Positions 1 through 64,000 of a DNA stretch of 64,000 bases are shown here, piece after piece. The notes beneath the pieces are model-generated. The model made no database searches, was not told the origin of the DNA, and worked only from the letters and a program-made list of their open reading frames with translations. The position numbers and the translations under genes were made by a program. Position 1 is the first letter of the stretch, and every line of letters begins with the position of its first letter. This stretch comes from Serratia surfactantfaciens (GTDB lineage: Bacteria; Pseudomonadota; Gammaproteobacteria; Enterobacterales; Enterobacteriaceae), in contig NZ_CP016948.1 in assembly GCF_001642805.2 (NCBI RefSeq), positions 930,001-994,000 on the forward strand, read 5' to 3'.

Positions 1-172
1 GATGACGCACAATCACTGGATAATCGCCGCGCTCTCATCTACAGTGGGGGCAAAATCTTGACCGGGTTCACGTTATCCATCACGAAAACTCTGCCGTCAC
101 GAGAGCAAGCAATCCGTCGGCCGCACGCCATGCCTGGCCGCCGGCGGGTTCCGTCCGCAGGAGAACAAGTAC

Positions 173-838
173 ATGACATCATTAAGTAAAGAAGCCGCGC
201 TGGTGCATGCGGCGCTGGAAGAGCGTGGTCTGGAGACCCCGCTGCGCGGGGAAGTGCTGGATCGCGAAACGCGCAAACGCCGCATCAAAGAGCACATGAC
301 CGAAATCATGCAGCTGCTGAATCTCGATCTGTCCGACGATAGCCTGGCGGAAACGCCGCATCGCATCGCCAAAATGTATGTCGACGAGATCTTCTCCGGC
401 CTGGACTACGCCAACTTCCCGAAAATCACCGTCATCGAAAACAAGATGAAGGTGGATGAGATGGTGACGGTGCGCGACATCACGCTGACCAGCACCTGTG
501 AACACCACTTCGTGACCATCGACGGCAAGGCCACCGTGGCCTATATCCCGAAAGACTCGGTGATCGGTCTGTCGAAGATCAACCGCATCGTGCAGTTCTT
601 CTCCCAGCGTCCGCAGGTGCAAGAGCGCCTGACCCAGCAGATCCTGGTGGCGCTGCAAACCCTGCTCGGCACCAATAACGTGGCGGTATCGATCGATGCG
701 GTCCATTATTGTGTCAAGGCGCGCGGCATCCGCGACGCGACCAGCGCCACCACCACCACCTCGTTGGGGGGGCTGTTCAAGTCCAGCCAGAACACCCGCC
801 AGGAGTTCCTGCGCGCGGTGCGTCATCACCAGGGGTGA
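173..838 (+). CDS. folE: GTP cyclohydrolase I
   Basis: FolE converts GTP to 7,8-dihydroneopterin triphosphate, the first step of tetrahydrofolate synthesis, in the cytoplasm as a homodecamer. The 221-residue product is one residue shorter than E. coli FolE. The zinc ligands are visible as Cys109 and His112 in TSTCEHHF and Cys180 in VHYCVKARG, and the active-site block [20 protein letters not shown] lies around residues 132-151. The ATG follows a GGAG ribosome-binding site about 8 bases upstream. The gene reads toward yeiB and is separated from it by a terminator hairpin. Identity rests on near-complete match to the family pattern. Confidence 0.97.
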
Positions 839-870
839 TGGCGTTGCGGGGCGACCCGCAAGACGACAAC

Positions 871-892
871 AGGCGCCTGCGGGCGCCTTTTT
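871..892 (+). terminator. Intrinsic terminator after folE
   Basis: A 7-bp perfect GC-rich stem (AGGCGCC at 871-877 and GGCGCCT at 882-888) with a TGCG loop is followed by a T run. It lies 33 bases after the folE stop. Confidence 0.85.
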
Positions 893-917
893 CATGAGCG
901 GAAGACAGCGATAAAAA

Positions 918-2090
918 ATGAACAGTCATCCTCTGCCGCGCATCGCCACGCTGGACTGCGTGCGCGGCATCGCCATCCTCGGCATTTTATTGCTGAACAT
1001 CAGCGCCTTCGGTTTGCCGAAGGCCGCCTACCTCAACCCGGCTTATCTGGGTATGCCGTCATCACGCGACGCCTGGACCTGGGCGCTGCTCGATCTCTTC
1101 GCCCAGGCCAAATTCCTGGCGATGTTCGCGCTGCTGTTCGGCGCCGGGCTGCAAATGCTGTTGCGACGAGGCAAAAGCTGGATCCGCGCGCGGCTGTCGT
1201 GGCTGGTGCTGTTTGGCCTCGCGCACGCGATCTTGTTGTGGGACGGCGACATTCTGCTGGCCTACGGGCTGATCGGCCTGGTGTGCTGGCGCCTGATCCG
1301 CGATGCCAAAGAAACCTTTCAACTGCTGAAAACCGGCGTGGTGCTGTATCTGATCGGCGTGGCGGTACTGCTGCTGCTCGGGTTTGTTTCGCACGGCGAA
1401 CCGGGCGGCTTCTGGCTGCCTGGCGTGGCGGAGTTACAGTACGAGAAGTTCTGGAAGCTGCAGGGCGGTTTCGAAGCCTGGCGCAGCCGCGCCGATCTGC
1501 TCTCTTCCAGCCTGTTGGCCATCGGCGCGCAGTATGGCTGGGAGCTGGCGGGGCTGATGCTGTTCGGCGCCGGGCTGATGCGCAGCGGCTGGCTGCGCGG
1601 CAGCTACTCCTCCGGCTATTATCTGCGGCAGGCGGCGTGGCTGCTGCCGCTCTCGGTGCTGATCCAGCTGCCGGCGGTGGCGCTGCAATGGCAGGTGCAT
1701 TGGGACTATCGCTGGAGCGGTTTCCTGCTGCAGGTGCCGCGCGAGCTGGGCGCGCCGCTGCAGGCGATGGGCTATCTGGCATTGTGCTATGGCTTCTGGC
1801 CCGCGCTGTCGCGCCTGCGCATCGCCCACTGGCTGAGCCAGGTGGGGCGCATGGCGCTGAGCAACTACCTGTTGCAAACGCTGATCTGCACCACGCTGTT
1901 TTATCGCTTCGGTCTCTATGAGCGGTTCGACCGGCTGCAGCTGTTGGCGTTTGTACCGCTGGTCTGGTTGATCAATCTGGCGTTTTCCGCACTGTGGCTG
2001 CGTTATTTCACCCAGGGACCGATGGAGTGGCTGTGGCGCAAGCTGACGCAGATGGCCGCCGGCGAAGCGGAAACCAAAGCGCCGAAGTGA
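918..2090 (+). CDS. yeiB: YeiB-like DUF418 inner-membrane protein
   Basis: A 390-residue polytopic membrane protein of the YeiB family. It has an N-terminal conserved block (RIATLDCVRGIAILGILLLN, residues 8-27), several hydrophobic segments, and a C-terminal DUF418-type region (GRMALSNYLLQTLICTTLFY) ending in WLRYFTQGPMEWLWRKLT. The molecular function of the family is not established; the N-terminal motif resembles acyltransferase-3-like membrane proteins. It sits between folE and galS, as yeiB does in E. coli. The ATG at 918 has only a weak purine-rich ribosome-binding site. Confidence 0.9.
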   Translation: MNSHPLPRIATLDCVRGIAILGILLLNISAFGLPKAAYLNPAYLGMPSSRDAWTWALLDLFAQAKFLAMFALLFGAGLQMLLRRGKSWIRARLSWLVLFGLAHAILLWDGDILLAYGLIGLVCWRLIRDAKETFQLLKTGVVLYLIGVAVLLLLGFVSHGEPGGFWLPGVAELQYEKFWKLQGGFEAWRSRADLLSSSLLAIGAQYGWELAGLMLFGAGLMRSGWLRGSYSSGYYLRQAAWLLPLSVLIQLPAVALQWQVHWDYRWSGFLLQVPRELGAPLQAMGYLALCYGFWPALSRLRIAHWLSQVGRMALSNYLLQTLICTTLFYRFGLYERFDRLQLLAFVPLVWLINLAFSALWLRYFTQGPMEWLWRKLTQMAAGEAETKAPK

Positions 2091-2117
2091 GCGCCCGCCG
2101 GCAGGTTAAAAAAATGT

Positions 2118-2152
2118 ATGTAAACGTTTTCTTTCCTGTGACGTAATTCACG
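2118..2152 (+). promoter_or_regulatory. galS control region: GalR/GalS-like operator and CRP site
   Basis: ATGTAAACGTTTTCTT at 2118-2133 matches the left half and centre of the GalR/GalS operator, while the right half is degenerate. TGTGACGTAATTCACG at 2137-2152 is a near-consensus CRP site. Together they predict catabolite activation and autorepression of galS, as known in E. coli. Binding is inferred from the motifs. Confidence 0.75.
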
Positions 2153-2217
2153 CAGAACAGCGGGCCAATCGGGGTAGGATAGCGCCACCGGCCACTACCC
2201 CGATTTCAGGATCCTGC

Positions 2218-3255
2218 ATGCCTCCAGTTCATCCGATCACCATTCGCGACGTGGCGAAACGCGCCGGGGTCTCTGTCGCGACCGTCTCCCGGGTACTCAA
2301 TCATAGCGCGTTGACCAGCAAGGAGACGCGCGAGCTGGTGCTGCAGGCGGTGGCGGAGTTGGGCTACCGCCCCAACGCCAATGCACAGGCGTTGGCGACC
2401 CAAAGCAGCGATACCCTGGGCGTGGTAGTGATGGACGTGTCCGATCCGTTCTTCGGTGCGCTGGTGAAAGCGGTAGACACGGTGGCGCAGAAACACCACA
2501 AATATCTGCTGATCGGCAACAGCTATCATCAGGCGGACAAAGAGCGCCATGCGATCGAAGTGCTGATCCGCCAGCGTTGTAACGCCCTGATTGTCCATGC
2601 CAAAGCCCTGAGCGATGCCGAGCTGATCGGTTTTCTGGAGCAGGTGCCGGGCATGGTGCTGATCAACCGCATCGTTTCCGGCTATGAATCGCGCTGCGTC
2701 GGGCTGGATAACGTCTGCGGCGCCGAGATGGCGCTGCGCCTGTTGCTGTCGCAGGGCCATCGGCGCATCGGCTATCTGGGTTCCAACCACCCGATCGAGG
2801 ACGGGCCGCTGCGTCAGCAGGGCTACGCACAGGCGATGGCCGCCGCCGGGCTGGCGACGCCCGACAGCTGGCGCGCCTACGGTTCGCCGGATCTGCAGGG
2901 CGGCGAGGCGGCGATGGTGGAGCTGCTGGGGCGCAACTTACAGCTAAGCGCGGTGTTCGCCTACAACGACGCCATGGCCGCCGGTGCCATGGCGGTACTG
3001 AAAGAAAACGGTATCACTGTGCCGCAGCATTTCTCGCTGATCGGCTTCGACGACATCCCCATCGCGCGGTACACCAGCCCCAAACTTACCACGGTGCGCT
3101 ACCCGATCGTCTCGATGGCCACGCTGGCGACCGAGCTGGCATTGCAGGGCGCAGCTGGCCTGGCAGAGCCGCAGGCCGAGCATCTGTTCATGCCGACGCT
3201 GGTGCGCCGCCATTCCGTCGCTCCCTGGCAAAGTGAGGCGACGGTCACTCTCTGA
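2218..3255 (+). CDS. galS: Galactose isorepressor, LacI family
   Basis: GalS represses the mgl galactose transport genes and its own promoter when galactose is absent. The 345-residue protein has a LacI-type helix-turn-helix at residues 7-32 ([22 protein letters not shown]) and a periplasmic-binding-protein-like sensor domain from about residue 60. Blocks diagnostic of GalR/GalS include [28 protein letters not shown] and [22 protein letters not shown]. It is immediately upstream of mglB, the expected genomic context. The annotated ATG adds five residues before the usual ITIRDVA start; a shorter alternative start is not obvious. Confidence 0.95.
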
Positions 3256-3267
3256 CGATTTAGTCTT

Positions 3268-3335
3268 GTGTAACCGTTTTCAATCTGTGAGAAAATTCAC
3301 AGATTATTAACATCACGCCGTCTATGCTCTAGGCG
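3268..3335 (+). promoter_or_regulatory. mglBAC promoter: Gal operator, CRP site and -10
   Basis: GTGTAACCGTTTTCAA at 3268-3283 is a good GalR/GalS operator half-palindrome. TGTGAGAAAATTCACA at 3286-3301 is a perfect CRP palindrome centred between 3293 and 3294. TATGCT at 3323-3328 fits a -10 box, putting the start near 3335, which places CRP at -41.5, the class II geometry. The resulting leader before mglB is about 185 bases. Confidence 0.85.
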
Positions 3336-3519
3336 TTTTCCGGCGCAAAGGCCCTTGCCGCTGTAACCTTTATCTCGCGCTGACGCAGCATTTCTCGGAA
3401 ATAACAAGATCCACGGACGACAGGTGTTGAGTGGAAATCGCCTGGCCTGGGGTGTGCGCACTGCCGGTGACCATTGGCTCAAAGACGAGTAATACCCTAC
3501 ACAAAACCGGAGACTGACA

Positions 3520-4512
3520 ATGAATAAGAAGGTTTTCACCCTGGCCGGCCTGGCCGCAGCCATGATGTTTGGCGCCGCAGCCCATGCTGATACCCGTATT
3601 GGCGTCACGATTTACAAATACGACGACAACTTCATGTCGGTGGTGCGCAAAGCGATCGAAAAAGACGCCAAGGCCTCGCCGGACGTCACCCTGCTGATGA
3701 ATGACTCGCAGAACGACCAGTCCAAACAGAACGACCAGATTGACGTGCTGTTGGCCAAGGGCGTGAAAGCGCTGGCGATCAACCTGGTCGACCCGGCCGC
3801 GGCGCCGGTGGTTATCGATAAGGCGCGCGCAAACGATATCCCGGTGGTGTTCTACAACAAAGAACCTTCCCGCAAGGCGCTGGACAGCTACGACAAGGCG
3901 TATTACGTCGGCACCGACTCCAAAGAATCCGGCGTGATCCAGGGCGAGCTGATCGCCAAGCACTGGAAAGCCAACCCGGCCTGGGATCTGAACAAAGACG
4001 GCCAGATCCAGTACGTGTTGCTGAAGGGCGAGCCGGGCCATCCGGATGCCGAGGCGCGCACCACCTACGTGGTGAAAACGCTGAACGAGAAAGGCATCAA
4101 GACCCAACAGCTGCAGATGGATACCGCGATGTGGGACACCGCACAGGCGAAAGACAAGATGGATGCCTGGCTCTCCGGCCCGAACGCCAACAAGATTGAA
4201 GTGGTGATCGCCAACAACGACGCCATGGCGATGGGCGCGGTGGAAGCGCTGAAAGCGCATAACAAGACCAGCATTCCGGTGTTTGGCGTCGATGCGCTGC
4301 CTGAAGCGTTGGCGTTGGTGAAATCCGGCGCGATGGCGGGCACGGTGTTGAACGATGCCGACAACCAGGCGAAAGCCACTTTCGAGCTGGCGAAGAACCT
4401 GGCGGCGGGCAAACCGGCCACCGAAGGCACCCAATATAAAATCGAAAATAAAGTCGTGCGTATTCCTTACGTCGGCGTAGATAAAGACAACCTGTCTCAG
4501 TTTGTTAAATAA
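3520..4512 (+). CDS. mglB: D-galactose/D-glucose-binding periplasmic protein
   Basis: MglB captures galactose or glucose in the periplasm and delivers it to MglA/MglC; in E. coli it also signals to the Trg chemoreceptor. The 330-residue precursor has a signal peptide with cleavage expected after AHA (residue 23, before DTRIGV). The mature part is a type I periplasmic binding fold with the typical opening [20 protein letters not shown]. The calcium-binding loop DLNKDGQIQ is visible around residues 156-164. A GGAG ribosome-binding site precedes the ATG. It is first in the mgl operon, and its mRNA is probably the most abundant because of the hairpin that follows. Confidence 0.97.
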
Positions 4513-4532
4513 ACGCTGAGATCCCGCTAAGA

Positions 4533-4573
4533 CCCCGCCTGCGGCGCCAACACCAGGGATACCGCCGGCGGGG
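4533..4573 (+). repeat. mglB-mglA intergenic hairpin
   Basis: CCCCGCC at 4533-4539 pairs with GGCGGGG at 4567-4573 across a 27-base loop. It has no T run, so it is unlikely to be a complete terminator. A 3' stabilising or partial-processing hairpin favouring mglB over mglA expression is the likely role, by analogy with binding-protein operons. Confidence 0.55.
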
Positions 4574-4610
4574 ATGTTTACGACTGCAAATCGTTAAGCC
4601 AGGTGTATTT

Positions 4611-6119
4611 ATGGCCGATAGTTCACGCGAATTTTTGCTGGAAATGACGGATATCTGTAAGTCGTTTCCCGGCGTCAAAGCCTTGGATAATGTCAATTTA
4701 CGCGTCCGTCCGCACTCGATTCATGCCCTGATGGGGGAGAATGGGGCGGGGAAATCGACGTTGCTGAAATGCCTGTTCGGCATTTACAAAAAAGACAGCG
4801 GCAGCATCGTGTTTCAGGGCCGGGAAATCGATTTCAAGAGCTCGAAGGAGGCGCTGGAACACGGCGTTTCCATGGTGCACCAGGAGCTGAACCTGGTACT
4901 GCAACGCACCGTGATGGACAACATGTGGCTGGGGCGCTACCCGATCAAAGGCCTGTTTGTCGATCAGGATAAAATGCTCAAAGACACCCAGGCGATCTTC
5001 GACGAGCTGGATATCGACATCAACCCGCGCGAGAAGGTGGGTAATCTGTCGGTGTCGCAGATGCAGATGATCGAGATCGCCAAGGCGTTCTCCTACGACG
5101 CCAAGATCGTCATCATGGATGAACCGACCTCCTCGTTGACGGAGAAAGAGGTCAATCACCTGTTCACCATTATCCGCAAGCTGAAAGAGCGCGGCTGCGG
5201 CATTGTCTATATCTCGCACAAGATGGAGGAGATCTTCCAGCTGTGCGACGAGATAACGGTGCTGCGCGATGGCCAGTGGATCGCCACCCAGCCGCTGGAA
5301 GGGCTGGATATGGACAAGATCATCGCCATGATGGTCGGCCGCTCGCTGAGCCAGCGTTTCCCCGACAGGCAGAACACGCCGGGTGAAGTGATCCTCGAGG
5401 TGAAGAACCTGACTTCGCTGCGCCAGCCCTCGATCCGCGACGTTTCCTTCGATCTGCATCAGGGCGAGATCCTCGGCATCGCCGGGCTGGTGGGCGCCAA
5501 GCGCACCGATATCGTCGAGACGCTGTTCGGCATTCGCGAAAAGGTGGCGGGCACTATCAAGCTGCACGGCAAGGCGATCGACAACCACAGCGCCAACGAA
5601 GCGATCAACCACGGCTTTGCGTTGGTGACCGAAGAGCGGCGTTCCACCGGGATTTACGCTTACCTCGACGTGGGCTTCAACTCGCTGATCTCCAATATCC
5701 GCAATTATAAGAACAAGCTCGGCCTGCTGGACAACGCGCGAATGAAGAGCGACACCCAGTGGGTGATCGACGCCATGCGGGTGAAAACGCCGGGGCATCA
5801 CACCCATATCGGTTCGCTGTCCGGCGGCAACCAGCAGAAGGTGATCATCGGCCGTTGGCTGCTGACGCAGCCGGAGATCCTGATGCTGGATGAACCGACG
5901 CGCGGCATCGACGTGGGCGCCAAGTTCGAGATCTATCAGTTGATGACCGAGCTGGCGAAGAAGGGCAAGGGGATCATTATCGTCTCGTCCGAAATGCCGG
6001 AGCTGTTGGGGATCACCGACCGCATTTTGGTGATGAGCAATGGTCAGGTTGCGGGCATCGTTAACACCAAACAGACCTCGCAAAATGAAATCTTACGTCT
6101 CGCCTCCCTGCACCTTTAA
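4611..6119 (+). CDS. mglA: Galactose ABC transporter ATP-binding protein
   Basis: MglA powers galactose and methyl-galactoside import. The 502-residue protein carries two fused ABC ATPase domains, as usual for the sugar-specific RbsA/MglA family. The N-terminal one has Walker [10 protein letters not shown] (around residue 43), a signature region [14 protein letters not shown] and Walker [12 protein letters not shown]. The C-terminal one has a degenerate Walker A (GLVGAKRTD), the signature LSGGNQQKV and Walker [15 protein letters not shown]. It lies 98 bases after mglB and 11 bases before mglC, so it is co-transcribed with both. Confidence 0.97.
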
Positions 6120-6130
6120 GGATCGGAATT

Positions 6131-7141
6131 ATGAACGCGCTAAATAAAAAAACCTTATTTACCTATTTCAAGGAAGGCGGCATTTACGTGGTGTTGCTGG
6201 TGCTGTTGGCCATCATCATCATTCAGGACCCCACCTTCCTCAGCCTGATGAACCTGAGCAACATCCTGACGCAGTCTTCGGTGCGCATCATCATTGCGCT
6301 GGGCGTGGCGGGGCTGATCGTCACCCAGGGCACCGACCTGTCCGCCGGGCGCCAGGTGGGGCTGGCGGCGGTGGTGGCTGCGACGCTGCTGCAATCGATG
6401 GATAACGTCAACAAAGTGTTTCCGCACATGGAAACCTGGTCGATTCCCCTGGTTATTCTGCTGGTGTGTGCGGTCGGCGCGGTGATCGGCCTGGTCAACG
6501 GCTTGATTATCGCCTATCTCAACGTGACGCCGTTTATCACCACCTTGGGCACCATGATCATCGTCTACGGCATCAACTCGCTGTATTACGACTCGGTCGG
6601 CGCTTCGCCGGTCGCCGGCTTCGATCCGAAGTTCTCCACCTTTGCCCAGGGCTTCTTGCGCTTCGGCGACTTTAAGCTGTCGTACATTACCTTCTATGCG
6701 CTGATCGCCATCATATTCGTCTGGATCCTGTGGACCAAGACCCGCTTCGGCAAGAACATCTTTGCCATCGGCGGCAACCCGGAAGCGGCCAAGGTGTCCG
6801 GCGTCAACGTGCCGTTGAACCTGATCATGATCTATGCGCTGTCCGGCGTGTTTTACGCCTTTGGCGGCCTGCTGGAAGCGGGGCGCATCGGCAGCGCCAC
6901 CAACAACCTCGGTTTTATGTACGAGCTGGACGCCATCGCCGCCTGCGTGGTGGGCGGCGTCTCGTTCGCCGGCGGTGTGGGTACGGTGTGGGGCGTGGTG
7001 ACCGGGGTGATCATCTTCACTGTCATCAACTACGGTTTGACCTATATCGGCATCAACCCGTACTGGCAGTACATCATCAAGGGCAGCATCATCATCTTCG
7101 CCGTGGCGCTGGATTCGTTGAAATACGCCAAGAAGAAGTAG
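6131..7141 (+). CDS. mglC: Galactose ABC transporter permease
   Basis: MglC forms the inner-membrane channel of the high-affinity galactose importer. The 336-residue protein is strongly hydrophobic with about eight to ten membrane spans and the family block GTDLSAGRQVGLAAVVAATL in the first half. The second half has GRIGSATNNLGFMYELDAIAACVVGG, the conserved permease region contacting the ATPase. It is third in the operon, 11 bases after mglA, with a GGA ribosome-binding site. Transcription ends at the hairpin immediately downstream. Confidence 0.96.
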   Translation: MNALNKKTLFTYFKEGGIYVVLLVLLAIIIIQDPTFLSLMNLSNILTQSSVRIIIALGVAGLIVTQGTDLSAGRQVGLAAVVAATLLQSMDNVNKVFPHMETWSIPLVILLVCAVGAVIGLVNGLIIAYLNVTPFITTLGTMIIVYGINSLYYDSVGASPVAGFDPKFSTFAQGFLRFGDFKLSYITFYALIAIIFVWILWTKTRFGKNIFAIGGNPEAAKVSGVNVPLNLIMIYALSGVFYAFGGLLEAGRIGSATNNLGFMYELDAIAACVVGGVSFAGGVGTVWGVVTGVIIFTVINYGLTYIGINPYWQYIIKGSIIIFAVALDSLKYAKKK

Positions 7142-7162
7142 CTGTTTGGCTTCGCAGACAAC

Positions 7163-7190
7163 AAGGCCGGCATATTGCCGGCCTTTCTTG
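7163..7190. terminator. Bidirectional terminator between mglC and sanA
   Basis: AAGGCCGGCA (7163-7172) and TGCCGGCCTT (7176-7185) form a perfect 10-bp stem with a TAT loop. The plus side is followed by TTCTTGTT and the minus side by TTGTTGT, so it can stop the convergent mglC and sanA transcripts. Confidence 0.85.
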
Positions 7191-7204
7191 TTGGGCATTG
7201 CGCG

Positions 7205-7985
<781 letters not shown>

Positions 7986-8078
7986 TCAAGGCTACTTTAC
8001 CTGACCGGGCGACGCAAGACGCGAACCGCCTGAAGCACGCGCTCCGCCGCATTTTTCGGCGGTTTTACCGCACAAAAA

Positions 8079-8097
8079 AGCCCGGCGGAGCCGGGCT
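8079..8097 (-). terminator. Intrinsic terminator of maeA
   Basis: Read on the minus strand, AGCCCGGC and GCCGGGCT form an 8-bp stem with a 3-base loop, followed by six T residues (the A run at 8073-8078). It is 21 bases after the maeA stop. A second short hairpin (CCGCCG / CGGCGG, 8045-8063) lies further toward sanA. Confidence 0.85.
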
Positions 8098-8117
8098 GGG
8101 TCATTTCAGCGCGCCGA

Positions 8118-9827
<1,710 letters not shown>

Positions 9828-10036
9828 TCACGTATCAGATAACTTTATTGCCGACGATCCTAAAAGATAAAGAGCAGATGTACAGCATTTGTTGCCAGAT
9901 GATGAACCAGGTTGGCGTAATTATCGACAATCAAATGATTTTTTAACTAAATAAAGTGTCTACGGCGGCGTCGGGGCATTGTATTTGGCGGGCGGGGCTG
10001 TTAGCGGCGGAACCGGATGGCTCCGCCGTGGTGCGC

Positions 10037-10921
10037 TTAGAACGCGGTGCGGCTGACGTTCTGGCAGCCCAGCGCCGCCAGGGTGGCGCGGGTGGCGTCC
10101 CATTGGCTGATGATCGCGTCCTGCGGTTCGGCCAGCACGGCGCGGCGGATGTTCTGGCAGTCGCCGCCGGAGAGGTTCAGCAGGATCAGCGCGGCCTGCA
10201 GCGGCGGCAGGCTCGGGTTGAAGGCGGCGTTTTCCGCATAGCGGCCGGCGTAGATGTTGCCGTCTGCCGTTTCCAGCGCCACGCCGCTATGGGCGCGGCT
10301 GTATGGCGCGTGGCTTCGGTTGGCCGCCGCCAGCGCCGCTTGCGCCAACGCATCGTTCAACGCCAGCTGATGGCCGTGATCGACCTCGTCCATCAGCAGT
10401 GAGGCGACATCCAGATCTTTCGGGCCGAAGGCGTCCGGCAGATAGTCCGCCAGCGTGGCCGGCGCGCGACCCGGCAGGCGGATTTGCAGCTCGCCGCCGC
10501 TGTTCAGCTCATTCATAAACTGGCGGCAGTGGCCGCACGGCGTGTAGTTGACGGTGACCGAGGCCAGCGCTTTTTCGCCGCGCAGCCAGGCGTGCGTCAC
10601 CGCACTCTGTTCCGCATGCACGGATTGCTGCAGTGGCGCGCCGCTGAACTCCATATTGGCGCCGAAATAGAGATTGCCGCTCTGCCCGCGCGCGATGGCG
10701 CCGACGTGGAAATGCGATATCGGGGTTAACGAGCAGGCCGCCGCCAGCGGCAGCAGAGCGAATGCCAGCGCGTCATCGTCCAGTCCGCAGCCTGAGCGGA
10801 TCGCCGCCGCTTGCTCGGCCGTGAACATCGCCGGAAAGTCGGACGCGTCCAGATAGGGCTGCAGGGCGGATTGCAGTGTCGCGGGCAGTGCGCTGAAAGC
10901 GGTGTGAAAACGCGGATGCAT
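10037..10921 (-). CDS. cdd: Cytidine deaminase
   Basis: Cdd deaminates cytidine and deoxycytidine to the uridine forms for pyrimidine salvage. At 294 residues it is the two-domain homodimeric enterobacterial type. The catalytic zinc site is present: His102-Ala-Glu104 in [12 protein letters not shown] and the cysteines at 129 and 132 in TPCGHCRQF, numbering that coincides with the E. coli enzyme. The C-terminal half is a degenerate copy of the deaminase fold. It is downstream of yohJ-yohK but has its own control region. Confidence 0.96.
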
Positions 10922-10979
10922 AGAAGGTCTCTCTACAGGTTAACGGGATAACATTCTAGGCAGCGCGGCAACATTAAAG

Positions 10980-11017
10980 TGTGACCAATATCTCTTAATT
11001 GATGAAATCAATGCAAT
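10980..11017 (-). promoter_or_regulatory. Possible CRP/CytR sites upstream of cdd
   Basis: TGTGACCAATATCTCT (10980-10995) carries one perfect CRP half-site. AATGCAAT (11010-11017) on the opposite strand reads ATTGCATT, close to the CytR octamer GTTGCATT. E. coli cdd is controlled by CRP and CytR, so the location is sensible, but the motifs are short and imperfect. Confidence 0.35.
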
Positions 11018-11058
11018 GAAATACATAAATGCGAGATGTATCGCAAGTTTAATCCTGT

Positions 11059-11754
11059 TTAACCGAACAGGTGCAGCAGCACCGGGAACAGAAATGGCGC
11101 CAGTAGTGAGGTGATGATGCCGCAGATCACCAGCGCCAGCGAGCCGAAGGCGCCTTCCTGGTAGTCCATCTCCGCGCAGCGCGCGGTGCCCAGCGCGTGA
11201 GATGCGGTGCCCATCGCCAGGCCGCGCGCCGAGTGGGTGGTGATTTTCAACAGGTTGAACAGCGTATGGCCGAACACGGCGCCGAGGATGCCGACGAAAA
11301 TGACGCAGACCGCGCTGATCGCCGGAATACCGCCGAGCGAGTCCGCGACGGCCATGGCGATTGGCGTAGTGACCGATTTCGGCAGAATAGAAGCGGCGAT
11401 TTCCGGCGTAGCGCCCAGCCACAGGGCGATGGCGCCGCCGCTGATCATGGCGGTCAGGCTGCCGATGAAGCACACCGCGATAATCGACTTCCAGCGCGCG
11501 CGAATTTGGTGCAGCTGCTCATACAGCGGGAAGGCCAGCGCGACGACCGCCGGCTGCAGCAGATCGTTGAGGATCCTGCTGCCCTGAAAATAGCGCTCAT
11601 AGGGGATACCGGTGAGCAGCAGCAGCGGGATGATCACCGCCATGGACACCAGCAGCGGGTTGAGCAGCGGCATGTTCAGTTTGCGCGCCAGCCAGCGCGC
11701 GGCGAAATAGACCGCCAGCGTCAGCGGCAGCGACCACCAGATTTCATGGATCAT
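11059..11754 (-). CDS. yohK: LrgB/CidB-family membrane protein
   Basis: A 231-residue polytopic inner-membrane protein of the LrgB family (YohK), the usual partner of an LrgA-type holin-like protein. Family blocks seen are FLLxx-like [77 protein letters not shown] and [22 protein letters not shown]. The ATG overlaps the yohJ stop (ATGA), indicating translational coupling. Related proteins have been linked to murein hydrolase control or to pyruvate/glycolate transport in other bacteria; the substrate here is not known. Confidence 0.92.
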
Positions 11755-12158
11755 GGGTTGCCCTCCGTATCGTCGGGCTTACCGACGATGCGGCGCTCGC
11801 GGTGGAAATAATGTGAGGTATAGCCGACCACCACCAGCACCATCAGCGTGCTGATGAGGCAAGAGATAACCAGCGGGCCCAGGTGCGCCACGATCTGGTC
11901 GTAGTATTTCATGACCCCGACGCCGATCGGCACGAACAGCAGCACCATATAGCGGATCAGTAAATGGCAGCCGGGTTTAACCCACTTGGCCGGCAGGATC
12001 TGGGTGGAAAGCAGGGCGAACAGCAGCAGCATGCCGAGGATGCTGCCGGGAATGGCGAACGGCAGCAGCGCCGCCAGCGCGTTGCCGACGAACAGACAAA
12101 GGTAGATGAGGAGCAGGGCCCTGAGGTATTTCCAGCAGAGTGTGAGCACGTTGGCCAT
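11751..12158 (-). CDS. yohJ: LrgA/CidA-family holin-like protein
   Basis: A 135-residue membrane protein with four predicted spans and the LrgA/CidA signature [29 protein letters not shown], followed by [21 protein letters not shown] chose the ATG at 12158 ([12 protein letters not shown]) over an upstream start because it has a GGGAAAAG ribosome-binding site and gives the family length (132 residues in E. coli YohJ); the longer reading would add a polar tail with no hydrophobic character. It is coupled to yohK. Role in the envelope is inferred from the family only. Confidence 0.9.
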
Positions 12159-12296
12159 TGTCTTTTCCCGTTTAACTGATGCATTCATCATACAATTAAA
12201 CTGTGAGCCATGCCACAGATCGCACCATGAATTCTCGCTATGGCCGCCATGCACGATCGTTGGGTTGACAGCCTGGATTAAGTGTAGCGCGCCGGA

Positions 12297-13505
12297 TTAA
12301 GGTGCATCTTCAGCCGTCGTCGCCTGTTCCGCCAGCCGATGGCCGAGGAAGAAAAACAGCAGGCTGAGCAGCGCGGCGACGATCAGCATCACGAACATCA
12401 ACGGCGGCGCGGCGTAGCTGAGCAGCACCCCGCACAGCACTGGGTTGATGGCGCCGCCCAGCGCGCTGAGGTTCTGTACCCCATAGTAGCTGCCTTTCAG
12501 GTGCGGCGGCGCGATAAAGTCGATGAACATGTATTCCACCGGGATAACGATGATTTCGCCGAGGGTAAACACCGCCATCGCCGCCAGCCACAGCCAGACC
12601 GCCTCGCCGGCGACCATAAAGCCGAGCAGCCCGACGATGAAAAACAGCGTGCCCAGCGCCAGCCAGCGCAGCATGTTTTCCTGGCGCATGCCGCGACTGA
12701 GCAGGTATTGCAGGGCGATGACGATGCTGGCGTTGACGATCATCACCAGCCCGATGATTTTGTAGGCGAACTCGGCGCTGGAAACGGTGATCAGGTACTG
12801 CGACAGATAGCCGGTGAACTGTCCGAACACCACGGCGCCCAGGGTGCTGCCGAGGGTGAAGTAGATCAGCCGGCGATCGCTGCGCAAGATGGTCAGCGTC
12901 TGGCGGAAGTTGGGTAGTGAGGCTGATGCGGCGATAGGGGCTGCGTGCTGTTCCCGCCCGCGCAAGCGCAGGCTCAGCGCCGCCACCGTCGCCAGCGCCA
13001 ACCCACCCGACAGGTAAAACGGCAGCAGCGGGTTGAGGCCGGCCACCAGTACGCCGAGCGCCGAGCCGATCGCCCAGCCGACGTTGACCAGAGTGTAGTT
13101 GATTGAGAAAGCCTTGATGCGCTGCTCGACCGGCAACCAGTCGGCGAAGCAGGCCTTGATGGTGATGCTCAGCACCGAATAACAGGTGTGCAGGATCGCC
13201 AGCACCACGATCACGCCGCCGGGGCGCGGGATCCAGGGAATGGCGAAGAAGCTGAGCGCAAACAATAAAATCGACAGCAGGATCAGGCGATTTTTGCTGA
13301 ATTTGTCCACCAGATAGCCGCCGTACAGGCTGGCGATGATGCCGAGGGTGAGGCTGATGCCCAGGATCACGCCCACGCTCTTCGGCAACAGGTGGAAATG
13401 CTCGGTAAGGTAGATGGTGATGAACGGCAGCGTGACGCTGCGACCGATGGTCAACACCAGCGAACTGGCCAGCAGCACGTTAATCTGCGAGGGGAATCCC
13501 TTCAT
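12297..13505 (-). CDS. MFS transporter, YdeE-like
   Basis: A 402-residue major facilitator protein with 12 predicted spans. The opening INVLLASSLVLTIGRSVTLPFITIYL and later blocks FSINYTLVNVGWAIGSALGVL and FTLGEIIVIPVEYMFIDFIAPPHLKGSYYG closely resemble E. coli YdeE, associated with dipeptide efflux. The start was set at the ATG at 13505, with AGG six bases upstream; an in-frame TTG at 13544 has no ribosome-binding site. No operon partner is evident. The substrate is not deducible from sequence. Confidence 0.85.
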   Translation of the reverse strand: MKGFPSQINVLLASSLVLTIGRSVTLPFITIYLTEHFHLLPKSVGVILGISLTLGIIASLYGGYLVDKFSKNRLILLSILLFALSFFAIPWIPRPGGVIVVLAILHTCYSVLSITIKACFADWLPVEQRIKAFSINYTLVNVGWAIGSALGVLVAGLNPLLPFYLSGGLALATVAALSLRLRGREQHAAPIAASASLPNFRQTLTILRSDRRLIYFTLGSTLGAVVFGQFTGYLSQYLITVSSAEFAYKIIGLVMIVNASIVIALQYLLSRGMRQENMLRWLALGTLFFIVGLLGFMVAGEAVWLWLAAMAVFTLGEIIVIPVEYMFIDFIAPPHLKGSYYGVQNLSALGGAINPVLCGVLLSYAAPPLMFVMLIVAALLSLLFFFLGHRLAEQATTAEDAP

Positions 13506-13595
13506 TCGAAACCTGTTTATGCATACAGTTATTAGGCGATGCAAATAACATAGCGCATTTTGGCGGGGACGGAAGGTGGAGGCCGATAATTAGTT

Positions 13596-13621
13596 GAAAA
13601 ACAGAGGCTGCGTCGGCAGCC
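13596..13621 (-). terminator. Intrinsic terminator of the periplasmic binding protein gene
   Basis: On the minus strand GGCTGC and GCAGCC form a 6-bp stem with a CGAC loop, followed by TCTGTTTTT. It is 16 bases past the stop of the 13637-14704 gene. Confidence 0.65.
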
Positions 13622-13636
13622 CCGTGAAAAACAGCA

Positions 13637-14704
13637 TTATTTACCGTGTTCTGCCTGCAGCGTGGCGAACCACGGCTGAACGAAATCGCTGCTGCTGCCC
13701 CAGCCGGGGATGATCTTCGCCAGGCCGGCGACGTTGACCGGCCCCGGCTGCGCCAGTAACAGCGCTTGCGGAATGACCGTCGCTTTGAACTGGTAGTTGT
13801 CCGGCGTGCTTTCTCCGGCGATTTTGTTGGCCACCAGGCGCAGGTTGATCGCGCCGATCAGTTTCGGATCCACCGCGACGCTGACCTGCCACGGGCTGTC
13901 GGCCTCACGCATCAGCTGCAAGTCCTGGTTGGAGATATCGATACTGTACAGTTTGATTTCGGTGCGTCCGTTCTCTTTCAGCGCCTTGTAAGCCCCTTGG
14001 GTAAAGGCATCCCAGGTGCCCCAGATGGCGTCGATCTTGCCTTTCGGGTATTTCGCCAGCACCGCGCCCACCTTGTTGGCGGTATCGCCCTGTACGTCGG
14101 ATGAGACCGCGCCGATCGATTCCAGCTCATGAATGCCCGGATGCTGTTTCAGCAACTGCTGATAGGCGGCCTGGCGGCGCTCCATCGGCGGGAAGCCGGC
14201 CACCCAGAGTTTGATGATGTTGGCCTGGCCGTTGAAATCTTTCACCAGCTGGCCGAAGGAGGCGTTGGCCAGCGAAGCGTCGTCCTGCTGCGAGACGGTG
14301 ATGCCGGGAATGCTGCCGCTGACGTCGGTATCGAAAGCCGCGACGGCGATGCCGGCCGCCGCGAGGCGTTTGACCAGATCGGTGGAATAGGGGGCTCGCC
14401 CCTGCGAGAGAATGACGCCGTCATATTTCTGGCTGATGGCCTGGTTGACGAAGTCCTGGAAGCGCGCGTCGTCGCCGTTGCTGAGAAAGGTATCCACCTT
14501 GAAGCCCAGTTTGCGCCCTTCCTGAATGGCGCCCGCCAGAAATTGCGTGGTGTTGTCGTCGGAACCGAGATTACGGATCACCGCGATGCGCACCGGCCCC
14601 TGATGCTGAGCGATGGCAACCGGCACGGCGGCCTGTTCCGCCGCCTGCAGCGGCAGAGCGGACAGCAGGCTGAGGGCGAGCAGCGAAGTCTTGAGATTTT
14701 TCAT
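13637..14704 (-). CDS. Periplasmic sugar-binding-type protein (orphan)
   Basis: A 355-residue precursor with a signal peptide (MKNLKTSLLALSLLSALPLQA, cleavage near residue 22) and a type I periplasmic binding fold of the ribose/galactose class. The core begins at PVRIAVIRNLGSDDNTTQF, and typical hinge/ligand blocks are YDGVILSQGRA, AVAAFDTDV, DAIWGTWDAFTQGAYKAL and LYSIDISNQDL. The start is the ATG at 14704 with GGAG 11 bases upstream; an earlier TTG is unlikely. No permease or ATPase gene adjoins it, so it either uses a distant transporter or serves a sensor. The ligand is unknown. Confidence 0.85.
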   Translation of the reverse strand: MKNLKTSLLALSLLSALPLQAAEQAAVPVAIAQHQGPVRIAVIRNLGSDDNTTQFLAGAIQEGRKLGFKVDTFLSNGDDARFQDFVNQAISQKYDGVILSQGRAPYSTDLVKRLAAAGIAVAAFDTDVSGSIPGITVSQQDDASLANASFGQLVKDFNGQANIIKLWVAGFPPMERRQAAYQQLLKQHPGIHELESIGAVSSDVQGDTANKVGAVLAKYPKGKIDAIWGTWDAFTQGAYKALKENGRTEIKLYSIDISNQDLQLMREADSPWQVSVAVDPKLIGAINLRLVANKIAGESTPDNYQFKATVIPQALLLAQPGPVNVAGLAKIIPGWGSSSDFVQPWFATLQAEHGK

Positions 14705-14876
14705 TATTATAGGCTCCAAAAAGGCAGGGAAACGGTCCCGGCGAAGGTCTGTTATAGCAGTCTTTCTGTCTGGACGTCTATTTGTTGTTTCGGAGCATCA
14801 TAGCCGGATGCGGCGGGCCTGGGAATCAGCGCGGTTATGACTTTTTCTTAATGCTTATAACTCTGAGTTTGGGGCA

Positions 14877-14906
14877 ATAAAAAAGGGCCGAGCAAGCTCG
14901 ACCCTT
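14877..14906 (-). terminator. Intrinsic terminator of metG
   Basis: On the minus strand AAGGGTCGAGC and GCTCGGCCCTT (14883-14906) form an 11-bp stem with one G-U pair, followed by a T run. It is 20 bases past the metG stop. Confidence 0.85.
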
Positions 14907-14926
14907 GAAACCGCGCGTTAGTGCGA

Positions 14927-16954
14927 TTACTTGACCTGCATGCCAGGCTGCGCGCCGCTGTCCGGGCTCAGCAGGAAGATCTCTTTCCCGCCAGGGCCCG
15001 CCGCCATCACCATGCCTTCTGACACGCCGAAGCGCATTTTGCGCGGCGCCAGGTTGGCGACCATGATGGTCAGACGGCCTTCCAGCGCCTTCGGATCCGG
15101 GTAAGCGGAGCGAATGCCGGAGAAGATCTGGCGCGATTCGCCGCCCAGATCCAGCTGCAGCTTCAGCAGCTTGTCGGAGCCCTCGACGAAGTCGGCGCTC
15201 TTGATCAGTGCGATGCGCATGTCTACCTTGGCGAAGTCGTCGAAGGTGATGGTTTCCTGGATCGGATCATCGGCCAATGGACCGGTCACCGGTTTGGCGG
15301 CGGCCATGTCCTCCTTCGAGGCGTTGACCATCTCGCTGACCTTGTCCAGATCGATGCGGTTGAACAGCGCTTTAAATGCGTTTACCTGGTGACCCAGCAG
15401 CGGCTGCGGGATCGTGTCCCAGCTCAGCTCGGCGTTGAGGAACGCTTCGGCGCGTTCGGTCAGCGAAGGCAGCACCGGCTTCAGGTAAGTCATCAACACG
15501 CGGAACAGGTTGATGCCCATCGAGCAGATGGCCTGCAGATCGGCGTCGCGGCCTTCTTCCTTCGCCACTACCCACGGTGCCTGCTCATCCACGTAACGGT
15601 TGGCCAGATCGGCCAGTGCCATGATCTCGCGGATCGCGCGGCTGAACTCGCGGCCGGCGTAGGCTTCGGCGATGCTCTGCGCCGCGTCGACGAAGGTCTG
15701 GTACAGCGCCGGATCGGCCAGGCTGTCGGCCAGCTTGCCGTCGAAGCGCTTGTTGATAAAGCCGGCGTTGCGTGAAGCCAGGTTCACCACCTTGTTGACG
15801 ATATCGGCGTTTACGCGCTGTACGAAGTCTTCCAGATTGAGATCGATGTCATCAATGCGTGAAGAGAGCTTGGCGGCGTAGTAATAGCGCAGGCAGTCGG
15901 CGTCCAGATGCTGCAGGTAGGTACCGGCCTTGATGAAGGTGCCGCGCGACTTGGACATCTTGGCGCCGTTCACCGTCACGTAGCCGTGCACGAACAGGTT
16001 GGTCGGTTTGCGGAAGTTGCTGCCTTCCAGCATCGCCGGCCAGAACAGGCTGTGGAAGTAGACGATGTCCTTGCCGATAAAGTGATACAGCTCGGTGGTG
16101 GACTCTTTGCGCCAGAATTCGTCGAAGTCCAGATCGCCGCGCTTGTCGCACAGGTTCTTGAAGGAACCCATATAACCGATCGGCGCGTCCAGCCAGACGT
16201 AGAAGTATTTGCCCGGCGCATCCGGGATTTCAAAGCCGAAGTAAGGCGCATCGCGGGAGATGTCCCACTGCTGCAGGCCGGATTCGAACCACTCCTGCAT
16301 TTTGTTCGCCACCTGCTCTTGCAGCGCGCCGGAGCGCGTCCACGCCTGCAACATTTCGCTGAAGGCCGGCAGATCGAAGAAGAAGTGTTCGGAGTCGCGC
16401 ATCACCGGCGTCGCGCCGGAAACCACGGACTTCGGATCGATCAGTTCCGTCGGGCTGTAGGTGGCGCCGCACACTTCGCAGTTGTCGCCGTACTGATCCG
16501 GCGATTTGCATTTCGGGCAGGTGCCTTTCACGAAACGGTCCGGCAGGAACATGCCTTTCTCCGGATCGTAAAGCTGAGAAATGGTGCGGTTCTTGATAAA
16601 ACCGTTTTCTTTCAGGCGGCTGTAAATCAGGGTGGACAGCTCACGGTTTTCGTCGCTATGGGTCGAATGGTAGTTGTCATAGCTGATGCCAAAGCCGGCG
16701 AAATCCTGTTGGTGCTCCTGGCTCATCTCCGCGATCATTTCTTCCGGTTTGACGCCCAGTTGCTGCGCTTTCAGCATGATCGGCGTGCCGTGCGCGTCGT
16801 CCGCGCAGATGAAATGCACTTCGTGGCCGCGCATTCGTTGGTAACGCACCCAGATATCCGCCTGGATGTGCTCGAGCATGTGGCCGAGATGGATGGAACC
16901 ATTTGCGTACGGTAGCGCGCACGTCACCAATAATTTTTTCGCGACTTGAGCCAT
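14927..16954 (-). CDS. metG: Methionyl-tRNA synthetase
   Basis: MetG charges initiator and elongator methionine tRNAs. The 675-residue class I synthetase shows the HIGH-type motif as HLGH at residues 22-25, a zinc knuckle ([18 protein letters not shown], around 146-163), the KMSKS loop in [15 protein letters not shown], and the C-terminal tRNA-binding domain ([31 protein letters not shown]) that dimerises the enzyme. Length matches the 677-residue E. coli protein. It is divergent from mrp with a 159-base gap between starts, as in other enterobacteria. Confidence 0.98.
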
Positions 16955-17113
16955 AGTGAGAACTTGCTTTCTGTAATGAATAAAAGGGCCTTCGATGTTA
17001 ACCGATCGCGCCCTTCGCTGCTAGGGCGGTTTCTTACAGGTTATACGCGCCAGCTACCGGGCAGTTCTGATATGCTTAGCCGGAAGCGACTCATTCAAAA
17101 TCAAGGAGCCGGG

Positions 17114-18226
17114 ATGAACGCAAAATCCCCTGAGCAGACCAACCCCGAAGTTCTGCGCGCCCTGGTGACCGGTGTACTGGCCGCCTTTGAACACCCGACG
17201 TTGAAAAACAACCTGACTGCGCTGAAGGCTATTCATCACTGCGCATTATTGGACGATGTACTGCATATCGAACTGACGATGCCGTTTGCCTGGCAGAGCG
17301 GCTTTGAAGCGCTGCAGGCGAGCGTCGGCCCTGAGCTGCTGCGCGTGACCGGCGCCGCCGCCATCGACTGGAAGTTGAAACACGACATCACGACGCTGAA
17401 ACGCGCCAACGGCCAGGCTGGGATCAAAGGCGTGCGCAACATCATCGCCGTCAGCTCCGGCAAAGGCGGGGTGGGGAAATCCAGCACCGCCGTCAACCTG
17501 GCGCTGGCGCTGGCCGCCGAAGGCGCCAAGGTCGGTATCCTTGACGCCGACATTTACGGCCCGTCAATCCCGAACATGCTGGGCACCGAACATGAGCGAC
17601 CGACCTCGCCGGACGGTCAGCACATGGCGCCAATCATGGCGCACGGCCTGGCGACCAACTCCATCGGTTACCTGGTGACCGACGACAACGCCATGGTGTG
17701 GCGCGGCCCGATGGCCAGCAAGGCGCTGATGCAGCTGCTGCAGGATACGCTGTGGCCGGATCTGGATTACCTGGTGCTGGACATGCCGCCGGGCACCGGC
17801 GACATCCAGCTGACGCTGTCGCAGAACATTCCGGTGACCGGCGCGCTGGTGGTCACCACGCCGCAGGATATCGCCTTGCTGGATGCCGCCAAGGGCATAG
17901 TGATGTTCGAAAAAGTGCACGTGCCGGTGCTAGGCATTGTCGAGAACATGAGCGTGCATATCTGCAGCAACTGCGGCCACCATGAGCCGATCTTCGGCAC
18001 CGGCGGCGCCGAGAAGCTGGTGCAGAAATACCACAGTCGTCTGTTGGGTCAGATGCCGCTGCATATCTCGCTGCGTGAAGACCTGGATCGCGGTACGCCG
18101 ACGGTGATCAGCCGCCCGGACAGCGAATTCGCCGAGATGTATCGCCAGCTCGCCGGCCGCGTAGCCGCGCAGATGTACTGGCAGGGCGAGGCGATCCCGA
18201 CGGAGATTGCGTTCCGCGCGCTGTAA
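17114..18226 (+). CDS. mrp: Iron-sulfur cluster carrier, Mrp/ApbC family
   Basis: A P-loop ATPase that carries and transfers Fe-S clusters in the cytoplasm. The deviant Walker A GKGGVGKSS is at residues 116-124, preceded by a DUF59-like N-terminal domain, and the cluster-binding CxxC is Cys284/Cys287 in HICSNCGHHEPIFG. The start at 17114 has an AAGGAG site six bases upstream and gives 370 residues, equal to the family. The reading frame stays open upstream to 16946, but that part overlaps the metG start and lacks family similarity. Confidence 0.96.
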   Translation: MNAKSPEQTNPEVLRALVTGVLAAFEHPTLKNNLTALKAIHHCALLDDVLHIELTMPFAWQSGFEALQASVGPELLRVTGAAAIDWKLKHDITTLKRANGQAGIKGVRNIIAVSSGKGGVGKSSTAVNLALALAAEGAKVGILDADIYGPSIPNMLGTEHERPTSPDGQHMAPIMAHGLATNSIGYLVTDDNAMVWRGPMASKALMQLLQDTLWPDLDYLVLDMPPGTGDIQLTLSQNIPVTGALVVTTPQDIALLDAAKGIVMFEKVHVPVLGIVENMSVHICSNCGHHEPIFGTGGAEKLVQKYHSRLLGQMPLHISLREDLDRGTPTVISRPDSEFAEMYRQLAGRVAAQMYWQGEAIPTEIAFRAL

Positions 18227-18249
18227 TTTGCCTGGAATAATGATGAAAG

Positions 18250-18278
18250 AACCCGGCTTAAGCGCCGGGTTTTTTTAT
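18250..18278 (+). terminator. Intrinsic terminator after mrp
   Basis: AACCCGGC (18250-18257) and GCCGGGTT (18264-18271) form an 8-bp stem with a 6-base loop, followed by a run of T residues. It reaches the stop codon of the convergent PAP2 gene. Confidence 0.9.
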
Positions 18279-18904
18279 GGGGTATGGGTAGGCTTGTGCA
18301 GATCCGCACGGGTATAAGGGCGTTCGATCTGCGCCAGCGTTTTGGCGATATGCTCCAGCAATCCCTGGGTGGGAGCCGGTTGCCGGTGCCCCACCAGCGC
18401 CAGCGGCAAGGCCAGTGCGATGACAAGGTGGGGCCAGGAGAGGCGTGGGCGAGCCTTGGCGCGTTGCAACCACAGGAACAGGGCGCTGGCCAGGTAGCCT
18501 AAAATCAGCCCGCTGATCACCTCGGATACCGAGTGCACGCGAATTTCCAGCCGCGACACGCCGATAGCGAAAGGCAATATCCATCCGGTCAATAGCGCAA
18601 GGCTGCGCACCGGATGGGAAAACCGGCCGCTCAACGCCCAGAGCAGCGGCGGCCAGATGCTGGCGGCGAGAGCCGAATGGCCGCTGAATCCGGTGAAGTC
18701 ATAACTTGCGTTACCAATACCCCAGCCCATAAAGGCCAGTTTGGACAGACAGACCACCCCGCCGGTGAAGCCGAAGATCAGCGCCCACTGCCAGCCTGCC
18801 GCACGGGTGGCGGAAGACGTGAGCAGCAATAGAAACAGAATCAGCGCGCAGGGCAACAGCAGCATGCTGTCGCCGAAAAAAGTCAGAAAATACCAATCCA
18901 GCAC
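18275..18904 (-). CDS. PAP2-superfamily membrane phosphatase
   Basis: A 209-residue membrane protein with the three PAP2 phosphatase motifs: KLAFMGWG (residues 55-62), the catalytic-type FSGHS (73-77) and SRLEIRVHSVSEV (117-129). The last motif has Glu128 where the classic SRx5Hx3D pattern has Asp, which could alter activity. Five or six hydrophobic spans are visible. Family members remove phosphate from undecaprenyl pyrophosphate, phosphatidylglycerophosphate or similar lipids; the substrate here cannot be assigned. It converges on mrp and is divergent from udk. Confidence 0.85.
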   Translation of the reverse strand: MLDWYFLTFFGDSMLLLPCALILFLLLLTSSATRAAGWQWALIFGFTGGVVCLSKLAFMGWGIGNASYDFTGFSGHSALAASIWPPLLWALSGRFSHPVRSLALLTGWILPFAIGVSRLEIRVHSVSEVISGLILGYLASALFLWLQRAKARPRLSWPHLVIALALPLALVGHRQPAPTQGLLEHIAKTLAQIERPYTRADLHKPTHTP

Positions 18905-19135
18905 ATCACTCTCCGATGAAAGACTACGGGGTCCAGAAGTCAGCGCTGGAGTTTAACCTGTTGCCGGGCATTGCCCTAGCCGTGAGATTCTTAAAATACC
19001 ACCTTGCCGATAAGACGCGATAGCCCGAATTCGCCGGTCGTCGCGCAATATACAGTGGCGCAAACCCCGACGACTCCCTATAATTGTCGCGTTTTAGTTC
19101 CCCCCTTCACATTACGAAATCAGGTCTTTAATTTT

Positions 19136-19777
19136 ATGACTGACAATCCGCATCAGTGCGTCATTATTGGTATAGCTGGCGCATCTGCCTCCGGAAAAAG
19201 CCTTATTGCCAGCACGTTGTACCGCGAACTCCGCGAACAGGTCGGCGATGAGCACATCGGCGTTATTCCAGAAGACAGTTACTATAAAGACCAGACTCAC
19301 CTGACCATGGAAGAACGGGTCAAAACCAACTATGACCACCCGAGCGCCATGGATCACAATCTGCTGTTCCAGCATCTGCAGATGCTGAAGGCCGGCAAAG
19401 CGATCGAACTGCCGCTGTACAGCTACACCGAACACACGCGCAAGAAAGAAACCGTTCATCTGGAACCTAAAAAAGTGATCATTCTGGAAGGGATCTTGCT
19501 GCTGACGGATATTCGTTTGCGCCAGGAGATGAACTTCTCGATCTTTGTCGACACGCCGCTCGATATCTGCCTGATGCGCCGTATGAAGCGCGACGTCAAC
19601 GAGCGCGGCCGCTCGATGGATTCGGTGATGGCGCAATACCAGAAGACCGTGCGCCCAATGTTCCTGCAGTTTATCGAACCTTCCAAACAATACGCCGATA
19701 TCATCGTCCCGCGCGGTGGCAAAAACCGCATCGCGATCGATATTCTGAAAGCCAAAATCAGCCAATTCTTTGAATAA
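19136..19777 (+). CDS. udk: Uridine/cytidine kinase
   Basis: Udk phosphorylates uridine and cytidine to UMP and CMP in pyrimidine salvage. The Walker A GASASGKS is at residues 15-22. Other family blocks are [37 protein letters not shown] and the lid region [12 protein letters not shown]. The ATG at 19136 gives 213 residues, the E. coli length; a longer open frame from 19004 has no family similarity. The ribosome-binding site is weak (AGGTC about 10 bases upstream). Gene order udk-dcd-asmA is as in E. coli. Confidence 0.96.
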
Positions 19778-19788
19778 TGCCGCTTAAT

Positions 19789-19812
19789 GGCCGGAAATGT
19801 GCATTTCCGGCC
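19789..19812 (+). terminator. Hairpin after udk
   Basis: GGCCGGAAATG (19789-19799) and CATTTCCGGCC (19802-19812) form a perfect inverted repeat. There is no T run, so it may be a partial terminator or 3' stabiliser between udk and dcd. Confidence 0.5.
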
Positions 19813-19902
19813 GACGGCCAACTATTTGCAGCCCGGCGTAGACCTTTCGCCCGTTGTGTGGCAATTTTTGTTTAGTTACGCGTTTTGATGGAGAAGAAAC
19901 AC

Positions 19903-20484
19903 ATGAGACTGTGCGACCGCGATATAGAAGCCTGGCTGGATAGCGAGAAACTGGTTATTTCCCCGCGTCCGCCGCTCGAACGCATCAACGGGGCCACAGT
20001 AGATGTCCGTTTGGGCAATCAGTTCCGCGTGTTCAGTGGCCATACCGCGCCTTTTATCGATCTCAGCGGGCCGAAAGATGAAGTCAGCGCTGCGTTGGAT
20101 CGCGTGATGAGCGACGAAATTGTCCTGCCGGAAGGCGAGGCGTTTTTCCTCCATCCCGGTGAGCTGGCCCTGGCGGTGACGTTCGAATCCGTGACGCTAC
20201 CGGATGATCTGGTGGGTTGGCTCGACGGCCGTTCTTCCCTGGCGCGTCTGGGATTGATGGTGCACGTCACCGCGCACCGCATCGACCCGGGCTGGCATGG
20301 GCGCATCGTGCTGGAGTTTTACAACTCCGGCAAGCTGCCGCTGGCGCTGCGGCCGGGGATGCTGATCGGCGCCTTGAGTTTTGAGCCGTTGTCCGGCCCG
20401 GCGGCCCGGCCGTACAACAGCCGCCAGGACGCAAAATATCGCGATCAGCAGGGCGCAGTAGCCAGTCGAATCGACAAGGACTAA
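19903..20484 (+). CDS. dcd: dCTP deaminase
   Basis: Dcd deaminates dCTP to dUTP, the main enterobacterial source of dUMP for thymidylate synthesis. The 193-residue protein begins [13 protein letters not shown] and contains the catalytic region [23 protein letters not shown] and the C-terminal [18 protein letters not shown], nearly identical to the E. coli family pattern. The ATG at 19903 has GGAGAAG upstream; an ATG at 19885 in frame would add MMEKKH, which is simply the translated ribosome-binding region. Confidence 0.97.
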
Positions 20485-20528
20485 CGGCGCGGGATGCACC
20501 GTCGGTGTGGCGCTGACAAGAGGGTGGC

Positions 20529-22361
20529 ATGAGAAGATTACTGACGACATTGGCGATTTTACTGGTGGTAGTGGTGGCGGGGATGTCCGCACTGGTGCTG
20601 CTGGTGAATCCGAATGATTTTCGCGGTTACATGGTCAAGAAGGTCGAGCAGAAAAGCGGTTATCAGCTGACGCTCGAAGGCGATCTGCGTTGGCATATCT
20701 GGCCGCAGCTCAGCATTTTGGCCGGGCGCATGACGCTGACTGCGCCGGGCGCCAAGGCGCCGGTGGTCAGTGCGGAAAACATGCGCCTCGATGTCAAACT
20801 GTTGCCTCTGTTGTCGCATCAGCTGTTTGTGAAACAGGTGATGCTGAAAAACGCCGTCATTCGCCTCACGCCCGACAGTGAAGAACATTCGCAGGTGGAT
20901 GCGCCGATAGCTCCGGCCGGCAGCGGCACTGACGCGGCAGATGCGGCCTGGAAGTTTGATATCGATGACTTGCGGGTCGTGGACAGCCTGCTGATTTGGC
21001 AGCGCGCCGACAACGATCAAATCAATGTTCGGGACATCAATCTCACCCTGCAGCAAACGGCGAAACGGCAGGCGCAGCTTGAACTGTCCAGCCGGGTCAA
21101 CCGCGATCAGCGTGACCTGACCTTCAGCATGGCGGCCGATGTCGACCTGCAGCAGTTCCCACACCAGATCGGCGCCAAAGTGACCCAGTTCAATTATCAA
21201 CTGGCCGGGGCGGACATTCTTAACGGCGGCATTCAGGGCGAGGGCAATGCCCAGGTAGTCTATCAACAGACGCCGGCGCAGATTGCCGTCAGCCAACTGA
21301 ACGTCAGCGCCAACAACAGCCAGTTGGCCGGCGATATCAGCGCCACGCTGGGGGCGGTGCCGGGCTATGTGGTGAATCTCAATTCGGCTAACCTCGATCT
21401 CGATGCGCTTTCCGGCTGGCAATCCAGCAGCAATACTGCCGAGCAACCGGCCGTGACTGCCGCCCCGGTGATCGCGAGCCAGGTTGACGATCGGCAGCAG
21501 AATTTAGAGGCGCTGCGCGATTTCAATGCGCAGTTGAACCTGCAAGCGGCGCAGTTGACCTATCGCGGCATGAACGTCACCCAATTGGCCGTTACCGCGG
21601 ACAACCAACGCGGTCTGTTGACGCTGCATAAGCTTGCCGGGCAATTGGCTGGCGGGGATTTCTCCTTGCCAGGATCGCTGGATGCGCGCGGCAATAAACC
21701 GGTCATCAGCGTGCAGCCGACGCTGAACCAGATTGAGCTGGGTACGGTGCTCAAAGCCTTCGACATGCCGCAGATGCTGACCGGCAAGTTCAGCATGAAA
21801 GGGGATCTGACCGGCGATCGCCTCTCTTCACAGTCATTTGAGCACCGCTGGCGTGGTACGGCGCAGCTGGCGATGCAGGATGCGCAACTGCACGGTTTGA
21901 ACATCCAGCAGCTGATCCAACAGGCCGTGGCGCGCAATGACAACAGCGTGCGCGGTCAAGACAGCTATCAGCGCTATACCGAAGTCAAAAGCGTTTCGGC
22001 GCAGGCTACCCTGAACCAGGGCACGGTCAAACTCAGCGGCCTGACGGCGGATTCGCCTTTGCTGGCGCTGACCGGCACCGGCAGCATCGATATGCCGGGC
22101 AAACAGTGTGATATGGCGCTTAACGTGCGCGTCACCGGCGGTTGGCAAGGGCGCGGCGAGCTGATCGAACAGCTACAAAAAACGCCGATCCCGCTGCGGG
22201 TCTACGGGCCGTGGCAACAGCTGAATTATCAATTGCAGGTCGATCAGGTGCTGCGTAAAACGCTGCAGGATCGGGCCAAGGATGCGCTGAACAAGTGGGC
22301 TGAAAAGAACAAGGATTCGCGCGAAGGCCAGGATCTGAAAAAGCTGCTCGACAAACTCTAA
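20529..22361 (+). CDS. asmA: AsmA-family outer-membrane assembly protein
   Basis: A 610-residue protein (617 in E. coli) with an N-terminal signal anchor (residues 4-26) and a long periplasmic region rich in beta-strand repeats. The N-terminal AsmA domain shows NPNDFRGYMVKKVEQKSGYQLTLEGDLRW and WPQLSILAGRMTLTAPG; the C-terminal AsmA-2 part has LNQGTVKLSGLTADSPLLALTGTGSIDM. AsmA-like proteins are bridge-like phospholipid transport factors between inner and outer membrane; in E. coli asmA mutations suppress OmpF assembly defects. It follows dcd by 44 bases. Confidence 0.94.
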   Translation: MRRLLTTLAILLVVVVAGMSALVLLVNPNDFRGYMVKKVEQKSGYQLTLEGDLRWHIWPQLSILAGRMTLTAPGAKAPVVSAENMRLDVKLLPLLSHQLFVKQVMLKNAVIRLTPDSEEHSQVDAPIAPAGSGTDAADAAWKFDIDDLRVVDSLLIWQRADNDQINVRDINLTLQQTAKRQAQLELSSRVNRDQRDLTFSMAADVDLQQFPHQIGAKVTQFNYQLAGADILNGGIQGEGNAQVVYQQTPAQIAVSQLNVSANNSQLAGDISATLGAVPGYVVNLNSANLDLDALSGWQSSSNTAEQPAVTAAPVIASQVDDRQQNLEALRDFNAQLNLQAAQLTYRGMNVTQLAVTADNQRGLLTLHKLAGQLAGGDFSLPGSLDARGNKPVISVQPTLNQIELGTVLKAFDMPQMLTGKFSMKGDLTGDRLSSQSFEHRWRGTAQLAMQDAQLHGLNIQQLIQQAVARNDNSVRGQDSYQRYTEVKSVSAQATLNQGTVKLSGLTADSPLLALTGTGSIDMPGKQCDMALNVRVTGGWQGRGELIEQLQKTPIPLRVYGPWQQLNYQLQVDQVLRKTLQDRAKDALNKWAEKNKDSREGQDLKKLLDKL

Positions 22362-22368
22362 TCATCCC

Positions 22369-22397
22369 TGATGCGGGCCGTCTTGTGGCCCGCATCA
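22369..22397 (+). terminator. Hairpin after asmA
   Basis: TGATGCGGGCC (22369-22379) and GGCCCGCATCA (22387-22397) form a perfect 11-bp stem with a 7-base loop, eight bases after the stop. It lacks a T tract, so Rho-independent termination may be incomplete. Confidence 0.6.
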
Positions 22398-22434
22398 ATA
22401 TCGACATTTCCCGTGAATATTTCCCTCCGTTACC

Positions 22435-22448
22435 TTGATGAAGGTCAT
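22435..22448 (+). promoter_or_regulatory. Possible FNR site upstream of dcuC
   Basis: TTGATGAAGGTCAT has a perfect left FNR half-site (TTGAT), a 4-base spacer and a degenerate right half (GTCAT for ATCAA). E. coli dcuC is activated by FNR. The match alone is weak. Confidence 0.3.
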
Positions 22449-22536
22449 GAAGACCCGCGCTCAGTTTGTGCAAAGTAAGGGCCTGTTCTGCTATGACTAT
22501 GCGCCTGAGCGCGAAAACATGACGAGTTGAGGAAAC

Positions 22537-23889
22537 ATGATAGAGCTTCTTATTGGCGCCTTAGTAGCGGCGGGCGTGGGCCGTTACATCATCAAGGGGT
22601 ATTCCGCCACCGGCGTCTTGATGGTGGGAGGGCTGCTGCTGCTCGGCATCAGCGCCCTGATGGGGAAAACGCTGCTGCCGTCCGGCGCTGCGTCTACCGG
22701 CTGGCGCGCGACCGACATGATCGAGTACGTCAAGATCTTGCTGATGAGCCGCGGCGGCGATCTGGGTATGATGATCATGATGCTGTGCGGCTTTGCCGCC
22801 TACATGACGCATATCGGTGCCAACGACGTGGTCGTCAAGCTGGCCTCGCGCCCTTTGCAGATGATCAACTCGCCTTATCTGCTGATGGTGGCGGCGTACT
22901 TTGTCGCTTGCCTGATGTCGCTGGCGGTTTCTTCCGCCACCGGCCTTGGCGTATTGCTGATGGCGACGCTGTTCCCGTTGATGGTGAACGTCGGCATCAG
23001 CCGTGGCGCGGCGGCAGCCATTTGCGCTTCGCCGGCGGCGATTATTCTGGCGCCAACCTCCGGCGACGTGGTGTTGGCGGCCAAGGCGGCGGAGATGCCG
23101 CTGGTGGACTTCGCGTTCAAAACCACGCTGCCGATCTCGATCGCCGCTATCGTCTGCATGGCTGTGGCGCACTTTTTCTGGCAGCGTTATCTCGACAGAA
23201 AGGGCAATGAACAGCATCACATCATGGACGTCAGCGAGATCAAAACCCATGCACCGGGGTTCTACGCGCTATTGCCGTTTACGCCTATCCTCGGTGTGTT
23301 GATCTTTGACGGCAAGTGGGGTCCGGAGCTGCACATCATCACCGTGTTGGTAGGGTGCATACTGTTGGCGGCAGCGATCGAGTTTCTGCGCAGCTTCAGC
23401 GCCAAACAGGTATTCAGCGGCCTGGAAGTGGCCTATCGCGGCATGGCGGACGCTTTCGCCAGCGTGGTGATGCTGCTGGTGGCTGCGGGCGTCTTCGCGC
23501 AAGGGTTGAGCACCGTTGGCTTTATCAGCGGATTGATCGGGCTGGCGCAGTCGTTCGGCACCGGTGGTTTGATCATGATGCTGGTCTTGGTGGTAATCAC
23601 CATGCTGGCGGCGATGACCACCGGCTCCGGCAATGCGCCGTTTTACGCGTTTGTCGAACTGATCCCGAAACTGGCGGCGCAGATGGGCGTGAATCCGGCC
23701 TATCTGGTGATCCCGATGCTGCAGGCGTCTAACCTCGGCCGCACGCTGTCGCCGGTCTCAGGCGTGGTGGTGGCGGTTTCCGGCATGGCGAAAATCTCGC
23801 CGTTTGACGTGGTAAAACGCACATCGGTGCCGGTGATTGTCGGATTGGTGGTGGTGATCGTGGCGACGGAGCTGCTGGTTCCCCAGTAA
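22537..23889 (+). CDS. dcuC: Anaerobic C4-dicarboxylate transporter
   Basis: DcuC exchanges or exports succinate, fumarate and related dicarboxylates during fermentation. The 450-residue inner-membrane protein has about 12 spans and long blocks shared with E. coli DcuC, such as EYVKILLMSRGGDLGMMIMM, ASPAAIILAPTSGDVVLAA and GNAPFYAFVE, plus LQASNLGRTLSPVSGVVVAV near the end. GAGG lies upstream of the ATG. In E. coli dcuC is located elsewhere, so its place between asmA and yegH is a local difference. Confidence 0.94.
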   Translation: MIELLIGALVAAGVGRYIIKGYSATGVLMVGGLLLLGISALMGKTLLPSGAASTGWRATDMIEYVKILLMSRGGDLGMMIMMLCGFAAYMTHIGANDVVVKLASRPLQMINSPYLLMVAAYFVACLMSLAVSSATGLGVLLMATLFPLMVNVGISRGAAAAICASPAAIILAPTSGDVVLAAKAAEMPLVDFAFKTTLPISIAAIVCMAVAHFFWQRYLDRKGNEQHHIMDVSEIKTHAPGFYALLPFTPILGVLIFDGKWGPELHIITVLVGCILLAAAIEFLRSFSAKQVFSGLEVAYRGMADAFASVVMLLVAAGVFAQGLSTVGFISGLIGLAQSFGTGGLIMMLVLVVITMLAAMTTGSGNAPFYAFVELIPKLAAQMGVNPAYLVIPMLQASNLGRTLSPVSGVVVAVSGMAKISPFDVVKRTSVPVIVGLVVVIVATELLVPQ

Positions 23890-23893
23890 AGAA

Positions 23894-23914
23894 AGGCCGG
23901 GCAATGCCCGGCCT
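23894..23914. terminator. Shared terminator between dcuC and yegH
   Basis: AGGCCGGGC (23894-23902) and GCCCGGCCT (23906-23914) form a perfect 9-bp stem with a 3-base loop. On the minus strand it is followed by TTCTTT, so it serves yegH best, and it can also act on the convergent dcuC transcript. Confidence 0.8.
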
Positions 23915-23919
23915 CAATG

Positions 23920-25503
23920 TTAAACCTCGTAGTCCTCCGGTGGGGGAGGCGGGGTGATCTTCACTTTCAGGATGCGGTGGCTGTTGACCTCCAAAGGTTC
24001 GAACTGGTAGTCACCGATCTTGATTTGCTCGCCTTCTTGCGGCACGCGCTGGCTGTGCTCCATCAGCAGCCCCGCCAGCGTGTGGTATTCGCGCTTTTCT
24101 TCCAGCGGCATCGGCAGATACAACACCAGATCCTCCAGCGGCATATAGCCGTTGGCAATCCAGCTGCCGTCTTCGTTTTGCTGAATGTCGTGGCGTGCGT
24201 CCACCTCTTCGCCGGCCTCCGGCAGGTTGCCGGCAATGGTTTCCATCACGTCCGTCAGGGTGACGATACCTTCGACCGAGCCAAACTCATCGACCACAAA
24301 AGCGAAGTGCGTCTGCGCCTGACGGAATTGCTCCAGGGCGCTTAACAGCGTGAGCTGTTCCGGGAAGATCAGCGGTTGGCGTATCAGCGCACGCAGATCC
24401 AGCGGTGCCTGCGCCAACTGCTGTTTGAGGACGTCGATGGTGTGGATCACACCCAGCGGTTCGTCGCTAGCGCTGCTTTCCACCACCACGATACGCGTGT
24501 GTTGATTACGTTCCAGCAATTGTGTCAGCTTTTCCTGCGGATCGTTCAGCTCAAGATATTCGACGTCATGACGCGAGGTCATGATGCTGCTGACCGTGCG
24601 CTGCGCCATGCCCAGCACGCGTTCGATCATGCGCCGCTCCTGCTGGTTAAAGATCTCGCCGTTTTCACTATCGCTGTCCGCCAGCAGGTTGGCCGAATGG
24701 CTGTCGACTTCTGCTTCTTCATGTTTACCGCTCAGCATGCGCAACACCGCCTCGGCGGTACGTTCGCGCAGCGGCCGCACCTTTGACAGGAAGCGGCGGC
24801 GGTTGAACTGCGCCAGTTGGTTCAAGGCTTCGATCATCACCGAGAAGCCGATCGCCGCGTAGAGGTAGCCTTTCGGAATGTGATAGCCGAAGCCCTCCGC
24901 CACCAGGCTGAAGCCGATCATCAGCAGGAAGCTCAGGCACAGGATGACGATAGTCGGGTGAGCGTTGACGAAGCGCGTCAACGGTTTGCTGGCCAGCAGC
25001 ATCAGGCCGATGGCGATACAGACCGCGATCATCATCACCGCCAGGTGGTCTACCATGCCGACCGCGGTGATCACCGAGTCGAGTGAGAAGACGGCGTCCA
25101 GCACCACGATCTGCGCCACTACCGGCCAGAAACGCGCGCCTTTGCGTGTGCCGTGCTGCTCTTCATCCTTGCCTTCCAGCCGCTCGTTCAGCTCCATGGT
25201 GGCTTTGAACAGCAGGAATATCCCGCCGACCAGCATGATCAGATCGCGGCCGCTGAAGGGGTGCTCCGCAACGATGAACATCGGTTTGGTCAGCGTCGCC
25301 AGCCACGAGATGGAGGCGAGCAGCGCCAGACGCATCACCAACGCCAGCAGCAGGCCGACGACTCGAGCCTTATCTCTTTGTTGTTTTGGTAGTTTATCCG
25401 CCAGAATGGCGATGAAGACAAGGTTGTCTATACCCAGAACGATTTCCAGCACGACCAAGGTGGCCAGGCCGGCCCAAATTGTTGGATCAGCGATCCATTC
25501 CAT
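23920..25503 (-). CDS. yegH: TerC-CBS-CorC_HlyC fusion membrane protein
   Basis: A 527-residue protein, the length of E. coli YegH. Residues 1-240 form a TerC-type membrane domain with paired acidic motifs [19 protein letters not shown] and [22 protein letters not shown]. Two CBS domains follow (from [16 protein letters not shown] to the [26 protein letters not shown] region), then a C-terminal CorC_HlyC domain ending in a proline-rich tail. TerC proteins are implicated in metal efflux, such as manganese export during metallation of exported proteins; the specific role of YegH is not known. It lies at the left border of the capsule region, as in E. coli. Confidence 0.92.
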
Positions 25504-25792
25504 ACGCCCAATTTCACCTGTAAGTTCTACGGCTTATGCCGCAGGGGAATGATGGGCGCTGAGGCGGCAAAATTCAACTTTAATCCGGGACATGTCGACA
25601 AAAACGGGCGTTGCAAGACTTTGCGCAACAAATATTGTCCGCCGATACTGGGCATGAAAGCAGCGTGCGGTATCAGGCTGTTTTTGCCGGAATATGCCCC
25701 GCTCATAAAAAGAACGTCTCTATAAATCTATTTAAATCAAAATATTAAAATGTCTCTCCTCGTCAGGGACTCGTTACGGTATGTGGCATGAG

Positions 25793-25806
25793 TAGTCTTA
25801 TTCTGA
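25793..25806 (+). promoter_or_regulatory. Candidate RcsAB box
   Basis: TAGTCTTATTCTGA resembles the RcsAB box of enterobacterial capsule promoters (TAAGATTATTCTCA type), agreeing at 10 of 14 positions and best in the right half. It lies about 230 bases upstream of JUMPStart. It agrees less well with the general consensus, so this is tentative. Confidence 0.3.
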
Positions 25807-26020
25807 AAACGGCAGGCTGGGGGGATCTAAGGCTTGTATCACTTGGACATTAGTATAAGAATCCTAGCCATATAAACGTCAGTAACTAACATTGTTTGGT
25901 TATAAAGGCTCCAGTTTTTTTATTGTTTTGTGAGCGGTGCGGCAATCCAGATTAATCGCAAATGCCGCTTTACAAAAAGTGATTTGGCTCACGGGGTGAC
26001 GTGAGTGAAAACGTCAATAA

Positions 26021-26059
26021 CAGTACTTTGGTAGCTGCAAGCCAAGGGCGGTAGCATGC
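26021..26059 (+). promoter_or_regulatory. JUMPStart element with ops (RfaH recruitment), capsule operon
   Basis: A 39-base JUMPStart sequence, starting CAGTACTTTGGTAGCTG and ending with the ops core GGCGGTAGCATG at 26047-26058. The core differs from canonical GGCGGTAGCGTG at one position (A for G). In enterobacteria ops pauses RNA polymerase and loads RfaH for long-range antitermination of polysaccharide operons. It lies 57 bases before the first galU. Confidence 0.9.
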
Positions 26060-26115
26060 TTGATGAGTGTTCCCTTTTTACTTGCCGCGGGGATGCAGCG
26101 CCACGATGAATTGGA

Positions 26116-27018
26116 ATGAAAATGCAGAAAAGACTCAAGGCAGTGATTCCTGTAGCGGGCTTGGGAACCCGAATGTTGCCGGCAACCAAAGCCATCCCTA
26201 AAGAAATGTTGCCGGTGGTCGATAAGCCCTTAATTCAGTACATCGTCAGTGAGTGCGTAGCGGCGGGCATCAAAGATATCGTTTTGGTTACCCACTCATC
26301 AAAAAATGCGATTGAAAACCATTTCGATACCTCCTTTGAACTGGAGGCGATGCTCGAAGCGCGCGTGAAGCGTCAGTTGTTGGCCGAAGTAAAAAGCATT
26401 TGCCCACCGGATGTGACCGTGATGCAAGTGCGCCAGGGGCAGGCGAAAGGGCTGGGACATGCTGTATTGTGCGCCAAGCCGATGGTAGGTGATTCTCCTT
26501 TCGTGGTGCTGCTTCCGGATGTTTTGCTGGATGATGCAACCGCGGATCTGCGCACGGAGAATCTGGCCAGAATGCTCCAGCGTTTCGACGAGACGGGATT
26601 CAGCCAGATTATGGTTGAACCGGTGCCGGAACAGGATGTGTCCAAATACGGCGTAGTTGACTGCGCCGGCGTGACGATCGCTGCAGGTGAAAGCGCGCCG
26701 ATGACGGCGGTAGTAGAGAAGCCGGCTCGCGAGGATGCGCCTTCCAATCTGGCGGTTGTGGGTCGTTATGTGCTTTCTGCCGATATTTGGCCATTGCTTG
26801 AAAAGACGCCACCCGGCGCAGGCGATGAGATCCAACTGACCGATGCGATCGCGATGTTGATGGAAGATCAAACGGTGGAAGCGTTCCATATGAGCGGCAA
26901 GTCGCATGATTGCGGCGACAAACTTGGCTATATGAAGGCGTTTGTGCAATATGGATTGCGCCACGGTTCGGAAGGCGAGAACTTCAGCCGCTGGCTTAAG
27001 CAGACATTGAACAAGTAA
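26116..27018 (+). CDS. galU: UTP-glucose-1-phosphate uridylyltransferase, copy 1
   Basis: Makes UDP-glucose from UTP and glucose-1-phosphate for capsule and LPS precursors. The 300-residue protein has the active GalU signature [37 protein letters not shown], and [17 protein letters not shown] near the C-terminus, where GalF proteins have [16 protein letters not shown]. It is therefore GalU-type although it occupies a galF-like position at the head of a polysaccharide locus. A second GalU-type gene is at 55139 and a GalF-type paralogue is directly downstream. Two in-frame ATGs (26116 and 26122) are possible; neither has a strong ribosome-binding site. Confidence 0.93.
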
Positions 27019-27071
27019 CAGGCTGTTGCCACTGCGGCTGAAAGTGATCATCAGATTGAATGAGGTCTACC

Positions 27072-27965
27072 ATGACGAAGTTGAAAGCGGTTATTCCTGT
27101 GGCAGGGCTAGGTATGCGTATGCTTCCGGCGACCAAGGCGATTCCGAAAGAAATGTTGCCGATCGTAGATAAACCGCTGATTCAATACATTGTCAATGAA
27201 TGTGTTGCTGCCGGGATCAAAGAGATCATCTTGGTGACGCATTCTTCCAAGAACGCCATCGAAAACCATTTTGATACCTCATTCGAATTGGAGGCGATGC
27301 TAGAGGCTCGTGTGAAACGGCAGCTGTTGGATGAGGTGCAGTCGATAACGCCACAAGGCGTCACGCTGATGCATATCCGCCAGGGGCAGCCAAAGGGGCT
27401 GGGCCACGCGGTGCTCTGTGCTAAACCCCTGGTCGGTGATTCGCCATTTGTCGTTCTATTGCCGGATATCTTGCTGGATGACGCAAAAGCCGATTTGAAG
27501 AAAGACAATCTGTCACACATGATTGCGCGCTTTGAACAGACCGGCCTGAGCCAGGTGTTGGTTCAGATGGCGGATGAACACGTCCTGCATGACTATTCTG
27601 TGGTGCAGTGTGAAGCCAGCAGTCTGGCTCCCGGCGAAAGTGCTCGTATCACGTCGATTATCGAAAAACCGGCGCCGGAAACCAAGTTGGAATCCAACTA
27701 CTCGGCGGTGGGACGTTATGTGTTGTCAGCGGATATTTGGCCTCTTCTGGAGACGACCAAACCGGGAGCCTGGGGGCGTATTCAACTGACTGATGCGATT
27801 GCCGAATTGTTGAAACACAAACCGGTAGAGGCAACAGAGTTGGTTGGGGAGTCGTTCAACTGTGGTGAAAAACTGGGGTACTTGCGTGCTTTTGTCACAT
27901 ACGGTTTGCGTCATCCTACTCAGGGCAAAGCTTTCCGGGAATGGGCTGAACGGCTTTCATTATAA
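27072..27965 (+). CDS. galF: GalF, UTP-glucose-1-phosphate uridylyltransferase-like regulator
   Basis: A 297-residue GalU homologue with GalF marks: [24 protein letters not shown] (Met where GalU has Thr in the nucleotide-binding loop) and [16 protein letters not shown]. In E. coli GalF is catalytically weak and is thought to modulate GalU and UDP-glucose levels. The ATG at 27072 has GAGG six bases upstream. It follows copy 1 by 53 bases, so the two are probably co-transcribed and arose by duplication. galF is the classic left boundary of enterobacterial capsule and O-antigen loci. Confidence 0.9.
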
Positions 27966-28243
27966 ATACGTTTGGCTGGAATGTCGTGCCAGTCATAGCG
28001 CTTTCCAAATTCACCTCTCTCTGTGCGTATTGAGGTAATCGTGCGCTATTGCGAGGTAATTGTGTAATAATGCTTTTAGGCCATTTCTAGCATAGCATAT
28101 TGGGATTCAACGTGGGCTCAATGAAAGTTTAATCAGTATTGAAACTAATCGACAAACTCTTTTCTGAGTACAACGGCCTGTGCCAGGGAGGGTCGGGGGG
28201 CTCAGTACAGCAAACTTTTTAATTTGATAGTGATGATAATTCG

Positions 28244-29377
28244 ATGGCAAATAAACAGTGGAAACTGATACCGCTCTTGGTATCGATCAGTGTGATCAGC
28301 GGTTGTACAATCGTGCCTGGTTCTCACCTTTCAACTAGTGGGAAAGAGCTTGTAAAACAGCAAGATAGTGATTTCGATATTGACAATCTGGTTAATGTCT
28401 ATCCAATGACGCCTGGTTTGGTTGAGAAAATGAGGCCTAAACCAGTTGTTGCGCAACCAAACTCGTCATTGGAGCGTGAATTGCAAAATTACGAATACCG
28501 GATTGGTATCGGCGACGTGTTAATGGTGACTGTCTGGGATCACCCTGAACTGACTACACCTGCGGGGCAATATCGCAGTGCTAGCGACACGGGTAACTGG
28601 GTGAATTCGGACGGTACAATTTTTTACCCGTATATCGGTAAGATAAAAGTCGCCGGTAAAACGATGAGCCAAGTCAGAAATGAGATCGCAGGACGATTGG
28701 CGCAATACATCGAAAGCCCGCAGGTTGATGTGAGCATCGCCGCTTTCCGTTCTCAAAAAGCGTATGTTACGGGGGAAGTAGCAAAGTCAGGACAGCAACC
28801 GATCACGAACGTTCCCCTCACTGTGATGGATGCAATCAATGCTGCTGGCGGGCTTTCAGAAAATGCAGACTGGCGTAATGTCATTCTGACACATAATGGA
28901 AAGGAACAGCGAATCTCCTTGCAAGCTTTGATGCAAAGGGGGGATTTGACGCAAAATCACCTACTTTATCCGGGCGACATCCTTTACATTCCCCGTAATG
29001 ACGATCTGAAAGTTTTCGTTATGGGGGAAGTGAAAAAACAAACAACGCTGAAAATGGATCGCAGCGGTATGACACTAACGGAAGCATTAGGTAATGCTGA
29101 AGGGATGGATCAGAACTTTGCCGATGCGACGGGGGTGTTTGTTATTAGGCCATTACGTGGTATGGAAGGTAAAAAGCTGGCCAATATCTACCAACTTAAT
29201 GCATCTGATGCTACTGCGATGGTAATGGGGACTGAGTTTCATCTTCAGCCATATGACATCGTATACGTAACTACCGTACCGATTGCTCGTTGGAATCGCG
29301 TTGTCAGCCAATTGCTACCGACTATCGTTGGTTTCAACAACCTGACCGAAGGTACGCAACGTATTCATAATTGGTAG
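28244..29377 (+). CDS. wza: Capsule/EPS outer-membrane export lipoprotein
   Basis: Wza forms the octameric outer-membrane channel through which group 1-type capsule leaves the cell. The 377-residue lipoprotein has a lipobox SVISGC with the lipidated cysteine at residue 21. A polysaccharide export domain follows ([23 protein letters not shown], residues 83-105), then soluble ligand-binding beta-grasp repeats ([33 protein letters not shown]) and a C-terminal amphipathic helix ([19 protein letters not shown]) that lines the pore. It opens the wza-wzb-wzc cassette after a 278-base AT-rich gap from galF. Confidence 0.96.
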
Positions 29378-29389
29378 TTAAGGTAAAAT

Positions 29390-29827
29390 ATGATGTTTGA
29401 TTCTATTCTGGTTGTTTGCGTTGGCAACGTATGCCGTTCTCCTACAGGAGAACGGTTGTTGAAGGAAAAACTGCCCCAAAAGAAAATTGCCTCTGCCGGG
29501 ATTTCTGCTTTGGTGGGTAAGCCTGCTGATGCTCAGGCTGCAGAGGTAGCTAGAAAGCATGATTTGTCATTAGACAATCACCAAGCACAACAACTAACAG
29601 CTGCATTGTGCCGTGAATATGATCTGATATTAGTCATGGAAAAGGGACATGTTGATGCTGTCTGCAGACTAGCCCCCGAAGTCAGAGGCAAAACAATGCT
29701 ATTTGCCCATTGGCTGGGTCAACAAGATATCCCTGATCCTTATCGCAAAAGTTCTGAGGCTTTTGAATTCGTCTATAGCCTACTAGCTGAAGGTGCTCAG
29801 AAGTGGGCGCTAGCATTAAATCGCTAA
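29390..29827 (+). CDS. wzb: Low-molecular-weight protein tyrosine phosphatase
   Basis: Wzb dephosphorylates the tyrosine cluster of Wzc, and this cycling is required for high-level capsule polymerisation. The 145-residue cytoplasmic protein has the catalytic P-loop C10-VGNVC-R16-S near the N-terminus and the general-acid region DPYRKS near residue 116. AAGG lies upstream of the start; an ATG doublet leaves one residue of start ambiguity. It follows wza by 12 bases and precedes wzc by 12 bases. Confidence 0.95.
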   Translation: MMFDSILVVCVGNVCRSPTGERLLKEKLPQKKIASAGISALVGKPADAQAAEVARKHDLSLDNHQAQQLTAALCREYDLILVMEKGHVDAVCRLAPEVRGKTMLFAHWLGQQDIPDPYRKSSEAFEFVYSLLAEGAQKWALALNR

Positions 29828-29839
29828 ACAGAGATTACA

Positions 29840-32014
29840 ATGATTGATAAAAACCGAACGAGTTCCTTGGCAAGTAAGGAAAATGACGAGATCGATTTTG
29901 GACGGCTGTTAGGGACGCTAGTCGATCACAAATGGTTAATTGTTGGTATAACATCATTATTTGCCGTCATTGGCATTATATATAGTCTTTTTGCGACACC
30001 TATATATCAGGCTGATGCAACTGTTCAGGTCGAGCAAAACGAAGGTAACATGCTGGTAAGTAACCTGTCCCAAATGTTGCCTAACTCTTTGCCAGCATCA
30101 TCTACAGAGATTGAACTGATTTCCTCTCGCATGATCGTCGGGAAAACTGTCGAAGATCTCCATTTAGATACTGTTGTCACTCAGAAGTATTTTCCGATTT
30201 TTGGCCGCGGTTGGGCAAGGCTCATGGGCGATAAACCGGGACAGGTTGCCTTATCCAGACTCACTGTAGCTGAGCCTCTAGTCGAGAGTTCTATCGAGCT
30301 GGAAGTTATTGATGATCAAAACTACGTCGTTACCGTAGATAAAGATAAAATCCTTCAAGGTAAAGTTGGCCAATTGGAGAATGCAGGTGGCGTCTCTATG
30401 TTGGTGAGCGAAATCTCAGCGAAGCCAGGAACTGTCTTTAATGTCAAGAAGCTAACAACGCTGGCAGCAACGGTACAACTTCTTGACGATCTTACAGTAG
30501 AAGACAAAGGTAAGGACACGGGTGTTCTTTCACTAACCCTGATGGGTGATGATCCTGTCCTAATCAGAAGAATTATTGAAAGTATCAGCAATAATTACTT
30601 GATCCAAAATGTTGAGCGTAAATCTGAAGAGGCGGCAAAAAGCCTTGCTTTTTTAAAGGAACAATTACCGCAGGTTCGCGATTCTTTAAATATGGCAGAA
30701 GACAAATTAAACAGTTTCCGCCAAGCTAACGATTCTGTTGATCTGTCTTTGGAAGCAAAGTCTGTTCTTGATACTATTGTCGGGGTTGAGGCTCAGCTTA
30801 ATGAGTTGACTTTCAAAGAATCTGAAATTTCGAAATTATACACAAAAGAGCACCCAGCTTATCGTGCATTATTGGAAAAAAGGGCAACCCTACAAAAGGA
30901 AAAAGATAAGTTAAACCAGCGCGTTAGTAAGATGCCGCAAACGCAGCAGGAGATCTTGCGCTTAACTCGTGATGTTGATGCTGGTAAAGAAATTTACATG
31001 CAGTTGCTCAACCGTCAGCAAGAACTTTCGATAACGAAAGCAAGCACTGTGGGTAATGTCAGAATCATTGATACCGCTGTCACTCAACCGAAACCGGTTA
31101 AGCCGAAGAAGACGTTAATCGTTGTCATCTTTACGCTGCTTGGCGGGATCGCTTCCGTTGCCGTAGTATTGCTGAAAAGCGTTCTGCATCGAGGTATTGA
31201 AAGCCCAGAACAGCTGGAAGACCAAGGCATTAACGTTTATGCAAGTATTCCGTTGTCTGAGTGGCAACAGAAAAAAGATATAGAGACGTTGATGCGCGGC
31301 AATAAAAAAACCAACACGCGTTCAAAAACGTTGTTGGCGGTTGGGAACCCTGCGGATTTGGCGATAGAGGCAGTACGAAGCTTAAGAACCAGCTTACATT
31401 TCGCTATGCTTGAAGCTAAAAATAATGTTCTGATGGTTTGTGGTGCAAGCCCAAACATTGGTAAAACCTTCGTTAGCATCAACTTGGCCGCTGTCATTGC
31501 TCAGGCTGGACAACGTGTTTTAGTCATTGATGCTGATATGCGTAAGGGCTATTCACACTCATTGTTGAATACCGATTGGCATAATGGTTTATCTGATATT
31601 TTATCCGCTCAGACCACAATGGCTAACAGTGTCCGCAAAACAGAAATTGAAAACTTAGATTTTATTCCGCGTGGACAGATACCGCCCAATCCTTCAGAGT
31701 TGCTCATGGGGTCACGTTTCAATGAGCTGATTGACTGGGCTAGTAAGAATTATGATATCGTGATGATTGATACACCACCTATTCTAGCAGTTACTGATGC
31801 CGCTATTATAGGGCACAGGGCGGGTACTAGTCTGATGATCGCACGTTTCGCATCCAACACGGTCAAAGAAATAGAGGTGAGTATTCGCCGCTTTAATCAA
31901 AATGGCATAGATGTTAAAGGGGTTATTCTTAATGCTGTTGAGAAGCGGGCTAGCAGCTACTATGGTGATTATGGCTACTATCAATATGAGTATCGTTCAA
32001 ACGATAAAGCATAG
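29840..32014 (+). CDS. wzc: Tyrosine autokinase, capsule polysaccharide co-polymerase
   Basis: Wzc is an inner-membrane BY-kinase that controls polymer length and couples synthesis to Wza. The 724-residue protein has an N-terminal Wzz domain with its first membrane span near residues 32-52, long periplasmic helices, a second span near 425-447, and a cytoplasmic kinase with Walker A GASPNIGKT (535-543) and Walker A' VLVIDAD (560-566). The C-terminal tail from 707 to 718 holds seven tyrosines (YYGDYGYYQYEY), the autophosphorylation cluster. Codon use is more AT-rich than in the core genes upstream. Confidence 0.96.
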   Translation: MIDKNRTSSLASKENDEIDFGRLLGTLVDHKWLIVGITSLFAVIGIIYSLFATPIYQADATVQVEQNEGNMLVSNLSQMLPNSLPASSTEIELISSRMIVGKTVEDLHLDTVVTQKYFPIFGRGWARLMGDKPGQVALSRLTVAEPLVESSIELEVIDDQNYVVTVDKDKILQGKVGQLENAGGVSMLVSEISAKPGTVFNVKKLTTLAATVQLLDDLTVEDKGKDTGVLSLTLMGDDPVLIRRIIESISNNYLIQNVERKSEEAAKSLAFLKEQLPQVRDSLNMAEDKLNSFRQANDSVDLSLEAKSVLDTIVGVEAQLNELTFKESEISKLYTKEHPAYRALLEKRATLQKEKDKLNQRVSKMPQTQQEILRLTRDVDAGKEIYMQLLNRQQELSITKASTVGNVRIIDTAVTQPKPVKPKKTLIVVIFTLLGGIASVAVVLLKSVLHRGIESPEQLEDQGINVYASIPLSEWQQKKDIETLMRGNKKTNTRSKTLLAVGNPADLAIEAVRSLRTSLHFAMLEAKNNVLMVCGASPNIGKTFVSINLAAVIAQAGQRVLVIDADMRKGYSHSLLNTDWHNGLSDILSAQTTMANSVRKTEIENLDFIPRGQIPPNPSELLMGSRFNELIDWASKNYDIVMIDTPPILAVTDAAIIGHRAGTSLMIARFASNTVKEIEVSIRRFNQNGIDVKGVILNAVEKRASSYYGDYGYYQYEYRSNDKA

Positions 32015-32032
32015 TAGTTAGCAACACATCAG

Positions 32033-32058
32033 TGCCATACCGGGAGACCGGTATGGCA
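32033..32058 (+). terminator. Strong hairpin after wzc (probable attenuator)
   Basis: TGCCATACCGG (32033-32043) and CCGGTATGGCA (32048-32058) form a perfect 11-bp stem with a GAGA loop, 18 bases after the wzc stop. There is no immediate T run. In E. coli group 1 capsule loci a stem-loop at the same place reduces read-through into the biosynthetic genes. Confidence 0.65.
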
Positions 32059-32231
32059 TATGTTCATATATTTGCTATTTGTAATAAGAAAAATGGATGT
32101 AATTGGCAAATATATGCATTTATAAACACATTCGACTAATTTCTTAAACCTGTCTTCATTTTGGATGATTTTTTATTACCATTCGGACGACAGTTGAATG
32201 TTTATATAGAATATTTAAGGTGTATAAAAAA

Positions 32232-33353
32232 ATGAAGATAATGATGATCAATACACTTTATCATCCTTATAAGGTTGGAGGCGCAGAGGTATCTGTGCAG
32301 TTATTAGCTGAAAAACTCGCTAATATGGGGCATACAGTAAACGTTGTTACATTGCATAACAAATTCGAGCGAGAATGTAAAACCATTAATAATGTAATGG
32401 TGACTTATTTGCCTCTCAGGAATGTCTATTGGCCATATGGTGGAGATAATGTGTCACCATGGAAAAAAATAGTATGGCATGCAAAAGATCAGTACAATTT
32501 CGCAATGAAGCATGCGGTGAAAGAGGAAATAAAAAACTTTCTTCCAGATGTTGTGCATACCAATAACCTGGGCGGTTTTTCAATTTCTGCGTGGGATGCG
32601 GTAAAAGAGTGTAAGGTAAAACTGGTTCATACCGCGAGAGATTATTATCTCTTTCATCCTAACTCGACCCTGTTTAAACATGGCAAGGTGATGAGCACGT
32701 CAGAATTGAGTGTGAGATTTTTCTCATTTTTTAAAAAGTGGAAGAGCAAAGCTGTTTTCAGTTTTGTTGGAATCAGTCGTTATATTTCTGATTTGCATAC
32801 TGCAAACGGATTTTTTAATGAGGATAGATGTTCGGTTATCTATAATCCGATAGAACCGCTTCGCTTTGAAAACAGAGAAAGTTCAACTTTTAGAGTCGGA
32901 TTTATAGGTCGCCTTACTAGCGATAAAGGATTTGATGAATACTGTCATCTTGCAGATGAATATAAGAATAGGACAGATGTCAAGTTTTATGCGGCAGGTA
33001 GGTTTAATGGCGATGAAGGTAATGCCATGAAAAATTTGGCAGAAAAATCAAATGTTGAACTGCTTGGTTTTATTGCGGTAGAAGAATTTATGGCAAATGT
33101 GGATGCAGTTATACTGCCAACAAAATGGAATGAGCCATTTGGGCGTTCAGTTGCGGAATGTGCACTTTCTGGGAAGATTGTCTATACTAATTTCATGGGG
33201 GGGATTTCAGAAATAGCAGCCATGAATAGTAATGTTAGGCCGCTAAACTCTTTCAAAGTTGAGGGTAGACGCACACACAAAGAACGCAGCGTTGTGGAGA
33301 GTTTTGATATTGATAATATCGCGAAACGATATGTAGAGGTTTACAACAACTAA
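32232..33353 (+). CDS. Glycosyltransferase, GT4 family
   Basis: A 373-residue GT-B fold glycosyltransferase expected to add one sugar to the lipid-linked capsule repeat at the inner face of the membrane. The N-terminal acceptor domain opens with MKIMMINTLYHPYKVGGAEVSV, and the donor domain contains FIGRLTSDKGFDEY and the E-x7-E motif in NEPFGRSVAECALSG. I chose the ATG at 32232 over a GTG at 32220 because AAGG overlaps the GTG and lies about 11 bases before the ATG. It is the first biosynthetic gene after the attenuator-like hairpin. Donor and linkage cannot be read from sequence. Confidence 0.88.
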   Translation: MKIMMINTLYHPYKVGGAEVSVQLLAEKLANMGHTVNVVTLHNKFERECKTINNVMVTYLPLRNVYWPYGGDNVSPWKKIVWHAKDQYNFAMKHAVKEEIKNFLPDVVHTNNLGGFSISAWDAVKECKVKLVHTARDYYLFHPNSTLFKHGKVMSTSELSVRFFSFFKKWKSKAVFSFVGISRYISDLHTANGFFNEDRCSVIYNPIEPLRFENRESSTFRVGFIGRLTSDKGFDEYCHLADEYKNRTDVKFYAAGRFNGDEGNAMKNLAEKSNVELLGFIAVEEFMANVDAVILPTKWNEPFGRSVAECALSGKIVYTNFMGGISEIAAMNSNVRPLNSFKVEGRRTHKERSVVESFDIDNIAKRYVEVYNN

Positions 33354-33354
33354 A

Positions 33355-34683
33355 ATGAACACATCAACCTCAAAGATATTTATATTTTTTATTCTGACAT
33401 ACTTGGCACTAGCTTCATTAAATGGGCTAGTTACAATTTTTGCTTATAACACTACTCGTTTGATCTTGCTCTATAAAGATTTCTTCTCGATAGTATTTCC
33501 GCTGTTGATGATTTTCTTTTTTGTTGCAAATGGATATAAGGCAGGTAGGCAGTTCACCACATTGATGCTAACGCTTTTAGCGATTTGCTTTTTTATCTTT
33601 TCATATATTTTGGCTACCTTACTCTTTTCAAAGTTTGATATGGCACGGATTGCTATACAGTTTCGAGTTGAACTCTTCGCAATTTCGGCAATATTGATCG
33701 CAGCGTTAGCTAGTATGTTTAGCACCGAAGAGAAAAAAAACATAGTATCTGTTTTTATCAAGTTTTATATTATTTTTTGTTCGATTAATGCTTTAGCCAC
33801 TATTACTGAGTTCTTCTCGGCAGGTCTTATTTTCCAGGTTCTGGGGTTCAATCCTGGCCCGATGCTAACCGCGTTTGGTAAAGACAATGGCCTTGTTTTA
33901 CGCACTACAGATGGTTATTTAAGAGCTCTGGGCTTATTGACAACACCTTTCAGCCTCAGTGAATATCTTTTCTTTGGGCTAGCTCTTGCCTCATTTGTTT
34001 CAGCCAAGCGAAGAGTGCTATTTACATTCTTAATGATCGCAGGCATTCTTTGCTCTACATCAAAAACAGCTTTCGTGATGATGGTAATTTATGTTCTTTA
34101 TATGATTATTAATAGACTTGTCTCGAATCAGAGATCGTTGAGATTAATTACTTGGATTACTGTTGTTGTTTCTATTGTTTTTTTCCTTTCCGTTACTAAC
34201 ACATTTATATATGAGGTGTTTTCTTCAAAGGAAAACACATACGCCGAAAACAGTATTTTCTTGCGCATTCTTTATATTGAGCAAGTGTTGGATTCTGCCT
34301 ACTCTATTTATTTTGGCTCTGGTTATGCTGTGAACGGCAGTGGCATGGTTGGGGTTGACGATAATACAACGGCGATTCCGCTAGACAGTTTGTATATTTA
34401 CCTTCTCTCAAATTATGGATTTGTTGGTGTACTGGTATTTGTTTTCGGTGCTTTGTTACTGCTGGTGAGTTTATATAAAAAGACATCTAGCGTATTGCCA
34501 CACGGCGTCTATTTGTACTGGTTGATATCATTGCTAACAAACTTTGCCTATAATAATCCATTTACCAACTATCCTGGCTATATATTCCCGATAATAATAA
34601 CTGCGCTTTTAATTTCACTTAAACCGGAAGAATACTCCCATGAGGAGGGCAGTGCTAATCCAGTTTATACAAAAGTGAGTTAA
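33355..34683 (+). CDS. wzy: Wzy-type polysaccharide polymerase
   Basis: A 442-residue integral membrane protein with about 11-12 spans and a larger periplasmic loop near the C-terminal half, typical of Wzy/O-antigen-ligase proteins. Supporting patterns are RTTDGYLRALGLLTTPFSLSEYL, the short polar motif CSTSKTAFVMM inside a span, and GSGYAVNGSGMVGVDDN with DSLYIYLLSNYGFVG. Wzy joins repeat units in the periplasm. It starts one base after the preceding GT stop. It lacks the 12-span MATE-like pattern of a Wzx flippase. Sequence is distinctly AT-rich with rare codons. Confidence 0.8.
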   Translation: MNTSTSKIFIFFILTYLALASLNGLVTIFAYNTTRLILLYKDFFSIVFPLLMIFFFVANGYKAGRQFTTLMLTLLAICFFIFSYILATLLFSKFDMARIAIQFRVELFAISAILIAALASMFSTEEKKNIVSVFIKFYIIFCSINALATITEFFSAGLIFQVLGFNPGPMLTAFGKDNGLVLRTTDGYLRALGLLTTPFSLSEYLFFGLALASFVSAKRRVLFTFLMIAGILCSTSKTAFVMMVIYVLYMIINRLVSNQRSLRLITWITVVVSIVFFLSVTNTFIYEVFSSKENTYAENSIFLRILYIEQVLDSAYSIYFGSGYAVNGSGMVGVDDNTTAIPLDSLYIYLLSNYGFVGVLVFVFGALLLLVSLYKKTSSVLPHGVYLYWLISLLTNFAYNNPFTNYPGYIFPIIITALLISLKPEEYSHEEGSANPVYTKVS

Positions 34684-34688
34684 CTATT

Positions 34689-35750
34689 GTGATCTATGTC
34701 AATGGCCGTTTTTTAACGCAAGATGTGACAGGCGTTCAGCGCTTTGCTATTCAAATATTACTTAATCTGATTAAGATCCGAGATGATATTGTTGTGCTTT
34801 GTCCTAAAACTACGCCAGATAATGAGATTACTAAGGCGTTTAATATAAAGAAAATCGGGTGCTTATCCGGACAGTTATGGGAGCAAACAGAGTTATTTCT
34901 CTTTATGGTGAGAAATGGGAATGTGCTTTTGAGTTTTTGTAATACCGCTCCAATAGGATTCTTTAACAATATCATTGTTCACCATGATATAACTTATCGA
35001 GTTTATCCCAAAAGTTACTCACCAGGTTTTAGATTTTTCTATAGAATTTTTTCACCGTGGCTTTTAAAAAGGGGAAAAAAAATCATTACAGTCAGTGATT
35101 TTTCTCGAAGTGAAATAGAGCGGGCCTACGGAATTGAGAATGTTGATGTTGTCAATAATGCAGCTACTGAGGTTTTTTTTCCACGCAAAAGTACTGATTC
35201 AGACAATCCATATATTCTATGTGTATCTTCTCCAAGTGTTCATAAGAATTTTAAACTGATAATTGATAGTTTTGAAAAAATAAATAAGAGTTTAGGTTTG
35301 GAGTTGAAAATTGTCGGTGCATCGAATAGAAATTTTTCAACAGTTACCTATTCTACAATTAGTAATAGTTCATATATAAAGTACTGTGGTCGAGTTACTG
35401 ATGAGGAACTGGCAGTGCTTTATTCAGGAGCCTTTGCTTTCGTTTTCCCATCCCTTTATGAAGGCTTCGGAATTCCATTGCTTGAGGCTCAATCTTGCGG
35501 TTGTCCTGTTATTGCATCTAATACAGCATCAATGCCGGAAGTATTGAACGACAGTGCGCTGTATTTTTCACCAACTTGTTCAGAGAGTTTAATTTCACAG
35601 ATAGAGAAACTATACCATGATGATGGCTTAAGGAATTCACTGATTAAACGAGGTTTTGAAAACGCTAAGCGATTTAATTGGTTAGATTCGGCTAATAAAA
35701 TAAATAATATACTTGAAGGCTATGCAAAAGATAAGCCCTGGAGTGATTAG
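34689..35750 (+). CDS. Glycosyltransferase, GT4 family
   Basis: A 353-residue GT-B enzyme starting at GTG (MIYVNGRFLTQDVTGVQRFA). The N-terminal pattern VTGVQRFAxxxL is common in mannosyl- and related transferases of polysaccharide loci. The donor domain shows YILCVSSPSVHKNFKLIIDSF and the E-x7-E motif in YEGFGIPLLEAQSCGCPVIAS. Its stop TAG shares its last base with the GTG of the next gene. Since manC/manB further along supply GDP-mannose, a mannosyltransferase role is possible but not shown. Confidence 0.87.
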   Translation: MIYVNGRFLTQDVTGVQRFAIQILLNLIKIRDDIVVLCPKTTPDNEITKAFNIKKIGCLSGQLWEQTELFLFMVRNGNVLLSFCNTAPIGFFNNIIVHHDITYRVYPKSYSPGFRFFYRIFSPWLLKRGKKIITVSDFSRSEIERAYGIENVDVVNNAATEVFFPRKSTDSDNPYILCVSSPSVHKNFKLIIDSFEKINKSLGLELKIVGASNRNFSTVTYSTISNSSYIKYCGRVTDEELAVLYSGAFAFVFPSLYEGFGIPLLEAQSCGCPVIASNTASMPEVLNDSALYFSPTCSESLISQIEKLYHDDGLRNSLIKRGFENAKRFNWLDSANKINNILEGYAKDKPWSD

Positions 35751-36835
35751 TGAAAATATTGCATGTCGCTGAAACAATAAAGGGTGGTGTTGCGACAATC
35801 ATGCGACAACTGGTTATGGAACAGCAAGATACTGAAGATGAGGTATTATGCATTGTTCCGAGACAACAGTTATCTGAACTGGTTGGTGTTAGAGAACATG
35901 TGCTTTCTCCATTCAATAGAACTGGAAGAAATACCATGTCATTATTTTTGCTTCTGTTTAGTTTTCTGCGAGTGGTTTTAAATAAAAAACCGGATGTAAT
36001 TCATTTACACAGTAGTTTTGCTGGCTTTTTATGCCGTTTGGCTTTGCCTATAATATTTGTTTTCTATCATCCCAAAGTGATTTACTGTCCGCATGCGTTT
36101 GCTTTCTTAATGGATATTCCTGTTTATAAAAAGCGATTCTACGCATTTATTGAGCGCATGCTAGAGAAAGTGACGGATAAAACTATTTGTGTCAGTGAGT
36201 ATGAATATAGGGAAGCCATAAAATGGGGACTTAATCCAGAGTGTTTAGTCACCATTTATAATGGTGTCCAAGACCCTTTGATAGTAACGCAAAAAAGCCC
36301 TTATAAGTACGCGAATAAGAAGAATATTCTCTTTGTTGGACGCACGGATCATCAGAAAGGCTTTGATCACGTTCTAAATATAACTAATTTACTTTCTCAG
36401 AATGAGGATATACATATCACTGTGATCGGAGACTATGTTATAGAGTATAAAAGTCTTCCTGTATATGGTGAAAAAATAACGTATATAGGTTGGTTGAAGT
36501 ATGAAGATATTGCACCTTATTTTTTCCATGCAACAGTCTTACTGATGCCAAGTCGTTGGGAAGCCTTCGGCCTTGTTGCCGTTGAGGCGCAAAGTTACGG
36601 TTTACCCGTTCTGGCTTTTGAACGAGGTTCACTGCCAGAAATTATTATAAATGGTGTGACAGGTTTTTTAGTTGACTATGGGGATATAAAAGGTTTTTCT
36701 ACCGTTATTTGTGAACGAGATTTGGGTTTTTGGAAAACGATGAGTGAAAGAAGCTATGATAATTACAGAAAAAATTTCAGGAGTTGTTTTATGACCCAAA
36801 AAGTAAGTGCGCTTTATCGTGAAGTTACAAATTAA
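35750..36835 (+). CDS. Glycosyltransferase, GT4 family
   Basis: A 361-residue GT-B glycosyltransferase starting at a GTG that overlaps the upstream stop (TAGTG). It opens MKILHVAETIKGGVATIMRQL and carries DVIHLHSSFAGFLCRL, NILFVGRTDHQKGFDHVL and the E-x7-E motif in WEAFGLVAVEAQSYGLPVLAFERG. It has one hydrophobic stretch (LALPIIFVFY) in the acceptor domain, compatible with membrane association. It is part of the capsule biosynthetic block; sugar specificity unknown. Confidence 0.87.
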   Translation: MKILHVAETIKGGVATIMRQLVMEQQDTEDEVLCIVPRQQLSELVGVREHVLSPFNRTGRNTMSLFLLLFSFLRVVLNKKPDVIHLHSSFAGFLCRLALPIIFVFYHPKVIYCPHAFAFLMDIPVYKKRFYAFIERMLEKVTDKTICVSEYEYREAIKWGLNPECLVTIYNGVQDPLIVTQKSPYKYANKKNILFVGRTDHQKGFDHVLNITNLLSQNEDIHITVIGDYVIEYKSLPVYGEKITYIGWLKYEDIAPYFFHATVLLMPSRWEAFGLVAVEAQSYGLPVLAFERGSLPEIIINGVTGFLVDYGDIKGFSTVICERDLGFWKTMSERSYDNYRKNFRSCFMTQKVSALYREVTN

Positions 36836-36930
36836 ATATCTGGCCTATCTGAGTTTATTTGACTTGACGTTCGGCGGTTACTTATCTCTATAGCGTGTTA
36901 AATTTTATAAAATAGTATTCGGGATGCATA

Positions 36931-38364
36931 ATGAAAAAAACAAATGTTTTTTTTGGCGATTTTACAACAAAGATAATGTTAGCGCTTTCAGATATTTTCT
37001 TTTTCAATATATCGGTATATCTTTCATACTTCATTATTTATAAAATATTTAATGGATTAGATAATTATATTCCTCAGGATGAGTTTTTTATTCGTTCTGT
37101 TGCCCAGTTTGTTATATCTGTGGTGTGTGTTCTCTGGTTCTGGACTAGGCTTAGACACTACACATATAGAAAGCCATTCTGGTTTGAACTCAAGGAAGTC
37201 ATCAGAACGTTAGTCATTTTTGCTGTTCTTGATTTGGCTCTCGTGGCATTTTCAAAGTGGAATTTTTCTCGTTCGGTTTGGTTGTCATCTTGGCTGCTGA
37301 TTATTATTTTAGTACCATTGGGGAGGGCATTCACAAAAAGAATCCTTAACAAGATGAATTTGTGGAAAAAGCAAACCATTATTATTGGTTCAGGAAAGAA
37401 TGCGTTTGAAGCTTATGCTGCATTACAAAGTGAAGAGGTTCTTGGATTTGAAGTTGTTGCTTTTGTATGCACGGATAAACCATGTGAAGATAACTATTTT
37501 GGTATCCCAGTTATTAACTCAGAAAAAGAACTTTGGCCGAGAGTCAATGCCGAGAGCACGCAGTTCATCGTCGCACTTGAATTTGAACAGCATGCGTTAC
37601 GTGATTGGTGGTTGAAAGATCTGGCTAAGCATAATTGTCGGTCGGTTTCTGTTATCCCAACTCTTCGTGGTGTTCCTCTTTATGGCACCGATATGTCATT
37701 TATTTTTAGTCATGAAGTAATGATTCTGCGGGTAAGCAATAATTTAGCCAAGCGTTCATCACGCTTCATTAAGCGCACATTTGATATTATTGGCTCATCT
37801 CTTATTTTGGTTGCACTTTCTCCTGTGCTGATTTTCTTGACTTACAAAGTTTCAAGAGATGGTGGTCGCCCTATTTATGGGCATGAGAGAGTGGGGCACA
37901 ATGGAAAGAAATTTAAATGCTTAAAGTTCAGATCGATGGTTCTAAATTCTCAGGAAGTACTTGCAGATTTATTGGAGCGAGATCCTGAGGCCAGAGAAGA
38001 ATGGAATAAAGACTTTAAATTGAAAAACGACCCACGTATTACAAAGATTGGCGCTTTTATTAGAAAGACAAGCCTGGATGAGTTACCTCAATTGTGGAAT
38101 GTGCTTCGTGGTGAAATGAGTCTAGTTGGCCCAAGACCGGTTATTGAAAAAGAATTGGAACGTTATGCAGGTGATGTCGATTACTACTTCATGGCGAAGC
38201 CAGGAATGACAGGGTTGTGGCAGGTCAGTGGCCGTAATGATATTGATTATGACACGCGCGTGTATTTTGATGCATGGTACGTTAAGAATTGGGCGCTTTG
38301 GAATGACATTGCGATTCTATTTAAAACTATAGGTGTTGTATTAAAGCGTGATGGCGCATACTAA
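36931..38364 (+). CDS. wbaP: Undecaprenyl-phosphate galactose phosphotransferase
   Basis: WbaP starts repeat-unit synthesis by transferring galactose-1-phosphate from UDP-galactose to undecaprenyl phosphate. At 477 residues it has the three-part family layout: four N-terminal membrane spans (to about residue 135), a central nucleotide-binding-like domain (TIIIGSGKNAFEAYAALQS), and the C-terminal catalytic domain with KFRSMVLNSQEVL, ASIRKTSLDELPQLWN-like TSLDELPQLWNVLRGEMSLVGPRP and KPGMTGLWQVSGRND. Full length, the extension ERDPEAREEWNKDFKLKNDPR and overall pattern favour galactose over glucose. It implies the capsule repeat begins with galactose. A 95-base gap precedes it. Confidence 0.92.
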   Translation: MKKTNVFFGDFTTKIMLALSDIFFFNISVYLSYFIIYKIFNGLDNYIPQDEFFIRSVAQFVISVVCVLWFWTRLRHYTYRKPFWFELKEVIRTLVIFAVLDLALVAFSKWNFSRSVWLSSWLLIIILVPLGRAFTKRILNKMNLWKKQTIIIGSGKNAFEAYAALQSEEVLGFEVVAFVCTDKPCEDNYFGIPVINSEKELWPRVNAESTQFIVALEFEQHALRDWWLKDLAKHNCRSVSVIPTLRGVPLYGTDMSFIFSHEVMILRVSNNLAKRSSRFIKRTFDIIGSSLILVALSPVLIFLTYKVSRDGGRPIYGHERVGHNGKKFKCLKFRSMVLNSQEVLADLLERDPEAREEWNKDFKLKNDPRITKIGAFIRKTSLDELPQLWNVLRGEMSLVGPRPVIEKELERYAGDVDYYFMAKPGMTGLWQVSGRNDIDYDTRVYFDAWYVKNWALWNDIAILFKTIGVVLKRDGAY

Positions 38365-38396
38365 CTTTATAATAGTTTATTTTATGGGAATGGATA

Positions 38397-39527
38397 ATGA
38401 GAATCGCACTCGATAGCCGATTTATGCAAAAGGTTAGTCAAGGGACTGGAACGTACACAATAGAATTGGCGAATAACTTGATTTCGTGCATAAATCGCGA
38501 TGATAAGTTATTGCTTCTGGCGGACGATCCTGCCTTAGTTTTAACTAAGCAGGCTGGGCAACCTTTCTTAAATGATAATCGTGTAGAAATAAAGAAATTG
38601 ATATCAGGTTGGACGCCTATGAACCTTCTCGGCGGATTTGCACTTGCTGAATGGCGTAATAAATGCGATCTCTTGCATACAAATTATTTATCGCCCTTGG
38701 TTACAACCAGGAGTACGAAACATGTTGTGACTGTTCATGATGTCATGTTCCGTACGCACAAACAGTACTTCAATCCTAAGTTGACTAAAGGATTGGAAAT
38801 TTTCACGCCGCCTAGTTTACAAAAAGCAGATCATATAATTGCAGTTTCTCATTATACGAAAGATGAGATAATCAAGAACTTCGGTGTTAATGAAAATAAA
38901 ATTACGGTTGTGCACGAAGCTGCGAGCAAGCAGTTTCACGTGAAAGATAAAGTAAAATCTAATGATGTAATCGCTAGTCTGGGTGTGACTAAGCCATATT
39001 TTCTTTTTGTCGGACGGTTTGCCGCGATTAAGAATATTGATAGTGTTATTGCTGCATTCGAGAGACTTGCCGATGCTGATGTGCAGTTAGTTTTGGTTGG
39101 AGGGTTCGATCCGGCATTTCCTAATCCTGCCTTGGAAAATAAAATATTTAATAACCCGGATAAAATAAAAGTCCTTCGAGGTGTATCGAATGAAGACCTT
39201 GTTCATTTGTATAACAACACGCTTTGCCTGGTATTTCCAAGTTTTGCTGAGGGATTTGGTTTGCCTATTCTAGAAGCGATGTCTTGCGGTGCTCCTGTCA
39301 TCACCTCTACTGCAGGTTCCTGTCCGGAAATAGCTGGCGATGCAGCATTATTGGTTAATCCAAATGACCTATCTCAGTTAGTTAGTGCCATGGAGAATGT
39401 TTTTAATGATGATCAGTTACGTGCTTCTTTGTCAGGAAAAGGTTTAAAAAGAGCTGATACTTTCAGTTGGCAGCGATGCGCAACGGAGACTTACTCTGTT
39501 TATGAAAATATCATAGGAAAATTTTGA
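38397..39527 (+). CDS. Glycosyltransferase, GT4 family
   Basis: A 376-residue GT-B enzyme opening [24 protein letters not shown]. Further motifs are [24 protein letters not shown] [35 protein letters not shown] and the E-x7-E in [28 protein letters not shown]. It is the fourth GT4 of the capsule block and starts 32 bases after wbaP. The next gene, the phosphoribosyltransferase, starts one base after its stop, so the two are likely co-translated. Donor unknown; the opening resembles mannosyltransferases, which is only suggestive. Confidence 0.87.
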
Positions 39528-39528
39528 T

Positions 39529-40113
39529 ATGAAAGTTATTACGGCTATCGGCAGCGATTTTAATTCGTTATGTGATCGGTTGTCTAAAGAGATAATTAAA
39601 GAATTTTCCCCTGATGTTATTATTGGTGTTGCCACTGGTGGACGCTATGTCGCTGAAGAAATTGGGAAAAAAATTAATGCTCCACTTGTTATAATAAAAA
39701 GGCAGCGAAATTCTACAAAAAAGAAGTCTAAGTTCAGAATAGCTTCTTTTTTGCCTTTCCTCCCAAGGTCGATAAATGACTTGTTGAGAATAGCGGAAAT
39801 AAAATTCAACGAACGTAAGTTCAGAAGATCCGGAAGAATATTGTCAGTAGGGGCTGTGGCACATATCTCCGGCGACTTGGAACACCTACGAAAAGGTAAG
39901 AGAATTCTAATTATTGATGATGCCGTTGATAGTGGTGGTACGTTTATTGATTGCATCAATTTTCTTCAACCCTTTCTTTCATCGGATTCGGTCGTTAAAA
40001 CTGCTGCGTTAAATGTCACATTTGACGAACCTGCTTTTATTCCAGATTTTTATCTTTACAAGGGCTATCTTATCCGTTATCCCTGGGCTAGTGATGTTAG
40101 GAGAAAAGGTTGA
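39529..40113 (+). CDS. Phosphoribosyltransferase in the capsule operon (candidate glycan phosphoribosyl transferase)
   Basis: A 194-residue protein with a type I phosphoribosyltransferase core: a PPi loop ATGGR at 35-39 and the PRPP-binding motif ILIIDDAVDSGGT at 127-139 with adjacent acidic residues Asp130/Asp131. Between them, where purine and pyrimidine salvage enzymes keep the base-binding hood, residues 57-103 form a basic and hydrophobic segment (KKKSKF, FLPFLPRSINDLLRIAEI, ERKFRRSGR) that could contact membrane or lipid-linked glycan. Its TGA overlaps the TTG start of a HAD phosphatase. Salvage enzymes are not expected inside a capsule operon, so I infer transfer of 5-phosphoribosyl from PRPP onto the growing repeat unit. 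A plain nucleotide salvage role is the alternative. Confidence 0.75.
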   Translation: MKVITAIGSDFNSLCDRLSKEIIKEFSPDVIIGVATGGRYVAEEIGKKINAPLVIIKRQRNSTKKKSKFRIASFLPFLPRSINDLLRIAEIKFNERKFRRSGRILSVGAVAHISGDLEHLRKGKRILIIDDAVDSGGTFIDCINFLQPFLSSDSVVKTAALNVTFDEPAFIPDFYLYKGYLIRYPWASDVRRKG

Positions 40114-40712
40114 AATCCGTATATGATCTTGATGGTACACTTGTGCCATTCAACACTTTTAAGGTATGGGTTGTTCTGTCTTTTGTTATCTCTATTTTTT
40201 TCCTTAGATGGTATTTTTTATTTTCTATTATTAAATTCGCTATATGCAGGAAAATTGGGAGAATGGATCGCATTGGATTTAAGGTGGCTTTATTAGCGAT
40301 TCAGCAACGCACCAAGTTTTGGCCCTATGTCGGTAAGAAGTACGGAAAATGGCTGGCGCGTCATTCTCTTCGACAGGATTTGCTCGTTCTGGGTGATAAT
40401 TCGACTAAGTGCTTGGCAACTGCAGCGCCGGATATTTATGTATCCTCTTTCTCCCAGGAAGTTAATGATTTTGATGTCACTATATGTGCACATTTTTCCC
40501 ACTCAGGTGAATTTGTCGAAACATTAAATGTAGTGAAGCTTCAATTCGTTCGGGAGCAATTTTCTGAGGAACCAGATCTTTTCTTTACTGATCATTATGA
40601 TGATATCCCGTTAGCTATGGCTGCTAAGTTTACCTATATTGTTTCACCATCAATAAAGTCCGAGAGATTATTTTGCGACCTGCTCAATGCAGGGCGTTAT
40701 ACGGTAGTATAA
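40110..40712 (+). CDS. HAD-superfamily phosphatase coupled to the phosphoribosyltransferase
   Basis: A 200-residue HAD-IB-like protein. Motif I is at the very N-terminus (Asp6 and Asp8 in YDLDGTLV), motif II is likely Ser112/Ser113 in IYVSSF, motif III Lys143, and motif IV is DHYDDIP at 161-167. The cap contains a long hydrophobic stretch (about 18-46) that probably inserts in the membrane. The start is TTG at 40110, overlapping the upstream stop (TTGA), with AGGAG six bases before it; any later start would lose the catalytic motif. Inferred role: removal of the 5'-phosphate from a phosphoribosylated lipid-linked glycan, leaving ribofuranose. It is the last gene of the capsule operon. Confidence 0.75.
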   Translation: MKSVYDLDGTLVPFNTFKVWVVLSFVISIFFLRWYFLFSIIKFAICRKIGRMDRIGFKVALLAIQQRTKFWPYVGKKYGKWLARHSLRQDLLVLGDNSTKCLATAAPDIYVSSFSQEVNDFDVTICAHFSHSGEFVETLNVVKLQFVREQFSEEPDLFFTDHYDDIPLAMAAKFTYIVSPSIKSERLFCDLLNAGRYTVV

Positions 40713-40733
40713 CGGTACTATTTTAAAAATGAT

Positions 40734-40768
40734 AAAAGCGAGACTGTGTTTATCGTCTCGCTTTTTTT
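40734..40768 (+). terminator. Terminator of the capsule operon
   Basis: AAAAGCGAGAC (40734-40744) and GTCTCGCTTTT (40755-40765) form an 11-bp stem followed by a continued T run. It is 21 bases past the HAD stop and marks the operon end. Confidence 0.92.
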
Positions 40769-40775
40769 CGGTTTT

Positions 40776-40800
40776 AAACCACCTCCAAAGGAGATGGTTT
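40776..40800 (-). terminator. Terminator of the glycoside hydrolase gene
   Basis: On the minus strand AAACCATCTCC and GGAGGTGGTTT form an 11-bp stem with one G-U pair and a TTT loop, followed by AAAAC. It lies 34 bases past the stop of the minus-strand gene. Termination strength is uncertain because the T run is short. Confidence 0.6.
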
Positions 40801-40833
40801 TTCATTTGGTTTATATAAAGATAGAATGCAGAT

Positions 40834-42135
40834 TTACTCGTTGCCGAATGTTATCACTGGCGTGTCTGCACTAACCGCTGGTTGATTTTTTTCCGTTGGA
40901 TCTTCAATCACGAGAGCCGTAATTTTCTGCGATGATGGTTTACTATCCGTCATGATCGACATTATTCTTCCCGTTGTGGAATTACTTCCTTCCTGCATAT
41001 CACTCTTTTTCCAACTAACCTTGGCTTCTCTTTTTCCATTGCTGAAGGTTAAATTCACCTTACCATCGGTTGTCATATTGTAATTTTTTACCGAGTAATT
41101 TTTTATTAAATCGGCAATTTTTTCGTATGACTCCATGCCTGGTTTTTTACTTCCATTTTTCCTGAGCAATCCAAATCTATGCTCTATATTTTGGTTGTTA
41201 TCACCATCATCGCTTAAATCATACCACCAAACTCCTTTTATATATCCCCTGGCTTTTGCAAGAAGAGTATATTTGACAACATATTGGGCTACATAGTCCT
41301 CGCTGTACCCAAATTTCCCCGCATTGGTTGGTACGCCAATTTCAGTGATGTAAATAGGAACCTCTTTGCCTACGAGCCTCTTCAATTCTTCTTGATACCC
41401 ATCAATTTTTTCAATGTTTCCTTCCGGGGTAGTCAACGATTTATCACTGGATTTAAAGCTATACGGATGTATTGATATCCCATCTATATAATTGAGCATG
41501 CCCAGCTTTATCAAGTCATCGGACCATTTTAATCCATCGTTTCCTAAAGGATCGAAGGAGCCGGCAAGCACGATAGCTCCAGGGTCTGCCCTCTTTATCG
41601 CTATAGAGGCCTGCTTGATGAGTTTGTAGTAGACCTGAGCAGGAGGAGGGGCTGGTGATTTATTATGCGTGCCGGTGCCAACACTCCACTCATTCCAGAT
41701 CTCATAATACTTGACCTTTCCTTTAAATCTTTTTGCTGTCCAGTATGCATAATTTGCATAAGCTGCGATAGATTCATCGTTGCTGGCATATCCACTTTTA
41801 TCATAGAGATCATTGCCATAGGCGAGAACGGCAATGGGGTTCATACCATAGTTTTTATTTGCAACTAAGAGAGACTTATCTACACGTATAAGTTTATCTA
41901 CTGGTTGATAGGTGCCTTTCTGCTGTTCAACTAGCCCCCAAAGGTAATCATCACGAAAGGAATTAAAACCATAGTTACTTATCAAGTTCAAATAATGATC
42001 TTGCTCTTCTGGATACCAGCGCAGGTGTGTGTTAATGCCAATCTCGAAGGCATAACCGATTTTCAGAGGCAGGGTGGCAAGAAGTGTGCCGAGTATAAAT
42101 TTGAGAGAGAAGGGAGGGGGTTTTATGAACGTCAT
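40834..42135 (-). CDS. Secreted glycoside hydrolase, clan A TIM barrel (GH39/PslG-like)
   Basis: A 433-residue exported protein: the signal peptide has FILGTLLATLPL as hydrophobic core and cleavage near Tyr28-Ala29. The TIM barrel shows the clan GH-A pair: acid/base Glu149 in YEIWNEW and candidate nucleophile Glu265 in IYITEIGVP, with ISIHPYSFKS and GVWWYDLSDDG between and after. After about residue 345 a beta-rich tail follows. PslG of Pseudomonas, a biofilm-polysaccharide hydrolase, has this kind of architecture. Convergent placement against the capsule operon suggests it cuts or trims that polymer; the GH family number is uncertain. AT-rich like the capsule genes. Confidence 0.78.
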   Translation of the reverse strand: MTFIKPPPFSLKFILGTLLATLPLKIGYAFEIGINTHLRWYPEEQDHYLNLISNYGFNSFRDDYLWGLVEQQKGTYQPVDKLIRVDKSLLVANKNYGMNPIAVLAYGNDLYDKSGYASNDESIAAYANYAYWTAKRFKGKVKYYEIWNEWSVGTGTHNKSPAPPPAQVYYKLIKQASIAIKRADPGAIVLAGSFDPLGNDGLKWSDDLIKLGMLNYIDGISIHPYSFKSSDKSLTTPEGNIEKIDGYQEELKRLVGKEVPIYITEIGVPTNAGKFGYSEDYVAQYVVKYTLLAKARGYIKGVWWYDLSDDGDNNQNIEHRFGLLRKNGSKKPGMESYEKIADLIKNYSVKNYNMTTDGKVNLTFSNGKREAKVSWKKSDMQEGSNSTTGRIMSIMTDSKPSSQKITALVIEDPTEKNQPAVSADTPVITFGNE

Positions 42136-42494
42136 CGTCTTATCTCGCTGAGGTCAGAGTGAAAATAATAGATTGGTTTTACAGGTATTTTTACGCTTTC
42201 AAACGTGAAAGTAACTAAGGTTATTCCTAATGTTAGCTAAGCAATCACTCGTTAACTAAATGCAGGAAAGATTAGTATCAATCTGCGTCATTAGGATTAT
42301 TTTTATATTTCCTTTCTAATCTTGACATCATTGAATTTAGATACTTTCTTTGTATGTATCTACTGCTTTAACTATAGGAGTATTGAAACTGACGAATCAT
42401 TGATTTTCATGCATTTTTGCTTGTTCTTGCTTTGTTCTTCAGCGGCAAATTGCTGTCTGTAACGTTTTTGAATGGCTTCTCTAGGAGAATACAC
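42136..42494. promoter_or_regulatory. Divergent AT-rich region between the hydrolase and slaA
   Basis: A 359-base, AT-rich stretch that must carry the promoters of the minus-strand hydrolase and of slaA. No operator or repeat was recognised. The open reading frame extending upstream of slaA within it is not supported by a ribosome-binding site. Confidence 0.55.
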
Positions 42495-45494
42495 ATGTCA
42501 TCTCTTGTCTCACAGCAGACTGGTGCTGCGCTTTACTATGCTGTTCTTGGTAAAGCAGCATCCGCGGCGACGTTCGATAGTGCCGGGCAACTTCTTGAAA
42601 ATGGTGGAACTTCAGCGCAATATGTCGCTCAGATTATCTCTTCCAGTGCAGGTCAGGCGTTATATAGCGGGAAGAGTACTAGCGATATTGTGAGTGCGAT
42701 ATATACCAACGTTTATGGCTCAGCACCTAGCGCCGGTGTTTTAGCTGCTTTGCTTGCTGGAGGACAGCCCGCGGCAAATATCGTTGGTGGTTTGGTCAGT
42801 GATCTCTTAAATTACAATGGCTTTGATTCAACCATACTTTCTCAACAAACTGCATTTGATAATAAAATCGATGCCGTATTGTATCCTTCGGCGAATACTG
42901 CAGCCGCGGCCGGTAATGGCGCTTCTGATGTATTAGCGATCTACTATGTTCTTGGGTCCGTGCAATCAGCTGCAGGTGTCAACTATTGGGGGGCGGCAAT
43001 TAATGATGGTTCCAGAACATTCTCCGTCGCCGCTCAGAGTTTTGTTAATGAGCGCAGTTATATTAACACTTTGAGTAATCAGGATTTTATTACCAAGCTC
43101 TTTACTCAAGGTTTTAAACGGCCGCCAGATAGCACCGAGTTAAATACCTACTTGACGGAACTGCAAGGCGGAGCAACGCGTGGTGATGTTATTGTTGATT
43201 TCATCAACTCGTTGCGTGGCAGTGTCAGCAGCTCTGATGCCGCAGCTAAACAGGCGTTTACACTGGCAACAACTGCTTACACTGCTGGTAGTTTACCTGG
43301 CTTGAATTACCAGGAACAGGCTGCTGCAGTGTTCCTGGCCGTGCCGGAGCGCGGCATTGACGCCGTGGGTTTGGATAGCTGGAGCAAGTATCTGGCATCT
43401 GGCGCGGCATATACTACGTTTATTACCAGTGCATTAGCTTCTGATGAATTCCAGCGGAAAGGCGCACAGCTGACTGGTGATAACTTTATCCAACATGTTT
43501 ACACCGCAGTTCACGGTACTGCAGCTACGGCGGCTCAGCTGGCGCTTTACAGTACTTTGGGGACTGATAAATCGGTTATTACCCAAGCCATCATTAATGA
43601 CCTGCGGACTTCAACGGCTACTGACACGGTCACTGTCACTCAGCAGCATGCATTTGAGTTTGATATCGGTACCAGCCTGTTGTACAAAACCGCTGCTAGC
43701 CTGACGACTACAGCCGCCGGCGGTAACGCTACGGGTACTGTGAACACAGGTATTTCTCATCAAATCAGCAACGCCGAAACCGCAGTACTAACGAATGTTC
43801 AACTGAACGCCAACGCCGCCAGCCTGGTCAACCTGAAGTTCGCCGATCACCTGGCTAACCTGACCATCAACGGCACCAGTGCAGCAACGGTGAACCTGTC
43901 TGATAACGGCGTCAACCCTGGCGTGGCGGTGACTGTCAACAACGGCAACGTCATTCTGAACGCCAGCTCCGGTTCAGACAATGTGGTCGTGACTTCGACG
44001 GCTAATATCGCGACCGGTACCGCACAGTTTAACCTCGGCGCCGGCAACGACAGCCTGCACTGGGCAGGTAACGCGGTCTCCGGCGGTGCGAACACCGTTG
44101 CCAATACCGTCAAGGCTGACGGCGGTACCGGCACGGATTCCATCTCTGCCAACTTCATCACCAAAACCGTAGTAACCAACCAGAACGCCCTGGGCGTTCG
44201 CACCAGCACGGTGACCAGCAACGCCAACAACTTCTCGAACTTCGAGCAGATTGATCTGACCGGCTACATCGGTAAGTCTGTCGGTACGCTGATTACGACA
44301 CCGCTGATTGGTTCGTCGACTATCACTACCGTCACTACGCCAACCAACACCTTCGACTTCGGCCTGACCAACGGCACGTCCACGGTGGAAGGCACTACCG
44401 GCGGTACGGTCACCCAAAACGCGGCGGCGACCAACCTGGGGGCGCAAGGTTTCGTGATTTCCGGGCTGGCTAACGTCAACGTCATCAACGCCGCCGGCGG
44501 TAACGCCGCGCAGCTGGAAGTGAAAGGGGACGCGACCTCCGCCAGTACGCTGAACTTCACCTTCGTGCAGAACGCCACCGATCACTTCAACATCAACTTC
44601 GATGCGGTGAGTTCGGCCAACGTGAATGCCGGCGCCATCAGCCTGAACAGCACCAGCAGCGCCCTGCTGGGCACTGCGCTGACAACGGTGAACGTGGCTT
44701 CCGGCGGTACAGGTTCGTTTAACAACATTCTGTCTCTGGCCGGTACCAATGCGCAGGTTCAGACTGTTAATGTGACTGGCGATCATGCGTTGAATCTGAC
44801 GCTGGGCAGCGGTTTCAGTAACGTGCGTGATGTTAACGCTTCGACCAATACCGGCGGTTTGAACCTGGATTCAAGCCATGCGGGTACTGGTGACGGTATC
44901 ATCGTGCAGCTGTTGAACGCCTTGCCATTGAGCGCGGTTACCACCGCGTTGCTGACCCCGTTGTTGAACACCTTGGGCCTGAACGGTTATCAACTGACGG
45001 TTGAAGGGACGTCGACAGCCGACAGCTTCAACGTACTGGGCAACACCACGTTGACCGGCGGTGCCGGGGCGAATATCTACGATCTGAAATCCAGTAACAC
45101 GCAGGCGGGGGTCACCATCACCGACTTTAGCACCGCGAAGGACAAGATCGTTGATGCTGCTTCCGGGCTGACCCTGTCCAATACCGGTACTGCGGTGGCG
45201 GATTACGGTACTCGCGCTTCAGATACGTTGGATGCACTGTTGGGCTCGTTGGTTGGCGGTCTGACCACCGGCGTTGTCGGCCTGTTGGGCGGCATCCTGG
45301 GCCTGAGCAATCCAAACTCGCTGACGGCGAAGGTGGGCGTGGCTTCGGTGGTGTTCAGCGGTACCGGTAACAATGCTGACTCCTATGTGATTATTGATAA
45401 CAACAATAACCACACGCTGGATGCCAACGACACGGTTATTTACCTGACTGGCCAGAACCACCAGCAATTGGTGGATACTCTGCACTACGCCTAA
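42495..45494 (+). CDS. slaA: S-layer protein secreted by the Lip type I exporter
   Basis: SlaA forms the surface layer of S. marcescens and is exported by LipBCD without a cleaved signal peptide. The 999-residue protein is rich in Ala, Thr, Ser, Asn and Gly and nearly free of Cys. The N-terminal 400 residues contain DUF4214-like repeats (for example FITKLFTQGFKRPPDSTELNTYL, FIQHVYTAVHGTAATAAQLALY); the rest is beta-rich with degenerate glycine-rich, RTX-like pieces (LGAGNDSLHW, LTGGAGANIYDL). The C-terminus, ending QLVDTLHYA, should hold the secretion signal. The ATG at 42495 has AGGAG upstream. Base composition becomes visibly more GC-rich after about 43,780. Confidence 0.92.
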   Translation: MSSLVSQQTGAALYYAVLGKAASAATFDSAGQLLENGGTSAQYVAQIISSSAGQALYSGKSTSDIVSAIYTNVYGSAPSAGVLAALLAGGQPAANIVGGLVSDLLNYNGFDSTILSQQTAFDNKIDAVLYPSANTAAAAGNGASDVLAIYYVLGSVQSAAGVNYWGAAINDGSRTFSVAAQSFVNERSYINTLSNQDFITKLFTQGFKRPPDSTELNTYLTELQGGATRGDVIVDFINSLRGSVSSSDAAAKQAFTLATTAYTAGSLPGLNYQEQAAAVFLAVPERGIDAVGLDSWSKYLASGAAYTTFITSALASDEFQRKGAQLTGDNFIQHVYTAVHGTAATAAQLALYSTLGTDKSVITQAIINDLRTSTATDTVTVTQQHAFEFDIGTSLLYKTAASLTTTAAGGNATGTVNTGISHQISNAETAVLTNVQLNANAASLVNLKFADHLANLTINGTSAATVNLSDNGVNPGVAVTVNNGNVILNASSGSDNVVVTSTANIATGTAQFNLGAGNDSLHWAGNAVSGGANTVANTVKADGGTGTDSISANFITKTVVTNQNALGVRTSTVTSNANNFSNFEQIDLTGYIGKSVGTLITTPLIGSSTITTVTTPTNTFDFGLTNGTSTVEGTTGGTVTQNAAATNLGAQGFVISGLANVNVINAAGGNAAQLEVKGDATSASTLNFTFVQNATDHFNINFDAVSSANVNAGAISLNSTSSALLGTALTTVNVASGGTGSFNNILSLAGTNAQVQTVNVTGDHALNLTLGSGFSNVRDVNASTNTGGLNLDSSHAGTGDGIIVQLLNALPLSAVTTALLTPLLNTLGLNGYQLTVEGTSTADSFNVLGNTTLTGGAGANIYDLKSSNTQAGVTITDFSTAKDKIVDAASGLTLSNTGTAVADYGTRASDTLDALLGSLVGGLTTGVVGLLGGILGLSNPNSLTAKVGVASVVFSGTGNNADSYVIIDNNNNHTLDANDTVIYLTGQNHQQLVDTLHYA

Positions 45495-45874
45495 GGGTAA
45501 AGTTGCAATAACCAATAATTCCCCATGGGACTATTGGGGATTAAATAATGCGGGGGCGTAACCCCCCGCATGTTTAATTTTGTGAGCGGCATCATCCTCT
45601 CTAAGTTATTCCATTTCGTTATCTTCCTCTCTTATTTTTGATCTCCTGTATCTCATTGTTTTGTCATGGTTTATTTCATCTTTTTGACCGTCTTTTTTTT
45701 TATGGCCAACCTTGCCGATTTTCACTTTCTCAACCTATAGTTAACGAAAGTATCTGCAGTCTCGGGCATTTTTTTGGGGTGAGTCTTCCCGGGGTAAATT
45801 CTTTTTTAGGAATTTCTTTAGGGGAGGGGTCAATGCGGATTGGACTGACAGTGCACATGATGTAAGGGCAGAAC
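45495..45874 (+). other. slaA-lipB intergenic region
   Basis: A 380-base gap. The first 80 bases hold the slaA terminator; the remainder is AT-rich and probably carries the lipB promoter. A 75-codon open frame (45638-45865) ends 9 bases before lipB, but its composition is not protein-like and it has no recognisable family. Confidence 0.6.
45548..45581 (+). terminator. Terminator of slaA
   Basis: ATGCGGGGG (45548-45556) and CCCCCGCAT (45563-45571) form a 9-bp stem with a 6-base loop, followed by GTTTAATTTT. A smaller hairpin (CCCCA / TGGGG) precedes it. Confidence 0.8.
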
Positions 45875-47641
45875 GTGAATCAATTTATCCCGCGCAACGA
45901 AATTGCGGATGTTATACGGACGCGCAGTAAAGTCTTCTGGACCGTTGGTATTTTCACGGCGTTTATTAACCTGTTAATGCTGGTTCCTTCCATTTACATG
46001 CTCCAGGTTTATGACCGGGTGCTCCCTTCGCGTAATGAAATCACGCTGTTAATGCTGACGCTGATCATGCTGGGTATGTTTGGCATGATGTCCTTGCTTG
46101 AATACGTGCGCAGCATGGTGGTGATCCGCATCGGCAGCCAGCTGGATATGCGCCTCAATACGCGCATCTATACGGCGGCTTACGAGGCGAATCTAAAGAA
46201 CGGCTCTTCCGATGCCGGCCAGATGTTGAGCGATCTGACCAACGTGCGCCAGTTTTTGACCGGAAGCGCGCTATTTGCCTTCTTCGATGCGCCCTGGTTC
46301 CCGATCTATCTGCTGGTGATTTTCCTGTTTAACCCTTGGCTGGGGTTGTTCGCCCTGGTGGGTTCCTTGCTGTTGATCGCCCTGGCGGTGATCAACGAAG
46401 TGGTGTCGAAGAAGCCGTTGGCGGATGCCAGCCGCCTTTCTATTATGTCGAGCAGTCTGGCCAGCACCAACCTGCGCAATGCCGAAGTGATCGAAGCGCT
46501 GGGCATGTTGCCTAATCTGAAAGGACGCTGGTTCGGTCTGCATCAGCGCTTCCTGAACAGCCAACGCATCGCCAGCGAGCGGGCGTCGCGGGTGACGTCG
46601 ATCACCAAGTTTGTGCGTCTGTCGCTCCAGTCGTTGGTTTTGGGGCTTGGGGGCTGGCTGGCGATCGATGGGCACATCACGCCGGGCATGATGATCGCCG
46701 GTTCGATTTTGATGGGGCGCACGCTGGCGCCGATCGAGCAGGTGATCAACGTTTGGAAAAGTTGGAGTTCCGCCAAGCTGGCATACCAGCGCCTGGTACG
46801 CTTGCTGGATCAGCATCCTCCGCGCGGTACCGGCATGTCGTTGCCGCGTCCGGAAGGGGTGATCTCTGTTGAAGGGGTGACCGCGACGCCGCCCGGTTCG
46901 AAGGGAAGCGCGGTGTTGCATAACGTCAGCTTTGCCATTCAGCCGGGAGACGTGCTGGGGATTATTGGGCCAAGCGCCTCCGGCAAGTCAACGCTGGCGC
47001 GCCTGTTGGTCGGTATCTGGCCAGTCAGCGAAGGCATTGTGCGGCTCGACAACGCCGATATCTATCAGTGGAACAAGGACGAACTGGGGCCTTTCATCGG
47101 TTATCTGCCGCAGGATATTGAACTGTTCGCCGGCAGCATCGCAGAGAACATCGCCCGCTTCAACGAACTGGACTCGGAGAAAGTGATCGAGGCCGCCAAG
47201 TTGGCCGGGGTGCATGAGCTGATTCTGCGCTTCCCTAATGGCTATGATTCGGTGATCGGCAGCGGTGGCGCCGGGCTTTCCGGTGGTCAGAAACAGCGTA
47301 TCGGTTTGGCGCGCGCGCTGTATGGCGATCCTTCTCTTATCGTGCTGGATGAACCCAACTCCAATCTGGACGATGCCGGTGAGCGGGCGTTGAATCAGGC
47401 CATTACGTTCCTTAAGCAGCGGAATAAGACGGTGATTCTGATTACTCACCGTACCAATCTGCTGGCGATGACCAACAAGCTGTTGCTGTTGGTTAACGGG
47501 AACGTCAATGCGTTTGGCCCTACGCAGCAAGTACTGCAGGCGTTGGCGAATGCGCAAAAAGCGCAGGTGCCTCCGCAAGCGGTGCGCGCGGTGAACTCCG
47601 AGCCGGATGAAGGCGATATTCCTAAAACTCAAATTAATTAA
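45875..47641 (+). CDS. lipB: Type I secretion ABC transporter (Lip system)
   Basis: LipB is the inner-membrane ATPase-permease of the LipBCD exporter, which in S. marcescens secretes lipase, metalloprotease and SlaA. The 588-residue PrtD-type protein has six membrane spans, then an ABC domain with Walker [10 protein letters not shown] (365-373), signature [15 protein letters not shown] and Walker [14 protein letters not shown], and an H-loop in ILITHRTN. It starts at GTG with AAGGG upstream. The gene order slaA-lipB-lipC-lipD is the known S. marcescens arrangement. Confidence 0.94.
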
Positions 47642-47695
47642 GCCGTGAACTTGTCTGGCGGCGCCGTTGCGTCGCCGACAGTCAAAGGAGTTGGT

Positions 47696-49027
47696 ATGTC
47701 TACGCATATTGGCGAGCCGAATGACTCGTACTCAGAACAGATCCCGCTGGATGAGCGTCGTTATACCCGCCTCGGGTGGTTGGCGCTGGGAGTGGGCGTG
47801 TTCGGCTTCTTAGCCTGGGCGGCGTTTGCGCCTCTGGATAAAGGGGTCGCTTCGCCGGGATCGGTAACCGTTTCCGGCAACCGTAAAACGGTGCAGGCGC
47901 CGGCCAGCGGCATCATCAAAAATATCGTGGTGAAAGACGGCGATAAGGTGAAAGCCGGCGAAGTCCTGGTGCAGTTGAGCCAGGTGCAGGCGCAGGCGCA
48001 GGTCGATTCCCTGCGCGACCAGTACTACACCACGCTGGCGACCGAAGGGCGTTTGCTCGCTGAACGGGATGGTCTAAGCGCGGTCACTTTCTCCCCCATC
48101 TTCACCAAGATCAAGGATCAGCCACGCGTCGCGGAGATCATCGCGCTGCAGACGCAGTTGTTCGCCTCCCGCCGCCAGGGGCTGCAGAGTGAAATTGACG
48201 GTTACAAGCAGTCGATGGACGGGATCCGTTTCCAGTTGAAAGGCCTGCAGGATTCGCGCGCCAACAAACAGATCCAACTCTCCAGCCTGCGTGAGCAGAT
48301 GAACAGCATGAAACAGCTGGCGGCGGACGGTTACCTGCCGCGTAACCGCTATCTGGAAATTCAGCGCCAGTTCGCCGAGGTAAATAGCAGCATCGATGAA
48401 ACCGTCGGGCGGATTGGTCAATTGCAAAAGCAGCTGCAGGAATCTCAACAGCGTATCGATCAGCGTTTCGCCGACTATCAGCGCGAGGTCAGAACGCAGC
48501 TGGCGCAAACCCAAATGGACGCCAGCGAGTTCCGCAACAAGCTGCAAATGGCCGATTTCGATCTGGGCAACACCGCCATCACCTCACCGGTGGACGGCAC
48601 CGTGGTCGGATTGAATATCTTCACTCAGGGGGGCGTCGTGGGAGCGGGTGACCACCTGATGGACGTGGTACCCAGTCAGGCGACATTGGTGGTGGATTCT
48701 CGTCTGAAAGTCGACCTGATCGACAAGGTGTACAACGGGTTGCCGGTGGATCTGATGTTTACCGCCTTCAACCAAAATAAAACCCCGAAAATTCCGGGAA
48801 CGGTCACCTTGGTTTCCGCCGACCGTCTGGTCGACAAAACCAATGGCGAACCTTACTACCAGATGCAGGTCACGGTCTCGCCGGAGGGCATGAAAATGCT
48901 CAGCGGCGAGGACATCAAGCCGGGGATGCCGGTGGAGGTGTTCGTGAAAACGGGGTCGCGCTCGCTGCTGAGCTATCTGTTTAAACCTATTTTGGATCGC
49001 GCTCATACTTCATTAACCGAGGAATAA
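47696..49027 (+). CDS. lipC: Type I secretion membrane fusion protein (Lip system)
   Basis: LipC bridges LipB and the outer-membrane LipD. The 443-residue HlyD-family protein has one N-terminal membrane span (about residues 26-46), a lipoyl/barrel-sandwich half RKTVQAPASGIIKNIVVKDGDKVKAGEVLVQL, a long coiled-coil hairpin rich in Gln/Arg (about 90-290), and the C-terminal half ITSPVDGTVVGLNIFTQGGVV followed by a beta-barrel. The ATG at 47696 has AAAGGAG five bases upstream; the open frame from 47645 is not preferred. It lies 54 bases after lipB. Confidence 0.94.
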   Translation: MSTHIGEPNDSYSEQIPLDERRYTRLGWLALGVGVFGFLAWAAFAPLDKGVASPGSVTVSGNRKTVQAPASGIIKNIVVKDGDKVKAGEVLVQLSQVQAQAQVDSLRDQYYTTLATEGRLLAERDGLSAVTFSPIFTKIKDQPRVAEIIALQTQLFASRRQGLQSEIDGYKQSMDGIRFQLKGLQDSRANKQIQLSSLREQMNSMKQLAADGYLPRNRYLEIQRQFAEVNSSIDETVGRIGQLQKQLQESQQRIDQRFADYQREVRTQLAQTQMDASEFRNKLQMADFDLGNTAITSPVDGTVVGLNIFTQGGVVGAGDHLMDVVPSQATLVVDSRLKVDLIDKVYNGLPVDLMFTAFNQNKTPKIPGTVTLVSADRLVDKTNGEPYYQMQVTVSPEGMKMLSGEDIKPGMPVEVFVKTGSRSLLSYLFKPILDRAHTSLTEE

Positions 49028-49029
49028 TT

Positions 49030-50406
49030 TTGATTCAATCAAAACGACAGGCTGCCGGTCTGGTTATCGGCACCCTATTGTTTGCGATGTCTGCGCCGGT
49101 TTATTCGATAGGGATTTTAGACGCATATTCGCTGGCATTAGAAAAGGACCCGACCTTCCGGGCGGCTATAAAAGAGAAAGAAGCGGGAGATGAAAACGAA
49201 AATATCGGCAGGGCCGGGTTGCTGCCGAAAGTATCACTGAACTACCAGAATTCGCCGCGCAACTGGCAAACGCAGAAGTACCCGCAGAGCGACTTCTTTG
49301 GCAACATTACGGAAGCGACGCGGCGTCAGCAGTACCGCAGCTATTCCAGCTCGGTGACGTTGACGCAGCCGCTGTTCGATTACGAAGCCTATGCGCGCTA
49401 TAAAGGCGGCGTGGCGCAGACGCTGATGTCGGACGAACGCTATCGCGGCAAACTGCTCGATCTGGCAGTGAGGGTGGTCAATGCCTATGTCGAAGTGGCC
49501 TATTCCAAAGATCAGATTGCCTTGGCCGAGGCGCAAAAAGCGGCCTATAAAGAGCAGCTGGCGTTGAACGATCGGCTGATGAGCGCGGGTGAGGGGACGT
49601 TGACCGACGTTTCCGAAACGCAGGCACGCTACAGCCTGGCTGAAGCGCAGGTGATCGAAGCGCGCGACGCGTTGGATGCCGCGCAGCGTGAGTTGGAAGT
49701 CATCATCGGGGTACCGCTGAATCAACTGGATGAGCTGCAGGTCTTGCGGCCGGGCAAATTCCAGGTGGCGCCGCTAATCCCGTCGAAGTTCGATGAGTGG
49801 CAAAAGATAGCTCTGGAGAATAACCCACTATTGGCCGCCTCGCGCCACGGCGTCGATGCGGCGAAATACGAAGTAGAGAGAAACCGCGCTGGCTTTATGC
49901 CGAGTGTGCAACTCTATGCTTCGCATTCGGAGAACGATTCCAGCAGCGACAACACGGTTAACCAGAAATACCGCACCGACAGCATCGGGGTACAGGTGAG
50001 TCTGCCGATTTACTCCGGCGGCGGCGTGGCGGCCTCAACGCGGCAGGCGGCGGCACGCTACGGCCAGGCGATGGCCGAGATGGACACGCAAGTGGGTTCG
50101 ACGCTGAACGATCTGCGCAAGCAGTTCAACCTGTGCATCAGCAGCCGCGCCAAGCTGGCGGCCTACGAGCTGGCGGTGAAGTCGGCGACTACCCAGGTGA
50201 CGGCGACCCGGCAGAGTGTATTGGCGGGGCAGCGCGTCAACGTCGATGTGCTCAACGCCGAACAGCAGCTCTATAGCGCCCAGCGCGACCTGGCTTCTGC
50301 CAAGTATACCTACATCAAGTCCTGGATTACCCTGCTGAGCGATTCCGGTACGCTGGACGAGAAGGATGTGCTGCGGGTGGCGCAGTATTTCGCCCGCAGT
50401 CGCTAA
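49030..50406 (+). CDS. lipD: TolC-family outer-membrane channel (Lip system)
   Basis: LipD is the outer-membrane duct of the Lip exporter. The 458-residue precursor has a signal peptide with cleavage near VYS-IG (residue 27) and two TolC-type repeats: SLALEKDPTFRAAIKEKEAGDENENIGRAGLLPKVSLN in the first and ALENNPLLAASRHGVDAAKYEVERNRAGFMPSVQL in the second. The start is TTG at 49030 with AGGA about 7 bases upstream, two bases after the lipC stop, indicating coupling; a later in-frame ATG would remove the signal peptide. Confidence 0.93.
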   Translation: MIQSKRQAAGLVIGTLLFAMSAPVYSIGILDAYSLALEKDPTFRAAIKEKEAGDENENIGRAGLLPKVSLNYQNSPRNWQTQKYPQSDFFGNITEATRRQQYRSYSSSVTLTQPLFDYEAYARYKGGVAQTLMSDERYRGKLLDLAVRVVNAYVEVAYSKDQIALAEAQKAAYKEQLALNDRLMSAGEGTLTDVSETQARYSLAEAQVIEARDALDAAQRELEVIIGVPLNQLDELQVLRPGKFQVAPLIPSKFDEWQKIALENNPLLAASRHGVDAAKYEVERNRAGFMPSVQLYASHSENDSSSDNTVNQKYRTDSIGVQVSLPIYSGGGVAASTRQAAARYGQAMAEMDTQVGSTLNDLRKQFNLCISSRAKLAAYELAVKSATTQVTATRQSVLAGQRVNVDVLNAEQQLYSAQRDLASAKYTYIKSWITLLSDSGTLDEKDVLRVAQYFARSR

Positions 50407-50435
50407 CAACATATTCACTTATAAGCATTAATCTG

Positions 50436-50463
50436 AAAGAGCAGCACTGTGCTGCTCTTTTTT
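50436..50463 (+). terminator. Terminator of lipBCD
   Basis: AAAGAGCAGCA (50436-50446) and TGCTGCTCTTT (50450-50460) form an 11-bp stem with a CTG loop and a following T run, 30 bases after the lipD stop. Confidence 0.92.
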
Positions 50464-50681
50464 GTGTTAATACGTTATGTTATCGACCGATGCTTCCTCC
50501 AGTATTTATATTTGCCTGGTTTATTTCTATACATAAATTTCTTTTAAGGGACGGCAAGTTAGGGGGATGCATTCTTTTCGTGAAATGTAACGATTGGGTG
50601 ATAAACGTACGAATTCTAGAATGATACTGCTGATGTGTGGTGTTGTCCTTATAAGAACGATGGCTGAGTAAAGGGTAGATA

Positions 50682-52106
50682 ATGTCCAAACTAATTCCTG
50701 TGGTTATGGCCGGCGGTACTGGGAGTCGTCTATGGCCGATGTCGCGAGAATCGTTTCCTAAACAGTTTTTGTCTATTGATGACAGTGGCGTAAGCCTGCT
50801 GCAACAGACATTACAGCGTTTGTCAGGCCTGGCGGGCATTGAGGTTGCCGCCCCTCTGGTCATCTGCAACGAGGAACATCGTTTTTTAGTTGCCGAACAA
50901 TTACGCGAAATTGGACAATTAGCGACCAATATTATTTTAGAGCCCGTAGGGCGTAATACCGCGCCGGCAGTGGCGCTAGCCGCTCATCTCGCTGCTGAGG
51001 AAGACGAAGACAGCATGCTTTTGGTGTTGGCAGCAGACCATCTGATCACCAAAGTGGATAATTTTCATGCGGCTATCCAGACAGCTATCTCGTTTGCAGA
51101 CAACAATCAACTGGTCACGTTTGGCATTATTCCTGAGCACCCTGAAACAGGCTACGGCTACATTAAGCGTGGTGAACATCTTTCCGATGCGTGTTTCAAA
51201 GTTGATTCGTTCGTTGAAAAGCCTCGTTTGGAGAAAGCGATCGAATATCTCGCCAGCGGTGATTACAGCTGGAACAGCGGCATGTTTATGTTCAAGACAG
51301 CCAAGTTCCTGCAGGAGCTGCGGCAGTTCAGCCCCGAAATTTTCAGCACAACGCAGCAGTCTGTGATCAACAGTCAGCGCGACATGAATTTTATCCGGGT
51401 TGAGCAAGACATCTTCAAACATTGTCCAAGTGACTCCATCGACTATGCGGTGATGGAAAAGACGCATGATGCGGTGGTGATTCCTATCGATGCGGGCTGG
51501 AGTGACGTCGGCTCCTGGTCCTCGTTGTGGGAGGTGTCAAAGAAGGATCATTTGGGTAATGTCAACGTGGGTGAAATTATCTCGATCGATTCCAATGATA
51601 ACTACATTTCCTCTGAGTCCGCGTTGGTGGCGACCATCGGGTTGGAAAATCTTGTCGTGGTCAACACCAGTGATGCTTTGCTGATCGCTCATAAAGACAA
51701 AGTGCAGGATGTCAAAAAAGTCGTTGATGAACTTAAAAAGCGAAATCTTCATCATTTCCGCCAGCATTCAGCCTCTTATCGCCCCTGGGGAAAAATTTGC
51801 GACATCGACAGCGGCCCGCATTTCCAAGTGAAAAAGATCATTGTTCGACCAGGTGAAGGTTTGTCAGTACAACGCCATCTCCACCGTGCTGAACATTGGG
51901 TGGTCGTGAGCGGGACAGCAAAAGTTAACGTTGATGATAAAGAGTTCTTCTTATCGGAAAATCAGTCCACTTTTATTCCTGCGGGCAGTGTCCATACGTT
52001 GGAAAACCCCGGAAAAATTGATTTGGAAATGATTGAGGTCAGATCGGGCCGCTATTTGGAAGAAGATGATATTGAACGTTTGCAAGATCGCTATGGCAGA
52101 GTTTAA
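50682..52106 (+). CDS. manC: Mannose-1-phosphate guanylyltransferase / mannose-6-phosphate isomerase
   Basis: ManC (CpsB) makes GDP-mannose from mannose-1-phosphate and GTP and usually also interconverts fructose- and mannose-6-phosphate. The 474-residue type II enzyme has the pyrophosphorylase signature [19 protein letters not shown] (11-29), FVEKP, and a C-terminal cupin isomerase domain with [21 protein letters not shown] and a conserved [16 protein letters not shown] stretch. It follows the lip terminator by about 220 bases and precedes manB closely. No GDP-fucose genes (gmd, fcl) are present, so the product is used as mannose or elsewhere. Confidence 0.95.
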
Positions 52107-52120
52107 AAAAGGGTTTGGCA

Positions 52121-53494
52121 ATGCAAAAGTTGACGTGTTTTAAGGCGTACGACATCCGGGGAAAATTGGGAGAAGAGCTGAACGAGGACATCGCGTACCG
52201 TATTGGGCGCGCCTACGGCGAGTTTTTGCAGCCTAAAACTATCGTATTGGGCAGCGACGTGCGGTTGACCAGCGAAAGTTTGAAGTTGGCGTTGGCGAGG
52301 GGCTTGCAGGATGCGGGTACCGACGTGATCGACATCGGCTTAACCGGTACCGAAGAAATCTATTTCGCTACGACTTATTTGAAAACGGATGGTGGCGTGG
52401 AGGTGACCGCCAGCCATAACCCTATCGATTACAATGGTATGAAACTGGTGCGTGAGGGCTCTCGCCCGATTAGCGGCGATACCGGATTACGAGCCATTCA
52501 AGAACTGGCAGAGAACAACCAATTTGATGCGCCGGCAGCAACGCGCGGCAGCTATGCCCGCCAGGATGTGTTGGGGGCTTACGTTGAACATATTCTCTCC
52601 TATGTCGATGTAAAAAACTTCAAACCGTTAAAGTTGGTGATCAATTCGGGCAACGGGGCGGCGGGGCATGTGATCGATGCGATTGAAGCAACACTGAAGG
52701 CTCAGGGCATCCCGCTGGAGTTCATCAAGGTGCATCACCAGCCGGACGGTACTTTCCCTAACGGTATTCCCAATCCGTTGCTGCCTGAGTGTCGCGCGGA
52801 TACCGCGGATGCGGTGCGTGAGCATGGCGCTGATATGGGCATTGCGTTCGATGGTGATTTCGATCGCTGCTTCCTGTTCGATGAAAAAGGCGATTTCATC
52901 GAGGGCTATTACATCGTCGGCCTGCTGGCGGAAGCTTTCCTGCAGAAACAGCCAGGAGCAAAAATCATCCACGATCCGCGTCTGAGCTGGAACACCATCG
53001 ATGTGGTCGCCGAGGCCGGGGGGGTGCCTGTGATGTCAAAAACCGGCCATGCTTTCATTAAGGAACGTATGCGTGCGGAAGACGCCATTTATGGCGGAGA
53101 GATGAGCGCTCACCACTATTTCCGTGATTTTGCTTATTGTGACAGCGGCATGATTCCGTGGTTGCTGGTCGCTGAGTTGGTCAGTGTGAAGGGACAAAAT
53201 CTGGGGCAGCTGGTACAGGATCGCATTGCTGCCTACCCGTCCTCCGGTGAGATCAATATCAAATTGGCCCAGCCGGCCGTGTCCATTGAAAGCGTCAAAC
53301 AACACTATTTGTCGCAGGCTGGTGAGGTGGACTACACCGACGGCATCAGCATGGCATTCGCAGACTGGCGTTTCAATCTGCGTTCCTCTAATACGGAGCC
53401 GGTGGTGCGTCTTAATGTCGAGTCGCGTGCCGATATTGCGCTGATGAAAGAGAAAACCGACGAAATTCTTATGCTGCTCGCTGCAAAAATTTGA
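52121..53494 (+). CDS. manB: Phosphomannomutase
   Basis: ManB (CpsG) converts mannose-6-phosphate to mannose-1-phosphate for ManC. The 457-residue alpha-D-phosphohexomutase shows the phosphoserine loop TASHNP (Ser98), the metal-binding DGDFDRC, the sugar-binding [10 protein letters not shown] and the phosphate-binding [13 protein letters not shown]. The ATG at 52121 has AAGGG seven bases upstream; an in-frame TTG at 52115 lies inside the spacer. It follows manC by 14 bases and is one operon with it. Confidence 0.95.
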
Positions 53495-53521
53495 CGCTTA
53501 GCATATCGAAGAGTCCAGGGT

Positions 53522-53543
53522 GAGGGCGGCTTTTGCCGCCCTC
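53522..53543 (+). terminator. Hairpin after manB
   Basis: GAGGGCGGC (53522-53530) and GCCGCCCTC (53535-53543) form a 9-bp stem with a TTTT loop. The downstream T tract is weak, but position and strength suggest a terminator. Confidence 0.7.
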
Positions 53544-53637
53544 TCTTCATGGTGCGCTCAGAAGGTTGTATGATGCATCCATTATCAATGGGGTGTTTTT
53601 GTCGAACCAGGATGTTGCCGAAGTGTAAGGGGTTGAT

Positions 53638-54651
53638 ATGGCAATTTTAGTTACCGGCGGCGCCGGTTACATTGGGTCTCACACCGTGCTATCGCTTCTG
53701 GAGCGTGGCGAGGACGTTGTGGTGTTGGATAATTTGTCCAACGCATCTGCAGAGTCATTACAGCGGGTGGAGAAACTGACGGGGAAAGCCGCGGTGTTCT
53801 ATCAAGGGGATGTTCAGGATGCCGAGTGCCTGCATCGTATCTTTGGCGCGCATCAGATCACTGCCGTGATCCACTTCGCCGGCCTCAAGGCCGTAGGAGA
53901 GTCAACGCGTAAACCACTCGAGTATTATCAGAATAACGTCACCGGCACGCTGGTGCTGTTGGATGCCATGCGCCGTGCCGGTGTACATGATTTCATCTTC
54001 AGTTCCTCCGCCACCGTGTATGGCGCCAATTCGCCGGTGCCCTATGTCGAGACCACGCCGATTGGCGGCACGACCAGTCCTTATGGCACGTCTAAGCTGA
54101 TGGTGGAGCAGATCTTGCAGGATTTCGCCAAGGCTGAACCGCAATTTTCGATTATTGCTTTGCGTTACTTCAATCCTGTGGGGGCTCACGAGTCCGGCCT
54201 GATTGGTGAAGACCCCAACGGCATACCCAACAACCTGTTGCCGTACATCTCTCAGGTGGCGATCGGCAAACTGGAGAAATTGGGTATTTTCGGCGGTGAC
54301 TATCCAACGAAAGACGGTACAGGCGAGCGCGACTACATTCATGTCATGGATTTGGCCGAGGGCCATCTGAAAGCGATGGATCACCTGGCAAAGATCAACG
54401 GCTTCAAGGCTTATAACCTAGGCGCCGGCGTAGGGCATTCGGTACTGGCGATGGTTCAGGCATTTGAAAAAGCGTCCGGCGTAACGATCCCTTACCAAAT
54501 ATTACCTCGCCGTGACGGCGACCTGCCTGCTTTCTGGGCGAACGCGGATCTGGCATATCGAGAGCTGGGATGGAAAGTTCGTCGGAATATCGATGATATG
54601 ATGCGCGACACTTGGAACTGGCAGAAAAAAAATCCGCAAGGGTATAAGTAA
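53638..54651 (+). CDS. galE: UDP-glucose 4-epimerase
   Basis: GalE interconverts UDP-glucose and UDP-galactose, supplying UDP-galactose for WbaP, for Glf and for the galactan O-antigen. The 337-residue SDR enzyme has the NAD-binding GGAGYIGSH (7-15), catalytic Ser124 in SSSATVYG, and Tyr149/Lys153 in YGTSK. GalE here is detached from a gal operon and sits in the polysaccharide region next to galU. AAGGGG lies upstream of the ATG. It has its own terminator. Confidence 0.95.
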
Positions 54652-54677
54652 GAATACTGATATAAAGTTAAACAATG

Positions 54678-54708
54678 AAAAGCCCACATCAAGCTGTGGG
54701 CTTTTTTG
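54678..54708 (+). terminator. Terminator of galE
   Basis: AAAAGCCCACA (54678-54688) and TGTGGGCTTTT (54695-54705) form an 11-bp stem with a 6-base loop and extended T run, 26 bases after the stop. Confidence 0.92.
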
Positions 54709-55028
54709 TTGTTATCTGTGGCGAGAGAGGGAAGCGCAGTTTTAGTAATTAGCAATCATTCTCAATAACTTGGTGTTTTTGTTAGCGTGCTAATTATATT
54801 TTCCTTTCGTGGTCCCCCTCCAACCCTGCAGGCGCAAAAAGTACCAAGAGTCAGAAGACGCTTAGGGTTAGTGAGAACGCGTACGTGATTTTGCTTTTTT
54901 TATTGTTATTCAATACATTGAGATTTTTATTGGTGATTGGCGGTTACAGCATAGACAAATGACGTTTTGTCTATGTGGCGTTAATGTATTAACTTCCCAC
55001 ATGGGTGTATAATTCAGCCCGAAGAAAA

Positions 55029-55068
55029 CAGAGGCCCCTTGGTTGCATAGCAGAGGGCGGTGATAACG
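55029..55068 (+). promoter_or_regulatory. Degenerate JUMPStart upstream of galU copy 2
   Basis: The stretch CAGAGGCCCCTTGGTTGC, then AGCAGAGGGCGGT, parallels the JUMPStart at 26021 (CAG, TTGGTxGC, AGGGCGGT). The second half of ops is lost: GGCGGTGATAAC replaces GGCGGTAGCRTG. Downstream TTGAGTGTT also matches the sequence after the intact copy. RfaH recruitment is unlikely; it looks like a decayed duplicate. Confidence 0.55.
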
Positions 55069-55138
55069 TTGAGTGTTATCGCGATAATTTTGACATGTTG
55101 CATTAATGAAACTGAAGTCGTTGGGAGCCCCCACAGAT

Positions 55139-56026
55139 ATGCTGAAAGCTGTCATCCCCGTTGCCGGTCTTGGTACCCGCATGTTACCGGCCACAAAGGC
55201 AATCCCTAAGGAAATGCTGCCGGTTGTAGACAAACCTCTTATCCAATACATCGTAAATGAATGCGTTGCTGCCGGTATTAAAGAGATTATTCTGGTCACG
55301 CACTCGTCAAAAAATGCGATTGAAAACCACTTTGACACCTCGTTTGAATTGGAAAGCATGCTGGAGTCACGCGTTAAGCGCCAACTGCTGGAAGAAGTTC
55401 AGTCTATCTGTCCGAAAGGCGTGACCCTGATGCATGTACGGCAGGGGCAATCTAAAGGATTGGGCCATGCCGTACTCTGTGCCAGACCCCTGATCGGTGA
55501 TGCGCCTTTTGCCGTATTGCTGCCGGACGTGCTGATGGACGATATTGCCTCTGATCTGACGAAAGATAACCTCGCCAGCATGATTGCCCAATTCGAAGCG
55601 CACAGTCGCAGCCAGATCATGGTAGAACCTGTGCCAGAAAAAGACGTGTCCAAATACGGCGTGGTCGATTGTCGCGGTGTGGCCGTGGCGCCAGGCCAAA
55701 GCGTGCCGATGCATGCGATCGTCGAAAAACCTTCTCAAGAAGAGGCACCTTCAAATTTGGCCGTCGTTGGCCGCTATGTTTTGGCTGCTGATATCTGGCC
55801 GCTGCTGGAAAAAACGCCTTATGGTGCTGGCGGTGAGATTCAACTTACCGATGCCATCGCCATGCTGATGGAGCAAAAACCGGTTGAGGCTTTCGCCATG
55901 GTTGGGCGTTCGCATGACTGTGGCGATAAATTAGGTTACATGAAGGCCTTTGTTGAGTATGGTCTTCGTCATCCAACGCAGGGTGAAGCATTTTCTGAGT
56001 GGTTAAAGGGGATGTTGCAGGCTTAA
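55139..56026 (+). CDS. galU: UTP-glucose-1-phosphate uridylyltransferase, copy 2
   Basis: A 295-residue GalU-type enzyme with [19 protein letters not shown] and [17 protein letters not shown], so it retains the Thr-Arg of the nucleotide loop and lacks the GalF signature PGAWGR. The Asp of GAGDEIQL is Gly here, a change worth noting near the active site. The ATG at 55139 has GGGAG 11 bases upstream; the open frame from 55106 is not needed. It resembles copy 1 (26116) and GalF (27072) closely and stands upstream of the O-antigen operon, the position of galF in E. coli O-antigen loci. Confidence 0.92.
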
Positions 56027-56046
56027 GCGTTTGCTGTACCTGACGA

Positions 56047-56084
56047 ATCCAGCCGATTCCTAAAGTAAAATAGATCGGCTGGAT
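56047..56084 (+). terminator. Hairpin after galU copy 2
   Basis: ATCCAGCCGAT (56047-56057) and ATCGGCTGGAT (56074-56084) form a perfect 11-bp stem with a 16-base loop, about 20 bases after the stop. No T run follows, so termination is uncertain. Confidence 0.55.
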
Positions 56085-56182
56085 GTAGCTTGAGGGCAGG
56101 CTACACGCGCTCATCGTGGTGTGTAGCGAACTGGGTGCAGGAAGTTTTCCCGGTTATGAAGTCAAATCAACAGGTTGTTTTA

Positions 56183-56222
56183 AGTGTGCTCTGGTTGCCA
56201 CAATGCCAGGGGCGGTAGCGTG
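56183..56222 (+). promoter_or_regulatory. JUMPStart element with perfect ops, O-antigen operon
   Basis: A JUMPStart sequence (AGTGTGCTCTGGTTGCC and then GCCAGG) ending with the exact ops core GGCGGTAGCGTG at 56211-56222. It predicts RfaH-dependent elongation through the wzm-wbbO operon. Confidence 0.93.
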
Positions 56223-56340
56223 GCTGTGATGAGCTCAGAAACGCATGCTACCCGTCATGCCACCCAGGCTACGCTGGACCTGAAGACGTACGGCCATGTT
56301 TCATCTGTCAGGGAATTTTAATCTTAAATCGAGTTTTTAT

Positions 56341-57108
56341 ATGAAGTATAGCTTAGGTTATCTTTGGGATTTGGCTTCGGTCATCACAGAGAAAGAATTA
56401 AAAGTAAGATATAAAAGCAGCTTCTTTGGCTATTTATGGTCAATTGCTAATCCATTACTCTTTGCTATGATCTATTATTTTATTTTTAAATTGGTCATGC
56501 GGGTTCAAATACCAAACTATACCATTTTCATTATTACAGGCCTGTTCCCTTGGCAGTGGTTTGCCAGCTCAACGACTAACTCCTTGTATTCGTTTATTGC
56601 AAACGCACAGATCATCAAAAAAACCGTATTCCCGCGTTCGGTGATTCCTTTTAGTAATGTCCTAATGGAGTGCCTGCATTTCCTCTGCACGATTCCGGTC
56701 ATTATCTTCTTTCTCTATGTCTATGACATGCGGCCATCAATCGATTGGCTATGGGGGGTTCCGCTTATCGGCATCGCGCAGATGATGATGACCTTCGGGA
56801 TCGCGATGATGTTATCGACGCTGAATCTTTTCTTCCGCGATCTGGAACGTTTCATCACGCTGGGCATCATGCTGATGTTCTACTGCACGCCGATTTTGTA
56901 CTCCGGTGATATGATTCCTGAACAATATCGCTTCCTGATTGATTTTAACCCACTGGCTAACATGATACTGAGCTGGCGTGATCTTTTTATGAATGGCGTA
57001 ATTGATTATCATCAGATAGGCATGCTCTATGGATATGCGTTGCTGTTCATTATCATCGGCGTCAGCATTTTCAATAAGTTGAAGTACAGATTTGCAGAGA
57101 TATTATAA
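56341..57108 (+). CDS. wzm: O-antigen ABC transporter permease
   Basis: Wzm with Wzt exports the completed undecaprenyl-linked O-antigen across the inner membrane. The 255-residue protein is of the ABC-2 polysaccharide type with six spans; visible family blocks are VITEKELKVRYKSSFFGYLWSIANPLL near the N-terminus, GLFPWQWFASSTTNSLYSF, and NPLANMILSWRDLFMNG. The ATG at 56341 (MKYSLGYLWDL) fits the family better than an ATG at 56296 that would add 15 residues; neither has a strong ribosome-binding site. Its stop overlaps the wzt start by one base. Confidence 0.92.
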   Translation: MKYSLGYLWDLASVITEKELKVRYKSSFFGYLWSIANPLLFAMIYYFIFKLVMRVQIPNYTIFIITGLFPWQWFASSTTNSLYSFIANAQIIKKTVFPRSVIPFSNVLMECLHFLCTIPVIIFFLYVYDMRPSIDWLWGVPLIGIAQMMMTFGIAMMLSTLNLFFRDLERFITLGIMLMFYCTPILYSGDMIPEQYRFLIDFNPLANMILSWRDLFMNGVIDYHQIGMLYGYALLFIIIGVSIFNKLKYRFAEIL

Positions 57109-57848
57109 TGAGCATAGCTATAGAATTTAAAAACGTCACTAAGCGCTATCCATTATACCATCATATTGGATCTGGCATTAAAGAGTTGATTTTTAACCCT
57201 CGTAGAGCGTTGAGTTTACTGAGCGGCCGCAGTTATCTGGCGATTGAAGATATCAGTTTCCAGGTGAAAAAAGGCGAATCGGTTGCGCTTATAGGCCGAA
57301 ACGGTGCAGGGAAGAGTACGTCGCTTGGTTTGGTCGCCGGTGTGATGAAACCATCATCCGGTTCGGTTCATGTTGTTGGCCGGGTGGCTTCGATGCTGGA
57401 GTTAGGCGGCGGGTTTCATCCCGAACTGACCGGTCGTGAGAATATTCGACTGAATGCGACGTTGTTAGGCCTTCGTCGTAAGGAGTTGAAGCAGCGTCTG
57501 GATAAAATTATCGAGTTTTCCGAACTGGGTGAATTTATCGATGAGCCAATTCGAGTTTACTCCAGCGGTATGTTGGCGAAGCTGGGTTTCTCGGTCATTA
57601 CGCAGGTTGATCCAGATATTCTGATTATCGATGAGGTCTTGGCGGTCGGGGATATTTCATTCCAACGCAAATGCCTTGAAACCATTAATGAGTTCAAGAA
57701 GAAAGGAGTGACAATTCTTTTTGTTAGCCACAATCTTCGTGATATCGAAAAAATTTGCGATAGAGTCATTTGGATAGAAAACCATAAGATGAAAGTTATG
57801 GGTGAGGCTCATTCTGTTATAGCGCAATATAAAGAAGCAATGAGTTGA
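57108..57848 (+). CDS. wzt: O-antigen ABC transporter ATP-binding protein
   Basis: A 246-residue ATPase with Walker A GRNGAGKST (63-71), signature YSSGMLAKLGFSV, Walker B ILIIDEVLAVGD and switch His in LFVSHNLRD. It lacks the C-terminal carbohydrate-binding domain of the larger Wzt proteins that recognise a capped chain end. This short form is typical of the D-galactan I systems, in which synthesis and export are coupled and chain length is set by transporter competition. It is coupled to wzm by TAATG. Confidence 0.94.
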   Translation: MSIAIEFKNVTKRYPLYHHIGSGIKELIFNPRRALSLLSGRSYLAIEDISFQVKKGESVALIGRNGAGKSTSLGLVAGVMKPSSGSVHVVGRVASMLELGGGFHPELTGRENIRLNATLLGLRRKELKQRLDKIIEFSELGEFIDEPIRVYSSGMLAKLGFSVITQVDPDILIIDEVLAVGDISFQRKCLETINEFKKKGVTILFVSHNLRDIEKICDRVIWIENHKMKVMGEAHSVIAQYKEAMS

Positions 57849-57879
57849 AATTCATAACCGTGATTGCCAGGTAGTGCAA

Positions 57880-61818
<3,939 letters not shown>

Positions 61819-61832
61819 CCGGTAAGAGTTAA

Positions 61833-62975
61833 ATGAAAAAGATTTGTTATTTTATCAACTCAGATTGGTACTTTGAACTGCATTGGGTTGAAAGAGCGCT
61901 GGCGGCTAAGGCTGCAGGCTATGAAATCCACGTTGTCAGCCACTTTGTGGGAGACGACATTCAGCAAAAGTTGTCTGAGAAAGGTTTTATCTGCCACGAC
62001 TCATCGGTATCTGAGCTGTCCATCAATCCGATCAATTTCTTTGGTTCATTGACCAAGGTATGGTCGTTGCTAAAAAAAATTAACCCTGACGTACTGCATT
62101 GTATCACTATCAAACCTTGCTTGATGGGGGGGTTCTTCGCGCGTTTTTACAATAAGCCCATTATTTTAGGCTTTGTCGGACTTGGGCGCGTCTTTATGGA
62201 GGATAAATTGTCGATGAACGTCATTCGCTATCTGACGTTACATTCGTACAATCATATTTTCAAAAACCCAAAATGCTTGCTGGCCTTTGAGCATGAACAC
62301 GATCGCGATCGGCTTTTGGCGCTCACTGAAGCGAAGAAAAGCCAAACGGTTGTGATCGACGGCGCAGGGATCAATCCTGATATCTATCATTACTCGCTGG
62401 AAATCAACCGCGAAAAACCGGTCGTCTTGTTCGCCAGCCGTTTGCTCTGGAGCAAAGGATTGGGCGATCTGGTCGAGGTGAAAAAGCGGTTGGCGCATAA
62501 AGGCGTTGATTTTGTGCTTAATGTTGCGGGAATTTCCATTGTTGACGATCCGGATGCTATTCCGCTGTCGCAAATAGAAGAATGGCATCAGCAAGGGCTC
62601 ATCAACTGGTTGGGTCGTTGCAGCGATGTCTATAGTCTGATTGAAGCTTCTAACGTTGTCGCTCTGCCTTCTACGTATTCAGAAGGCATTCCGCGTATTT
62701 TGCTGGAAGCGTCTTCGGTTGGGCGTGCTTGCATCGCTTATGACGTGGGCGGTTGCCAAAGTCTGATTATTGATGAGTACACCGGAAGTCTGGTAGAGAT
62801 GCGTAATATCGATGTCTTGGCAGTGAAGTTGGAGCAGCTGCTTACCAGCCCAACCAAGCGCGTCGAGATGGGGGTGCGCAGCCGTGAGCGTATCGAGAGC
62901 AAGTTCGCCTCATCATTGGTTATTGATGACACGCTAAAGCTCTATCAGCGCGCGATCGCAACCGGAAGTTATTGA
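61833..62975 (+). CDS. wbbO: GT4-family galactosyltransferase, WbbO-like
   Basis: A 380-residue GT-B enzyme resembling WbbO, which in Klebsiella begins galactan I by adding galactose residues to undecaprenyl-diphospho-GlcNAc made by WecA (encoded elsewhere). It opens MKKICYFINSDWYFELHWVERA and shows VLHCITIKPCLMGGFFA, VLFASRLLWSKGLGDLVE and the E-x7-E motif in SEGIPRILLEASSVGRACIAYDVGG. It is the last gene of the operon, 14 bases after wbbN; gnd follows after a 253-base gap with an imperfect hairpin (TTGGGTTTT 62991-62999 / AAAACCCAA 63018-63026). Confidence 0.87.
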   Translation: MKKICYFINSDWYFELHWVERALAAKAAGYEIHVVSHFVGDDIQQKLSEKGFICHDSSVSELSINPINFFGSLTKVWSLLKKINPDVLHCITIKPCLMGGFFARFYNKPIILGFVGLGRVFMEDKLSMNVIRYLTLHSYNHIFKNPKCLLAFEHEHDRDRLLALTEAKKSQTVVIDGAGINPDIYHYSLEINREKPVVLFASRLLWSKGLGDLVEVKKRLAHKGVDFVLNVAGISIVDDPDAIPLSQIEEWHQQGLINWLGRCSDVYSLIEASNVVALPSTYSEGIPRILLEASSVGRACIAYDVGGCQSLIIDEYTGSLVEMRNIDVLAVKLEQLLTSPTKRVEMGVRSRERIESKFASSLVIDDTLKLYQRAIATGSY

Positions 62976-63228
62976 GCGTCTTGTGAAAGTTGGGTTTTTC
63001 GCTGAAAGGGCAGTGGAAAACCCAAATTTGTAAGCAAGAGCCATGGCATTAACCTAAATCGCTGTTATTGTCGCGATTGTGCAATTTTTGATGGTTCGTA
63101 ATCTGTTGCAAAGCCTATCGCACCAATCACTACCCACCCGGCTCAATCCTGAGTTAACATGTGTGCCACATCACAAAACCTGTTGGCCCGCGTTGCCAAC
63201 AGGGTCATCCTCAGACAGGAGTTCCTAA

Positions 63229-64000
<772 letters not shown>

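What the first reader, a model, noticed from the sequence alone, without database searches (positions are those of the whole stretch)
39529..40712. Overlapping PRTase + HAD phosphatase pair: a candidate split ribofuranosylation module in the capsule operon
Seen: the second-last capsule gene has a PPi loop (ATGGR) and PRPP motif (ILIIDDAVDSGGT). The last gene is a HAD phosphatase with motifs I and IV intact (YDLDGTLV, DHYDDIP), joined by a TTGA overlap. Known: in Klebsiella O-antigens dual-domain enzymes make ribofuranose in two steps, a glycan phosphoribosyltransferase using PRPP and then a phosphoribosyl phosphatase of the HAD family. Inference: here the same logic is split over two genes and uses a classical PRTase-type core with a basic/hydrophobic hood (residues 57-103) and a HAD protein with a membrane-inserted cap. 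It predicts ribofuranose in this capsule.
Basis: partly seen in the sequence, partly recalled or inferred. Interest (0 to 1): 0.88.

Follow-up and report, generated by a model that had tools for sequence, protein, structure and literature searches.

The report
A two-gene ribose-adding capsule module
Two overlapping genes at the end of a bacterial capsule operon look like a two-step machine that attaches ribose to the growing sugar chain using a relative of a nucleotide-recycling enzyme, and the same pair turns up in sugar-coat gene clusters of distant bacteria.

Summary
At 39529-40113 lies an intact type I phosphoribosyltransferase (PRTase; PF00156), at 40110-40712 an intact HAD-IB-like phosphatase (PF12710). 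They overlap by TTGA and end a capsule gene run with a WbaP-type initiator, GT4 genes and a Wzy-like gene. Relatives make the reading much stronger. Of 66 loci with this PRTase family, 60 have a phosphatase within two genes: the same HAD family in 39, an unrelated PHP protein in 16, another HAD type in 5. Of 99 genomes of one Bacteroidota family, 26 carry the PRTase and 25 of these the HAD directly downstream; none of the other 73 has a HAD hit of that strength. One relative fuses the two. The predicted PRTase fold is XGPRT-like, but two purine-contact positions are not kept. Best explanation: PRPP-dependent transfer of ribose-5-phosphate to a capsule-repeat sugar, then removal of the 5'-phosphate, giving (probably beta-) ribofuranose. 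It works like the published gPRT+PRP ribofuranosyltransferases, but the transferase is a different, compact family, so it is not a member of theirs. No assay or sugar analysis exists; 12 of 39 HAD loci have no recognised glycosyltransferase nearby.

The parts
39529..40113 (+). Type I phosphoribosyltransferase (194 aa), proposed PRPP:glycan phosphoribosyltransferase
   Evidence: PF00156; D130, D131, V133, D134, G136 in 52 of 52 rows; AF2 model pLDDT 94.5, XGPRT-like fold
39697..39837 (+). Codons 57-103: basic hood with family-conserved R60, K66, P79, R87, E90
39904..39942 (+). Codons 126-138: PRPP-binding motif ILIIDDAVDSGGT
40110..40712 (+). HAD-IB-like phosphatase (200 aa, TTG start), proposed phosphoribosyl-glycan 5'-phosphatase
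   Evidence: PF12710; four motifs intact; AF2 model pLDDT 97.0, HAD-IB fold
40110..40113 (+). TTGA stop/start overlap of the two genes
40734..40768 (+). Terminator-like hairpin with T tract after the last gene (11-bp stem, 10-nt loop)
   Evidence: -15.5 kcal/mol, z -4.23; not picked up, whose loop limit is 8
38397..39527 (+). GT4 glycosyltransferase directly upstream (one base between it and the PRTase)
36931..38364 (+). WbaP-type initiating sugar-1-phosphate transferase of the same gene run
   Evidence: TIGR03022 559.5 bits
32220..36835 (+). Rest of the repeat-unit genes: GT4 (32220), Wzy-like (33355), GT4 (34689), GT4 (35750)
   Evidence: Wzy_C is just under its cut-off
28244..32014 (+). Wza-like (28244), Wzb-like (29390), Wzc-like (29840) export and control genes
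   Evidence: read from the translations; names recalled, no family search run on these three

Best explanation
The pair is a split, two-step ribofuranosylation module of the capsule repeat unit. Step 1: the PRTase binds Mg-PRPP with its classical PPi loop and PRPP motif; the conserved D134 acts as general base on a sugar hydroxyl of the lipid-linked (WbaP-started) intermediate that the basic hood holds at the membrane; ribose-5-phosphate is transferred with inversion, giving a beta-linked Ribf-5-P. Step 2: the HAD phosphatase removes the 5'-phosphate through an aspartyl-phosphate (D6), so that the chain can be extended or flipped. Shown here: genes, motifs, predicted folds, gene order, conserved pairing, a different phosphatase type beside relatives. 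Inferred: donor, acceptor, anomer, roles of D134 and hood, sugar in the polymer.
For: Position and overlap. Pair kept in a different capsule locus of the genus and in an alphaproteobacterial polysaccharide locus. 66 loci: HAD 39, PHP 16, second HAD type 5, none of these 6 within two genes; where my ORF calling saw both, the HAD is next downstream in 36, next upstream in 1, one gene further in 1. 99 genomes of one Bacteroidota family: 25 of 26 PRTase genomes have the HAD, all 25 directly downstream; 0 of 73 others at that score (137 bits or more; next best 69) (Fisher p 1.4e-22, not corrected for kinship). PRTase-HAD in one 483-aa frame; PRTase-GT2 fusions L053, L056, L059 (Pfam on L053). Neighbours include WbaP, GT2, GT4 and Wzy, Wzx. 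Fold XGPRT-like, but the purine-contact Lys position is K in 6 of 52 and the Trp position W in 0 of 52. 14 of 38 HAD rows (not the window's own) match the HAD part of UbiA-fused NF006088, an architecture like that of the proven ORF15 enzyme (PMC11127046, passages).
Against: No assay, no sugar analysis. 12 of 39 HAD loci have no GT recognised within 5 kb (9 of the 12 Bacteroidota), several lying among housekeeping genes by eye, so not every pair serves a capsule. 6 of 66 loci lack a recognised partner (two of these contigs end within 740 bases after the PRTase), and none of five distant gammaproteobacterial relatives matched my phosphatase profiles, though one has a HAD-like neighbour by eye. 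G438 has the PRTase without the HAD beside it. Closest solved PRTases use purines. No solved gPRT or PRP was listed by sequence. The window's own HAD does not match NF006088.
Confidence: 0.72

Rival explanations
1. The PRTase puts ribose-5-phosphate on undecaprenyl phosphate and the HAD makes undP-Ribf, a donor used after flipping by a periplasmic GT-C enzyme, as in the three-component systems.
For: 14 of 38 HAD rows resemble the HAD part of UbiA fusions; hydrophobic cap in the Serratia-type members; one relative lies beside a polyprenyl-phosphate-mannose-synthase-like GT2 (likeness judged by eye).
Against: The PRTase is of the soluble type, not UbiA. No GT-C or flippase family among the nine window ORFs scanned, nor, apart from Wzx-type Polysacc_synt and MatE, among the 25 commonest Pfam families of 85 of 112 unnamed operon neighbours of HAD and PHP loci (104 families in all, the rest not shown).
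Confidence: 0.1
2. A nucleotide-type pathway: the PRTase ribosylates a base or base-like compound and the HAD acts as a 5'-nucleotidase, giving a nucleoside or nucleoside-like decoration.
Against: Purine-contact Lys and Trp positions not kept; repeated location close to WbaP-type genes and fusion to GT2.
Confidence: 0.1
3. PRTase-fold regulator or PRPP sensor of capsule synthesis (like PyrR or PurR), with the phosphatase acting on an unrelated capsule intermediate.
For: PyrR and PurR are among weaker matches.
Against: No further domain in 194 aa; PRPP motif and hood conserved; the HAD is tied to the PRTase across genomes; fusion.
Confidence: 0.05

Closest known systems
Dual-domain PRPP-dependent ribofuranosyltransferases, gPRT + PRP (Klebsiella O4/O7; CriT/CrpP of Hib Bcs3; Cj1432; KrkA)
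   Same: Two-step logic: Ribf-5-P from PRPP to a glycan, then a HAD phosphatase removes the 5'-phosphate (PMC10299916, PMC11231755, PMC12096443, PMC12887879, passages read). The CriT catalytic core is itself described as PRTase-like (PMC10299916), so a very distant common origin is not excluded.
   Different: There the transferase is a large domain (CriT about 445 aa with three helical bundles; Cj1432C about 340 aa) fused to the HAD; here 194 aa, type I PRTase (PF00156), separate gene, XGPRT-like. CrpP keeps only the first Asp of motif I; here both are kept in 38 of 38 rows. Kelly 2022 itself was not readable here.
Three-component pentofuranose systems: UbiA-type PPPRS with PRP (C. youngae ORF15; mycobacterial Rv3806c)
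   Same: PRPP donor and, in ORF15, a HAD phosphoribosyl phosphatase; part of the HAD family weakly matches the HAD part of UbiA fusions
   Different: Integral membrane UbiA transferase and lipid acceptor there; soluble-type PRTase here and no GT-C seen
XGPRT/HGXPRT purine phosphoribosyltransferases (PF00156)
   Same: Fold and PRPP motif
   Different: Hood insert, purine-contact positions not kept, phosphatase partner, capsule locus
HAD-IB phosphatases (TIGR01490, SerB-like, 3fvv)
   Same: Fold and four motifs
   Different: TDHxDDxPL form of motif IV, tied to a PRTase; the window's HAD reaches only 19 bits against TIGR01490 (cut-off 98.3)

Membership tests
Dual-domain gPRT+PRP ribofuranosyltransferase | Transferase domain of about 340-445 aa (CriT with three helical bundles) | tested here: not met
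   194-aa type I PRTase, AF2 model with one hood insert and no bundles
Dual-domain gPRT+PRP ribofuranosyltransferase | HAD-family phosphatase partner | tested here: met
   PF12710, motifs intact
Dual-domain gPRT+PRP ribofuranosyltransferase | Transferase and phosphatase on one polypeptide | tested here: not met
   Two genes in the window; one relative has both in one frame
Dual-domain gPRT+PRP ribofuranosyltransferase | Sequence kinship of the HAD to known PRP domains | tested here: inconclusive
   No solved PRP listed (not checked that such entries are in the copy); 14 of 38 rows, not the window's, match the HAD part of NF006088 far below its cut-off
Dual-domain gPRT+PRP ribofuranosyltransferase | PRPP donor, glycan acceptor, Ribf product | not testable with these tools
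   -
Type I phosphoribosyltransferase (PF00156) | Fold, PPi loop and PRPP motif | tested here: met
6-oxopurine PRTase | Lys and Trp contacting the purine (roles recalled, E. coli XGPRT K115/W134) | tested here: not met
   Window F165 and L181; K in 6 of 52 at 165, W in 0 of 52 at 181. Lys column from the alignments to 1vdm and 4trb (in 4z1o it falls one column earlier, 164, where K is 0 of 52); Trp column from 1vdm and 4z1o
Three-component pentofuranose system | UbiA-type membrane PRTase | tested here: not met
Three-component pentofuranose system | GT-C and flippase genes beside it | tested here: not met
   No such Pfam family in nine ORFs from 32220 to 42135
HAD-IB phosphatase | Motifs I-IV and helical cap after motif I | tested here: met

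The most novel reading that the evidence does not exclude
[quoted passage not shown] a third transferase family for the ribofuranose problem beside the gPRT and UbiA types.
Probability: 0.62. Interest if true: 0.82.

Novelty: new variant of a known kind. Interest (0 to 1): 0.74.

Why it matters
If true, ribofuranose, a sugar of several capsule and O antigens, is made in many bacteria by an enzyme family that sequence libraries match only weakly and only as purine or generic phosphoribosyltransferase, and its presence becomes predictable from sequence. It would show the nucleotide-salvage PRTase fold turned to O-glycosylation with interchangeable phosphatases, and offers small, separable enzymes for glycan synthesis.

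Tried and rejected
Purine salvage: lowered by the non-conserved purine-contact positions and by the glycan context. UbiA-like lipid route: lowered by soluble fold and no GT-C seen. Defence PRTase: only weak PADLOC matches (18.5 bits and below). Ribose genes of pneumococcal serogroup 24 (rbsF; 24A lacks it and lacks ribofuranose and ribitol, PMC12534171, passages): could not be compared, no sequence held. Mobile DNA: no phage match, one plasmid match, none for the HAD in plasmids, no E. coli DNA match. Foldseek/VIA lists show no CriT-like chain among the 50 rows printed; this excludes nothing. A random-window control of GT density could not be made. A co-occurrence test in the order of L042 gave only 1 of 191 genomes, too few to use. 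The PHP test in the family of L070 looked better than it is: of the 3 strong hits in 397 genomes, two are loci already in hand (L101 = L070, L102 = L056), so one is new. Literature: searches in an open-access library showed, in the listings seen, no paper on this PRTase family; Kelly 2022 is not held.

Rows dropped: alignment A3 holds the window, G025 and 50 of the 64 loci (left out: L028 with an in-frame stop, L053/L056/L059 fusions, L071 short, and L048, L052, L054, L057, L058, L065, L066, L068, L070 not entered). A4 holds the window and 37 of 39 HAD loci (left out: L007, near-copy of the window, and L029). A6 holds 85 of 112 unnamed operon neighbours. In one search the 66 loci are the 64 plus L006 and L007.

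Full report
What is there. The window lies at 930001-994000 of a 5.1-Mb single-contig genome; gene content suggests Serratia (S-layer-like repeat protein with a type I secretion set at 42417-50406; names recalled, not tested). A same-strand run of capsule genes goes from 28244 to 40712: Wza-, Wzb- and Wzc-like genes (by eye), four GT4 genes, a Wzy-like gene, a WbaP-type initiator (TIGR03022, 559.5 bits), then the PRTase and the HAD. One base lies between the last GT4 and the PRTase; the HAD starts at TTG inside the PRTase stop. A hairpin with a T tract at 40734-40768 folds at -15.5 kcal/mol, z -4.23, none of 200 shuffles as good; the consensus scan did not list it and listed another site, no more than shuffles give.

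The pair in the genus. Of 60 genomes searched, own genome included, 3 carry the PRTase: the window's, G004 (96% identical, same locus) and G025 (53%). G025 has an unrelated capsule locus (rml genes, GT2s, a Wzy_C protein, a Wzx-like gene; mostly named by eye) with the same PRTase-HAD pair. Among 30 genomes of the genus 3 have it, again own included, so it is a locus-variable gene. A plasmid of a Hyphomicrobiales strain carries the pair at about 30% identity between a Wzy-like and a pyruvyltransferase-like gene (by eye).

Survey. A scan of the 84,980-species collection with patterns from three PRTases gave 64 loci, by record title in Bacteroidota, Pseudomonadota, Bacillota, Verrucomicrobiota and Spirochaetota. 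With L006 and L007 (the last a near-copy of the window) this makes 66. Within two genes of the PRTase: the HAD family in 39, a PHP protein in 16, a second HAD type in 5, none of these in 6; in two of the six the contig ends within 740 bases after the PRTase. PF02811 was checked on three PHP proteins; the HxHT, H, E, PHP and DxHT motifs are kept in 16 of 16. A recognised GT2 or GT4 lies within 5 kb in 27 of 39 HAD loci, 15 of 16 PHP loci, 4 of 5 of the second HAD type and 1 of 6 without a partner; WbaP-type genes in 3, 11, 5 and 2 (own profiles, limited sensitivity). Of the 12 HAD loci without GT, 9 are Bacteroidota, some among housekeeping genes by eye: against a purely capsular role. Of 85 unnamed operon neighbours scanned with Pfam (of 112), 7 match Wzy_C, 3 EpsG, 3 O-ag_pol_Wzy, 5 Polysacc_synt, 7 GHL10 (25 of 104 families shown).

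Co-occurrence. In 99 genomes of the family of Duncaniella muris (L045), 26 have the PRTase at E 1e-10 or better. HAD hits split cleanly: 25 at 137 bits or more, all in PRTase genomes and all directly downstream (-6 to 121 bases between match ends); 12 at 69 bits or less, none adjacent. Fisher p 1.4e-22, without correction for kinship; at least two of the 99 (G426, G429) gave rows to the profiles. The exception, G438, has its PRTase before a GT2. In 397 genomes of the family of L070 only 3 have a strong PHP hit (320 bits or more), all beside the PRTase; two of these were already in hand, so only one is new; the 16 weaker hits (76 bits or less) have no PRTase within about 1.5 kb. Ten genomes whose PRTase lacks an adjacent PHP have no strong PHP anywhere (best 32 bits). 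Distances of PRTase and HAD correlate over 35 pairs (r 0.62; highest of 2000 permutations 0.24), which shared descent also gives. The PRTase tree of 52 rows splits 14 Bacillota rows (PHP 10, second HAD type 3, none 1) from 38 others (HAD 36, none 2) with full support.

Fusions. L097 reads PRTase and HAD in one open frame of 483 aa, whose N-terminal part is probably not translated. L053, L056 and L059 join the PRTase to a GT2 (L053 checked with Pfam). A distant gammaproteobacterial group (five loci, L087-L091) sits beside polysaccharide genes, GT4 by profile in three (L088-L090), Wzy-, Wzx- or Wzc-like by eye in L087, L088 and L091; none matched my phosphatase profiles, L088 has a HAD-like neighbour by eye.

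Mechanism and likelihood. The simplest account of a PRPP-binding transferase that is nearly always found with a phosphatase, of more than one type, that often sits near a sugar-phosphate initiator and can be fused to a GT2, is transfer of ribose-5-phosphate to a glycan followed by dephosphorylation. Type I PRTases invert PRPP (established knowledge, recalled), hence beta-Ribf. I put 0.72 on this. Donor, acceptor, anomer and the presence of ribofuranose remain inferred.

Against the known. Published Ribf enzymes use a large transferase domain fused to a HAD PRP (passages of PMC10299916, PMC11231755, PMC12096443, PMC12887879) or a UbiA-type PPPRS with a PRP (passages of PMC11127046). The present transferase belongs to neither by size, domain make-up and family match, though the CriT core is described as PRTase-like (PMC10299916), so distant common origin is open. 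It works like the first but is not a member. CrpP retains only the first motif I Asp (PMC10299916), the present HADs both. 14 of 38 HAD rows match the HAD part of UbiA-fused NF006088, none near its cut-off and the window's own not at all: a hint of kinship with the PRP of ORF15, not a proof. Ten searches of an open-access library showed no description of this family in the listings seen; subscription papers, Kelly 2022 first, were not readable.

Noticed in passing
window 28244-40712: No Wzx flippase gene was recognised inside the capsule gene run; PF01943 finds four elsewhere in the genome and none in the window. Other flippase families were not searched genome-wide.
   Followed up: partly
L042, L031, L070 and 13 further loci: A conserved ~241-aa PHP-domain protein beside capsule PRTases in Bacillota, motifs kept in 16 of 16.
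   Followed up: yes
L054, L060, L061, L063, L066: A second HAD type (SFDIFDTLVKR...SDMYLD) stands beside a PRTase subfamily ending TATSRxS.
   Followed up: partly
L053, L056, L059: PRTase fused to a GT2 glycosyltransferase.
   Followed up: partly
L012, L033, L048, L052 and others: Bacteroidales keep a GHL10-GT2-PRTase-HAD row outside large capsule loci, pointing to a ribosylated glycan of unknown kind.
   Followed up: no
L098 4013-4771: Polyprenyl-phosphate-mannose-synthase-like GT2 (by eye) directly after a PRTase that has no HAD beside it.
   Followed up: no
L028 10001-10588: PRTase reading frame with one in-frame stop beside an open HAD frame.
   Followed up: no
window 40834-42135 (-): GH5-like glycanase (PF00150) convergent with the gene run, perhaps a capsule-trimming enzyme.
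   Followed up: no
L087-L091: Distant gammaproteobacterial PRTase group (HYPWS ending) beside polysaccharide genes, without a match to my phosphatase profiles.
   Followed up: partly
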